Below, piece after piece: positions 1 through 42,795 of a DNA stretch of 42,795 nucleotides. A program made the translations under genes and the position numbers. The notes beneath the pieces were generated by a model that made no database searches, had not been told where the DNA came from, and saw only the letters and a program-made list of their open reading frames with translations. The first letter of the stretch is position 1; each line of letters begins with the position of its first letter. Origin of the DNA: a virus; IMG/VR virus record IMGVR_UViG_3300009170_000544, positions 1 to 42,795 of that record, one strand, 5' to 3'.

Positions 1-1677
1 AAAAAATGTTATGCTGAATATATTGATAAAAACCAATATAAGATACATTTATGGACTGAAAATGATTATGAAATAATTCCTTGGCGTAACCCCGCTTATA
101 TAGAATGTCCTGAACATGAAGCCAGTTATCAGGGACTAAATGGGGAATGGCTCAAAAAAACTTATGACTGGGATAAAAATACTCCTGATGTTCATTTTCA
201 TGATATGCCCCCATATCAAAAATTTCTTATTGAAAAATATGGAGTTAATGACGAAGTATCTAAAGGACATCGTGAAGTATTCTTTGATATTGAGATTGAA
301 ATGGGAGGAGCACTTACAGAAGAATATATTCAAGCTGCTCCTAAACCTGTAACATCCATTGCTTGGTGGGATAAAACACCTGATAAATGGGTTATTCTTA
401 TTTTAGATAAAAAAGGTCAAATTAGACATACTAAAGGACATAAAGAAATTGTTCCTTGTAGAACTGAAGGAGAATTATTAGCTACTTTTCTTGAAAGATA
501 TAAAGAAATTAATCCGGATATCTTAGTAGGATGGAATAGTGATTATTTTGATATTCCATATCTTTATTTTAGGATTAGTAATGTATTAGGTGAAGAATTT
601 GCTAATGCTTTATCTCCAATTGATATTGTTAGAGATGAAAGTCAATGGAACAGAGATGGATGGTTAAATATAGCTGGTGTTGAATCTCTTGACTATATGA
701 AACTTCATAAAAAGTTTAGTTTTAGAGATGAACCATCTATGAGATTAGACGCTATTGGAGAAAAATATGTTGGGTTAGGTAAAGTTGAATATGACGGTAA
801 TTTAGATAGATTGTTTGAAACAGATATTCAAAAGTTTATCCAATACAACTTTCGAGATGTTGAAATTCTAAAAGCATTAGATGAAAAATTTGAATATGTT
901 GGATTAGTTAAAAACTTGTCTCATAAAGGTAAACATAACTATGGTGAAGTATATGCCAACACTAAAACTCAAGATGGTGCTATTTCAGCATATCTATTAG
1001 ATCAAAACATCATACCACCAGCTAAAGATAGAAATCCCATCACTAAAAAGAATTATGCTGGAGGTTATTTATTTTGTCCTGCTGCAGGTTTATACAAGTA
1101 TATGTTTGATGAGGATTTAACATCACTATATCCTTCCATTATTATGTCTCTTAATATTGGTAAAGAAACATTTATAGCTCGTATTATAGATAATGATGAT
1201 AGAAATAATCGTTTAGGATTAAATGATTTAAAAACTAAAAATCCAAACGAAGAATTACTTATTGAAAATTCCCAACGTAAACAGACATACATTAAAGTGT
1301 CTAAACTAATCAATTTAATCGAAGATAACCATCTAGCTATCTCAGCTAATGGAGTTATGTATAGAACTGACAAACAGTCAGTATTATCCACTATTTTGGC
1401 TAAATGGTTTGATGAAAGGGTAGAATATAAAGGTTATATGAAAAAAGCTTATAAAGCTGGTGATAAAGAAAAAGGTGCGTTTTGGCATCAAAGACAACAT
1501 ACAATGAAAATTTTGTTAAATAGTTTGTATGGTGCAACTGCTCTTGGTAGTTTTAGATATGGTAGTGTTATCTTAAGTGAGAGTATTACTTTAAGTGGTC
1601 AAAGAATTATTCAAGAATCTGCTTTATGTGCTAATCGTCATATGAACAAAGTAATTAAAGGTGAAATAAAGTTATGA
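1..1677 (+). CDS. 43A: Family-B DNA polymerase, N-terminal part (gp43A-like), 5' end outside window
   Basis: The reading frame is open from base 1, so the gene starts before the window. It carries the 3'-5' exonuclease motifs of T4 gp43-type polymerases: Exo I FFDIEIE (about 281-300), Exo II DILVGWNSDYFDIPY (about 517-560) and Exo III YNFRDVE (about 847-865). Polymerase motif A, DLTSLYPSI (about 1114-1140), and motif B, KILLNSLYG (about 1507-1533), follow. The gene stops at 1677, before motif C; motif C (DTDS) is in the next gene, which starts inside this stop codon (ATGA overlap). The two products together make one complete polymerase, as in the split gene 43 of some Aeromonas T4-like phages. 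Expected role: replicative synthesis and proofreading with the clamp encoded just downstream. Identity is firm; whether the split is biological or a sequence error is open. Confidence 0.95.
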   Translation, partial: KKCYAEYIDKNQYKIHLWTENDYEIIPWRNPAYIECPEHEASYQGLNGEWLKKTYDWDKNTPDVHFHDMPPYQKFLIEKYGVNDEVSKGHREVFFDIEIEMGGALTEEYIQAAPKPVTSIAWWDKTPDKWVILILDKKGQIRHTKGHKEIVPCRTEGELLATFLERYKEINPDILVGWNSDYFDIPYLYFRISNVLGEEFANALSPIDIVRDESQWNRDGWLNIAGVESLDYMKLHKKFSFRDEPSMRLDAIGEKYVGLGKVEYDGNLDRLFETDIQKFIQYNFRDVEILKALDEKFEYVGLVKNLSHKGKHNYGEVYANTKTQDGAISAYLLDQNIIPPAKDRNPITKKNYAGGYLFCPAAGLYKYMFDEDLTSLYPSIIMSLNIGKETFIARIIDNDDRNNRLGLNDLKTKNPNEELLIENSQRKQTYIKVSKLINLIEDNHLAISANGVMYRTDKQSVLSTILAKWFDERVEYKGYMKKAYKAGDKEKGAFWHQRQHTMKILLNSLYGATALGSFRYGSVILSESITLSGQRIIQESALCANRHMNKVIKGEIKL

Positions 1678-2603
1678 TACATTTAGAAGAAACACCATGG
1701 TGGATATGTGATAAAGATGATTTTAATTTTTGTGCCTATGTTGACACAGACTCCAATTATTTTAATGCTGAACCTTTATTAAAATATCTTTACCCTGACT
1801 TTGAAGAAAAAAGTGATGAAGAAAAAGATAATTTACTTGAACAAGTAGCTCTAAAATATCAAGATATTATTACTGAATATTATAATACTTTAGCTAAAGA
1901 ATGTTTCAATGTACCTACTCATAGATTTGAAATGAAAACAGAATGTGTTATTCGTTCTGCTTATTTTAGAGCTACTCGTAGGTATGCTCAATGGATTACT
2001 AAACAAGAAGGTATATCTAAAGAATCACTTGATATTAAAGGACTTGAATTTAAGAAAGCTAATTTTCCTCCTGTGTTTGGAAAGTTTTTTGATAGTGTTC
2101 TTAAACAAGTACTGAAAGGGGTTAAACAGAGTGAAATTGATAAACAAATTCTTGAATTCCAAAAAAGAATGATGTCACTTGATACCAACATTACATTATT
2201 AGGTAATCCAACCTCAGTTAAAACCTTAAATGACTATGTAGCTCGAAAACCTAAACCAAGTGAAATATTAACTGAGTTAGTTAAAGGCGCTCCTGCTAAT
2301 GTTAAAGCAGCTGTTCGTTATAATGACTTAATTAGATTCTGGCAATTAGATAAACAACATAGTTATATTGTTCAAGGTGATAAAATTAAATGGGTTTACT
2401 TAAAAGATAATCCTTATAAAATAGAAACACTTGCATTCTTAGATTTTGATCTCCCAGATAAGATATGTAAATTTATGGATGATTATGCTGACCGTAAAAA
2501 ATCATTTGAAACCATTTTACAAACAAAATTAGAAGGATTCTATAATGATTTAGGTTGGAATTTAAATTTGAATCCATATAAAAATAAATTTTTTAATTTC
2601 TAA
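1674..2603 (+). CDS. 43B: Family-B DNA polymerase, C-terminal part (gp43B-like)
   Basis: This 309-residue product begins with about 25 residues and then motif C, YVDTDSNYF, which supplies catalytic aspartates of the palm. The rest matches the remaining palm and thumb of T4-type polymerases in length. The C-terminus ends in NKFFNF, a short aromatic tail like the clamp-binding tails of phage polymerases. The start ATG overlaps the upstream stop (ATGA at 1674-1677), so translation is probably coupled and the two chains are made in similar amounts. It cannot work alone because motifs A and B are in the upstream chain. A -1 frame slip at the junction would fuse the two, but there is no canonical slippery heptamer there. 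The next gene, the clamp, overlaps by one base. Confidence 0.93.
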   Translation: MIHLEETPWWICDKDDFNFCAYVDTDSNYFNAEPLLKYLYPDFEEKSDEEKDNLLEQVALKYQDIITEYYNTLAKECFNVPTHRFEMKTECVIRSAYFRATRRYAQWITKQEGISKESLDIKGLEFKKANFPPVFGKFFDSVLKQVLKGVKQSEIDKQILEFQKRMMSLDTNITLLGNPTSVKTLNDYVARKPKPSEILTELVKGAPANVKAAVRYNDLIRFWQLDKQHSYIVQGDKIKWVYLKDNPYKIETLAFLDFDLPDKICKFMDDYADRKKSFETILQTKLEGFYNDLGWNLNLNPYKNKFFNF

Positions 2604-3346
2604 TGATAGAAAAAAATCATCTCCAATCAATTATCTCAAGATATTATCTTGGGGGTTTAATTGAATCTGTTAAGTGGGAAATACAAAATAATACATTAAA
2701 TATAGCTTTTATGTCTCCAAATAAAGATATGATTGGAGAACTTGAGTGTAATGAATTTCCTATTGAAGATTGTGAATTAGCTATATTTAACACTACCCAA
2801 TTAAACAAACTATTAGGTGTTACCTCAGGTCAATTACTAATATCTCCAATTAAAACTAATAAAGTATACACTAAATTAACTCTTCAAGATGTTAGTTTTA
2901 CAGTTGAATATTCATTAGCAGATCCATTAATGATTCAATCACCTGGTACTATAAACGAACCAGACAAATATGATATATCAGCTACTATGGAACCTAATGA
3001 TGTTTTAGCCTTTACTAAAGCAGCCTCAGCTATACCTAATAATGAATTAGTTACTCTTAAAGCAACTGAAAGTATTCATGGTAATCCTATTTTAGAGTTT
3101 ATTTTTGGAGAAAAAATGGAATTTTCAAATAGAATTACATTTACTGTTGAAGCTCAACATTCTATTGTTGAAGGACATAAAATTCCATTCAATTCTAATA
3201 TGTTAAGAGAAATATTCCATAATAATAAAGGTGCATCTTCTACATCAATTAAATTTACTCAAGAAGGATTACTTAAATTAGAGTTTGAATTTAAAGAAGA
3301 AAATACAAAAACTACATATTTTGTTGTAAGAAAAGCAGATTATTAA
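2603..3346 (+). CDS. 45: Sliding clamp (gp45-like)
   Basis: A 247-residue protein, close to the size of T4 gp45 (228). It is β-rich, with alternating hydrophobic strands and no catalytic motif, and includes the AIFNTTQLNKLLG stretch that resembles the interdomain region of gp45-type trimeric clamps. Its start shares one base with the stop of the polymerase C-terminal gene, so the order polymerase-clamp is a tight operon. Expected role: a ring that tethers the polymerase to DNA and, in T4-like phages, also serves late transcription. Assignment rests on weak sequence resemblance plus very strong context (polymerase upstream, clamp loader genes downstream). Confidence 0.8.
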   Translation: MIEKNHLQSIISRYYLGGLIESVKWEIQNNTLNIAFMSPNKDMIGELECNEFPIEDCELAIFNTTQLNKLLGVTSGQLLISPIKTNKVYTKLTLQDVSFTVEYSLADPLMIQSPGTINEPDKYDISATMEPNDVLAFTKAASAIPNNELVTLKATESIHGNPILEFIFGEKMEFSNRITFTVEAQHSIVEGHKIPFNSNMLREIFHNNKGASSTSIKFTQEGLLKLEFEFKEENTKTTYFVVRKADY

Positions 3347-3352
3347 TATTTA
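3320..3352 (+). promoter_or_regulatory. Possible promoter, AATATTTA box
   Basis: TTTGT at 3320-3324 is followed after 20 bases by AATATTTA (3345-3352), a variant of the recurrent box in this window. The next ATG is at 3358, five bases after the box, so the transcript would be nearly leaderless. It lies partly inside the end of the clamp gene. Confidence 0.35.
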
Positions 3353-3357
3353 TTAAT

Positions 3358-3786
3358 ATGACAGAAATGAAGCCAAAAGATCAAATAAATGAATATGGTG
3401 AATACCGTTCTAAAGAAAAAGAATTTAAACAAGAACTTGATCGCATGTTTGGAGATTTTAGACCAAACATTAGTTTAGGAGTATATTCTGGTGACAGACC
3501 AGATAGTGATCCTTTAAAAGGCAAAGGATTTGGTCAGATTTCATTCACCTATAGAAATGAACTTCCAGATGAAGACTGGAATGAGGCTTTAAAATGGGTA
3601 AAGGACAAAGGTTTTGAAGTCACACAAAACACTAATTACTATGACGAAGAACCAGGTGAAAGAAGTTGGTATCCTGTCATTAAATTTGAATTTGATGTGA
3701 CTGACTTTCCAACTGATGTTGATAGCAATGTGATGAATGAATGGGCTAAGCGTCAATGGCAACGTAGAGCTGGAATTATTAAATAA
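3358..3786 (+). CDS. Conserved-looking phage protein, unknown function
   Basis: A 142-residue acidic, soluble protein without a signal peptide or membrane segment. I do not recognise a family. The middle holds GKGFGQISFTYRNELPDEDW and then repeated aromatic and acidic residues, suggesting a compact α/β fold. It follows the clamp gene after 11 bases, preceded by a possible promoter box, and is the last gene before an intergenic stretch with a stronger promoter. Its place between replication genes suggests a role in DNA metabolism, but nothing in the sequence shows it. Confidence 0.7.
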   Translation: MTEMKPKDQINEYGEYRSKEKEFKQELDRMFGDFRPNISLGVYSGDRPDSDPLKGKGFGQISFTYRNELPDEDWNEALKWVKDKGFEVTQNTNYYDEEPGERSWYPVIKFEFDVTDFPTDVDSNVMNEWAKRQWQRRAGIIK

Positions 3787-3815
3787 GTTTATTTAAACTT
3801 AAATAAATTAAAAAA

Positions 3816-3847
3816 TTTGGCTTTTTAAAGTCTTTTTATTATATTTA
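3816..3847 (+). promoter_or_regulatory. Promoter TTTGG-N19-TATATTTA
   Basis: TTTGG at 3816-3820 and TATATTTA at 3840-3847 are separated by exactly 19 bases, the spacing that recurs through the window. It resembles the Bacteroidota -33/-7 promoter. The ATG of the next gene is only four bases after the box, so the message would be leaderless or nearly so. It probably drives the small gene at 3852, GroES and GroEL. Confidence 0.7.
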
Positions 3848-3851
3848 ATTA

Positions 3852-4112
3852 ATGAAAGTTATAAATGATCCACTATTTGGAGACCATTTTATCCAAGTAG
3901 ATGACTACAATTACTCTGTCTATAAGACAAAAATTTCTGAAAAGAAACAGCAAGAATACACTAGTGTAGTAGGACATTATCCTACTATGGCTCAAGCTTT
4001 AGCTGCTATGGCTAATGGTATGGTCAAAGAAAAAGATAGAGAAGAGCTAAGAAGTTATGTTAAAGAATTAAATGAAATTTATGTTAAATTTGAAAATCTA
4101 AAAATTAAATGA
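3852..4112 (+). CDS. Small unknown protein, first gene of the chaperonin operon
   Basis: An 86-residue soluble protein with a β-rich first half (YNYSVYKTKISEKK) and a charged helical end. No family recognised. It starts four bases after a promoter box and its stop overlaps the GroES start (ATG at 4109), so it is co-transcribed with GroES-GroEL. That context makes it a candidate partner or substrate of the chaperonin, but no motif supports this. Confidence 0.65.
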   Translation: MKVINDPLFGDHFIQVDDYNYSVYKTKISEKKQQEYTSVVGHYPTMAQALAAMANGMVKEKDREELRSYVKELNEIYVKFENLKIK

Positions 4113-4444
4113 ATTCAAAATTGCAAGCGTTATTTAACGCAGTTATTGTTAAACCCATTGAAGATGAAGAATCTGTTTATGGTAGTATTATTGTACCCGA
4201 TATGGGTAAAGAAAATTCTCTTAAAGGAGAAGTGTATGTTGTAGGACCTGGTTATTATAACAGTGATGGTACTTTTATCTATACCACAGTACAACCTGGT
4301 GATATTGTTTATCTTCCTCAAATGGGTCCTTCTAAAATCCAATATAAAGGAGTTGAATATCTGGTTTGCAGAGAAAATGAAATCCTAGCTGTTGAAACAG
4401 ATAGATTTTTAAATCATGATAATGATGAAGAATTACCTTTCTAA
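4109..4444 (+). CDS. groES: Co-chaperonin GroES
   Basis: A 111-residue protein with the GroES layout. The N-terminal VIVKPIEDEESVYGSIIVP covers the first strand and the mobile loop that contacts GroEL. LKGEVYVVGPG matches the conserved G-x-V-x-x-VGPG segment, GDIVYLP the central strand, and the end ENEILAVE matches the usual S-D-I-L-A-V-V. It extends about 12 residues past the usual end with an acidic tail. It lies 13 bases before GroEL, the normal bacterial order. T4 carries only a GroES substitute (gp31) and uses host GroEL; here both parts are present, so the phage may run its own chamber, probably to fold capsid proteins. Confidence 0.9.
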   Translation: MNSKLQALFNAVIVKPIEDEESVYGSIIVPDMGKENSLKGEVYVVGPGYYNSDGTFIYTTVQPGDIVYLPQMGPSKIQYKGVEYLVCRENEILAVETDRFLNHDNDEELPF

Positions 4445-4457
4445 AAATTAAAAGATT

Positions 4458-6083
4458 ATGGCAAAAGTTATAAATTATGGAGACGAAGCTAGAAAAAATC
4501 TAGCAGCAGGAATTGAACAACTAGCAAATGCTGTTGTAACTACTTTAGGACCCAATGGTCGAAATGTTGTTATTCAAAGTGAACATGGTGTTCCTCAAAG
4601 TACCAAGGACGGAGTAACTGTAGCTAAAGCAATTGAACTTGAAGACCCAGTACAAAATATGGGTGCTCAAATGCTTAAGCAAGCAGCTATCAAAACCGCT
4701 GAACAAGCTGGTGATGGTACAACTACATCAACTCTTTTAGCAAGAGAAATTGTAAATGCTGCTTCTCGTTATAGTGACAAAGGACATAACATTGTAGACA
4801 TTAAACGAGGACTTGATAAGTGTACTAAGGCTCATGTTGAAACACTTCGTAAAATGTCTCAAGACATTTCAAGTGAAGATCAACTCCGTCAAGTAGCTAC
4901 CATCTCAGCTAACAATGATGAAGAAGTAGGTGAATTGATTGCTACTGCTATTAATAAAGTAGGACGTGATGGTATTGTGACTATTGAAGAATCTCGTACT
5001 GGTGAAACCTATCTTGAAACAGTAGAAGGTCTTCAATTTGATCGTGGTTATAAGTCACCTTATTTTGTGACTAATAATGATGATATGAGTAGTACTCTTA
5101 GAAACCCATCTATCCTATTCTATAATGGTAGACTTACCCAGATTAAAGAATTGCTTCCATTATTGGAAAATATGTCCTCTCAAAGTAAACCACTTTTGAT
5201 TGTAACAGAAGATATTGATGGTGAAGCACTCGCTACTCTTATTGTTAATAAAATGAGAGGTATTTTGAATGTGTGTGCAGTTAAAGCTCCTGATTTTGGT
5301 GATCGTCGTACTTTGCTTATGAATGATATGGCTACTTTAACTGGTGGTCAAGTTGTTGATAAAGACAAAGGTATGAAATTGGATAAGTTTGATTTGAATT
5401 GGTTGGGTGAATGTCGCACAGTTACTATTACTAAAGAATCAACTACTATTGTAGATGGAGCAGGTAACAGTGATACAATTAAAGAATTATGTTCTTCACT
5501 CCAAAATCAAATTGAAAATTCTACTTCACCATTTGAAACTGAAAAACTTCAAGAACGTTTAGCTAAATTGGTTGGTGGTGTAGCTGTAATTCATGTAGGT
5601 GGAAATACTGAAACCGAAATGAAAGAAAAGAAAGATCGGGTAGATGACGCTCTTCAAGCTACTAAAGCCGCTATTGAAGAAGGTATTGTACCTGGAGGTG
5701 GATTAGCATTACTTCACTCAGCTTATGATACAACTTGTGAACTTAAAAATTATGATGAAGAATTAGGTTGTAGAATTATGCAATCAGTTCTCCAGAAACC
5801 ATTTGAACAGATTCTTGTCAACGCTGGGTTGAAAGATGATGTTCATTCTATTAAACATTCTATCTTAGATCAAGAAGATAGAAATATAGGTTATAATATT
5901 AAGACAAGTGAGTACATTGATTTCTTTGAAGCTGGTATTATTGATCCAACTAAAGTTACAAGATGTGCTCTTGAAAACGCAGTTTCAATAGCTGGTACTA
6001 TTCTATTGACTGAATGTACTTTGGTTGAAAAACCAAAAGAAAAGACTGAAGAGTCATTTGGAGGAATGCCTGGAATGTACTAA
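4458..6083 (+). CDS. groEL: Chaperonin GroEL, full length
   Basis: A 541-residue protein of normal bacterial GroEL length (about 545). The ATP site GDGTTT is at residues 85-90 and the phosphate loop region TTLGPNGRNV at about 28-37. The second conserved equatorial block is GGNTETEMKEKKDRVDDAL, which contains the catalytic aspartate equivalent, followed by EEGIVPGGG. The tail EESFGGMPGMY is a short version of the GGM-rich C-terminus. The intermediate and apical regions read without gaps, so it should be active. It follows GroES by 13 bases and precedes a small gene by nine. Most phages lack GroEL; the few known phage copies are mainly from jumbo phages. Confidence 0.97.
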   Translation: MAKVINYGDEARKNLAAGIEQLANAVVTTLGPNGRNVVIQSEHGVPQSTKDGVTVAKAIELEDPVQNMGAQMLKQAAIKTAEQAGDGTTTSTLLAREIVNAASRYSDKGHNIVDIKRGLDKCTKAHVETLRKMSQDISSEDQLRQVATISANNDEEVGELIATAINKVGRDGIVTIEESRTGETYLETVEGLQFDRGYKSPYFVTNNDDMSSTLRNPSILFYNGRLTQIKELLPLLENMSSQSKPLLIVTEDIDGEALATLIVNKMRGILNVCAVKAPDFGDRRTLLMNDMATLTGGQVVDKDKGMKLDKFDLNWLGECRTVTITKESTTIVDGAGNSDTIKELCSSLQNQIENSTSPFETEKLQERLAKLVGGVAVIHVGGNTETEMKEKKDRVDDALQATKAAIEEGIVPGGGLALLHSAYDTTCELKNYDEELGCRIMQSVLQKPFEQILVNAGLKDDVHSIKHSILDQEDRNIGYNIKTSEYIDFFEAGIIDPTKVTRCALENAVSIAGTILLTECTLVEKPKEKTEESFGGMPGMY

Positions 6084-6092
6084 ATTTAAGTT

Positions 6093-6359
6093 ATGTCTGG
6101 ATTTGAAACTGTCGAACAAAAACAACTTATTGCCCAACGAGTCCCCCCTGGGGACCGTTGGCAATTAGTTGATGAACCTGGAGTTGTACATTCTACACTA
6201 ACAGAAACTTTAGAAAAATATTTTCAAAAAACTAAATTTAATAAAGCATTTTATCTTGATCCTTTAGGAGGTGCTTTATATTCTGTAAATAGAGTAGAAA
6301 TAGAAATTAAACCTGAACCAATTAAAACATTTGACTTTTACGGAGATGGCTATCAATAA
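6093..6359 (+). CDS. Small unknown protein between GroEL and clamp loader
   Basis: An 88-residue protein with no signal peptide or membrane segment. It contains RVPPGDRWQLVDEPGVV and a hydrophobic stretch NKAFYLDPLGGALYSV. No family recognised. It begins nine bases after GroEL and its last 14 bases overlap the clamp-loader start, so it is translated in the same operon. Confidence 0.65.
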   Translation: MSGFETVEQKQLIAQRVPPGDRWQLVDEPGVVHSTLTETLEKYFQKTKFNKAFYLDPLGGALYSVNRVEIEIKPEPIKTFDFYGDGYQ

Positions 6360-7266
6360 CACACTTTGGGTTGAAAAATATCGTCCTGATGTTTTGGAAA
6401 ATTATGTTGGAAATGAAAATCTAAAGGAAACCATTTCTAAGTATATTGAACAAAATGATATACAAAATTTAATTTTCTATGGGCCAGCTGGCACTGGAAA
6501 GACTACATTAGCTAAACTCTTAGTTAAAAACATTGAATGTGATTTTCTCTACATTAACGCCTCCGATGAAAGAGGTATTGAAACTATCAGAGATAAAGTA
6601 TCAGGATTTGCTAGTACAATGTCTTTTAAACCACTTAAAGTAGTTATTTTGGATGAAGCTGATTTCTTGACTATTCAAGCTCAAGCTTCACTTCGAAATG
6701 TTATTGAAACATTTTCTAAAAGTACTAGGTTTATTCTTACCTGTAACTATATTGAACGTATTATTGATCCACTTCAATCTCGTTGTCAAACACTTAAGAT
6801 TGTACCTCCTAGTAAGGCTGATGTAGCTCGTCATATTTGTAAGATATTAGCCACTGAAGAAGTAAATTATGACACTGATAGTGTAGTTAACATTGTTAAA
6901 AAACAATATCCTGATGTTCGAAAGATGTTAAACATCTGTCAAATGTCATCTAAAAAAGGTGAGTTAGTTGTTGATTCTCAAACTTTAGTATCAAGTAATT
7001 ACATTGATCAAATTATTGAATTGTTACCTAACAACAAATCATTTAAACAAATTCGACAAGTTATAGCGGATTCTAATGTAGAAGATTTTGAGGCATTATA
7101 TAAAGCATTATATGAAAGAGTAGATGAATACACTACTCAAGATGCTGAAGCTATAATCATTATTGAAGAATATTTGTATCATTCTAATTTTAGAATTGAT
7201 AAAGAAATTAATGTTATGGCTTGTATTGCTAAGTTGCTAACCTTAACAGGTAAAAAAGTTTTATGA
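6346..7266 (+). CDS. 44: Clamp loader large subunit, AAA+ ATPase (gp44-like)
   Basis: A 306-residue AAA+ protein. It opens with LWVEKYRP, the hallmark of RFC/gp44-type clamp loaders. Walker A is GPAGTGKTT at residues 46-54, Walker B ILDEAD near residue 102, sensor 1 is LTCNY, and QSRCQTLK carries the SRC motif that supplies the arginine finger. The ATG at 6346 is preferred over the TTG at 6331 because it is preceded by CGGAG and puts the conserved motif near the N-terminus. Expected role: ATP-driven loading of the clamp encoded at 2603. The downstream small gene overlaps the stop (ATGA). Confidence 0.95.
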   Translation: MAINNTLWVEKYRPDVLENYVGNENLKETISKYIEQNDIQNLIFYGPAGTGKTTLAKLLVKNIECDFLYINASDERGIETIRDKVSGFASTMSFKPLKVVILDEADFLTIQAQASLRNVIETFSKSTRFILTCNYIERIIDPLQSRCQTLKIVPPSKADVARHICKILATEEVNYDTDSVVNIVKKQYPDVRKMLNICQMSSKKGELVVDSQTLVSSNYIDQIIELLPNNKSFKQIRQVIADSNVEDFEALYKALYERVDEYTTQDAEAIIIIEEYLYHSNFRIDKEINVMACIAKLLTLTGKKVL

Positions 7267-7442
7267 AAGAGATAATAGAGTTTGGAGATCGAAAGTTTCT
7301 TTTATATCGTACGATAAGAGAGTTTGAAAAATTAGATCCTAACCTCCTAAAAGATTATTGGTATTGTGATACTGTATTAAAAAAAGAAAACATTTATTAT
7401 TTTTGTAACGAAATTAAAGAAATAGAATATGAAGAAATCTGA
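7263..7442 (+). CDS. Small unknown protein (59 residues)
   Basis: ATG at 7263 overlaps the clamp-loader stop (ATGA) and the frame runs to TGA at 7440-7442, overlapping the next gene by 14 bases. The product is rich in charged and aromatic residues (DYWYCDTVLKKENIYYF). No family recognised. It is called because coupling at both ends fills what would otherwise be a 162-base gap in a tightly packed operon. Confidence 0.6.
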   Translation: MKEIIEFGDRKFLLYRTIREFEKLDPNLLKDYWYCDTVLKKENIYYFCNEIKEIEYEEI

Positions 7443-7677
7443 AAATCTTAATGCTCAACAACCACAGATTGAGCTTAAAAACACTGTAGCTATCCAAACT
7501 GAATCTGGTAGTGATATTTGGAAACAAGGTGTTGTTCTAAGACGAGTATCTCGTTTTATCACTAATAGCTCTGAAGATGCTATTCTCCCTATCCCTGTAT
7601 TTTATGATGGGACAACTGGTAAGATTTTGAAAGAATCTCTTCCAATTGATTTGAGAGAAGAATATGACACTATTTGA
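7429..7677 (+). CDS. Small unknown protein (82 residues)
   Basis: A soluble protein with a polar N-terminus and a β-rich body (VFYDGTTGKILKESLP). No family recognised. It overlaps the previous small gene by 14 bases and the gp62-like gene by 14 bases, so it sits inside the clamp-loader operon. Confidence 0.65.
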   Translation: MKKSENLNAQQPQIELKNTVAIQTESGSDIWKQGVVLRRVSRFITNSSEDAILPIPVFYDGTTGKILKESLPIDLREEYDTI

Positions 7678-8074
7678 TTGGTTAAAAGAACTAACTGGTA
7701 AAAAACGTGATTGGGATTCCTTCTCTGATAAAGAGAGGGAATCCTTTAATCCGTATATGGTAAATCGTTTTATTTCAATGCATGAACCATTTATTGAGTT
7801 AGTTAACTATGTTCAAACTATTCCCTATACTGATAAAGAAAAATATTATAGAGTATATTGTGGGTTATTACCTAAACAAAATGTTTGGCTCAAATATATT
7901 AAATCAACTATGAAACAACCAACATCTGATCTTGTAGAAGCTATTGCTAAAATTTATGATTGTTCTAAAAGAGAAGCTTCTGATATTGTAGTTACCATTG
8001 ATAATGATGATTTAGAGAGTGTGCTTTATAGAGCAGGTTATCAAGATAAAGAAATAGTTAAAATGTTTAAATAA
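7664..8074 (+). CDS. 62: Clamp loader small subunit (gp62-like)
   Basis: A 136-residue, mostly helical protein. The start MTLFDWLKELTGKKRDW and the segment SFNPYMVNRFIS resemble the small clamp-loader subunits of marine T4-like phages, which begin with a similar F-x-x-x-x-x-I and an N-P-Y-M-V-N-R-x-x-S block. It is shorter than T4 gp62 (187). It has no ATPase motif, as expected for the non-catalytic subunit of the gp44/gp62 complex. The gene lies two small genes downstream of gp44. Probable rather than certain. Confidence 0.7.
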   Translation: MTLFDWLKELTGKKRDWDSFSDKERESFNPYMVNRFISMHEPFIELVNYVQTIPYTDKEKYYRVYCGLLPKQNVWLKYIKSTMKQPTSDLVEAIAKIYDCSKREASDIVVTIDNDDLESVLYRAGYQDKEIVKMFK

Positions 8075-8283
8075 TGGATAGTATAGTAAAATCAATCATA
8101 AATCAATTTACCACTCGAGCTGAAGTAGGTGAAACCAAATATGGAGTTAACATGGATAGGGATGATTTATCATTCCCTGAATGGATTACTCATATGAAAC
8201 AAGAACTAATGGATGCTATCATCTACTTAGAAAAAATAGAAAAATTATATGGCGAAAAAAGCCAAACCAAGGATACTGACTGA
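8074..8283 (+). CDS. Small helical protein, possibly MazG-like fold
   Basis: A 69-residue protein with the block EVGETKYG followed by DLSFPEWITHMKQELMDAIIYLEKI. That E-x-x-Y-G ... E-W-x-x-H-x-x-x-E-L-x-D-A-x-x-Y pattern occurs in many small phage proteins related to all-α NTP pyrophosphohydrolases, but this protein is about half the length of an active enzyme. The ATG shares a base with the previous stop and the 3' end overlaps the nuclease gene by 35 bases. A function in nucleotide handling is only a guess. Confidence 0.6.
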   Translation: MDSIVKSIINQFTTRAEVGETKYGVNMDRDDLSFPEWITHMKQELMDAIIYLEKIEKLYGEKSQTKDTD

Positions 8284-9187
8284 AATTAAAAATAAACAAT
8301 TACCAGAGGTAAATTATGCTTACCATAAAGTAATTTCTTATTCTCAGTTCTCCATGTTTCAAGGATGTCCCCACAAATGGGCACTTCAGTATAGAGATGG
8401 ACATTACAATGACTCTCCCTCTATTCACTTTACATTTGGTACTGCTATGCATGAAACCATTCAGGAATGGCTTACCATCATGTATGAAGAATCAGCCGCT
8501 AAAGCTGATAGTGTTAATTTAGAGGAACTTTTTCAAAGTAAATTTATAAATCTCTACCAAGAAGAATATAAAAAGAACTTAGACACTCATTATTCTTCTC
8601 CAGCTGAGTTAAGAGAATTCTTTGAAGATGGAGTAGCTATTCTTGACTTTCTAAAAAAGAAACGTAGTTTATACTTTAAGAAAAAGGAGTGGCATTTAGT
8701 AGGAGTTGAAATACCTATTTTATTAAATTTAGGTAACAATATAATGTATAAAGGTTATATTGACTTAGTTTTATATGATGAAAAGAACGATAAATTTCAT
8801 GTTTATGATATAAAAACTTCTACTAAAGGATGGGGTGATAAAGATAAAAAAGATGAGACTAAACAAATGCAACTTGTCTTTTATAAAAAATTTTTTAATG
8901 AATTATATGGTGTGTCTCTTGAAAATATTGAGGTGGAATTCTTTATTTTACGCCGTAAAATATGGGAAAATACTGACTATAATATCACTCGCATACAATT
9001 ATACAAACCCTCGGCAGGCCGTAATAAATTAAGTAAAGCTCAAAAAATATTAGATAATTTTATTAAGGAATGTTTTGATTCTAAGGGAAAACCATTAGTA
9101 AAAGAACATGCTAAAATAGTATCTAGTATGTGTAAATGGTGCCCATTTAATGATAAAAAAGAGCTTTGTAACAAACAGCATTCTTAA
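8249..9187 (+). CDS. PD-(D/E)XK nuclease with Cas4/AddB-type iron-sulfur cysteines
   Basis: A 312-residue RecB-family nuclease. The N-terminal part has SYSQFSMFQGCPHKW and the FGTAMHETIQEW helix typical of RecB/Cas4 nucleases. The catalytic core is GYIDLVLYD followed by VYDIKTS (the D...D-x-K pattern). Four cysteines, C40 and then C295, C298 and C307, match the one-plus-three arrangement that binds a 4Fe-4S cluster in Cas4 and AddB. There is no helicase domain. Expected role: DNA end processing in replication, recombination or degradation of host DNA. It is the last gene before the sugar island and overlaps the previous gene by 35 bases. Confidence 0.88.
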   Translation: MAKKAKPRILTEIKNKQLPEVNYAYHKVISYSQFSMFQGCPHKWALQYRDGHYNDSPSIHFTFGTAMHETIQEWLTIMYEESAAKADSVNLEELFQSKFINLYQEEYKKNLDTHYSSPAELREFFEDGVAILDFLKKKRSLYFKKKEWHLVGVEIPILLNLGNNIMYKGYIDLVLYDEKNDKFHVYDIKTSTKGWGDKDKKDETKQMQLVFYKKFFNELYGVSLENIEVEFFILRRKIWENTDYNITRIQLYKPSAGRNKLSKAQKILDNFIKECFDSKGKPLVKEHAKIVSSMCKWCPFNDKKELCNKQHS

Positions 9188-9197
9188 TACTTCTCTA

Positions 9198-9205
9198 TAT
9201 ATTTA
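9198..9205 (+). promoter_or_regulatory. Promoter -7 box TATATTTA before the sugar island
   Basis: A perfect TATATTTA lies in the 48-base gap between the nuclease and the ribbon-helix-helix gene (ATG 9236). No TTTGG is found 19 bases upstream, so it may be weaker or depend on an activator. It is the natural start of transcription for the island. Confidence 0.5.
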
Positions 9206-9235
9206 TATACGCAAATATTAAAAATTATAAATGTC

Positions 9236-9415
9236 ATGTCAGATAAAGTTTTAACAAGTGTTAAGATACAACCAGAGCTATTTGAGGAATTCAAAGTAGC
9301 CTGCGTGAGACATAAGTTCTCACTACAAAAGCTTGCCGATAGGTGTATTCATTTATATCTTACGGATGAAGATTTTAGAAAAAAAGTTCACAATCATAAT
9401 AATTTAGAAATATGA
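9236..9415 (+). CDS. Ribbon-helix-helix-like small protein
   Basis: A 59-residue product. The segment LTSVKIQPELFEEFKVACVR followed by SLQKLADRCIHLYL has the pattern of a ribbon-helix-helix domain: a short β-strand with alternating residues, a helix starting after a Pro-Glu, a turn, and a second helix. Such proteins (Arc/CopG type) usually bind DNA as dimers. It sits just after a promoter box, and its stop overlaps the first glycosyltransferase (ATGA at 9412-9415), so it may control the sugar island. It could also be a structural homologue without DNA binding. Confidence 0.65.
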   Translation: MSDKVLTSVKIQPELFEEFKVACVRHKFSLQKLADRCIHLYLTDEDFRKKVHNHNNLEI

Positions 9416-10845
9416 AACCAGGTTACATTCCAAGAGAAAAACGTAAAAAAATTCTCCTAATGTGTGATGACATTAGGACACATTCCGGTATTGGCACCAT
9501 AGCTAAAGAAATTGTAATCCATACAGCCCATTGCCTTAATTGGGTAAATGTTGGGGCTGCTATCAATCATCCTGATGCTGGTAAGAGATTTGATTTAAGT
9601 CCTGATACCAACCAGTTAGTTGGAGTTGATGACACCTCAGTTACTTTATATCCAAGTAATGGGTATGGAAATCCTGATATGGTTAGACAATTAATGGATA
9701 TAGAAAAACCAGATGCTATTTTTATAATTACGGACCCAAGATATTGGACATGGTTATTCCAGATGGAAAACGAAATCAGAAAGAAAGTTCCTCTTATTTA
9801 CTTGAATATCTGGGATGATTATCCGGCACCAATGTATAATGAGGCTTTTTATGAGTCATGTGATTTGTTGATGGGTATTTCAAAACAAACTGTAAATATC
9901 AATCATTTAGTGTTAGGAGAGAAAGTTAAAGATAAAATGATTTGCTATGTTCCTCATGGTTTGAATCATGAAATCTTTAAACCATTAGATAAAGATGATG
10001 AAAAGTTAGTTGAGTTTAAAAAAGATCTATATGGAGATAAAAAAATAGAATTTGCTGTTTTATTTAACTCTAGAAATATTAGACGTAAACAAGTACCTGA
10101 CACCATTTGGGCTTATAAAATGTTTGTAGATAAGTTGAGTTTAGAAGAAGCTAAAAAGTGTGCTTTAGTTTTACACACTCAACAAGTAGATGAAAACGGA
10201 ACAGACCTCCCAGCTGTTATTGACATGTTGTGTGGAGATGATGAAAGATATAATATTATCTTCTCAGAACAGAGATTGGACCCATACGGAATGAATTTGT
10301 TGTACAATAGTACAGATTGCCAGATTCTATTAACATCAAATGAAGGATGGGGATTAAGTTTAACTGAGGCTATTTTAGTTGGAAATCCAATTATAGCTAA
10401 TGTTACAGGTGGAATGCAAGATCAAATGAGATTTGAAGATGAAAAAGGATTATGGATTGACTTTGATGGTCAATTCCCTTCAAATCATAGAGGCACTTAT
10501 AAAAAGTGTGGCCCGTGGGCGTTTCCAGTATTCCCAACTAGCATTTCAATTGTAGGTTCTGTTCCTACACCTTACATTTTTGATGATAGATGTGAACCAA
10601 GTGATGCTGCTGAAAGAATTTTTGAAATATATAATTTAAGTTCTGATGAAAGAAAAGCCAGAGGATTATTAGGTCGTGAATGGGCTATTGGGGAAGAAGC
10701 AGGATTTACTTCAGTTCATCAAGCTAATAGAATAATAGCTAATATAGAAAAATTATTTAGTTATTGGAAACCAAGAAAAAATTATAATGTGATCAAATGT
10801 GATCCTATTAAGAAAAAAGTTGTACCTCATAATTTAGTATATTAA
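9412..10845 (+). CDS. Glycosyltransferase, GT4-like (GT-B fold)
   Basis: A 477-residue protein. After the first strand (KKILLMCDDI), THSGIGTIAKEI is the glycine-rich acceptor-side loop of GT-B enzymes. The C-terminal donor domain has NEGWGLSLTEAILVGNPIIA, the E-x7-E motif of GT4-family retaining transferases. Expected role: sugar transfer from a nucleotide sugar, in the cytoplasm. It starts inside the stop of the ribbon-helix-helix gene and its own stop overlaps the next glycosyltransferase by one base, so three genes are coupled. The acceptor is unknown. Confidence 0.88.
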   Translation: MKPGYIPREKRKKILLMCDDIRTHSGIGTIAKEIVIHTAHCLNWVNVGAAINHPDAGKRFDLSPDTNQLVGVDDTSVTLYPSNGYGNPDMVRQLMDIEKPDAIFIITDPRYWTWLFQMENEIRKKVPLIYLNIWDDYPAPMYNEAFYESCDLLMGISKQTVNINHLVLGEKVKDKMICYVPHGLNHEIFKPLDKDDEKLVEFKKDLYGDKKIEFAVLFNSRNIRRKQVPDTIWAYKMFVDKLSLEEAKKCALVLHTQQVDENGTDLPAVIDMLCGDDERYNIIFSEQRLDPYGMNLLYNSTDCQILLTSNEGWGLSLTEAILVGNPIIANVTGGMQDQMRFEDEKGLWIDFDGQFPSNHRGTYKKCGPWAFPVFPTSISIVGSVPTPYIFDDRCEPSDAAERIFEIYNLSSDERKARGLLGREWAIGEEAGFTSVHQANRIIANIEKLFSYWKPRKNYNVIKCDPIKKKVVPHNLVY

Positions 10846-12149
10846 TGAAACCAATGTTTATTGTAAGCTGTCCAATTGATACGTACAGCGGTTATGGAGC
10901 TAGAGCTCGTGATTTTGTAAAAGCACTTATTAAATTAGATAAATATGATGTTAAAGTATTGCCCCAAAGATGGGGTAATACACCTTGGGGGTTTATTGAA
11001 GATCACTCTGAATGGCATTTTTTGAGGTCTTATTTATTACCTATAGGTAATCAATTACCTAAACAACCTGAAATTTGGTGCCAAATTACAGTACCAAATG
11101 AATTTCAATCAGTTGGAAAATTTAATATCGGTTTAACAGCTGGTATTGAAACAACAGGTTGTCATCCATCTTGGATTGAAGGATGTAATAGAATGAATTT
11201 AGTTTTGACTTCTTCTACTCATAGTGCTGAAGTGTTTAAAAAAATTGAATTTGAACAAAGAGATCAAAGAACTAATCAAATAGTAGGTAAATATACTTTA
11301 CAAAAACCAATTGAAGTATTAATTGAAGGAATTGACACTGAAAAGTATAGTCCTAAAAAATCTAATTTTGATTTATCTCAAATTAAAGAAGAATTTGCTT
11401 ATCTATTTGTAGGACATTGGATGCAAGGTAATTTAGGTCATGATAGAAAAAATGTTGGATTATTAATTAAATTATTCTTTGAAGCATTTAAAAATAAGAA
11501 AAATACACCAGCTCTTATTCTTAAAACAACTTGTGTAGGCGCTTCTTATATGGATCGAGATGAAATTCTTAGACGAATTGATATGATCCGTAAATCAGTA
11601 GATGCTCGTTCAACACCTAATGTTTATTTAGTCCATGGTGAATTAACTGATGAAGAAATGAATGAACTATATAACCATTCTAAAGTTAAAGCTATGATTA
11701 GCTTAACTAAAGGTGAAGGATTTGGTAGACCACTTCTAGAGTTTAGTTTAACTAAAAAACCAATCATTGCTACAAACTGGTCAGGCCATACAGATTTTCT
11801 ATCAGAAGATTTTGTGACATTACTCCCAGGTGAACTTCATAATTTAGATGATAGCTCTGTAGTTCAAGATATGCTAATGAAAGAATTCCAATGGTTTGGA
11901 GTTGATAATAGTGCTGCTTTTATAGCTTTAAGAGATGTATTTGCTGATTATAAGGAACATAAAGAAAAAGCTAATAGACAAGCATTTAGGAGTAAAACTG
12001 AATTTAGTTTTGAAAAAATGGCTGAACAATTAGATGGGTATTTAACTCAATATGTTCCTGAATTTCCAAAACAAGTTCAACTTAAACTTCCCCAATTAAA
12101 GAAAATTGAATTACCAAAATTTAAAAAAATAGAAAATGTTGAAGGATAA
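10845..12149 (+). CDS. Glycosyltransferase, GT4-like (GT-B fold)
   Basis: A 434-residue protein related in layout to the previous one but diverged. The N-terminal loop DTYSGYGARARDFV corresponds to the glycine-rich acceptor loop, and KGEGFGRPLLEFSLTKKPII is the E-x7-E donor motif. NWSGHTDFL is the usual following turn. The C-terminal 35 residues are lysine- and leucine-rich with imperfect repeats (QLKLPQLKKIELPKFKKIE), perhaps for membrane or protein contact. It overlaps both neighbours. Confidence 0.87.
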   Translation: MKPMFIVSCPIDTYSGYGARARDFVKALIKLDKYDVKVLPQRWGNTPWGFIEDHSEWHFLRSYLLPIGNQLPKQPEIWCQITVPNEFQSVGKFNIGLTAGIETTGCHPSWIEGCNRMNLVLTSSTHSAEVFKKIEFEQRDQRTNQIVGKYTLQKPIEVLIEGIDTEKYSPKKSNFDLSQIKEEFAYLFVGHWMQGNLGHDRKNVGLLIKLFFEAFKNKKNTPALILKTTCVGASYMDRDEILRRIDMIRKSVDARSTPNVYLVHGELTDEEMNELYNHSKVKAMISLTKGEGFGRPLLEFSLTKKPIIATNWSGHTDFLSEDFVTLLPGELHNLDDSSVVQDMLMKEFQWFGVDNSAAFIALRDVFADYKEHKEKANRQAFRSKTEFSFEKMAEQLDGYLTQYVPEFPKQVQLKLPQLKKIELPKFKKIENVEG

Positions 12150-12585
12150 TTTAGTGATCTGTCTTAGATGTGGTAGTGATGCTTGCTATGAACAAACCCT
12201 CAACCCAGACTATATTATTAATACTTGTTATGGGTGTGGTTTTACTACTAATAGTTTAATGACAGATGATAGTGAATTTTTAGAAGAGCAAATAGAAGTT
12301 CTTCCTGAACTGTATAAAGATCTTCTTTATAAAGACTATGAAAACAAATATTGGATGCCTTCCACTATTAATATTCATGATAAGGGTATGATATTTATAA
12401 ATGGTAAAACAACTGAAAATTGGAAATGGACAGCTGTTAAAGCTATTGAAATACCTGAGGAAGAAAAAGAAGAATTTTCTGAAATTAATAAAGATGCTAC
12501 TCATAAAATAGATATGAGTACAGCTAAAGAATTTGATGAAAAAGATTTTATGGAAGCATTAAGTTACATTGGCCTCCTACCCTAA
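12136..12585 (+). CDS. Small zinc-ribbon protein, unknown function
   Basis: A 149-residue protein. The N-terminus has CLRCGSDACYEQ and then TCYGCGF, a C-x2-C ... C-x2-C zinc ribbon within the first 45 residues. The remainder is acidic, with a W-rich strand region. It overlaps the upstream glycosyltransferase by 14 bases. Zinc ribbons of this kind occur in many phage proteins of unknown role; binding to nucleic acid or protein are both possible. Confidence 0.7.
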   Translation: MLKDNLVICLRCGSDACYEQTLNPDYIINTCYGCGFTTNSLMTDDSEFLEEQIEVLPELYKDLLYKDYENKYWMPSTINIHDKGMIFINGKTTENWKWTAVKAIEIPEEEKEEFSEINKDATHKIDMSTAKEFDEKDFMEALSYIGLLP

Positions 12586-12599
12586 CTTTATTATATTCA
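12568..12599 (+). promoter_or_regulatory. Probable promoter ATTGG-N19-TATATTCA
   Basis: ATTGG at 12568-12572 and TATATTCA at 12592-12599 have the 19-base spacing seen in the other promoters. The box differs from TATATTTA in one base. The ATG at 12607 follows after seven bases. It could start a second transcript for the rest of the sugar island. Confidence 0.5.
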
Positions 12600-12606
12600 T
12601 ATAATA

Positions 12607-13230
12607 ATGAGAATTAGTTATGCTATCACTGTATGTGATGAAGAAGATGAAATTGTTAGATTAATTGATTTTCTTCTTAAAAATAAACGTTATGAAGATG
12701 AGATTTGTGTTTTGTTAGATAAACCTAAGGCTACAAAACATATACAAAAATCTTTATGGAATTATAGTACTAATAAAGAAATTTCATTATATGAGGATGC
12801 TTTTGAAGGACATTTTGCTGATTGGAAAAATAAACTAACCCAAATATGCTCAGGTGATTATATTTTCCAAATTGATGCTGATGAAATTCCTCATAAAGTT
12901 TTAATAGATGCTCTCCCTGAGCTTTTAGAGAATAATAGTGACTTAGAAGTTTTTTTAGTTCCTAGAGTTAACACTGTGGAAGGTATAACATCAGAACATA
13001 TTCAAAAGTGGGGATGGAATGTTGACAATAAAGAAAGAGTAAATTGGCCTGATTATCAATGGAGAATTTGGAAGAATAAACCTGAAATAAAATGGATTAA
13101 TAAAATACATGAGAGGTTAGAAGGATTTAAAACATATGCTTCTCTACCTGATGATGAAAGTTATGCTTTATTTCATCCCAAAACTATAGAACGTCAAGAA
13201 AAACAAAATAATTACTATAGTACATTATGA
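12607..13230 (+). CDS. Glycosyltransferase, GT2-like (GT-A fold)
   Basis: A 207-residue protein. MRISYAITVCDEEDEI is the first strand and loop of GT2 enzymes, and IFQIDADEIP holds the D-x-D metal-binding motif. A later acidic block with W-R-I-W and HERLEG resembles LPS-core GT2 enzymes (WaaE-like). It is shorter than most GT2 enzymes (about 250). Its 3' end overlaps the nucleotidyltransferase gene by four bases. Expected role: transfer of a sugar in the island's pathway. Confidence 0.8.
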   Translation: MRISYAITVCDEEDEIVRLIDFLLKNKRYEDEICVLLDKPKATKHIQKSLWNYSTNKEISLYEDAFEGHFADWKNKLTQICSGDYIFQIDADEIPHKVLIDALPELLENNSDLEVFLVPRVNTVEGITSEHIQKWGWNVDNKERVNWPDYQWRIWKNKPEIKWINKIHERLEGFKTYASLPDDESYALFHPKTIERQEKQNNYYSTL

Positions 13231-13616
13231 AAAAAGTATGGGTAAATGGATCTTTTGATGTTTTGCATATTGGACATATAAAACTATTAAAATATGCTTT
13301 TTCATTAGGAAAAGTTTTTGTTGGTATAGATTCTGATAAAAGAATAAAACAACTAAAAGATAATAATAGACCTTTTAACTCAGAACAAGATAGACTTGAT
13401 TTTCTTTCTAGTATTAAATATGTTAATAAAGTAAATATATTTGACTCAGATAAAGAATTAATTAATCTAATACAATTATATCAACCTAATTATATGGTTA
13501 TAGGAAGTGATTATAAAGATAAACCCATCATAGGATCAGAATATATAGATAAAATAATATATTTTGATAGAATAAAAAATAAATCAACAACTGAAATTTT
13601 AAATTATGGAAAATAG
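13227..13616 (+). CDS. HldE C-terminal-type nucleotidyltransferase (heptose-1-phosphate adenylyltransferase-like)
   Basis: A 129-residue cytidylyltransferase-fold enzyme. NGSFDVLHIGHIKLL contains the H-x-G-H nucleotide-binding motif; IKQLKDNNRPFN, the EQDRLDFL block and the ending KSTTEIL match the adenylyltransferase half of HldE (RfaE2), which makes ADP-heptose, better than TagD-type glycerol-phosphate enzymes. The kinase half lies 12 kb downstream at 25670. No sedoheptulose isomerase, phosphatase or HldD is seen in the window, so the phage may draw on host intermediates or activate a different sugar phosphate. Confidence 0.82.
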   Translation: MKKVWVNGSFDVLHIGHIKLLKYAFSLGKVFVGIDSDKRIKQLKDNNRPFNSEQDRLDFLSSIKYVNKVNIFDSDKELINLIQLYQPNYMVIGSDYKDKPIIGSEYIDKIIYFDRIKNKSTTEILNYGK

Positions 13617-14010
13617 AAAGTATCTACCAACATTAAGTGAATTAATAGACAGATTATCAATTATACAACTAAAAGAAGTATTTATCACAGATCATAAAAC
13701 AGAATATGCTAATGAAATTGCTGATATAGTACATGATATACAATTACATTTAGATGAATGTAAAGAACCAATTACAGCTGAAACAATTCGAGCTATTATA
13801 GTTTTATCTCAAATGAATTTACATATTTGGCATAATGAATCAAATGTTAGAAGCGGAAAATCAGGACCAAATGCTTTAGCTTTAACACATGGATTAAATG
13901 GTATTCGTAACACAGCGAAAAATCAAATTCAAGAAGTAATGGGTGGTCGTAAAGATTATAAAATTGATTGTTTGGCGGCTGAATTTAAAGGCTGGGAAAT
14001 TAGTTGGTGA
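13606..14010 (+). CDS. Unknown helical protein of the sugar island
   Basis: A 134-residue helical protein. The opening LPTLSELIDRLSIIQLKEVF is a pattern I associate with unnamed small proteins inside phage and bacterial surface-sugar clusters, but no function is known to me. A conserved-looking NLHIWHNESNVRSGK segment follows. It overlaps the nucleotidyltransferase by 11 bases. A role in regulating or scaffolding the sugar enzymes is possible but not shown. Confidence 0.65.
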   Translation: MENRKYLPTLSELIDRLSIIQLKEVFITDHKTEYANEIADIVHDIQLHLDECKEPITAETIRAIIVLSQMNLHIWHNESNVRSGKSGPNALALTHGLNGIRNTAKNQIQEVMGGRKDYKIDCLAAEFKGWEISW

Positions 14011-14026
14011 TATAAAAAATATAGTT

Positions 14027-15169
14027 ATGAAAAAAATATGGTATGCTCCCAATAAATTTGAATCCTATGGGGGAGAAGAAATTAAAGCTGTAGAACAATG
14101 TCTTAGAGATGGTTGGTTAGCTGGTTTTGGTCCTCGTTCAATTGAATTTGAAGAAAAAATAGCTAAATTTTTTGGTAAAAAATATGGTGTCTTTGTTAAT
14201 TCTGGTTCATCAGCTTGTTTGTTAGCTTTAGCTAGTTTACAACTTCCTAAAGGAACTAAAGTAATTACACCAGCTTGTACATTTTCTACTACATTAGCCC
14301 CTATAATCCAATTAGGACTTATTCCTATATTTGTAGATGTAGATTTAACCACATATTGTGCTAATGTGAAGGAAGTATTAGCCGCGATTGATGATGAGGT
14401 AAAAGTGCTTATGATACCTAATTTAATAGGTAATAAACCTAATTGGAAAGCAATCAAAGATGGTTTAGCAATTATAGGAAGAGAAGATATCATCTTAATT
14501 GAAGACTCAGCTGACACAATAACACACACCCCAGAAACGGATATAGCTACAACTAGTTTCTATGCTAGCCATGTTATTACAGCTGGTGGAGCTGGAGGTA
14601 TGGTAATGTTTAATGATGAAAAATTAAGAAATGTATCATTACAATTTAGAGATTGGGGTAGGATAGGTGACAACTCTGAAGAAATGTCAGATAGATTTAA
14701 TCATAATGTAGATGGTATTCCATATGATTATAAATTTTTATATGGTGTATTAGGTTATAATATGAAATCTTCTGAAATGAATGCTGCTTTTGGTTTAGTT
14801 CAACTTGAAAGATTTAAACAATTTGAACAAATTAGACGAGCTAACATTGAACGTTATATTGAAAATCTTCAAGGAGTAGGTGACATTATATTACCTGATG
14901 ATAGTATTAAGCCTAATTGGTTAGCTATCCCACTCCAAACCGAAAAACGATATGAATTACTCCATTTCTTAGAAGAGAATAATATACAAACTAGAGTCAC
15001 ATTTGCTGGTAATGTTACACGACATCCTGTTTATAGAGAATATCTTCAAGAATTCCCCAACTCAGATACTATAATGAAAAATGGTTTTTTATTAGGAGCT
15101 CACCATGGCATGACTATTGAAGATGTTGATTATGTTTGTGACAAAATTAAAGAATTTTTTAGTAAATGA
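14027..15169 (+). CDS. DegT-fold sugar 3-dehydratase with His in place of the PLP lysine (RfbH/ColD-like)
   Basis: A 380-residue DegT/DnrJ/EryC1-fold enzyme. NSGSSACLLAL is the cofactor phosphate loop and LIEDSADT holds the PLP-contacting aspartate. At the site where aminotransferases have the Schiff-base lysine, the sequence is SFYASHVITAGGAGG: histidine replaces lysine. This swap defines the 3-dehydratases ColD and E1 (RfbH/DdhC). FRDWGR and DGIPYDYKFLYGVLGYN match RfbH closely, but the cysteines of the RfbH 2Fe-2S cluster are absent after FRDWGR, so the chemistry may be ColD-like. Expected reaction: removal of the C3 hydroxyl of a nucleotide 4-keto-6-deoxyhexose. ATG 14027 is preferred over the ATG at 13943, which would overlap the previous gene and add a non-homologous tail. 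Confidence 0.85.
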   Translation: MKKIWYAPNKFESYGGEEIKAVEQCLRDGWLAGFGPRSIEFEEKIAKFFGKKYGVFVNSGSSACLLALASLQLPKGTKVITPACTFSTTLAPIIQLGLIPIFVDVDLTTYCANVKEVLAAIDDEVKVLMIPNLIGNKPNWKAIKDGLAIIGREDIILIEDSADTITHTPETDIATTSFYASHVITAGGAGGMVMFNDEKLRNVSLQFRDWGRIGDNSEEMSDRFNHNVDGIPYDYKFLYGVLGYNMKSSEMNAAFGLVQLERFKQFEQIRRANIERYIENLQGVGDIILPDDSIKPNWLAIPLQTEKRYELLHFLEENNIQTRVTFAGNVTRHPVYREYLQEFPNSDTIMKNGFLLGAHHGMTIEDVDYVCDKIKEFFSK

Positions 15170-16116
15170 TAAAAACTGTTTATGTAACAGGTTGCTTAGG
15201 GTTTATAGGATCTTATGTAACTAGAACTTGTTTAGAAAAGGGATGGTATGTTAAAGGTGTAGATAAAATGACCTATGCCTCTAACAAACATTTACTAAAA
15301 GAATTTAATAAGTATAAAAACTTTTCATTTGTTCATTGTGACATAAATGACTTAAAATTTTTATATGATTGTGATTATGTTATCAATACAGCAGCTGAAA
15401 CTCATGTAGGTAATAGTATAGCTAATAGTGATGATTTTGTTCATTCTAATATTAATGGAGTTCATAATCTTTTAGAATTAATTAGAAATTATAGAGGTGA
15501 AAACTCAGGAAAACCTATATTTTTGCACTTCAGTACAGATGAAGTTTATGGAGACATTGAAAAAGGATCCCATACTGAAACTGATCTTCTTTATCCTAGT
15601 AACCCTTACTCAGCTACTAAAGCAGCAGCTGATCAATTAGTATTAGCTTGGGCTAGAACATATGATTTACCTTATATTATAGTTCGTCCTACTAATAATT
15701 ATGGTATAGGTCAATATGTTGAAAAACTTATACCTAAAGCTTGTAAATATTTAGGTTTAGGTAAAAAAATCCCTTTACATAATACTGGTACGCCTATTAG
15801 AAATTGGCTACATGCCCAAGATACAGCGGATGCTATTATCACTATAATTGAATCTAGGGTAACTAATGAGATATACAATATAGCTGGGGGATTTGAACAA
15901 TCTAATATTATAACAGCTAAAAAAGTTATTACAGAATATCTTGGAGATGTAGATTTTCTTAAGTACATTGATACAACTTTTAGTAGAAAAGGTCAAGATG
16001 TTAGATACGCTTTAGATGATTCTAAATTAAAAAAATTAGGATGGCAACCTAAAAAACAATTTGATCAAGAGTTAACTAATATAGTAGAACATTATAAAGA
16101 TAAATTTATATGGTAA
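15166..16116 (+). CDS. NAD-dependent sugar 4,6-dehydratase (RmlB-like)
   Basis: A 316-residue extended SDR enzyme. The dinucleotide site is VTGCLGFIGS, with Cys where Gly is usual. HFSTDEVYGD carries the Thr-Asp-Glu of the dehydratase active site, and YSATKAAAD the Tyr-x3-Lys pair. NNYGIGQYVEKLIP, IRNWLHAQD and RKGQDVRYALD match dTDP-glucose 4,6-dehydratase (RmlB) in order. Expected product: a nucleotide-bound 4-keto-6-deoxyhexose, the substrate needed by the two 3-dehydratase-like enzymes. The nucleotide (dTDP, CDP or GDP) cannot be told. The ATG overlaps the previous stop. Confidence 0.92.
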   Translation: MIKTVYVTGCLGFIGSYVTRTCLEKGWYVKGVDKMTYASNKHLLKEFNKYKNFSFVHCDINDLKFLYDCDYVINTAAETHVGNSIANSDDFVHSNINGVHNLLELIRNYRGENSGKPIFLHFSTDEVYGDIEKGSHTETDLLYPSNPYSATKAAADQLVLAWARTYDLPYIIVRPTNNYGIGQYVEKLIPKACKYLGLGKKIPLHNTGTPIRNWLHAQDTADAIITIIESRVTNEIYNIAGGFEQSNIITAKKVITEYLGDVDFLKYIDTTFSRKGQDVRYALDDSKLKKLGWQPKKQFDQELTNIVEHYKDKFIW

Positions 16117-16622
16117 AACTAATTAATGGTAGAGGTCAGCTAGGAGAAAGATTACAACATCTAACCAATATTCAAATTATATCTGATATTTCTATTTATC
16201 ATACTTGGCAAGTAACATACTTAGATAATTTAAATGTTGATAATAAGATAACACAACTTAATGAATATAATAAATTAGTTGAATTCTCAAATAAAAATCC
16301 TAACACTAAAATATTATTTATATCAACTAACTCCCAACGTAATAGTTGGTATACCTATTATAAAGAACAAGCTGAAGCTTATCTTTTAACTAATCATAAT
16401 TCTTGTCTTATCTTAAAATTTCCAACATTTATAGGTAAAGGAATATTACCTAAATTAAAAGCTGAAGAAATTGAACCATATGGTATTATGGAATTGATTA
16501 CTTTAGATAAGGTAGTAGAAACTATAAAAGAATTTATTTACCATGATGATTTAAAAAGAATATTTATTATTAAAGGTGAAAAAATAGAAGCAAAAACAGT
16601 ACTAGAAATACTTAAGATATAA
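16110..16622 (+). CDS. Short, degenerate SDR (RmlD-like)
   Basis: A 170-residue protein, about 60 percent of normal RmlD length. NGRGQLGERL resembles the N-terminal G-x-x-G-x-x-G loop. ILFISTNSQRNSWYTYYKEQAE resembles the serine and Tyr-x3-Lys region. The C-terminal substrate domain is much reduced. It overlaps its neighbours. It may be a compact reductase, an inactive partner of another SDR, or a decaying gene; the intact frame argues against decay. Confidence 0.6.
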   Translation: MVKLINGRGQLGERLQHLTNIQIISDISIYHTWQVTYLDNLNVDNKITQLNEYNKLVEFSNKNPNTKILFISTNSQRNSWYTYYKEQAEAYLLTNHNSCLILKFPTFIGKGILPKLKAEEIEPYGIMELITLDKVVETIKEFIYHDDLKRIFIIKGEKIEAKTVLEILKI

Positions 16623-17539
16623 TGGTTACAAAAATAACATACCATTTAATGCCTTGGGAAATTGACTATGCGTTAATGTCATTTACTCAATTTAAAAAAT
16701 CAAAATATTATCTTCAAAAAGGTGATAGGGTTAAAATAGATTCTTTTCTTAATTTATCTAATTATTTAATTGATTGGGATAATAGCCAATTACCCAAAGA
16801 ATTTTTTATTCAAAAATATAATGATTTAACTAATTTACTTTGTGACTATGAACACACTCCATTTATATATGAAGGAAATGAATTGTGGGGTATATTAGAT
16901 AAACAAAGAATGGCTTATGACCCTGAGATAGATTATTATATTGAACTTTGCCCTGACATGTATTTTAGTGAAACTTTACTTGTTTCTTTAATTGAAGCTG
17001 CTAAAACAGTACCTAACAAATACTTTGCAATTACACCTCAGTTATATAAAATGTGGGATTGGACTTGGGATGTATTAGTAGCTGATAGACATATGAATAT
17101 ACCTTATGACCAATGGGATAAGGCTGATTTATTTGATATTAGATGGGACTTTAAAAATGCAAATATAGAAAGACAACTTAAATCATCCCCAGTAAGTAAA
17201 TGGTGCAACTGGTTTGACTTATATAATAAAGCATTCTATGAAGAAATGATCCCAGTGCATGATGATTGGCATGGTTATGGACCTGGAGACACTTATGGAA
17301 TGATTATTTCTGAATATGCTAAAAATAAAGGTGCTGATTTCCAACAGTATATTTTAGAGGGTGAACTTATATTTGAATATCCAATTGGACCTTTAAAACA
17401 ACGTAATGTTAGTAGTGTTTATAGAGACATGATTGTAACTAAAACTATTCCTAATCAACGAACCACATTTGAAGTTAAATTTGATCAATATATTAATAAA
17501 GGTATTCAACAATTATTTGATAAAAAAATTATTCAATGA
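16622..17539 (+). CDS. Probable glycosyltransferase, GT-A-like
   Basis: A 305-residue soluble protein. YYIELCPDMYF is a D-x-D-like acidic turn in a β context, and HDDWHGYGPGDTYG looks like the C-terminal acidic/glycine block of GT-A enzymes. Many W, Y and H residues in the middle suggest a carbohydrate-binding surface. No family could be fixed by eye. The ATG shares one base with the previous stop and the stop overlaps the next gene by four bases. Confidence 0.55.
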   Translation: MVTKITYHLMPWEIDYALMSFTQFKKSKYYLQKGDRVKIDSFLNLSNYLIDWDNSQLPKEFFIQKYNDLTNLLCDYEHTPFIYEGNELWGILDKQRMAYDPEIDYYIELCPDMYFSETLLVSLIEAAKTVPNKYFAITPQLYKMWDWTWDVLVADRHMNIPYDQWDKADLFDIRWDFKNANIERQLKSSPVSKWCNWFDLYNKAFYEEMIPVHDDWHGYGPGDTYGMIISEYAKNKGADFQQYILEGELIFEYPIGPLKQRNVSSVYRDMIVTKTIPNQRTTFEVKFDQYINKGIQQLFDKKIIQ

Positions 17540-18405
17540 AAATATTTTCTAATTTTAGACCTGAGAATAGTTTAGTTTATGATGGGTTAAAAGCTTTAAA
17601 TAAACCTATAACTTTTTTTTATGATTATATTCCTCAAAATTTAGAGCAACTTCAAATTAATCCTTATAATTTTATTATGCTTCATGAACCTGATGAATTT
17701 TTTGGAATGCACACTTGGGTTAAACAAAATGCTCATTTGTTTACAGGTATATTAACATGGAATAAAGAATTATTAAATATGCTTTCAAATGCTATATTGT
17801 TTCATCATATTGGAGAAGGAGGTTGTGGAATGGTTGAAAATAATTATATAGAGACATTTAATGAAGAACATCCAAATAAGTCATTTTACATCAGTTATTT
17901 AAGTGGGGCTAAATCATTAGTTCAAGGACATAAATTAAGACAAGAGATATATAAATTAGAAAATCAAATTAATATACCTAAAAAATGGTTTTATACATTA
18001 AATGACTTTAATAAAGAAGAATTTAAAAAAGGAGGTATTGGTCGTCCTGATAATCATTGGCTCTCTAAAAAAATATGTTATATTGATGTAATGTTTCATA
18101 TTGGAGTAGAAAATGTTAAATATAATAATTGGTATACTGAAAAAATAACAGATGCTTTTGCTACTAAAACTCTTCCTATATATTGGGGATGTCCTAATCT
18201 AGAAGATTTAGGATATGATGAAAGAGGTATTATTAGGTTCAATTCTACTAAAGAATTAGTAGATATAGTTAACTCACTAACCCCAGAAATATATTATGAA
18301 AAATTACCATATATGGAGTATAATTGTGAAATAATTAAATATCATAGAATAAAAGATAAATTAGAAGAATTTTTTAAAGAAATTATAAAATTAAATAATA
18401 TATGA
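17536..18405 (+). CDS. GT10 fucosyltransferase-like glycosyltransferase
   Basis: A 289-residue protein. The C-terminal half carries the donor-site motif of GT10 α-1,3-fucosyltransferases: FHIGVENVKYNNWYTEKIT then ATKTLPIYWGCPNLEDL. GT10 enzymes use GDP-fucose, a GDP-6-deoxy sugar; a GDP-linked 3,6-dideoxy sugar would be chemically close. The N-terminal acceptor domain is short and diverged. No membrane segment, so cytoplasmic. Overlaps both neighbours by four bases. Confidence 0.8.
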   Translation: MKIFSNFRPENSLVYDGLKALNKPITFFYDYIPQNLEQLQINPYNFIMLHEPDEFFGMHTWVKQNAHLFTGILTWNKELLNMLSNAILFHHIGEGGCGMVENNYIETFNEEHPNKSFYISYLSGAKSLVQGHKLRQEIYKLENQINIPKKWFYTLNDFNKEEFKKGGIGRPDNHWLSKKICYIDVMFHIGVENVKYNNWYTEKITDAFATKTLPIYWGCPNLEDLGYDERGIIRFNSTKELVDIVNSLTPEIYYEKLPYMEYNCEIIKYHRIKDKLEEFFKEIIKLNNI

Positions 18406-19340
18406 AAAAAGTATTAATAACCGGAGGAGCTGGCTATTTAGGGTCAGTTCTAACAGAAGTATTATTAAATAAAAATTATCATGTGACTGTACTAGATAAT
18501 TTAATTTATAAACAAACATCAATTGCCCCATTTGCATACCATCCAAACTTTAATTTTATTTTAGGTGATGTGACTAATGAACCAACTCTAAAGTCATTAG
18601 TTGAATCCCATGACATTATTATCCCACTAGCTGCTATTGTAGGCATGCCAGCTTGTAAAGCTCAACCTGAATTAACAATAAAAGTTAATTATGAACAAGT
18701 TAAAAATATTACTAAATGGATAACTAAAGAGCAAAAAATTATTATTCCTAATACAAATAGTCAATATGGTTCTTCAACTGAAATTATAACTGAAGATTCA
18801 CCATTTAAACCACTTTCATTATACGCTGAGACAAAATGTAACGCTGAAAAAGCAGTGTTAGATTCTGGTAATGGTATTGTATTAAGATTAGCCACAGTAT
18901 TTGGTATGTCCTACAGAATGAGAATGGATTTATTAGTTCAAGATTTTGTATACAAAGCAATAACTGATGGCTACTTAGTATTATTTGAATCTCATTTTGT
19001 TCGTAATTACATCCATGTTAGAGATATTGCCAACACATTTTTATTTATGATTGAAAATTATGATAAATGCAATAATAACGCGTTTAATGTTGGTTTAACT
19101 TCTGCTAATTGTACTAAATTAGAACTAGCTAACAAAATTAAACAATTTATTCCTGATCTAGTAATTGTAGAAAATAATTTTAAACAAGACTTTGATCAAA
19201 GAAATTATATAGTTTCTAATAAAAAATTGGAATCTCAAGGATGGTTTCCTACATTCACATTAGAAAATGGTATTCAAGAATTAATTCAAGGTTATCAATT
19301 AATCCAAAAATTTAAAAATAAAGATTTTACAAATTTATAA
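18402..19340 (+). CDS. NAD-dependent epimerase/reductase (extended SDR)
   Basis: A 312-residue extended SDR. ITGGAGYLGS is an intact dinucleotide loop, PNTNSQYGSS the serine/threonine strand, and YAETKCNAEK the Tyr-x3-Lys pair. VRNYIHVRDIA and NVGL are the usual C-terminal blocks, and NKKLESQGWFPTFTLENGI is the substrate-domain end. Expected role: epimerisation or 4-keto reduction of a nucleotide sugar, a likely last step after dehydration. Substrate not determinable. Confidence 0.85.
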   Translation: MKKVLITGGAGYLGSVLTEVLLNKNYHVTVLDNLIYKQTSIAPFAYHPNFNFILGDVTNEPTLKSLVESHDIIIPLAAIVGMPACKAQPELTIKVNYEQVKNITKWITKEQKIIIPNTNSQYGSSTEIITEDSPFKPLSLYAETKCNAEKAVLDSGNGIVLRLATVFGMSYRMRMDLLVQDFVYKAITDGYLVLFESHFVRNYIHVRDIANTFLFMIENYDKCNNNAFNVGLTSANCTKLELANKIKQFIPDLVIVENNFKQDFDQRNYIVSNKKLESQGWFPTFTLENGIQELIQGYQLIQKFKNKDFTNL

Positions 19341-20299
19341 TGAGAATATTAGTAATATATAATATTTGTGGGATTAAATTTGATAACTTAGAGATGTGGA
19401 AAAACCATCTTCAAGATATCTTAAACCAAGAATACCCAAACCTTATTGTCGCCGTCTCAGGATGTATTATATCTAATAGAAGTAAAGTTGAATTAGAAAA
19501 ACTTAAAGAAAAATATAATAATATAATTTTTAATTGGATTGAAGATAAATTACCTGTTAATGTAACTTTTAATCATACAGCTCAAACATGTACCAAACAG
19601 TTAGGAGAATTTGATGGTTATCTTTATATTGCTTCAGATGTTAAATTTGGTGATGATGTTAAAATAATTAAAAAATTAACTTATTTACATCAAAATAGTA
19701 ATAGTGTTATGACCTATGCTTTAGTAGATAATGATCATGGTTTAGATGGTTGGTATGCTGATGTTTGGGATGAACTAGATAAAATGTTAGAAACAGATCA
19801 TTTCTGTATCAATATAGGAAGAACAGCTAACATGCATGTTATACTATTTGATAAAATAATTTACCAAACATTTAATAACAAAATAATCCCAGATATATTC
19901 GCTACTCATTATACCGAAACAACTTACAGTTATATAGCGGCGGCATTAAATAAAAAATATGTTGTACATAATAAAAATATTATGCTAGAACATATTGGAT
20001 TTGCTGATGGTCATAGTGTAGGCTTTATAGATGAAATAAAATATAATGATGACATTGCTTGGAAACATTTATTTAAATCTAAAATACCAGCTGAAGAACG
20101 ACTATTAAATGATGAAGCTAAAATGAGTGGGTTTGGATATGAAGAGCATAAAGGTTTATTAATCCATGATGAATCTATGTATGATGAAAATGAAAGCCAT
20201 ACTAACCCAGAAAAACTACTTGATTTTTTAAAGAAAGCCATTTATCTTTCAGATGAAGAATTTAACTATAAAACAATTAATTATAAATTAACAATATGA
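19340..20299 (+). CDS. Probable glycosyltransferase, GT-A-like
   Basis: A 319-residue protein. MRILVIYNICG and LIVAVSGC are early strands of an α/β fold, YLYIASDVKFG a D-x-D-like motif, and LEHIGFADGHS supplies a late histidine as in metal-dependent GT-A enzymes. The last 60 residues are charged. It overlaps its neighbours and precedes the radical SAM gene. Family not identified with certainty. Confidence 0.55.
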   Translation: MRILVIYNICGIKFDNLEMWKNHLQDILNQEYPNLIVAVSGCIISNRSKVELEKLKEKYNNIIFNWIEDKLPVNVTFNHTAQTCTKQLGEFDGYLYIASDVKFGDDVKIIKKLTYLHQNSNSVMTYALVDNDHGLDGWYADVWDELDKMLETDHFCINIGRTANMHVILFDKIIYQTFNNKIIPDIFATHYTETTYSYIAAALNKKYVVHNKNIMLEHIGFADGHSVGFIDEIKYNDDIAWKHLFKSKIPAEERLLNDEAKMSGFGYEEHKGLLIHDESMYDENESHTNPEKLLDFLKKAIYLSDEEFNYKTINYKLTI

Positions 20300-21831
20300 T
20301 AGATATTTTATTTATATCACCAGGTAATGCTAATGGCATTTATCAAAATTTAGCTGATGATTATGCAGCAATTGAGCCACCAACCTGGGCCCTATTACTA
20401 GCTCAATCATGCAGATCAGTAGGTTATACTGTTGCTCTTATAGATGCCAACGCAGAACAATTAGATAAAGAGGAAATAGAAAAAAGAGTAAAAGAATTAA
20501 ATCCACGTTTAATCTGTTTTGTAGTTTATGGGCAAAATGTAAACGCCGGTACTGTTAATATGGGAGGGGCCACTTACTTATCCAAACATTTGAAACAAGT
20601 GGGTATTATAACTCCAATAGCTTGCTTAGGTTCATATATTCAAGCTGTTCCTATTAAAACATTAAATGAAGAACCATCTATTGATTTTGGATTCACGAAT
20701 GAAGGAGTATATGCTTTAAGAAATGTTTTAGCTGAACCTAATATAGATGTTAATAATTTAGGTCATATCAAAGGTTTAGTTTGGAGAGAAAATGGTGTCT
20801 CAAAAATTAACCCATCTGAAAAAGTAGTCCCTAATGATAAAATGGATCTTGATCTCCCGGGATATGCTTGGGATTTACTTCCAATAAAAGAAAAACCTCT
20901 TGATCTGTATCGAGCACCTATGTGGCATGCTGAATATGACCAAGAAAAACGTTCTCCTTACGCTGCTATTCAAACATCATTAGGGTGTCAATTTGGGTGT
21001 GATTTTTGTATGATCAATATTTTAAATCGAAATGATGAAGATGAGATAGGAGTTGCTGGGAATTATAGTTTAATGCGTCATTGGTCACCTGAATTTATTA
21101 TTAAAGAATTTGATAAATTAGTTGAGATGGGAGTTTATACTATTAAAATTACTGATGAAATGTTTTTACTAAATCGTAAATACTATGTCCCATTATGTGA
21201 AATGCTTAAAGATAGAGGGTATGGTGGCAAGCTAAGAATGTGGGCTTATTCAAGAGTAGATACTGTACGTCGTCCTGATTTGCTTAAATTAGTTAGAGAA
21301 GCAGGCATTAAATGGTTAGCTTTAGGTATTGAAAGTGGTGATAAAACAGTTCGATTAGAAGTATCTAAAGGTCGATTTGAAGATGTTGATATTAATAAAG
21401 TAATTGATCAAGTACATGAAGCTGATATTGAAGTAATGGCAAATTATATTTTTGGCCTACCTGGAGATACTAAAGAAAGTATGCAAAAAACCTTGGATCT
21501 GTCAAAAGAACTTTGTACATTTGGATGGAATGCATATGCCACGATGGCCCTACCAGGCAGTAAATTATATAAAGAAGCCCTAATGAAAGGAACTCCATTA
21601 CCAGATACATATGAAGGTTATTCATTTCATGGTTATGATACATTACCATTACCAACAGAAACATTAACTGCTGCTGAAATATTAGAATTTAGAGATAAAG
21701 CATTTGATGATTATCATTCTTATCCTAAATTTTTAAAAAAAGTAAAAGACAAATTTGGACAGGTAGCTATTGATAATATTAATGAAATGTTAAAAGTTAA
21801 ATTAAAAAGAAAAATATTAGAAAATGAATAA
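20296..21831 (+). CDS. Radical SAM protein with N-terminal B12-binding-like domain
   Basis: A 511-residue protein. Residues 1-150 form a Rossmann-like domain resembling the cobalamin-binding part of B12 radical SAM enzymes (EPPTWALLLAQ, VALIDANAE, IACLGSY), but the D-x-H-x-x-G base-off motif is not evident. The core has the 4Fe-4S ligand motif GCQFGCDFCMI (C-x3-C-x2-C), IKITDEMF, and ALGIESGDKTV, a SAM-contacting block. NYIFGLPGDTKE is typical of this family. Expected chemistry: radical C-methylation or rearrangement, making 5'-deoxyadenosine. Its place just before the TPP pair and the second 3-dehydratase suggests it acts on a sugar intermediate. Confidence 0.88.
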   Translation: MIDILFISPGNANGIYQNLADDYAAIEPPTWALLLAQSCRSVGYTVALIDANAEQLDKEEIEKRVKELNPRLICFVVYGQNVNAGTVNMGGATYLSKHLKQVGIITPIACLGSYIQAVPIKTLNEEPSIDFGFTNEGVYALRNVLAEPNIDVNNLGHIKGLVWRENGVSKINPSEKVVPNDKMDLDLPGYAWDLLPIKEKPLDLYRAPMWHAEYDQEKRSPYAAIQTSLGCQFGCDFCMINILNRNDEDEIGVAGNYSLMRHWSPEFIIKEFDKLVEMGVYTIKITDEMFLLNRKYYVPLCEMLKDRGYGGKLRMWAYSRVDTVRRPDLLKLVREAGIKWLALGIESGDKTVRLEVSKGRFEDVDINKVIDQVHEADIEVMANYIFGLPGDTKESMQKTLDLSKELCTFGWNAYATMALPGSKLYKEALMKGTPLPDTYEGYSFHGYDTLPLPTETLTAAEILEFRDKAFDDYHSYPKFLKKVKDKFGQVAIDNINEMLKVKLKRKILENE

Positions 21832-22429
21832 TCTTTTAACTAAAGAGCAACTGATTGCTTTTGAAGATGACATAGCAGATTGTTTTAATAATGCTATGAT
21901 CAAAGCTCCTATCCATTTATATTATGGAAATGAAGAGCAAATGATTGATATATTTAAAAAAGTACAACCTGAGGATTGGGTATTTTGTACCTGGAGATCA
22001 CATTATCAGTGTTTGCTTAAAGGTGTACCTCAAGAACAAATAAAAAAAGATATACTAGATGGTAAATCAATTACACTTTGTTACCCTGAATATAATATAT
22101 ATTCCTCAGCTATTGTAACAGGTAATATTCCTATCGCTACTGGTACATCGTTAGATATTAAACGTAAAGGTCAATCTAACCATGTTTGGTGCTTTGTAGG
22201 TGATATGACATCTGAAACAGGTACCTTTTTTGAAAATTGGAAATACGCTATCAATCATGATTTGCCTATTACTTATATAATTGAAGATAATAGTAAATCT
22301 GTTTGTACAATTACTAAAGAAGTATGGAATAATGATCTATATTTTAAAAATGAAACAAGAAAAATAATTTATTATCAATATGAAACCAAATATCCTCACG
22401 CTGGTGCAGGTAAACGAATCCAATTTTAA
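21824..22429 (+). CDS. TPP-dependent enzyme, α chain (pyrophosphate-binding domain)
   Basis: A 201-residue protein like a shortened pyruvate dehydrogenase E1α. VFCTWRSHYQCLLKG matches the early E1α block (normally Y-R-x-H). The TPP site is FVGDMTSETGTFFENW followed 18 residues later by IIEDNS: the G-D-x(25-30)-N magnesium/TPP motif. It is much shorter than E1α (about 320-360). Its partner follows after three bases. Paired small TPP subunits occur in ComDE-type decarboxylases and in the avilamycin AviB1/B2 proteins, which add a two-carbon branch to a sugar. Expected role here: decarboxylative acyl transfer. Confidence 0.83.
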   Translation: MNNLLTKEQLIAFEDDIADCFNNAMIKAPIHLYYGNEEQMIDIFKKVQPEDWVFCTWRSHYQCLLKGVPQEQIKKDILDGKSITLCYPEYNIYSSAIVTGNIPIATGTSLDIKRKGQSNHVWCFVGDMTSETGTFFENWKYAINHDLPITYIIEDNSKSVCTITKEVWNNDLYFKNETRKIIYYQYETKYPHAGAGKRIQF

Positions 22430-22431
22430 TC

Positions 22432-22968
22432 ATGAAATATTTTGATGAATTAAAACGTTCAATGGATTGGCTTAATGAAAAGCCAGACACATTCTTCTTA
22501 GGACAAGCAGTAACATATGCGGGTACAGCTATGACTAATACTGTTAAAGATGTAAATCCATCTAAAATGATAGAAATGCCTGTAAATGAGGATATGCAAA
22601 TGGGAATGACATTAGGAATGGCCTTGAATAGTACTGTGCCTATTTCAATTTATCCACGTTGGAATTTTTTATTGTTAGCCGCTAATCAGATAGTTAACCA
22701 TTTAGACAAAATTAAAATAATGTCAGGTGGTGGGTTTCAACCTAAAGTAATTATTAGAACATCAATAGGCTCACAACGTCCACTTCACCCACAACATCAA
22801 CATATTGCTGATTTTACAGCTGGGTTTAAAGCAATGTGTGATACAGTTGATATTATTCGATTAGATGAACCACATCAAATCTTTGAATCCTTCCAATACG
22901 CTTATGAAAGAACAGATGGTCGTTCTACTATTTTAGTTGAATGGGGAGATTATTACGGAGAAAAATAA
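22432..22968 (+). CDS. TPP-dependent enzyme, β chain (pyrimidine-binding domain)
   Basis: A 178-residue protein matching the pyrimidine domain of E1β. MIEMPVNEDMQMGMTLG corresponds to the E1β segment with the catalytic glutamate that activates the TPP aminopyrimidine, and that Glu is present. ANQIVNHLDKI and GSQRPLHPQHQHI match the following E1β blocks. The C-terminal transketolase domain of E1β is missing. With the α chain it would make a minimal TPP enzyme. The gene ends 13 bases before the ColD-like gene. Confidence 0.82.
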   Translation: MKYFDELKRSMDWLNEKPDTFFLGQAVTYAGTAMTNTVKDVNPSKMIEMPVNEDMQMGMTLGMALNSTVPISIYPRWNFLLLAANQIVNHLDKIKIMSGGGFQPKVIIRTSIGSQRPLHPQHQHIADFTAGFKAMCDTVDIIRLDEPHQIFESFQYAYERTDGRSTILVEWGDYYGEK

Positions 22969-22981
22969 ATAAAAAAGCAAT

Positions 22982-24157
22982 ATGAATAATTTTTATTTAC
23001 CATTAATGAGTGATAATATTGATAGAGAAGATATTAATGCTCTTGTTGATTTTTTAAATCAAAATCCAATCCCAAAATTAACTAACGGACCTAAAGTAGT
23101 TGAATTTGAAAAAGCATGGGGTGAGTGGTTGGGGACCAAATACAATCTAATGCTCAATTCAGGAGCATCTGCTAACGAATTAACAATGTTGGCTTTAAAT
23201 TATATCCATGGTGAAGGTGAAATTATAGTCCCACCATTAACTTGGATCTCAGATGTATCATCAGTATTATTTGCTGGTTTTAAACCTGTATTTGTAGATA
23301 TTAATTTAAAAAACTTATCATTTGATATTGACAAATTAAAATTGGCAATTACACCTAATACTAAAGCAATATTCCTTACCCATGTACTTGGTATTAACGG
23401 ATTGACAGAGGAATTAACCCAGTTATGTGAAGATAATAATATTTTACTTATTGAAGATGTTTGTGAGTCTCATGGTGTAACTTTTAAAGGACAAAAAGTA
23501 GGTTCAATTGGATTTGCTTCTAATTTTAGTTTTTATTTTGCACACCATATGTCAACAATTGAAGGAGGTATGATTTGTACAAATGATGAACATTTTTACC
23601 AAGTTTGTAGAGCATTACGTTCCCATGGCATGACTAGAGAAATAACTAATGAAGATTTTAAACACAAAATAATCCAAGAAAACCCAGATTTAAACCCAGA
23701 CTTTATTTTCTTACATCCTGCTCATAATTTTAGAAGCACCGAACTGAATGCTATTATTGGGCTATCCCAAATTAAAAAATTAGATTCAAATAATATTCAT
23801 AGAGTAAATAATTTTAAATATTTTATGGAACGTTTAGATTCAAATAAATACCACACAGATATTGAGTTAGAAGGACAATGTAACTATGCTTTTATTGTGA
23901 TATTAAAAGAACCTTCATTTGAATTGAGAGATAAAGTAGAAAAAACACTCAACGAAAAGGGAATTGAATTTAGAAGAGGATTATCTGGAGGAGGAAACCA
24001 GTTAAGACAACCTTATTTTAAAAAGAATTATAATATTAATTATGATGATTTTAAAAATATAGATCATGTTCATCATTTTAGTTGGTATGTAGGCAATTAT
24101 CCCACATTGGAAAAAGAAAAAATTGATACTTTAATTAATACTCTTAATAAGATATGA
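22982..24157 (+). CDS. DegT-fold sugar 3-dehydratase with His in place of the PLP lysine (ColD-like)
   Basis: A 391-residue enzyme. LNSGASANELTML is the cofactor phosphate loop and LLIEDVCESHG holds the PLP aspartate. The catalytic site reads FSFYFAHHMSTIEGGM, where the first His takes the place of the aminotransferase lysine, as in ColD (GDP-4-keto-6-deoxymannose 3-dehydratase). The following ALRSHGMTRE and FRSTELNAIIG are family blocks. No iron-sulfur cysteines are seen, again as in ColD. This is the second such enzyme in the island, with only low similarity to the one at 14027, so they probably have different substrates. It lies directly after the TPP pair. Confidence 0.87.
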   Translation: MNNFYLPLMSDNIDREDINALVDFLNQNPIPKLTNGPKVVEFEKAWGEWLGTKYNLMLNSGASANELTMLALNYIHGEGEIIVPPLTWISDVSSVLFAGFKPVFVDINLKNLSFDIDKLKLAITPNTKAIFLTHVLGINGLTEELTQLCEDNNILLIEDVCESHGVTFKGQKVGSIGFASNFSFYFAHHMSTIEGGMICTNDEHFYQVCRALRSHGMTREITNEDFKHKIIQENPDLNPDFIFLHPAHNFRSTELNAIIGLSQIKKLDSNNIHRVNNFKYFMERLDSNKYHTDIELEGQCNYAFIVILKEPSFELRDKVEKTLNEKGIEFRRGLSGGGNQLRQPYFKKNYNINYDDFKNIDHVHHFSWYVGNYPTLEKEKIDTLINTLNKI

Positions 24158-24636
24158 ATCTAACTGATGTTAAAATTTTAGAGACAGACTCATTTAAAGA
24201 TGAAAGAGGTGAACTTTGGACTATTTGGAATAAAAAAGAATTTAGTCCAAAATTAAATTTTAATCATGATAAAATAGCTGTATCTAAAAAACATGTTTTA
24301 AGAGGAATACATGGAGACTTTAAATCTTGGAAATTAATAACATGTCTATTAGGAGAAATATTCTTAGTAGTTGTGGATCCTAAAACATTAGAACATATTT
24401 CTTTAATATTAAATGACCAAAATAAATTATCAGTTCTAGCCCCCCCAGGATTAGGAAATGGTCATCTTGTTTTATCAGACAAAGCTGTTTTTTATTATAA
24501 ATGGGCATATAAAGGAGATTATCCTGATGTAGATGATCAATTTAGTTTAAAATGGGATGATCCTAAATTAAATATAACTTGGCCTATAACATTTCCTATA
24601 TTATCATTACGAGACCAAAACGCTAAATCATTATGA
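24154..24636 (+). CDS. dTDP-4-dehydrorhamnose 3,5-epimerase-like cupin (RmlC-like)
   Basis: A 160-residue cupin. FKDERGELWTIWNK is the RmlC N-terminal substrate block, VLRGIHGDFKSWKL contains the catalytic histidine and the substrate-binding lysine, and GEIFLVVVDPK is the following strand pair. GLGNGHLVLSDKAVFYYKW matches the second half of the cupin including the tyrosine region. It is slightly shorter than RmlC (about 180). Expected role: epimerisation at C3/C5 of a 4-keto sugar made by the RmlB-like enzyme. Overlaps both neighbours by four bases. Confidence 0.85.
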   Translation: MNLTDVKILETDSFKDERGELWTIWNKKEFSPKLNFNHDKIAVSKKHVLRGIHGDFKSWKLITCLLGEIFLVVVDPKTLEHISLILNDQNKLSVLAPPGLGNGHLVLSDKAVFYYKWAYKGDYPDVDDQFSLKWDDPKLNITWPITFPILSLRDQNAKSL

Positions 24637-25127
24637 ATTTTTTAGAACAAATAAAATATAATATTAAATCAATCCAAGATTTTCCCCAACCTGGTGTTGT
24701 ATTTAAGGATATCCAACCTATATTAGAAAATCCTACTTTATTCCCCCATGCTATATTTAGTATGTCTAAATTAACCAAGACCCCAGATTATTATATTGGA
24801 ATTGAATCTAGAGGTTTTATATTTGCAACAGCTTTAGCTAATTATCTTAAATGTGGTATTAAATTAATACGAAAAAAAAATAAACTTCCCCCTCCGGTTT
24901 CATCCATATCATACCAATTAGAATATGGAGAAGATACTTTAGAAATTCAACCTGGAACTGGAAATGTAGTAATTGTTGATGATGTTTATGCTACAGGAGG
25001 TACTATGAACGCTGCTGTAGAATTATGTCAAAAAGCAGGATATAATGTGGTTGGAAAATTAGTGTTCATTGATTTAGTAACATTACATGGTCCTATTGAT
25101 GTTAAAAGTTTAATTCAATATGAATAA
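24633..25127 (+). CDS. apt: Adenine phosphoribosyltransferase
   Basis: A 164-residue type I phosphoribosyltransferase close in length to bacterial Apt (about 175). IQDFPQPGVVFKDIQPILE is the characteristic Apt N-terminus, IESRGFIFATALA the adenine/pyrophosphate loop, RKKNKLPPPV the flexible loop, YQLEYGEDTLEI a family block, and VVIVDDVYATGGT the PRPP-binding site. Reaction: adenine plus PRPP gives AMP. The next gene, a nucleosidase that frees adenine, overlaps by eight bases, so the two act in sequence. Confidence 0.93.
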   Translation: MNFLEQIKYNIKSIQDFPQPGVVFKDIQPILENPTLFPHAIFSMSKLTKTPDYYIGIESRGFIFATALANYLKCGIKLIRKKNKLPPPVSSISYQLEYGEDTLEIQPGTGNVVIVDDVYATGGTMNAAVELCQKAGYNVVGKLVFIDLVTLHGPIDVKSLIQYE

Positions 25128-25707
25128 TAAAGTATTTATAGTGGCTGTAGCTGATGAAGTAGATATTCAAGGAAAAATACTAGATATACCTGTTATATTT
25201 AGTGGAGTGGGTAAAATAAATGCTACTATAGCAGCGACAATGGCTTTTAATTTTGGTTATAAAGAAATTATTAATATTGGGTCTTGTGGTTCCCTTAATC
25301 ATTCTGTTGGAGATATAATTAAAATAGGACAAACATTCCAGGATATAGATGCTACTCCTTTAGATAATTATGGTTCTACTCCTTTTGAGTCTAATAGTAA
25401 ACAAATTGTTTTAGATATAAAATCTCCAACTACTTGTTTTACCACAGATTACTTTTTTGATAAAAGTCAATTACCAAAATACTCCTCTTATTATATAGAC
25501 ATGATAAAAAAATGTGATGTATTTGATATGGAATGTTTCGCTTTAGCTAAAGTATGTAAAAGGTTTAATCTAAAATTTAGTTCATATAAATGGATTTCTG
25601 ATGAAGGAAATCATGATAATTGGAAAGAAAATTGTAAAATAGGATTTGAAAAAATAAAAGTTATACTTGATGAACAATTTAAAAAAGAAAGAGTTTCAAC
25701 ATTTTAA
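25120..25707 (+). CDS. MTA/SAH nucleosidase-like (PNP/UDP fold)
   Basis: A 195-residue protein of the nucleoside phosphorylase fold. SGVGKINATIA is the phosphate/nucleophile-side loop, NIGSCGSLNHSVGDI the conserved G-x-x-G block, FDMECFALAKV the Met-Glu motif that binds the ribose, and WISDEG the catalytic Ser-Asp. It is shorter than MtnN (about 230). Such enzymes cleave methylthioadenosine, S-adenosylhomocysteine and 5'-deoxyadenosine to adenine. Next to Apt and in a cluster with radical SAM and methyltransferase genes, recycling of SAM by-products is the best reading. Confidence 0.8.
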   Translation: MNNKVFIVAVADEVDIQGKILDIPVIFSGVGKINATIAATMAFNFGYKEIINIGSCGSLNHSVGDIIKIGQTFQDIDATPLDNYGSTPFESNSKQIVLDIKSPTTCFTTDYFFDKSQLPKYSSYYIDMIKKCDVFDMECFALAKVCKRFNLKFSSYKWISDEGNHDNWKENCKIGFEKIKVILDEQFKKERVSTF

Positions 25708-26455
25708 TATATTGGTGATAGGAGATGATGGGGTTGATGAATTTCTATATGGAACTGTTACTAGACTAGCTCCTGAAGCTCCTGTTCCTGTTTTTAATCC
25801 TTTATCTAAAACTACAAATGCCGGAATGGCGGGGAATGTGGTAGCTAATTTAAAAGCTTTAGGAGTTAATGTATATTTTATAAACAATCTTCCTCCTACC
25901 CCTACCAAAACCCGATATGTTGATGATAGATCAGGCCAAATACTACTCCGAGTTGATATAAATGATCAAATTAAGAGAATAGACCCTTTAATTTTAAAAG
26001 AAATAACTAATAATTATTATAATGGTGTAAATATAGATGCCATTATAATTAGTGATTATAATAAAGGATTTTTAGAAGAAGATGATATAAAATTTATTTG
26101 TGAAAATAATTTAAATATTTTTATAGATACTAAAAAAGTTTTAGGGAAATGGTGTTCACAAGCATCCTTTATCAAAATAAACCATGTTGAATATCAACAT
26201 AGTGACTATACTATACACGAATTAGATATTGAAGATAAATTAATTATTACTTTATCAAATAAAGGATGCCAGCATAAAAATAAAATATACCCAGTTAAAA
26301 AAGTCTCTATTAAAGATGTATCAGGAGCAGGAGATACTTTCCTTTCAGGATTAGTTGTGGAATATATTTTAACTAAAGATATAGAGAAGGCTATTATTTT
26401 TGCTCAACAATGTGCTACAACTGTAGTTCAAAAATTAGGGGTATCAACAATATAA
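25670..26455 (+). CDS. PfkB-type sugar kinase, HldE N-terminal-like, compact
   Basis: A 261-residue kinase. NILVIGDDGVDEFLYGTVTR and APEAPVPVF match the N-terminus of heptose-7-phosphate kinase (HldE-N/RfaE1). GMAGNVVANLKALG is the sugar-binding loop, TPTKTRYV and QILLRVD follow, and DVSGAGDTFLSG holds the catalytic aspartate. Between NVYFINN and TPTKTR about 35 residues usual in this family (the G-D-D-x-x-G block) are missing, giving a protein shorter than the usual 310. ATG 25670 is chosen over the TTG three bases upstream. It overlaps the nucleosidase by 38 bases. Its adenylyltransferase partner is at 13227. Confidence 0.82.
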   Translation: MNNLKKKEFQHFNILVIGDDGVDEFLYGTVTRLAPEAPVPVFNPLSKTTNAGMAGNVVANLKALGVNVYFINNLPPTPTKTRYVDDRSGQILLRVDINDQIKRIDPLILKEITNNYYNGVNIDAIIISDYNKGFLEEDDIKFICENNLNIFIDTKKVLGKWCSQASFIKINHVEYQHSDYTIHELDIEDKLIITLSNKGCQHKNKIYPVKKVSIKDVSGAGDTFLSGLVVEYILTKDIEKAIIFAQQCATTVVQKLGVSTI

Positions 26456-26460
26456 ATAAT

Positions 26461-27255
26461 ATGAAAAAATCATTTGAAATAATTGAAACTCAATTTGGAA
26501 ATTTTTTAGTTAATGAATATGACTTAATTGGAAAATTTATAAAAGATCACCGTTTTTGGGAGTATCATTTATATGAATTTTATTCACAAGTATTAACACC
26601 TGAGAGTCATTGCATTGACGCTGGAGCTAATATAGGATTTCACACCATCCAATTTGGTAAATTATCTAAAAAAGTATATGCTTTTGAACCTCAATCTTTG
26701 GTTTATAATCAATTATGCGCCAATATTTTATTTAATGATTTAAATAACACTATAATCCCATATAGATTAGCTTTAGGAGATAAATTTGATAAACAACAAC
26801 TTTGGAATATTGAACATGAAGATTGGGTGGGTAATGAAATTTATAACTGGGGAGGAAGAGGAATCATTCAAGATAATTATGGGGGAGAAAGGGCTACAAA
26901 TAATAAGTTTAGAGAACATGATATTATAGAGATTATTCCTTTAGACTCACTTCAAATTACTCAATGTGATTTAATCAAAATAGATGTTCAAGGATATGAG
27001 TATTTAACTTTTCTAGGAGCTCAAAATATTCTTCAAACTTATAAACCCATTATTCTCTTAGAAAATCCCATCAGTAATGATGAATGTGATACTCAGTCTA
27101 AAAATTTTCTTAAAGCTATGAATTATGAAATTTATAGATTTGGAACAGGAAACTGTGAGGATTGTATTGTGATTCATCCTGAAAATAATAATTATGCCAA
27201 AACCTTAGAAATTATTAAATCAATCTCAGAAAAATATAACATTAAAATAAACTAA
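26461..27255 (+). CDS. FkbM-type SAM-dependent methyltransferase
   Basis: A 264-residue class I methyltransferase. CIDAGANIGFHTIQF is SAM motif I, VYAFEPQSLVYNQL motif II, and IIPLDSL with IKIDVQGYE the typical FkbM block, followed by a late strand ILLEN. FkbM enzymes mostly O-methylate sugars. ATG 26461 starts five bases after the kinase stop; the longer frame from 26410 would overlap the kinase without adding a domain. Expected role: decoration of a sugar hydroxyl in the island. Confidence 0.9.
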   Translation: MKKSFEIIETQFGNFLVNEYDLIGKFIKDHRFWEYHLYEFYSQVLTPESHCIDAGANIGFHTIQFGKLSKKVYAFEPQSLVYNQLCANILFNDLNNTIIPYRLALGDKFDKQQLWNIEHEDWVGNEIYNWGGRGIIQDNYGGERATNNKFREHDIIEIIPLDSLQITQCDLIKIDVQGYEYLTFLGAQNILQTYKPIILLENPISNDECDTQSKNFLKAMNYEIYRFGTGNCEDCIVIHPENNNYAKTLEIIKSISEKYNIKIN

Positions 27256-28100
27256 TGAAAACAGCTGTAATTCTTTTTGGAAGAAATGATGGATATAAAG
27301 AAAAAGAAAGGTTTATAATTCATATTACAACTATGTTAGAAACTTTTGATGAGGTTATTTATATTGATTGGAATTCTTCTAAACAAAGCTTTCTTTATGA
27401 AGTCATAGATAGTATACCAAAAACAGGTAGACTTAAACATTATGTTATATCTCCTAAGTATGTTCAAATGTTAACCCAACATGATCATACAGCTCAAGAA
27501 TGTAGTACTGTTTTAGCTTTTAATATAGGACTAAGAAGAACAGAGGCGGATTGGATAGCAATTTCTACTACAGATATTATTCCTCCTTTTAAACATGAAT
27601 TAAATTCTTTTATATCTAAATTAGATCCTAATAGTTTCTATACTTTAAGTAGAAGAGATGTTCAATACCAAGACATTATAGATAATTTAAATTATTTGAC
27701 AGAGTATAGAGAATTTTTAGGAAAATCGACCCAACCTCGATTTTTCCCAACTAAAGTAACACCTAATGATGAATGGAGTATATTTAATTGTTGTGGGGAT
27801 TTCCAATTAGCTCATAAAAATGTATGGCATACTATAAAAGGATATGAAGAAGGAATGTTAGCTGCTTGCTTTTCAGACACTAATATTCAGAAAAAGGCTA
27901 CTTTATATGGCTTCAATTTAACACCAATATATGATATTCCTTTATACCATATGTCTCATGAAGGAATGGGAAATGATGGTACTAATCCTACTAAACAATA
28001 TTATAATGATCCCTGGGAATGGGTTGAATATTTTACAGAATCTCAAAATGATGAAAGCTGGGGGTTAGCTAATACTGAAATAGAGTATGAAGTTTTTTAA
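27255..28100 (+). CDS. Probable glycosyltransferase, GT2/GT-A-like
   Basis: A 281-residue protein, the last of the sugar island. AFNIGLRRTEADWIAISTTDIIPP resembles the N-x-G-x8-G-D-x-x-x-x-x-D-x-D region of galactosyltransferase-like GT-A enzymes, with the last acidic pair reduced to T-T-D. FQLAHKNVWHTIKGYEEGM resembles the later G-G-x-D-E block, and YHMSHEGMG gives a late histidine. Probably a sugar transferase; reduced motifs make activity uncertain. Confidence 0.6.
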   Translation: MKTAVILFGRNDGYKEKERFIIHITTMLETFDEVIYIDWNSSKQSFLYEVIDSIPKTGRLKHYVISPKYVQMLTQHDHTAQECSTVLAFNIGLRRTEADWIAISTTDIIPPFKHELNSFISKLDPNSFYTLSRRDVQYQDIIDNLNYLTEYREFLGKSTQPRFFPTKVTPNDEWSIFNCCGDFQLAHKNVWHTIKGYEEGMLAACFSDTNIQKKATLYGFNLTPIYDIPLYHMSHEGMGNDGTNPTKQYYNDPWEWVEYFTESQNDESWGLANTEIEYEVF

Positions 28101-28136
28101 TATTTATATTCAACACTAACTCTTAAATCAATTATT

Positions 28137-28442
28137 ATGGAAAAGAAAGAGATACTATCATTAGAGATTTTATATGAGTACAAAGAAGAGTTAGATACAT
28201 TACTTGAAGATGAAGATTTTCATCAACTTATATTAGATGAAGCTTTCAAAGTAATATCTGAGGCTGTCAAAAATGAATCAGGTGAAGCTAAAATAGCTTA
28301 CATCTCAAACTTAGGTAGTTCTGTCTTAGTACATAAAAATAATTTTAAAGAAGTTTTAGATACTGTCCTTAAATTTTATGAAAAAAAAGAGGACTATGAT
28401 AAATGTTCTGAAATTTTATTAATAAAAAATAGTTTAATATGA
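28137..28442 (+). CDS. Small acidic helical protein, paralogue of the gene at 30055
   Basis: A 101-residue acidic protein. Its C-terminal 40 residues (NNFKEVLDTVLKFYEKKEDY then C-x-x-I) align with the C-terminus of the protein at 30055: N-N-F-x3-L-x3-L-x2-Y-E-K-x-E-x-Y-x2-C-x2-I. The N-termini differ. The 36-base gap before it contains a weak TATATTCA box (28105-28112). Function unknown; the shared end looks like a protein-binding helix pair. Confidence 0.65.
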   Translation: MEKKEILSLEILYEYKEELDTLLEDEDFHQLILDEAFKVISEAVKNESGEAKIAYISNLGSSVLVHKNNFKEVLDTVLKFYEKKEDYDKCSEILLIKNSLI

Positions 28443-28612
28443 AGAAGTACCATTTAGTACTTAAAGATGGAGAAATAATTAATACAATACCAGCTGATGA
28501 TCTAACCTCAGCCATATCAATTTTTTCTACCAAAAAACAATTATACCCCGAACAATTATTAGAAATATATAATGTTATTGAATCAGAAGAGGGAAATACA
28601 GGAAATGCTTGA
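28439..28612 (+). CDS. Small unknown protein (57 residues)
   Basis: ATG at 28439 overlaps the previous stop (ATGA); the frame ends with TGA at 28610-28612, overlapping the next gene by eight bases. The product starts MKKYHLVLKDGEIINTI, a short β-hairpin-like segment, followed by a helix. No family recognised; called because of the coupling at both ends. Confidence 0.55.
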   Translation: MKKYHLVLKDGEIINTIPADDLTSAISIFSTKKQLYPEQLLEIYNVIESEEGNTGNA

Positions 28613-28988
28613 AAAAATCTTAGGGGCTCCTTTGGACCTTAAGTTTTTACCTAATCCTGATGAGGAAAAATTAAAAATAGATTTCCATAGAATTATAAGT
28701 AATCTTGAGTTTGTCTGGAAAAGACAACTTGAATTAGAAAAATATGAAGTTGATTTATCAACTTATGATGATAAGTTCTTTAGAATAATTGAAGACATAA
28801 TTCATTTCTGCTTTGATGCTGAAGCGGCTGAGGCAATATTATTTTATATTTACGCCCGTACAACTGAAGATGGTCAAATTCAATTATTCACTGACCCCCA
28901 AGGAAAACATCATAAGTTTGAAAACATAGATGATTTATGGGAATATATGCTTGTTGTGGCTGAAAAATTAATGGATGAAGAAGAATGA
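28605..28988 (+). CDS. Unknown acidic protein
   Basis: A 127-residue acidic, largely helical protein (HRIISNLEFVWKRQLELEKY, then AEAAEAILFYIYART). No family recognised. ATG 28605 follows AGGAA directly and overlaps the previous gene by eight bases; an in-frame ATG at 28572 would add 11 residues and a 41-base overlap. The 3' end overlaps the zinc-finger gene by four bases. Confidence 0.65.
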   Translation: MLEKILGAPLDLKFLPNPDEEKLKIDFHRIISNLEFVWKRQLELEKYEVDLSTYDDKFFRIIEDIIHFCFDAEAAEAILFYIYARTTEDGQIQLFTDPQGKHHKFENIDDLWEYMLVVAEKLMDEEE

Positions 28989-29245
28989 AATGTATAGCAT
29001 GTAATGAGGAAATAAATCCTCTCCGTTTAAAAATCCTCCCAGGAACTAAAACCTGTGTTGATTGTTCCAATGTTGGAGCTAAAAGAGGAGTTGTAATAAC
29101 AAGTGGTGAAGGTGAAGATACTTTTAATGACCTAGTTATTTTAGAAGAGGATCAATATAAAAAATATCTTCAACAAACAGGTCAAACTGATGAATATCTT
29201 GATTTAGAAGAGGAAGGAGATGCCGAAGGCGAGACCACTGTCTAA
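28985..29245 (+). CDS. DksA/TraR-type zinc-finger protein
   Basis: An 86-residue protein. CIACNEEINPLRLKILPGT followed by CVDC is the C4 zinc finger of DksA/TraR proteins, with the usual I-x-x-x-R-L-x-x-x-P-x-T spacer. The long coiled coil of DksA that reaches into the RNA polymerase channel is absent; the C-terminus is a short acidic tail. Small phage TraR-type proteins can modify host transcription, so that is a possible role. Confidence 0.78.
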   Translation: MKCIACNEEINPLRLKILPGTKTCVDCSNVGAKRGVVITSGEGEDTFNDLVILEEDQYKKYLQQTGQTDEYLDLEEEGDAEGETTV

Positions 29246-29846
29246 AGATATGGTTTTAGCCGCTATGGCTAAAACAAAGTCTAATAAGGCTGCTGCTCGT
29301 TACTTAGGTGTTTCTTACATTCACTATAAAAGATGGGCTAAGTTCTATATGGATGAAAATACCGGGCAGAGTCTGTTTGAATCTCATCTTAATCAGGCGG
29401 GTGTAGGCATACCTAAGTTCTCAACTTTTGGCAAAAAATCACCGGGTATCTTGGAGGTAATTGAAGGAAGAGTAGACGCCTCACACTTCACACCTGATAA
29501 AATAAAAAACAAATTAATCCATGATGGATTAATAGAGGATAAATGTTGCCATTGTGGTTTTAATGAAAGAAGGGTACTTGATTATAAAGTACCCTTACTT
29601 ATGCATTTCAAAGATGATAACAAAAAGAATTATAAATTAGATAATATAGAACTTCTTTGTTACAATTGTTACTTTTTAACAATTGGTGATATATTTACCA
29701 ATAAACAGATACAACAAATAGAAGATTTCAAACCAGTAAATGAAGGTAAAGTAGATTGGGAGATTGATGAATATCATCTTCAACGTTTAAAAGAATTAGG
29801 CTTAGAAGATGATGAAGAAGAGTTTAATTATATTTCTAGAATATGA
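29220..29846 (+). CDS. Helix-turn-helix plus HNH-like zinc protein
   Basis: A 208-residue protein. Residues about 10-40 (VLAAMAKTKSNKAAARYLGV then YKRWAK) look like a helix-turn-helix of Fis/transposase type. The C-terminal half has CCHCGF and LLCYNCYF, two zinc knuckles around VPLLMHFKDDNKKNYKLDN, which matches the HNH ββα core. The first histidine pair is reduced to M-H and the final N-C-H reads N-C-Y, so cleavage may be lost. It could be a site-specific DNA-binding protein or a reduced HNH endonuclease. Confidence 0.72.
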   Translation: MPKARPLSKDMVLAAMAKTKSNKAAARYLGVSYIHYKRWAKFYMDENTGQSLFESHLNQAGVGIPKFSTFGKKSPGILEVIEGRVDASHFTPDKIKNKLIHDGLIEDKCCHCGFNERRVLDYKVPLLMHFKDDNKKNYKLDNIELLCYNCYFLTIGDIFTNKQIQQIEDFKPVNEGKVDWEIDEYHLQRLKELGLEDDEEEFNYISRI

Positions 29847-30001
29847 AAAAATCTAAAAAACACCAAGCATTAATTGAAGACTATGACAATCAAAAAGCTA
29901 AACATTTAGAAAAATTAGCTTCAAAAATGTTGGACCAAGATGAGAAAAACCAAAAATTAAAAACCAAACCAACCTCAGGAAGGTTCTTAGATCTTTTTTA
30001 A
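29843..30001 (+). CDS. Small charged protein with possible clamp-binding tail
   Basis: ATG 29843 overlaps the previous stop; the frame ends at TAA 29999-30001. The 52-residue product is lysine-rich and helical, and ends in TSGRFLDLF. Short aromatic/acidic C-terminal tails of this kind bind T4-type sliding clamps (for example on gp43 and the late-transcription proteins). This is a hint only. It is followed directly by a promoter. Confidence 0.55.
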   Translation: MKKSKKHQALIEDYDNQKAKHLEKLASKMLDQDEKNQKLKTKPTSGRFLDLF

Positions 30002-30011
30002 AAGAAGAAAT

Positions 30012-30043
30012 TTGGCTTTTAGGGTAAAATATATTATATTTAA
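30012..30043 (+). promoter_or_regulatory. Promoter TTTGG-N19-TATATTTA
   Basis: TTTGG at 30012-30016 and TATATTTA at 30036-30043 with a 19-base spacer. The stretch TTTGGCTTTT also occurs at the promoter near 3816. The ATG at 30055 follows 11 bases after the box. Confidence 0.7.
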
Positions 30044-30054
30044 ATAAAAATTAT

Positions 30055-30363
30055 ATGCCGACATATTTTAAAGTAAAGAGATATGACGATTTCCTAACAA
30101 TGGCCCGCTATAAAGACATTAGCATAGCTAAAGCTATTGTAGATGCTATTTTAACTAATCTTGAAACTAAGAAAAGACACATTCATGTTTTTGAGATTGA
30201 AGTTGAGGAAGAAGAATCGGTTTATGATTTAACTATTGATAGAAATAATTTTATTGATGCCCTAGAAAAAAACTTAACTCACTATGAGAAAGAAGAACTT
30301 TATGAGGAATGTGCTAAAATAATTGATGCGATTAAATTCCTTAAAAACAAAGTAAATGGCTAA
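30055..30363 (+). CDS. Small protein, paralogue (C-terminal half) of the gene at 28137
   Basis: A 102-residue protein. The N-terminal half (YFKVKRYDDFLTMARYKDI) is β/α and differs from the protein at 28137; the C-terminal half shares the pattern N-N-F-x3-L-x3-L-x2-Y-E-K-x-E-x-Y-x2-C-x2-I. No family recognised. It has its own strong promoter and overlaps the next small gene by eight bases. Confidence 0.68.
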   Translation: MPTYFKVKRYDDFLTMARYKDISIAKAIVDAILTNLETKKRHIHVFEIEVEEEESVYDLTIDRNNFIDALEKNLTHYEKEELYEECAKIIDAIKFLKNKVNG

Positions 30364-30496
30364 ACAAACAAGCGCTTACACATACGCGCCAGGTGATTCA
30401 AAGGTCTCAAGACCAAATGTTCACGCTAAAACAAAAACTAGTAGAAATAAAAAATCAAAAAATTACCGTAAAATTTATAAAGGACAAGGACGATGA
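30356..30496 (+). CDS. Very small basic protein (46 residues)
   Basis: ATG 30356 lies in the end of the previous gene; TGA at 30494-30496 overlaps the next start. The product is strongly basic, with RPNVHAKTKTSRNKKSKNY and the ending YKGQGR. I recall similar short basic proteins with an H-A-K-T-K-T-S ... G-Q-G-R pattern in other Bacteroidota phages, function unknown. The charge suggests nucleic acid binding. Confidence 0.65.
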   Translation: MAKQTSAYTYAPGDSKVSRPNVHAKTKTSRNKKSKNYRKIYKGQGR

Positions 30497-30654
30497 GTAA
30501 AAACAGTGTCATGGCCAATGTTATGGCCTCTCAAGAGTGGGCTGAATGGATGGACCGTCAACATCCTGAGCGGGTTGCCCGCCGGCGTCAAAAATCTAAG
30601 GCTCCATCTTATGTAGATTATCTTGAGGATGATGACTTAGATTATGGCTTCTAA
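30493..30654 (+). CDS. Small unknown protein (53 residues)
   Basis: ATG 30493 overlaps the previous stop (ATGA) and the stop overlaps the next gene by 11 bases. The product has a helical start (ANVMASQEWAEWMDRQHPER), a basic middle and an acidic end (LEDDDLDYGF). Its codons are somewhat richer in G and C than those of its neighbours. No family recognised. Confidence 0.6.
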   Translation: MSKNSVMANVMASQEWAEWMDRQHPERVARRRQKSKAPSYVDYLEDDDLDYGF

Positions 30655-30826
30655 GAAAGTTAATAGTCTATTTTCAGTTAGTGAGATTATGGAGACCACT
30701 CCTGATGAGGAGTTGGTCTTCATAATTTCATCAAACCCTTCTATTTTAGAAAGTTTGTGTATGTTTTGGTCTCTTGAGCTTCAGCTTAGAAAAGAGAGAA
30801 AGCCTATCTCGAATTTTAATAACTAA
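30644..30826 (+). CDS. Small unknown protein (60 residues)
   Basis: A 60-residue helical protein (VSEIMETTPDEELVFII). No family recognised. It is coupled to the previous gene by an 11-base overlap and is the last of three tiny genes before a promoter. Confidence 0.55.
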   Translation: MASKKVNSLFSVSEIMETTPDEELVFIISSNPSILESLCMFWSLELQLRKERKPISNFNN

Positions 30827-30845
30827 AAATATTTTCTTATATTTA
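30814..30845 (+). promoter_or_regulatory. Promoter with TATATTTA box
   Basis: TATATTTA at 30838-30845, preceded by TTTTCT and followed by AGGTATAAG, the extended form seen at several promoters here. The -33 position holds TTTTA rather than TTTGG. ATG at 30865. Confidence 0.55.
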
Positions 30846-30864
30846 AGGTATAAGAAAAAAAGAA

Positions 30865-31287
30865 ATGCCTATATTCAGAATTTGGACAGATGGAAAATAT
30901 GAAGAAGTGGTTCAAGAGTCTAGTCAATATCATTTTGTCATGGATGGAAGTAGGTTTCATGCTTCCCAGCGGATCCTTTACTACCACCGCCACACATATC
31001 CTCCAGCGCTATACACCAACCAAGAAGGTAAAAAATTTATAGTACCAACTTGGGTTGAGGTTCACCCCGCTACCCAATTATGTGACATTAGGTGGGAGCC
31101 ACCAGTTAAAAAAGAAGTCAAAAAAGAAGTTAAAACATTTGTTTCTTCAAGTGATGCTTCAATCAAATACCAAACATCAAAAACTACCTTACCAACTGGT
31201 GAAGTAAAATATTCTTGTAACTGCCCAGGTAAATGGAGGGCAAAGGATGGTCAATGTAAGCATATTAAGGCTTTAAAGGGTGCCTAG
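30865..31287 (+). CDS. SWIM zinc-finger protein
   Basis: A 140-residue protein. The C-terminal YSCNCPGKWRAKDGQCKH has the C-x-C-x(n)-C-x-H pattern of SWIM zinc fingers, which bind nucleic acids or proteins. The N-terminal 75 residues are aromatic and β-rich (FRIWTDGKYEEV). A short linker has the repeat KKEVKKEVK. It ends in a TAG stop. SWIM domains occur in Swi2/Snf2 ATPases, MuDR transposases and recombination cofactors; here the domain stands alone next to a RadA-like ATPase gene, so a recombination role is conceivable. Confidence 0.75.
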   Translation: MPIFRIWTDGKYEEVVQESSQYHFVMDGSRFHASQRILYYHRHTYPPALYTNQEGKKFIVPTWVEVHPATQLCDIRWEPPVKKEVKKEVKTFVSSSDASIKYQTSKTTLPTGEVKYSCNCPGKWRAKDGQCKHIKALKGA

Positions 31288-31290
31288 AAT

Positions 31291-31321
31291 TTTGTTACTG
31301 TAAAAAAAATCCTTATATTTA
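31291..31321 (+). promoter_or_regulatory. Promoter TTTGT-N18-TATATTTA
   Basis: TTTGT at 31291-31295 and TATATTTA at 31314-31321. The sequence AGAATTTTGTTAC around the -33 element is repeated at the promoter near 40490. It drives the RadA-like gene (ATG 31348) with a 26-base AT-rich leader. Confidence 0.65.
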
Positions 31322-31347
31322 GCTCATAAATTTAAAAAATAAAAGTT

Positions 31348-32079
31348 ATGAAGGTTCAAATCAAGAAAATGTCAAATTTCAAGTTTGACTCAAAGTTGTT
31401 TACACCTATGAAGACTGGGACTAGGATTGACACTTTCTTTAGTTCTGATGGTGGAGTTATGCCTGGTACTAACTTTGTCATCACTGGCGATCCAGGTGTA
31501 GGTAAAACAACTGTGTTGTTGGACGTTTTAGCTGACTTACAAAAGAAAGGAAAAAAGGTATTGTTTGTTAGTGGTGAAATGAATGCCATTGATATGGTTG
31601 GCTACTGCAAACGCTACCCTAAATTTGCCAATGTTGATATTTTATTCCTTGGTGAATACGCTGATTCAGATCCTATGGTTGTACTTTCAGCTGTTTTGAA
31701 TGAAGGATTTGATTGTGTTTTGATTGATAGCTTGGCTGAGGTAGCTAATTCTATTGTAGACTTTGAAGGAAAAGGTACTTACAAATCAGCTACTAGCAAA
31801 GTATTGACCTTGATGGAAGATCATAACTTGGGTAAAAATAAAACTGAAACTAATACTGCGTTTTTGATTATTCAACAAGTCACTAAGTCAGGAGCATTTG
31901 CTGGTAGTAATCGAATCAAACACATGACTACTGGAATGGCTCATATGAAGTTTCAAGATAGTGAACGTTACCTTGTATTTAGTAAGAATCGTCGAGGTGG
32001 TAACATGAATAAATTGTTCTTTAGTTTGAGTACTAAAAATCAAGTCAACTGGACTTATGAAGCACCTAATAATGAATAA
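31348..32079 (+). CDS. RecA-superfamily ATPase, RadA/Sms-like core
   Basis: A 243-residue ATPase. MKTGTRIDTFFSSDGGVMPG and the Walker A loop ITGDPGVGKTT match the RadA/DnaB-like start; VLFVSGEM is the RadA V-S-G-E block and CVLIDSL the Walker B strand. FLIIQQVTKSG corresponds to the sensor region and VFSKNRRGG to the K-N-R-x-G motif of RadA. It lacks the RadA zinc finger and Lon-like domain and is shorter than UvsX. Likely role: ATP-driven strand exchange or branch migration, or an accessory helicase motor, in phage recombination. Confidence 0.82.
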   Translation: MKVQIKKMSNFKFDSKLFTPMKTGTRIDTFFSSDGGVMPGTNFVITGDPGVGKTTVLLDVLADLQKKGKKVLFVSGEMNAIDMVGYCKRYPKFANVDILFLGEYADSDPMVVLSAVLNEGFDCVLIDSLAEVANSIVDFEGKGTYKSATSKVLTLMEDHNLGKNKTETNTAFLIIQQVTKSGAFAGSNRIKHMTTGMAHMKFQDSERYLVFSKNRRGGNMNKLFFSLSTKNQVNWTYEAPNNE

Positions 32080-32084
32080 TATGT

Positions 32085-32804
32085 ATGAGCATGAAAATGC
32101 TCTGGCCCTTAATAGTTAGCTTATTTATAGTTGCTTGCAATAAACCACCTGATGAGGTTGTTGTAGATGATAAGTTAAGTCTTATACAAGAGTATGAACC
32201 GAGTATAACTGAGGAAATTTATATTAAAACTAAGGGTAGTAAATTAGGTTCCACTAAGGGACCTAATTTTCTCTTTATTATACCTGATACTTCATACACA
32301 TCAGCTGATTTATTAGATTTTTTAGCTGTTTATGGTACTGTTGTACCTGATGTCGCTCCTGACTTTATGAACTATTATCAAGATATAGGCTCAGGTCATG
32401 TTGGAGCTAAATTAGATAACTTAACAACTCCTGAAGATACTACAAGGATTTATGAGTGGTATTCTAATGGTGATTTAATTTATGTAGGTTATAATCTACC
32501 ATTAGTTGAGGTCTCATCTCAACTTGAATGTGAAGGATTAATGATGATTAAACTTAAAGTCATTGATCCTGCTACTGAAGCTGAATATGAAAAAGAACAA
32601 TGGTCATATATTGAATATCTTTTTATCCCTGACTCATTAGCTTGTGAATGTCAAGACTGTCCTAATTATTGGGACGTTTTCCCTATTCCAACTACTCCTT
32701 CTCCCTATCAATATCAAACTAAATATGCTAAATGGGACTTGGACCAAAATAATTTAATCAATATAAATGATTTATTAATATTATTATCTTATTACAGTGA
32801 ATAA
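32085..32804 (+). CDS. Lipoprotein with a C-terminal dockerin-like repeat
   Basis: A 239-residue protein with a lipoprotein signal: a hydrophobic stretch then IVAC, with Cys18 as the lipid site. The mature part is acidic and has a cluster of cysteines (CECQDC). The last residues, WDLDQNNLININDLLILLSYY, resemble one calcium-binding repeat of a type I dockerin (D-x-D-x-N-x-x-x-x-x-D-x-L-x-L-L), with one acidic ligand changed. The next gene, a secreted protease, has two better repeats. Expected location: host cell envelope. It begins six bases after the RadA-like gene. Confidence 0.78.
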   Translation: MSMKMLWPLIVSLFIVACNKPPDEVVVDDKLSLIQEYEPSITEEIYIKTKGSKLGSTKGPNFLFIIPDTSYTSADLLDFLAVYGTVVPDVAPDFMNYYQDIGSGHVGAKLDNLTTPEDTTRIYEWYSNGDLIYVGYNLPLVEVSSQLECEGLMMIKLKVIDPATEAEYEKEQWSYIEYLFIPDSLACECQDCPNYWDVFPIPTTPSPYQYQTKYAKWDLDQNNLININDLLILLSYYSE

Positions 32805-32811
32805 ATTCCGG

Positions 32812-32819
32812 CATATTTA
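32812..32819 (+). promoter_or_regulatory. Weak promoter-like box CATATTTA
   Basis: CATATTTA differs from the consensus in one base and lies 21 bases before the protease ATG (32840). No TTTGG is seen at the -33 position. Confidence 0.3.
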
Positions 32820-32839
32820 TAACTGAATCACAATTTATT

Positions 32840-34189
32840 ATGAAAAAATTAGCTTTATTATTAAGTTTTCTCTCCTTAGTGATCCTCCTACCAGCTCAAG
32901 AACCTATGAGTTGTGCCATTCTAGGTGATACTACCAATGTGTTACCTATGGGATTCCTAAAAAACAGAAACAAAAACCGTAGTAACACCCCTAAAGAAAT
33001 CCCCATAGTAGTCCATATAGTTTACACAGATGCTATAGCTAACACCTATATCCCAGAAGAAGTTATACAACCTGCTATAGATCAATTAAATGTTGACTTT
33101 GCAGGAACAGGTCTTTCTTTTTATTTAGTAGCTTATGACTATACTGATTTATCTACCTACTCATGGCATAATGCTTATGTGAGTGGACAAGTCCACTTTC
33201 CTAGTTATCAAACTCAAGCAACAGAATTAGCAAATGATATATCTTGGGATATAGCTGAATATTGTAATGTTTATGTTATACCTAAAATGTATGATACAAT
33301 ATTGGGATATGCTTATGTTGGTTATGGTCCTGATAATGCTGATGATGGTGTTTGGGTATTAAGTAGATCATTTGGGGTTGGAGACTGGCCCCATTTAACT
33401 CCATCATTAAATGAAAATGAAACATTAACTCATGAGATAGGCCACTATTGTGGTTTATTCCATACATTCCATGGTTACCCTCAATTCTGCGGTACACAAG
33501 ACCCAGATATACCTTGTGAATATGAAGGAGATTACGTTTGTGACACACCCCCAACTAAAGCAAGTTCTGGGTGCCCTGGAGTACTTGGTTACCATTGCCC
33601 CACAACAATATATGATGGGGCTTATTTTAACGCCCGTAACCATATGGATTATGGCACCCAAGTCTGTAGAGACGAATTTACACAGGGTCAAATAGATAGA
33701 ATGCACGCTATGCTTGAATATCAAAGATATGAATTGTTTAGTGATGATACTGCTACACCTTTCTGCCCCGGAGACTTTAATGGAGATGGTAATATAGGAA
33801 CAGCTGATTTATTAGTTATACTATCTAATTATGGTTGTATAGGTTGTGGTCCATCACAAGGTGATGCTACTTTAGACTATAGAGTTACTGTTAATGATTT
33901 AAATTGGGTATTAGCTAATTGGGGTGAAATTTGTGGAGATGGAATAGGAATGTTAGAAGGAGATAATGTTAGTTTACCACAACCACCTTCAAAACCAAAA
34001 CAAACTATTCCTTATAAGACATTAGCTGCTATATTAGTTCAAGAACCAAGACCTATTTTAGAAGTAAATTATTATGATATTGTAGGTAGAAAGGTAAACA
34101 TAGTTGAAGTAGCAAGTAAACATGGGATATATGTTGTTGAAATAATACTTGAAGATGGAAATAGGATAGTTTTAAAAACAATCTTATAA
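32840..34189 (+). CDS. Secreted M43-type metalloprotease with dockerin repeats and T9SS-like C-terminal domain
   Basis: A 449-residue protein. Residues 1-20 are a signal peptide ending near LLPAQ. The zinc site is HEIGHYCGLFH at residues 198-208 and the downstream NHMDYG is the Met-turn; the CDTPP, CRDEFT and GQIDRM blocks are typical of M43 (pappalysin/cytophagalysin) proteases. Residues about 312-365 hold two dockerin-like repeats, DFNGDGNIGTADLLVILSNYG and a second ending NDLNWVLANWG. The last 75 residues (NYYDIVGRKVN, then GIYVVEIILEDG) match the type A sorting domain that sends proteins through the Bacteroidota type IX system. Expected role: cleavage of proteins outside the host cell. 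The gene is intact. Confidence 0.9.
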   Translation: MKKLALLLSFLSLVILLPAQEPMSCAILGDTTNVLPMGFLKNRNKNRSNTPKEIPIVVHIVYTDAIANTYIPEEVIQPAIDQLNVDFAGTGLSFYLVAYDYTDLSTYSWHNAYVSGQVHFPSYQTQATELANDISWDIAEYCNVYVIPKMYDTILGYAYVGYGPDNADDGVWVLSRSFGVGDWPHLTPSLNENETLTHEIGHYCGLFHTFHGYPQFCGTQDPDIPCEYEGDYVCDTPPTKASSGCPGVLGYHCPTTIYDGAYFNARNHMDYGTQVCRDEFTQGQIDRMHAMLEYQRYELFSDDTATPFCPGDFNGDGNIGTADLLVILSNYGCIGCGPSQGDATLDYRVTVNDLNWVLANWGEICGDGIGMLEGDNVSLPQPPSKPKQTIPYKTLAAILVQEPRPILEVNYYDIVGRKVNIVEVASKHGIYVVEIILEDGNRIVLKTIL

Positions 34190-34195
34190 AGCAGC

Positions 34196-34226
34196 TTTGC
34201 CCCACACCCATCCCTTCTTATATTTA
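34196..34226 (+). promoter_or_regulatory. Promoter TTTGC-N18-TATATTTA
   Basis: TTTGC at 34196-34200 and TATATTTA at 34219-34226, just after the protease stop. ATG at 34246. Confidence 0.6.
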
Positions 34227-34245
34227 TATACAAATATATTAAAAA

Positions 34246-34458
34246 ATGAAAATGTTTTCTCAAGTGAGCGTCCCAAATCCACAATCGGGAGCCGAGTATG
34301 TAGTAACAGCTCAAATTAGCAGCTTGTTTAATGATGAACGTGAGGGTCCATTTTATTTTGTCCAAGAAACAGGTAAAGGTGGAGCCCAACGAATCCAAAA
34401 AGTAGACTTTAGGAAGGGTAAATACTACCATCACAGTTTGATTAAACCCCTAAATTAA
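34246..34458 (+). CDS. Small unknown protein (70 residues)
   Basis: A 70-residue soluble protein, β-rich, with GPFYFVQETGKGGAQRIQKV. No family recognised. It is flanked by promoters on both sides and so forms a single-gene unit. Confidence 0.6.
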   Translation: MKMFSQVSVPNPQSGAEYVVTAQISSLFNDEREGPFYFVQETGKGGAQRIQKVDFRKGKYYHHSLIKPLN

Positions 34459-34462
34459 GAGG

Positions 34463-34494
34463 GTTGGTCCTTATAAAAAATTTTCTTATATTTA
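34463..34494 (+). promoter_or_regulatory. Promoter GTTGG-N19-TATATTTA
   Basis: GTTGG at 34463-34467 and TATATTTA at 34487-34494 with the 19-base spacer, in the extended form TTTTCTTATATTTAGG followed by TAATAAG. ATG at 34516. Confidence 0.68.
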
Positions 34495-34515
34495 GGTAAT
34501 AAGAAAAAAGGATAA

Positions 34516-34758
34516 ATGATCAAAACAAACCAACCTCAAATTGGCTTGAAAGAACTATTCAAGCTAGCTAAACAAAATCTAAAACAAGGTAATCTTGATG
34601 AAGCTCGAGACTTGATTGATTTTGGCATATTGAGAATCGCTCAGTTTAAAGAACTTGATAATTTGAAAGATGATGATTCAATTGAAGGTGTTAAAGTTGA
34701 TTTGTGGTTGACTCGGTTTTGGGTGTTTTTGGAAAATAATGAACTAATCTTGGAATAA
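34516..34758 (+). CDS. Small helical protein (80 residues)
   Basis: An 80-residue helical protein. LKELFKLAKQNLKQGNLDEA then RDLIDFG resembles a single TPR-like helical pair. No enzyme motif. It starts a group of five small genes under the promoter at 34463. Confidence 0.6.
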   Translation: MIKTNQPQIGLKELFKLAKQNLKQGNLDEARDLIDFGILRIAQFKELDNLKDDDSIEGVKVDLWLTRFWVFLENNELILE

Positions 34759-34766
34759 TAAAAGTC

Positions 34767-34931
34767 ATGAATAAAGAAATTTCAGCCCACATCAAAGAGA
34801 TGGAAGCATTGCTTAAGGCTATTCTTTCAAATGAGAATACCGATTACGATGCTTATGATAATGCTACTTTGGCTTACTATGAACTTAAAGGATTGAAAGA
34901 TGCCCTCCAAAAAGAAAGTCAAAGTGTTTGA
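34767..34931 (+). CDS. Small helical protein (54 residues)
   Basis: ATG 34767 follows the previous stop after eight bases; TGA at 34929-34931. The product is one charged helix pair (ISAHIKEMEALLKAILSN, then YYELKGLKDALQ). No family recognised. It overlaps the next gene by 32 bases. Confidence 0.5.
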   Translation: MNKEISAHIKEMEALLKAILSNENTDYDAYDNATLAYYELKGLKDALQKESQSV

Positions 34932-35064
34932 CCAATATTCAGATGCGTTTATATATTGTGTAAATAACGAGATTAAAAAATATAAAATTTGTAAGTACCA
35001 CACTCGACCCAATACTATGAGAGACTGGGTGGTTATGAAAAACGGACAGGTTTTGAAAGTGTAA
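34900..35064 (+). CDS. Small basic protein (54 residues)
   Basis: ATG 34900 lies inside the end of the previous gene and TAA at 35062-35064 shares a base with the next ATG (TAATG). The product is basic, with KKYKICKYHTRPNTMRDW and the ending MKNGQVLKV. No family recognised. Confidence 0.5.
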   Translation: MPSKKKVKVFDQYSDAFIYCVNNEIKKYKICKYHTRPNTMRDWVVMKNGQVLKV

Positions 35065-35294
35065 TGGGAGAGAAAAAAGGACTTACAGTAAAGTTAATTT
35101 ACCCATTCCCGGTCCAAAAGTGTTTGGAAATAGAGTTGAATGGGGTGTGGTACAGAGTTACAGCAGGTGAGTTTAGGAGTTATAATGGTAGACGTCGAAT
35201 TACAATAGATTATGATGAAAATAGAAACCCAATTTATGAAGAATATTTCGGACCCGTTTATAAGGAAAGGACAAACACCGTCATTAGTAAATGA
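35064..35294 (+). CDS. Small basic β-rich protein (76 residues)
   Basis: A 76-residue basic protein with aromatic strands (CLEIELNGVWYRVTAGEF) and RRRITIDYDENRN. No family recognised. Its start is coupled to the previous stop. Confidence 0.55.
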   Translation: MGEKKGLTVKLIYPFPVQKCLEIELNGVWYRVTAGEFRSYNGRRRITIDYDENRNPIYEEYFGPVYKERTNTVISK

Positions 35295-35382
35295 CTATAA
35301 GGATGAGCTTGGTGACTCATATGAGGACTATATTGATGAGTTACCTAGATATAAGGATAATGGTAAAACAGTAGAGGACTAA
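35236..35382 (+). CDS. Small acidic protein (48 residues)
   Basis: ATG 35236 lies in the last quarter of the previous gene in another frame; TAA at 35380-35382 shares a base with the next ATG. The product is acidic (DYKDELGDSYEDYIDELP). The large overlap lowers confidence, but it fills the gap to the following coupled start. Confidence 0.4.
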   Translation: MKNISDPFIRKGQTPSLVNDYKDELGDSYEDYIDELPRYKDNGKTVED

Positions 35383-35513
35383 TGATGAGTTTTATAGTTA
35401 AAGTTATTTTTATAATTGGTTTACTAATAGGGGGGGAGTTTGTTATAAAGAACCTATATGGTATTTGGAAGGAAAAATATGAAAGAAAAAAACAACGATA
35501 TAAAGATTTTTGA
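35382..35513 (+). CDS. Small single-pass membrane protein (43 residues)
   Basis: ATG 35382 (or the in-frame ATG at 35385) to TGA 35511-35513. The product has one hydrophobic segment (FIVKVIFIIGLLIGG) and a basic cytoplasmic-type tail (KEKYERKKQRYKDF). Just before the M15 peptidase gene it could be a holin-like or spanin-like partner, but the sequence only shows a membrane anchor. Confidence 0.5.
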   Translation: MMSFIVKVIFIIGLLIGGEFVIKNLYGIWKEKYERKKQRYKDF

Positions 35514-35515
35514 TT

Positions 35516-35989
35516 ATGAATTTAAGTAAGAACCTAACACTAAGTGAAGTTACCAAGTCTAGAACAGCTATTAATCTTGGTATTAAGAATGAGCCCAATG
35601 CTGAGCAGCTTGAGAACTTGAAGACTATAGCTAATGAGGTGTTTCAAAAGATTAGGGATCATTTTGATGTGCCCATTAAAATATCAAGTGGGTTTAGGTC
35701 TGAGGCATTGAATAAAAAAGTTGGAGGAAGTAAAACTTCTGACCATTGTAAAGGATGTGCTTTGGATATTGATATGGATGGGTCTACTTTTGCCTCCTAT
35801 GTAGCTAATTGGGAAATCTTTAATTACATTAGAAAGAATCTCCAATTCAGACAATTGATTTGGGAATTTGGAGATGCTAATAACCCAGACTGGGTACATG
35901 TTTCTTATGTTAAGGGAGATAATAAAAAGGAGGTTTTGAGGGCTATTAAAAAGGGTAAGAAAACAGTTTATGTGCCTTATAAAGATTAA
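35516..35989 (+). CDS. Peptidase M15-type peptidoglycan hydrolase
   Basis: A 157-residue protein. NLSKNLTLSEVTKSRTA is the usual start of the M15-type phage peptidases. ISSGFRSEALNKKVGGSKTS leads into DHCKGCALDID, which carries the zinc-binding H-x(6)-D, and PDWVHVSYV supplies the last histidine ligand. No signal peptide, so it would need a holin or act as a virion or lysis enzyme. Expected role: cleavage of peptide cross-links in the host cell wall. ATG 35516 is chosen over a TTG six bases earlier. Confidence 0.87.
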   Translation: MNLSKNLTLSEVTKSRTAINLGIKNEPNAEQLENLKTIANEVFQKIRDHFDVPIKISSGFRSEALNKKVGGSKTSDHCKGCALDIDMDGSTFASYVANWEIFNYIRKNLQFRQLIWEFGDANNPDWVHVSYVKGDNKKEVLRAIKKGKKTVYVPYKD

Positions 35990-36007
35990 AAAGACTTTTT
36001 TAAGAGG

Positions 36008-36039
36008 CTTGTTTTTAGGATAAAAAGATCATATATTTA
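36008..36039 (+). promoter_or_regulatory. Promoter CTTGT-N19-TATATTTA, first of a tandem pair
   Basis: CTTGT at 36008-36012 and TATATTTA at 36032-36039, spacer 19. It shares AAAAAGATC-R-TATATTTAG with the second promoter 85 bases downstream, so the pair arose by duplication or strong common selection. No gene starts between the two. Confidence 0.62.
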
Positions 36040-36092
36040 GGGTATAAGGTTTAAGAGGTAAAAGGCATAAAAGAAAAAAGTTTTTTAGGGAG

Positions 36093-36124
36093 TTTGGTTT
36101 TAAAATAAAAAGATCGTATATTTA
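36093..36124 (+). promoter_or_regulatory. Promoter TTTGG-N19-TATATTTA for the tRNA cluster
   Basis: TTTGG at 36093-36097 and TATATTTA at 36117-36124, spacer 19. The tRNA-Leu gene starts 26 bases after the box. Confidence 0.7.
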
Positions 36125-36149
36125 GTTTATAAGATTTGAGAGATGAAAT

Positions 36150-36238
36150 GGCCGGATGGTGAAATTGGTATACACGACAGACTTAAAATCTGTTGAACCG
36201 AAGGGTTCGTGCGGGTTCGACCCCCGCTCCGGCTACCA
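36150..36238 (+). tRNA. tRNA-Leu (UAA)
   Basis: Anticodon stem CAGA/TCTG around loop CTTAAAA gives anticodon TAA. A long variable arm marks it as class II. T-arm GCGGG-TTCGACC-CCCGC. Acceptor GGCCGGA pairs with TCCGGCT, so the first pair is G-U. CCA follows the discriminator A in the DNA. Confidence 0.93.
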
Positions 36239-36275
36239 AGCAGTTCTTTGACATATTGGCATAAGTAATGAATAT

Positions 36276-36349
36276 GCGCTCATAGCTCAGTTGGATAGAG
36301 CAACAGCCTTCTAAGCTGTCGGTCGATGGTTCAAGTCCATCTGAGCGTA
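36276..36349 (+). tRNA. tRNA-Arg (UCU)
   Basis: Anticodon stem ACAGC/GCTGT around loop CTTCTAA gives TCT. T-arm GATGG-TTCAAGT-CCATC. Acceptor GCGCTCA with TGAGCGT; first pair G-U. It reads AGA, a preferred arginine codon in this AT-rich DNA. Confidence 0.94.
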
Positions 36350-36375
36350 CTAAAAAATTATTATTAAATAAAAAA

Positions 36376-36546
36376 ATGAATCCAAACATTGAACGAGTTG
36401 AAAATTATTTGAGGGAAAAAGGAATTAAAGTTAGAAGCTCCTGTTATCCCGATGATTGGCAAGGCCCAGCTGAATATAATGTTTATTTTGAGCAACGTCG
36501 TGCTGAGTTGCTTGAGAGACAAGGTTGGGTTAGGAAAAGTTTTTAA
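36376..36546 (+). CDS. Small unknown protein inside the tRNA cluster (56 residues)
   Basis: ATG 36376 to TAA 36544-36546, between tRNA-Arg and tRNA-Ile. The product is charged (IERVENYLREKGIKVR, then EQRRAELLERQGW) with a helical look. No family recognised. The AT-rich leader ATTAAATAAAAAA before the ATG is like that of other genes here. It would be translated from the tRNA precursor. Confidence 0.55.
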   Translation: MNPNIERVENYLREKGIKVRSSCYPDDWQGPAEYNVYFEQRRAELLERQGWVRKSF

Positions 36547-36567
36547 TTAGTTTATTTATCGCGTTCT

Positions 36568-36591
36568 GCACCTCTACGAATTATCAGGTGC
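36568..36591 (+). other. Hairpin before tRNA-Ile
   Basis: GCACCT (36568-36573) and AGGTGC (36586-36591) form a 6-bp inverted repeat with a 12-base loop. No T-run follows, so it is more likely an RNA processing signal than a terminator. Confidence 0.4.
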
Positions 36592-36599
36592 GATTAACT

Positions 36600-36673
36600 G
36601 GGGGCGTAGCTCAGTTGGTTAGAGCAGGATGCTTATATCATCAAGGTCACAGGTTCAAGTCCTGTCGCCCCTA
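36600..36673 (+). tRNA. tRNA-Ile (UAU)
   Basis: Anticodon loop CTTATAT gives TAT, reading ATA. Anticodon stem GGATG/CATCA has a G-A mismatch at its outer pair. D-arm GCTCAGTTGGTTAGAGC, T-arm ACAGG-TTCAAGT-CCTGT, acceptor GGGGGCG with CGCCCCT, first pair G-U. Confidence 0.88.
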
Positions 36674-36842
36674 CTGGGGGTTTGTTCGTTTAAAGCCAAT
36701 TAAGGTATTCGAAAGAAAATCAGTGGTGTCCCAGAAAACGATCTAAAAACATAATGAAGAATCAGATGAAGTTAAATACTTTGGTCGTAGGTAGCGCCGC
36801 CCATAGCCAGCCTTAAACGTGTTGGGTATCTGATCCTTTTAT
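36674..36842 (+). ncRNA. Unassigned, possibly structured stretch between tRNA genes
   Basis: 169 bases without a tRNA or a convincing gene. Two inverted repeats are visible: CTGGG (36674-36678) with CCCAG (36730-36734), and ATCAGAT (36761-36767) with ATCTGAT (36828-36834), which would enclose a GC-richer loop. A 20-codon ATG frame starts at 36753. The better base composition than other gaps suggests a small structured RNA or a tRNA remnant. Low certainty. Confidence 0.35.
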
Positions 36843-36916
36843 GACCTCTTAACTCAGCTGGCTAGAGTATCACACTTTTAATGTGAGAGTCGCGGGTTCG
36901 AATCCCGCAGGGGTCA
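36843..36916 (+). tRNA. tRNA-Lys (UUU)
   Basis: Anticodon stem TCACA/TGTGA around loop CTTTTAA gives TTT. T-arm GCGGG-TTCGAAT-CCCGC. Acceptor GACCTCT pairs with AGGGGTC; discriminator A. Confidence 0.95.
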
Positions 36917-36923
36917 CATTTAA

Positions 36924-36994
36924 GGTCGGATGTCCGAGTGGTTAGGTGAATCTTTGCAAACGATTTAACACTGGTTCAAATCCAGTTCCGACCT
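36924..36994 (+). tRNA. tRNA-Cys (GCA)
   Basis: Anticodon GCA in loop TTGCAAA with a stem AATC/GATT and one mismatched closing pair. T-arm ACTGG-TTCAAAT-CCAGT, acceptor GGTCGGA with TCCGACC. Discriminator U, as expected for cysteine. Confidence 0.9.
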
Positions 36995-36998
36995 CTAC

Positions 36999-37069
36999 TT
37001 CCCCATAGTATAATGGTAATACAACGGGTTTTGGTCCCGTAGTTTTAGGTTCGAGTCCTGATGGGGAAA
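36999..37069 (+). tRNA. tRNA-Gln (UUG)
   Basis: Anticodon stem ACGGG/CCCGT around loop TTTTGGT gives TTG. T-arm TTAGG-TTCGAGT-CCTGA, acceptor TTCCCCA with TGGGGAA; discriminator A. Confidence 0.93.
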
Positions 37070-37075
37070 CTAATT

Positions 37076-37147
37076 GCAGTAGTAGCTCAACGGTAGAGTT
37101 CCAGTCTTCCAAACTGGTTGTTGTGGGTTCGAGTCCCACCTACTGCT
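37076..37147 (+). tRNA. tRNA-Gly (UCC)
   Basis: Anticodon stem CCAGT/ACTGG around loop CTTCCAA gives TCC. T-arm GTGGG-TTCGAGT-CCCAC, acceptor GCAGTAG with CTACTGC; discriminator U. Confidence 0.95.
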
Positions 37148-37152
37148 CACAC

Positions 37153-37225
37153 GCGTCAGTAGTTCAATTGGTAGAGCGTTGGTCTCCAAAACCAAATGTT
37201 GCAGGTTCGAGTCCTGCCTGACGTG
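37153..37225 (+). tRNA. tRNA-Trp (CCA)
   Basis: Anticodon stem TTGGT/ACCAA around loop CTCCAAA gives CCA. T-arm GCAGG-TTCGAGT-CCTGC, acceptor GCGTCAG with CTGACGT (first pair G-U); discriminator G, as expected for tryptophan. Confidence 0.94.
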
Positions 37226-37230
37226 CTAAT

Positions 37231-37303
37231 GCTTCTGTAGCTCAACTGGTAGAGCAACTGATTTGTACTCAGTAGGTTGCGGGTTCGATTCCTGTCGGAA
37301 GCT
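37231..37303 (+). tRNA. tRNA-Thr (UGU)
   Basis: Anticodon stem ACTGA/TCAGT around loop TTTGTAC gives TGT. T-arm GCGGG-TTCGATT-CCTGT, acceptor GCTTCTG with CGGAAGC; discriminator U. Confidence 0.94.
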
Positions 37304-37309
37304 CAAAAT

Positions 37310-37402
37310 AGTCAGGTGGCGTAAGCGAAAATGAATATCGCTGAAAAGGTAACGCCCCATAATTTTATATGGGAGATACAAGTTCAAATCTTGTCCTGAC
37401 TA
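37310..37402 (+). tRNA. Atypical tRNA-like gene with expanded D-loop, anticodon unclear
   Basis: Acceptor AGTCAGG pairs perfectly with CCTGACT and the T-arm ACAAG-TTCAAAT-CTTGT is perfect. The D-stem GCGT/ACGC encloses a loop of about 31 bases that contains an extra hairpin AGCGA/TCGCT before the usual GG. The anticodon arm is CCCATA/TATGGG with a six-base loop ATTTTA, or CCCAT/ATGGG with an eight-base loop, so no standard seven-base loop forms and the anticodon cannot be fixed. It may be a functional odd tRNA, a tRNA with an inserted element, or a tRNA-like RNA. Confidence 0.7.
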
Positions 37403-37415
37403 CTAAAAATTAAAT

Positions 37416-37496
37416 GGGGGTATCGCATAGTGGCAATTGCTGCTGACTGTAAATCAGCTCCTTATAGGTTCGGAGGTTCGAGTCCTTCTACCTCCA
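37416..37496 (+). tRNA. tRNA-Tyr (GUA)
   Basis: Anticodon stem GCTGA/TCAGC around loop CTGTAAA gives GTA. A longer variable arm marks it as class II. T-arm GGAGG-TTCGAGT-CCTTC, acceptor GGGGGTA with TACCTCC; discriminator A. Confidence 0.93.
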
Positions 37497-37520
37497 CGCC
37501 GCTGAAGACTGTGTTAAAAG

Positions 37521-37556
37521 AAAAGGGCGGAGAAATTTGTTTCTCGCGCCCTTTTT
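37521..37556 (+). terminator. Rho-independent terminator closing the tRNA cluster
   Basis: GGGCGGAGAAA and TTTCTCGCGCCC form a strong GC-capped stem with a short loop, preceded by A-rich sequence and followed by TTTTTCTTT. It lies 24 bases after tRNA-Tyr. Its loop holds the -33 TTTGT of the next promoter. Confidence 0.85.
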
Positions 37557-37567
37557 CTTTATATTTA
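37536..37567 (+). promoter_or_regulatory. Promoter TTTGT-N19-TATATTTA inside the terminator
   Basis: TTTGT at 37536-37540 sits at the hairpin loop and TATATTTA is at 37560-37567, spacer 19. The extended form AGGTAAATAAG follows. It drives the phosphoesterase gene at 37583. Terminator and promoter share about 20 bases. Confidence 0.72.
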
Positions 37568-37582
37568 GGTAAATAAGAAAAA

Positions 37583-38311
37583 ATGAAAACAGTCTTTATA
37601 GGTGATATCCATGGGCGTGATGTTTGGAAAAATATCATTGAAGTTGAGAAGCCTAACCGAGTCATCTTCATAGGTGATTATTTTGACAGTTTTGATATTA
37701 GCCCAGCTGAACAACAATATAATTTTAAAGAAATTATTGAGTTTAAAGAAAAGGGTGAGTATGAAGTTATTATGTTAGTTGGTAACCATGACTTCCATTA
37801 CTACCCAGGTGGTGAACAATATTCAGGTTATCAACGCGGAGCGGCTCCAGCAAATAGACAATTGTTAGAGGAAAATAAACACCATCTACAAATGTGTTAT
37901 TTGATGGATAATATTTTATGTTCACATGCTGGTATTGGTTATGATTGGTTAGTAATTCAAAATGGGTATGGTGATGAACCAATTGATGAATTTGTAAATC
38001 ATATCTGGCAATATAGACCTAATTCATTTATGTTCTTTGGTCTTGATCCAACAGGTGATAGTCAAACTCAAACACCAATTTGGATTCGCCCATTGAGTTT
38101 ATTGAGAGGAAATCGTAACACATTCCTTAAGGAAAAATACATTCAAATTGTAGGCCACACTCAAGTAAATATGATTGATATTAAAGGTAAAGCAACTGGT
38201 GGTAATTATTATTTTATTGATGCTTTAGGTATTGGTGAATATTTGATTTATGAAGATGGTGAGTTTAAATTAGGAAAATTTAATATTGAAATTAAAGAAA
38301 ATGATTACTGA
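37583..38311 (+). CDS. Calcineurin-like metallophosphoesterase
   Basis: A 242-residue phosphoesterase with all metal motifs in order: FIGDIHGR near the N-terminus, FIGDYFDSFD, MLVGNHDFHYY, CSHAGI and VGHTQVN. These bind two metal ions as in λ phosphatase and related PPP-type enzymes. Phage members of this family act as protein phosphatases or on nucleotides; the substrate cannot be told here. It is the first gene after a terminator-promoter element and overlaps the next gene by 11 bases. Confidence 0.92.
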   Translation: MKTVFIGDIHGRDVWKNIIEVEKPNRVIFIGDYFDSFDISPAEQQYNFKEIIEFKEKGEYEVIMLVGNHDFHYYPGGEQYSGYQRGAAPANRQLLEENKHHLQMCYLMDNILCSHAGIGYDWLVIQNGYGDEPIDEFVNHIWQYRPNSFMFFGLDPTGDSQTQTPIWIRPLSLLRGNRNTFLKEKYIQIVGHTQVNMIDIKGKATGGNYYFIDALGIGEYLIYEDGEFKLGKFNIEIKENDY

Positions 38312-38570
38312 GTTTTTAGATAACCAAACTCGACTGAGTTATGACTATAGAGTAATAGCTCATGAGTATATTAAGGGATATGTATTCTCAATCCATACTG
38401 TGTATTATGATGAAGATCATAATCCAATTTCATACTCAGTAAACCCAGTCTGGGTTGAGAGAGAGGATATGGAAGAAATTCATACTCTATTAGATAGAAT
38501 GCGTGACGCAACTCTTAAACCTATATTATCAGCTGATAATTTTCCAAACGAATTTGATATTGAAGAATAA
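38301..38570 (+). CDS. Small unknown protein (89 residues)
   Basis: An 89-residue protein, β-rich in the middle (KGYVFSIHTVYYDEDHNPIS) with an acidic C-terminal helix. No family recognised. ATG 38301 is preferred over a TTG 15 bases upstream. It shares one base with the next start. Confidence 0.6.
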   Translation: MITEFLDNQTRLSYDYRVIAHEYIKGYVFSIHTVYYDEDHNPISYSVNPVWVEREDMEEIHTLLDRMRDATLKPILSADNFPNEFDIEE

Positions 38571-38800
38571 TGAAACAAAGAACAGCAATGCAAACCTTGA
38601 TTCATGAGATAAGCAAATCCCCAATCTCAAATCTGTCTATTTTAAATCTGATTGAGAACTTGCGACTGCTTGAGGTGGAGAAGGAGCAGATTGAACAGGC
38701 ATTTAATGGAGGAAGAGAAGAAAGAGACTACAAAAGCAGTCTTTGGGATTGTAAAAGTGGATTAGATTACTATAACGAAACCTATAACACTGGAGAATAA
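38570..38800 (+). CDS. Small helical protein (76 residues)
   Basis: A helical, charged protein (ISNLSILNLIENLRLLEVEKE). No family recognised. A 22-base direct repeat covers its start region (38573-38594) and recurs over the start of the gene at 39068; the in-frame ATG at 38588 inside the repeat may be the real start. Confidence 0.58.
   Translation: MKQRTAMQTLIHEISKSPISNLSILNLIENLRLLEVEKEQIEQAFNGGREERDYKSSLWDCKSGLDYYNETYNTGE
38573..38594 (+). repeat. 22-base direct repeat, copy 1
   Basis: AAACAAAGAACAGCAATG followed by CAAA. Identical to 39053-39074. The ATG inside is in frame with the gene starting at 38570. Confidence 0.9.
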
Positions 38801-39084
38801 TGAACCAAATAAAACTATCTCACGAAGAAAATATCACCTCAGGATTAAACGGATTAAAAAAAGAGAGAGACTTCTATCGAGATAGGACCCAAACCTTACA
38901 AGCCCGTCTTGATCTACTTATTGCTTGGTATGAGAGTAATCCACAAATCTCTGACACGTGGATTAATCAATGCATTCAAGATTGGAAAAATAATCAAGTA
39001 TATAATATTCAAGAATCACTTCTTTCAACTGATTATGTAGTAGAAGGAATTAAAACAAAGAACAGCAATGCAAAAGTTAAATGA
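38800..39084 (+). CDS. Small helical protein (94 residues)
   Basis: A charged helical protein (GLKKERDFYRDRTQTLQARLDLL) with a likely short coiled coil near residues 18-42. No family recognised. The last residues are encoded by the second copy of the 22-base repeat, and the 3' end overlaps the next gene by 17 bases. Confidence 0.58.
   Translation: MNQIKLSHEENITSGLNGLKKERDFYRDRTQTLQARLDLLIAWYESNPQISDTWINQCIQDWKNNQVYNIQESLLSTDYVVEGIKTKNSNAKVK
39053..39074 (+). repeat. 22-base direct repeat, copy 2
   Basis: Identical to 38573-38594. The ATG inside, at 39068, starts the next gene, while the same bases encode the end of the gene at 38800 in another frame. Confidence 0.9.
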
Positions 39085-39295
39085 ATTGAACCGTAGAAAC
39101 CTTAGTGGAGTGTACATCTTGCACAAGTTTGAAGATGAAGAGAAAAAACAACCCACTTGCTTTGAGGATTGCCCTGTCGCAGTACAAGATAAATGGTTAG
39201 AATCTCTTGAACTTGATGCAGTTCGAAATCTTGCAAAGATTTTAGGAGGTGCATTAAGGGAGATCGGGGACCAATTTGATCTTGTTAATGACTAA
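39068..39295 (+). CDS. Small unknown protein (75 residues)
   Basis: A 75-residue protein with FEDCPVAVQDKWLESLELD and a C-terminal helix. No family recognised. Its start codon lies in the second copy of the 22-base repeat. Confidence 0.58.
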   Translation: MQKLNELNRRNLSGVYILHKFEDEEKKQPTCFEDCPVAVQDKWLESLELDAVRNLAKILGGALREIGDQFDLVND

Positions 39296-39331
39296 GATTT
39301 ACTGCAACAAAACTTTTAACATAGAAGAGAA

Positions 39332-39520
39332 ATGACAGTTTATGTTGTAACAGCTCATAACTTATATCAAGGAAATCAACACTCCTATGTTGTTGGGGTA
39401 TATGATAATTTTGATGATGCTGAAAAAGCATCTAATATTGAAGAAATGAATAGAGGAGGAAAGTATGAGTGTAGAATCGTTGATTGTACACTCAATACTA
39501 TGCCTGAAGATTTAATATGA
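39332..39520 (+). CDS. Small unknown protein (62 residues)
   Basis: A 62-residue α/β protein (VYVVTAHNLYQ, then GVYDNFDDAEKAS). The strand followed by F-x-x-x-x-x-A is common in small phage proteins of unknown function. It overlaps the thymidylate synthase start by four bases. Confidence 0.6.
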   Translation: MTVYVVTAHNLYQGNQHSYVVGVYDNFDDAEKASNIEEMNRGGKYECRIVDCTLNTMPEDLI

Positions 39521-40473
39521 ATAATTTAGATAAACAATACCAAAACCTCCTTCAAGATATTATTAATAATGGAGTAGAGAAAAAAGATCGTACAGGAACA
39601 GGAACTATTTCAGTTTTCAGTAGACAAATCCGTCATAAGATGAGTGATGGATTTCCACTTCTCACAACTAAGAAGATGGCATTCAAAACTATGGTAACTG
39701 AGTTGTTATGGTTTTTGAGAGGTGATACTAATATCAAATATCTTGTTGATAATGATTGTCATATTTGGGATGGTGATGCGTATAAGAACTACAAAACTTA
39801 TATGAATAATAATATGACAGAAACGAGGTGGTCTAAGGTTGAGATATTGGAGAATGGTGGTTCTATCGGGAGACACTATACACAAGAAGAATTTATCAAT
39901 AAAATCAAAACTGATGATGAGTTTGCTAAAAAGTGGGGTGAGTTAGGTCCAATATACGGACAAATGTGGAGAGATTGGGATGAGGATACAGGAGAGAAAA
40001 TAGACCAAATACAAAACCTAATTAACGACCTTAAAACAAATCCTGACTCAAGACGATTGATGGTTAATGCTTGGAATTGTACATACATTCCACACATGGT
40101 ACTTCCACCTTGTCATTTTTCATTTCAATGTTATTCACATGAAAAAGAAGGTAAACGTTATTTAAGTTTAGCTTGGAATCAACGTTCAGTAGATACGTTC
40201 CTCGGTTTACCATTCAATATTGCTTCTTACGGACTATTACTTGAAATCATTGCTAAGGAAGTAAATATGGTACCTGATGAGTTGATTGGTAATTTAGGCG
40301 ATGTTCACTTGTATTCTAACCATATTGAACAAGCTAAAGAACAAATTGGTAGAGAACCATTTCAACTACCTAAATTAACCTTAGAACATAGTAGTTTAGA
40401 TCCTGTTGAGTTAGTTTATAAGTTGGAAGATTATCAATCACACCCAACAATTAAAGCACCTTTATCTAACTAA
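39517..40473 (+). CDS. thyA: Thymidylate synthase
   Basis: A 318-residue ThyA-type enzyme. KKDRTGTGTISVFSRQIRH is the phosphate-binding N-terminus, TELLWFLRGDTNI a family block, YGQMWRDW the folate side, and MVLPPCHFSFQCY holds the catalytic cysteine. SLAWNQRSVDTFLGLPFNIA and the late HLYSNH supply dUMP contacts. It has an insertion between the small domain and YGQMWRDW, as in several bacterial ThyA forms. Reaction: dUMP plus methylene-tetrahydrofolate gives dTMP, useful to an AT-rich phage. Overlaps the previous gene by four bases. Confidence 0.97.
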   Translation: MNNLDKQYQNLLQDIINNGVEKKDRTGTGTISVFSRQIRHKMSDGFPLLTTKKMAFKTMVTELLWFLRGDTNIKYLVDNDCHIWDGDAYKNYKTYMNNNMTETRWSKVEILENGGSIGRHYTQEEFINKIKTDDEFAKKWGELGPIYGQMWRDWDEDTGEKIDQIQNLINDLKTNPDSRRLMVNAWNCTYIPHMVLPPCHFSFQCYSHEKEGKRYLSLAWNQRSVDTFLGLPFNIASYGLLLEIIAKEVNMVPDELIGNLGDVHLYSNHIEQAKEQIGREPFQLPKLTLEHSSLDPVELVYKLEDYQSHPTIKAPLSN

Positions 40474-40489
40474 AAAATTTACTTAGAAT

Positions 40490-40520
40490 TTTGTTACATG
40501 AAATAGGATTTATATATTTA
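40490..40520 (+). promoter_or_regulatory. Promoter TTTGT-N18-TATATTTA
   Basis: TTTGT at 40490-40494 and TATATTTA at 40513-40520, followed by GGTTATAAG. The -33 region AGAATTTTGTTAC repeats that of the promoter near 31291. ATG at 40541. Confidence 0.66.
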
Positions 40521-40540
40521 GGTTATAAGATTTAAATGTT

Positions 40541-40798
40541 ATGAATGAACAACTATTAGAAGAATTAGGATTTATCAAAGAAGATGGTTTTGACACTAGC
40601 GATGATGACACTCCTGATTTCTATTATTATGTTTTAGATATTGGGGGTGTTTGTCTCATCACTAATGATAGTGATGATGCTGAGAAAAATGGTTGGTATG
40701 TTGAACTGTTTGAAGGAGACATCCGATTTACCGACATTGAACAACTCCAGGAACTAATTACTCTTTTAAAGAAAAATCTTAGAAATTTGGATAACTAA
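40541..40798 (+). CDS. Small acidic protein (85 residues)
   Basis: An 85-residue acidic protein with a β-rich centre (YYYVLDIGGVCLITN) and a C-terminal helix. No family recognised. It has its own promoter upstream and another right at its 3' end. Confidence 0.6.
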   Translation: MNEQLLEELGFIKEDGFDTSDDDTPDFYYYVLDIGGVCLITNDSDDAEKNGWYVELFEGDIRFTDIEQLQELITLLKKNLRNLDN

Positions 40799-40817
40799 GA
40801 GAATTTTCTTATATTTA
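40786..40817 (+). promoter_or_regulatory. Promoter TTTGG-N19-TATATTTA
   Basis: TTTGG at 40786-40790 (inside the end of the upstream gene) and TATATTTA at 40810-40817, spacer 19, preceded by TTTTCT. ATG at 40837. It may also drive tRNA-Pro at 41014. Confidence 0.7.
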
Positions 40818-40836
40818 ATTTATTAAATAAAAGGTT

Positions 40837-41004
40837 ATGAGTGGTAGTAAAACAAGCTGGTTCACCAAATTTCTTGTAGTAAGTTTTGTTCTATTAGGTA
40901 TAGGCTTTATTATCAAATGGTTCTTTAAATTTATATTTTCTATTCCCATTCATATTTGGTTTTGGATTATTTTATTGTTTCTAATTATTCGTTATTCTAA
41001 TTAA
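40837..41004 (+). CDS. Small membrane protein, two segments (55 residues)
   Basis: ATG 40837 to TAA 41002-41004. The product has two hydrophobic stretches (FLVVSFVLLGIGFIIKWFF and IHIWFWIILLFLII) and short polar ends. Could be a holin-like or superinfection-exclusion protein; nothing decides this. It precedes tRNA-Pro by nine bases. Confidence 0.6.
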   Translation: MSGSKTSWFTKFLVVSFVLLGIGFIIKWFFKFIFSIPIHIWFWIILLFLIIRYSN

Positions 41005-41013
41005 TGCTTATTA

Positions 41014-41086
41014 CGGGGTGTAGCTCAGTTGGTAGAGCGCTCGGTTTGGGACCGAGAGGCCGCAGGTTCGAGTCCTGCTACCCCGA
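41014..41086 (+). tRNA. tRNA-Pro (UGG)
   Basis: Anticodon stem CTCGG/CCGAG around loop TTTGGGA gives TGG. T-arm GCAGG-TTCGAGT-CCTGC, acceptor CGGGGTG with TACCCCG; discriminator A. It stands 3.5 kb away from the main tRNA cluster. Confidence 0.95.
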
Positions 41087-41102
41087 CTAATTAAAAAAAT
41101 AT

Positions 41103-41480
41103 ATGATTAAATTATTCCAATTTAGGGACACAATTAACGGAACTAATTTTATTCTCCGTTATTTACTAGGTTTAGTAGTTATTACGGTTAATGCTGGTGG
41201 CTTAGGGTATAATATGGCTGCTGAAAGGTATTCTTTAGTGATACTATTTGCTATTTTAATGTCAAGTGGTATTGTTATTAATTTCACTACATTTTATAAA
41301 CGAATTAAGGCTGTTTACCCAAACCATGTAACAGAATCAATGATTTCATTGGTGGGTTTTAATCTCACTCAATTGTTGGTTGAAGATGAATTGATTAAAA
41401 ATAGTGTTGGGTTGTTGTATTTCATTTATATGTTAATTTTAATTTTCTCTAATTCTGATATTAAGGAACATAGAGGTTAA
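41103..41480 (+). CDS. Membrane protein, possibly DUF805-like
   Basis: A 125-residue protein with about four hydrophobic segments (FILRYLLGLVVITVNAG, VILFAILMSSGIVINF, ISLVGFNLTQLLV, VGLLYFIYMLILIF). The start LFQFRDTINGTNFIL and TTFYKRIKAVYPNHV faintly resemble DUF805 membrane proteins. Function unknown. It follows tRNA-Pro by 16 bases. Confidence 0.65.
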   Translation: MIKLFQFRDTINGTNFILRYLLGLVVITVNAGGLGYNMAAERYSLVILFAILMSSGIVINFTTFYKRIKAVYPNHVTESMISLVGFNLTQLLVEDELIKNSVGLLYFIYMLILIFSNSDIKEHRG

Positions 41481-41497
41481 GGGTTTTTAGACTTTAC

Positions 41498-41505
41498 TAT
41501 ATTTA
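41498..41505 (+). promoter_or_regulatory. TATATTTA box with nearby palindrome
   Basis: A perfect TATATTTA without a TTTGG at -33. Twelve bases downstream, TGTCC-AGT-GGACA (41516-41528 region) is a perfect short inverted repeat that could bind a regulator or form an RNA hairpin. ATG at 41573. Confidence 0.45.
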
Positions 41506-41572
41506 TAATATAGTACTGTCCAGTGGACATGGTGGTATGTTATGTTTAATAAGTAAACAAAAATAAATAATT

Positions 41573-41896
41573 ATGAGTAATTCCAAATTAGTAGATGTTT
41601 CTAAAACATCAGTCCAAAACTTTCTCTCGTTCATGAGGAAAGTTGTAAATTATGTTTTTCTTCTCCTAGTTCTGGCTGCAGGTTTCTTTGTAGGCAAAAC
41701 TTATGTTGAACTTAAACCCGAAGAAAGGGATCCATTGTCTGTCCAAAGTGTAGATAAAGTATCCATTGCAGTTGATGAAAGTAATCAAATTTTGATTATT
41801 AATAGGGAAACAGGTGAGTACCAAATCTTCTCAGATTCAGTTGGTATCACTATCTTTAAGATGTACGCTAACAGGATTTATAGCACTCAACCTTAA
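41573..41896 (+). CDS. Single-pass membrane protein, unknown
   Basis: A 107-residue protein with one membrane segment (NYVFLLLVLAAGFFVGKTY) near residues 25-43, an N-terminal cytoplasmic part and a C-terminal β-rich domain (ILIINRETGEYQIFSD) outside. No family recognised. It lies six bases before the lytic transglycosylase gene, so it may help lysis or cell-wall work. Confidence 0.65.
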   Translation: MSNSKLVDVSKTSVQNFLSFMRKVVNYVFLLLVLAAGFFVGKTYVELKPEERDPLSVQSVDKVSIAVDESNQILIINRETGEYQIFSDSVGITIFKMYANRIYSTQP

Positions 41897-41901
41897 CGCC
41901 C

Positions 41902-42432
41902 ATGACTAAGATTAAATTCATAACTGTGGCTATTATTGTCCTAACTTTTGGACTAAGTATGACCCTCAATGCTCCTAATAGTGAAGCTAATTTAGGTAGT
42001 TTACCTACTATCAATGAAGATGATCCACCATGTCTTCAGATGTATTATTACATTGAAAAATATTCTGAAGAGTATAAAATACCCCGGAAATATGCATATG
42101 GAGTTGCTTATGCTGAGACCCGGTATCGTGGACCATTTGATTGGAAATATAACCATGCTCAAACCAGTTACGCTGGGGCTTTGGGGCCGATGCAGATAAT
42201 GCCTGCTACAGCCAAACTTATTAATGGAAGACCAATTCCAAACTCCACTCTAAAATCAGACATTGAGTTGAATGTTGAAACATCAATGAAACTGTTGCGG
42301 AGACTTAAAAACAAGTATGGAGATTGGAAGGTGGTCTTTGGCTGTTACAATACTGGGAGGCCAATAGTTAATGATTATGCTCATAAAGTGTATAATTATG
42401 ATCCACAATGGGCTCCAACAGCTATAAAGTAA
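41902..42432 (+). CDS. Lytic transglycosylase (SLT domain), exported
   Basis: A 176-residue protein with an N-terminal signal or anchor segment (KFITVAIIVLTFGLSMTL). The SLT core follows: GVAYAETRY holds the catalytic glutamate, GALGPMQIMPATA is the G-x-M-Q-x-M-P motif, and VFGCYNTG the later A-Y-N-x-G-type motif with Cys for Ala. Reaction: cleavage of the MurNAc-GlcNAc bond in peptidoglycan. The export signal suggests it acts from the periplasm, in lysis or remodelling. A strong terminator lies downstream. Confidence 0.9.
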   Translation: MTKIKFITVAIIVLTFGLSMTLNAPNSEANLGSLPTINEDDPPCLQMYYYIEKYSEEYKIPRKYAYGVAYAETRYRGPFDWKYNHAQTSYAGALGPMQIMPATAKLINGRPIPNSTLKSDIELNVETSMKLLRRLKNKYGDWKVVFGCYNTGRPIVNDYAHKVYNYDPQWAPTAIK

Positions 42433-42466
42433 TATTAGAGTAATATCTTAGTAAAGATTTAATAAT

Positions 42467-42497
42467 AGAGGGTTTGGCTCACGCCAAGCCCTCTTTT
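42467..42497 (+). terminator. Rho-independent terminator after the transglycosylase
   Basis: AGAGGGTTTGGC (42467-42478) pairs over 12 positions with GCCAAGCCCTCT (42483-42494) around a TCAC loop, one G-U pair, followed by TTT. It overlaps the next promoter. Confidence 0.88.
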
Positions 42498-42504
42498 ATA
42501 TTTA
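42473..42504 (+). promoter_or_regulatory. Promoter TTTGG-N19-TATATTTA inside the terminator
   Basis: TTTGG at 42473-42477 is in the left arm of the terminator stem and TATATTTA at 42497-42504 follows its right arm, spacer 19. The next ATG (42509) is four bases after the box, so the message would be leaderless. Confidence 0.72.
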
Positions 42505-42508
42505 TGTT

Positions 42509-42700
42509 ATGAAAAAAGGTCAAACTGTGGAGTTTTATTTATTCGGTGTTAAGGAAAAAGGTACTATTTCCAAAGTAAACGAAGATAAAACAGTTAATAT
42601 AGAATTTGACAGTTACACTTATCCAAATACTCAAACATTTAAAACGTTACCAAAGAAAACCAAAGAAATACCCCCCTGGTATATTTTGAAAACCAAGTAA
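42509..42700 (+). CDS. Small basic protein, SH3-like barrel possible
   Basis: A 63-residue β-rich protein. MKKGQTVEFYLFGVKEKGTI and INIEFDSY-like strands resemble a small SH3/KOW barrel, a shape used to bind RNA or protein. No family recognised. It starts four bases after a promoter box. Confidence 0.55.
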   Translation: MKKGQTVEFYLFGVKEKGTISKVNEDKTVNIEFDSYTYPNTQTFKTLPKKTKEIPPWYILKTK

Positions 42701-42706
42701 ACACTT

Positions 42707-42795
42707 ATGAAAAATTTTTATTTAATTTTAGGCTTATTCTCTGCCTTACTTATAACTTCTTGTAAAAAGGATGATGTTATTGAAGTCCCTGATAA
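42707..42795 (+). CDS. Lipoprotein, 3' end outside window
   Basis: ATG 42707 opens a frame that runs off the window. The first 19 residues are a lipoprotein signal: a hydrophobic core (LILGLFSALLI) then TSCKKDD, with the lipid cysteine at residue 19 and acidic residues after it. This is the second lipoprotein in the window and is probably placed in the host envelope. Confidence 0.65.
   Translation, partial: MKNFYLILGLFSALLITSCKKDDVIEVPD

Follow-up and report, generated by a model that had tools for sequence, protein, structure and literature searches.

Why would a phage carry a gene for a secreted metalloprotease, and does it use the type IX secretion system (T9SS) of its host to bring that protease to the outside of the cell? 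The question is raised by a 42,795-base stretch of DNA (hereafter the window), which is the linear IMG/VR virus record IMGVR_UViG_3300009170_000544. A reading made from the sequence alone had pointed to one gene whose product would consist of a signal peptide, an M43 domain, two dockerin-like repeats and a C-terminal tail with the motifs NYYDIVGRKV and GIYVVEI. Inspection of the open reading frame (ORF) confirmed this order. The features considered below are as follows.

32085-32804, plus strand: lipoprotein gene (lipobox IVAC, cluster c14) with one C-terminal dockerin-like half repeat (32727-32801)
32840-34189, plus strand: M43 (pappalysin) metalloprotease gene, 449 aa (ORF call; PF05572, E 2.5e-18; AlphaFold pLDDT 82.9; Foldseek matches to ulilysin/mirolysin)
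32840-32899, plus strand: predicted Sec signal peptide, aa 1-20, MKKLALLLSFLSLVILLPAQ, cleaved at its end (sequence inspection; Ala19-Gln20 invariant in 15 phage sequences)
32912-32914, plus strand: Cys25, candidate cysteine-switch residue of the pro-segment, compare mirolysin Cys23 (invariant in aligned sets)
32993-33739, plus strand: M43 catalytic domain, aa 52-300 (PF05572; PDB sequence matches; AlphaFold; Foldseek)
33431-33463, plus strand: zinc-binding motif HEIGHYCGLFH, aa 198-208 (sequence)
33638-33652, plus strand: Met-turn NHMDY, aa 267-271 (sequence; alignment of viral relatives)
33764-33937, plus strand: two Cys-rich dockerin-like repeats (Ca-binding loop and helix), aa 309-366 (sequence; predicted helices 321-329 and 351-359)
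34052-34186, plus strand: short CTD (mini-CTD) resembling the C-terminal half of a T9SS type A sorting domain, aa 405-449 (hhalign; marine-tail HMM; strands)
34121-34186, plus strand: last 22 residues, HGIYVVEIILEDGNRIVLKTIL, equivalent of the published minimal T9SS signal with GxYVV and terminal K (sequence; PMC5445135)

The protein belongs to the M43 family and its active site is intact. The Peptidase_M43 model PF05572 matched with 66.9 bits against a gathering cut-off of 23, and the HExGHYxGLxH motif was intact in all viral relatives covering that region. Sequence matches in the PDB were ulilysin (2.3e-15), PAPP-A/A2 and mirolysin. AlphaFold, given 85 aligned sequences from phages and bacteria, produced a model with a mean pLDDT of 82.9, mostly above 90 in the catalytic domain, and Foldseek matched it to ulilysin (E 2.7e-14, TM-score (target) 0.70), as expected of a pappalysin fold. 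The proposed identity as a secreted M43 protease is thus supported by the family model, the zinc motif and the fold match, export being predicted. The protein shares with ulilysin and mirolysin the HExxHxxGxxH-type motif, the Met-turn, the fold, the pro-segment cysteine and the conserved disulfide cysteines, and mirolysin belongs to the T9SS cargo, its CTD being of a special type. Unlike these enzymes, it is encoded by a phage, is only about 26% identical to them, contains a pair of dockerin-like repeats plus a short tail, and carries Gln at the position of Asp289. In mirolysin, Asp289 sets the preference for basic residues (S1' Arg/Lys; PMC6949598). The correspondence with Gln274 of the window protein was obtained by counting from the Met-turn; Gln was also present in the two nearest relatives, and Asp or Glu in most relatives.

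Upstream of the catalytic domain, a hydrophobic N-terminus ending in AQ and followed by EP is predicted, from inspection and conservation, to be a Sec signal. Cleavage at AQ is typical of Bacteroidota. The cysteine that follows shortly after was invariant in the aligned sets; it lies within SCAILG in the window and within RCGT in the long marine forms L053 and L057, like the Cys-Gly motif of mirolysin. Since the pro-segment cysteine of mirolysin blocks the zinc (PMC6949598), the window protease may well, by analogy, have a cysteine switch as well.

The pattern of this ORF is more than a product of chance, given its conservation at 77-80% identity in loci L002 and L003, the low dN/dS, the presence of relatives at 66 viral loci and the confident fold. 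Over the whole gene the dN/dS was about 0.12-0.15, and in the tail, where computable, it stayed below 0.3, indicating purifying selection. The gene resides in a phage, as the sequence-only reading had assumed. The window carries genes for a family B DNA polymerase (polB, split into two ORFs), a clamp loader, GroEL, tRNAs and an endolysin/transglycosylase-like protein. Models of phage sheath, Gp23 and terminase had no matches within the window fragment, so its phage status rests on polB, the clamp loader, the other phage genes and the IMG/VR classification. The two polymerase ORFs overlap (205-1677 and 1674-2603) and cover phrog_262 positions 99-568 and 565-844. A long block at 9412-27255 contains glycosyltransferase, aminotransferase, epimerase-like and B12-radical SAM genes and is probably a surface-sugar pathway carried by the phage.

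To place the gene among its relatives, viral and bacterial collections were searched. In IMG/VR, M43 relatives were found at 66 loci on contigs of up to 270 kb, so that the gene is indeed present in related phages. Patterns of the close family detected no close copy among 84,980 bacterial genomes, and a wider alignment scan of bacterial genomes returned 80 distant M43 loci, mostly in Bacteroidota and only about 30% identical to the window protein. A tree was drawn from 43 viral and 80 bacterial sequences, 123 rows in all; its deepest forks are open and its bacterial rows were selected by pattern. It needs only 2 label changes, against 35 expected with shuffled labels. Judged from these sequences, the viral M43s are separate from the bacterial ones, a single origin being left unproven. 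The INPHARED search gave a single weak match, MT837139, an unannotated 7.6-kb faecal clone.

Whether the protease is a type IX cargo depends on its tail, which had been described as a type IX-like sorting domain. At curated thresholds this description failed: TIGR04183 did not match the window protein even at E 10, and NF033708 matched the tail at E 0.085 with 12.8 bits, far below its cut-off of 40. When whole records were searched with TIGR04183, the best matches within records G003 and G015 were M43 tails, again below cut-off. The absence of a curated match by itself speaks against the description; what overturns it is solely the evidence from profile-profile comparison and intermediate sequences. 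With an HMM of 39 bacterial T9SS tails, the window tail scored 9.8 bits, a value reached by none of 500 shuffles, and the tails of CTD-less relatives scored below 0. Alignment with hhalign of ten viral tails, chosen because their proteins carry tails, to 21 bacterial type A domains gave 90.9% and a pairwise E-value of 1.2e-6. When about 3,350 C-termini (all ORFs of the fetched loci) were searched with an HMM made from distant marine phage tails only, the window tail came up at E 2.4e-5, and the next, non-viral matches were mainly tails of secreted Bacteroidota proteins, M43 or other. On this sequence evidence, the relationship of the tail to T9SS type A sorting domains is distant yet significant.

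The tail has the C-terminal place, the GxYVV-type strand, the terminal strand with K and the predicted beta structure of a type A domain (TIGR04183, Por_Secre_tail). It differs in being only about 45 residues long, below the curated cut-off and devoid of the N-terminal half with the PNP motif; one of the two K of KxxxK is present. AlphaFold predicted strands at 406-412, 430-437 and 442-448, with a pLDDT of about 75-92 by ten-residue blocks, and HGIYVVEIILEDGNRIVLKTIL covers the last two of them. The last ~22 CTD residues were reported to be sufficient for secretion in P. gingivalis (PMC5445135). The mini-tail was also kept in distant phage relatives, in lineages about 30% identical.

Genuine type IX cargo is encoded by related phages. 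Of 18 phage records, 5 had matches to PF13585, the type B signal, that exceeded the cut-off, and the 14 control genomes had none; TIGR04131 likewise passed its cut-off in L057, L156 and L157, which confirms type B cargo there. The M43 gene of L057 and L061 runs directly into a type B gene: its stop codon meets the start of the latter, and the two overlap or abut. The gene row of the phage contig L057 (8359-13308) comprises a fasciclin protein with the same mini-CTD, a QueE-like gene, the M43 gene and a CHU_C/type B protein. Loci L156 and L034 belong to one 152-kb record, which has the c14 lipoprotein gene and other genes in common with the window. The L156 row (617-6179; record G003, 119-131 kb) begins with an M43-like protease that has a mini-CTD (TIGR03952, E 2.7e-14). 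Another mini-CTD protein, of 229 aa, comes next, then a lipoprotein and finally a type B protein of 712 aa; the genes for these three have overlapping ends, and the row as a whole likely encodes type IX cargo. Two L156 proteins that were outside the training set matched the marine-tail HMM (E 1.1e-11 and 0.0027). An M43 gene and two type B signals also occur together on the 270-kb record of L056, a true large phage as judged from its T4-like Gp23 and terminase. Two uncultured phage records, LR745206.1 (635 kb) and LR756502.1 (642 kb), match the tail of the L057 type B cargo protein.

The tail is not a family-wide trait. Roughly three quarters of the related loci lack a T9SS-like tail, and most freshwater relatives have a signal peptide and end soon after the second dockerin-like repeat, without CTD. 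In about 28 viral loci, many of them near copies and therefore representing few independent events, a holin gene (phrog_3427, E 5.1e-21) precedes M43 with a gap of 0-18 bp or an overlap, and many of these loci also have a giant LPD38 protein alongside. This linkage suggests an action at the envelope near lysis. It supports a different explanation, according to which the enzyme is a lysis-stage protease of the periplasm or outer membrane that helps holin and endolysin, in a spanin-like manner or by digesting envelope proteins, and the tail is secondary; the signal peptide and missing CTD of the holin-linked proteins agree with it. Against it, the gene adjoins a lipoprotein gene and not a holin gene in the window and its nearest kin, endolysin candidates of the window being found only at 35510 and 41902. 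The tails of CTD-bearing lineages are moreover conserved under selection, and the holin adjacency is concentrated in related genomes. We regard this explanation as unlikely, if the most serious of the competitors. The T4 late promoter TATAAATA occurred 12 times against 12.35 expected, and this count, being close to expectation, is uninformative on timing.

It is improbable, in our estimate, that the tail is a remnant or a structural cap, left after a bacterial M43 with a sorting domain was acquired and the shortened domain ceased to work as a signal. The tail is indeed half a CTD, under all curated cut-offs, and is absent from most relatives, which either lost it or never had it; but the same short form recurs in lineages about 30% identical and in the fasciclin and 229-aa proteins of other phages, its dN/dS is below 0.3, and what has been kept is the minimal signal known from published work (PMC5445135). 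A role in nutrition or competition, in which the protease would free peptides or harm grazers and other microbes during the life of the infected cell, seems more doubtful still. Bacterial M43 relatives are secreted degradative enzymes, and such roles were proposed for phage T9SS cargo by the Cryophage authors (PMC7468147), but no linkage to uptake genes was seen and the holin linkage of the relatives points to the end of infection. The architecture of a Bacteroidota secreted protease could also mean that host DNA was misbinned or misassembled into a phage contig, for which we see hardly any room: phage genes flank the gene in independent assemblies from many samples, gene order is conserved, no bacterial genome has a close copy, and the bacterial relatives, only ~30% identical, form separate branches.

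We therefore lean, with restrained confidence, towards a secreted pappalysin-type zinc protease that acts on the outside or in the envelope of the phage's own Bacteroidota host and gets there through its T9SS mini-CTD. Most likely, judging from the tail sequence, the reduced type IX tag is used in the window lineage. The use of the host type IX system put forward by the sequence-only reading is thus supported as far as the remote tail homology goes and does not extend to the family. As most relatives are tail-less, the family can do without outer-membrane passage by T9SS, and the holin linkage of tail-less relatives implies that this route is limited to some lineages. For export, activation, substrates, timing, benefit and host, we infer the following course, in which the presence of a T9SS in the host is assumed. 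The protease would be translated during infection, exported by Sec through its signal peptide and cleaved after AQ. It would fold in the periplasm as a latent zymogen, with Cys25 of the short pro-segment blocking the zinc. The host type IX system would then recognise the mini-CTD and pass the protein across the outer membrane or anchor it at the surface, where, once activated outside, it would cleave cell-surface proteins. The likeliest gain would be a late removal of surface receptors or adhesins, by which rivals would be excluded and progeny would not be trapped on cells or debris. This benefit is the most attractive one because gld/spr mutations, in T9SS/gliding genes, give phage resistance in Flavobacterium columnare (PMC9233685).

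Phage cargo for T9SS has been known as a class since 2020, when an endoglucanase, a GH39 protein and a PA14 protein with type A tags were reported in Cryophage and called unique by its authors (PMC7468147); T9SS-tagged ORFs near BACON proteins were described in gut phages (PMC6949934). The window protein resembles this cargo as the product of a phage gene with a T9SS-type tag and presumed use of the host system. It differs from Cryophage cargo in its metalloprotease family and reduced tag, and relatives have type B cargo beside M43. An M43-like ulilysin of the giant virus Tupanvirus (A0A6N1NN82) has the same fold and family but comes from a eukaryotic virus, without T9SS context. Papers that combine M43 or dockerin with phage were sought and nothing relevant was found, and the pappalysin family, the mini-CTD and the link to a lysis cassette appear to be new. 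If our reading is true, phages alter the surface of the infected cell by way of the host's type IX machine, and their cargo here is a protease in place of the mostly carbohydrate-active cargo reported before. As T9SS/gliding genes are tied to Flavobacterium phage entry (PMC9233685), a protease sent through the same machine would be a testable receptor-destroying enzyme. Work on how little is needed for a T9SS signal would gain a natural test case in the reduced tail, and the coupling to holin suggests that a protease takes part in the lysis of Bacteroidota. A broader scheme can be offered tentatively: Bacteroidota phages may possess dedicated type IX cargo rows in which a latent pappalysin with a 22-45-residue tag serves as surface receptor-destroying enzyme, and another branch may have lost the tag and made the protease a third, holin-coupled element of the lysis cassette.

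The family also shows variation in gene number and neighbourhood. A second, diverged M43 protease of about 375 aa, without tail, is encoded at L002:8587-9720, L003:8831-9964 and L034:19391-20512; it is in tandem with the first in L002 and L003 and is missing at that place in the window. Three tandem M43 genes, some with short DxxGRE-type tail ends, were found in L086, L098 and L119, which are contigs of marine Flavobacteriales MAGs. A GroES or GroEL gene lies 19-35 bp downstream of M43 in 18 loci (L016-L020, L022, L024, L028, L029, L031, L036, L040, L042, L046-L049 and L052).

Of the dockerin repeats claimed from the sequence, two Cys-rich dockerin-like repeats are present, but no curated dockerin model passes on the window protein. 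Repeat 1, GDFNGDGNIGTADLL, fits the dockerin pattern of Ca-loop and helix, repeat 2 is degenerate, and two helices are predicted by the model. The dockerin type I model PF00404 had no match on the window protein and stayed below cut-off on the relative L057 (E 0.0014, 19.2 bits against a gathering value of 22.9). Cohesin (PF00963) was not detected at E 0.1 in 16 phage records, a search that covered phage proteins. A cellulosome-like assembly through the dockerins was considered and rejected as unsupported. The repeat pair was kept across viral family members. The neighbouring c14 lipoprotein is likewise a conserved companion of M43, occurring in the window, L002, L003, L033 and L034; its gene adjoins M43 in the window and lies one gene apart in L002 and L003.
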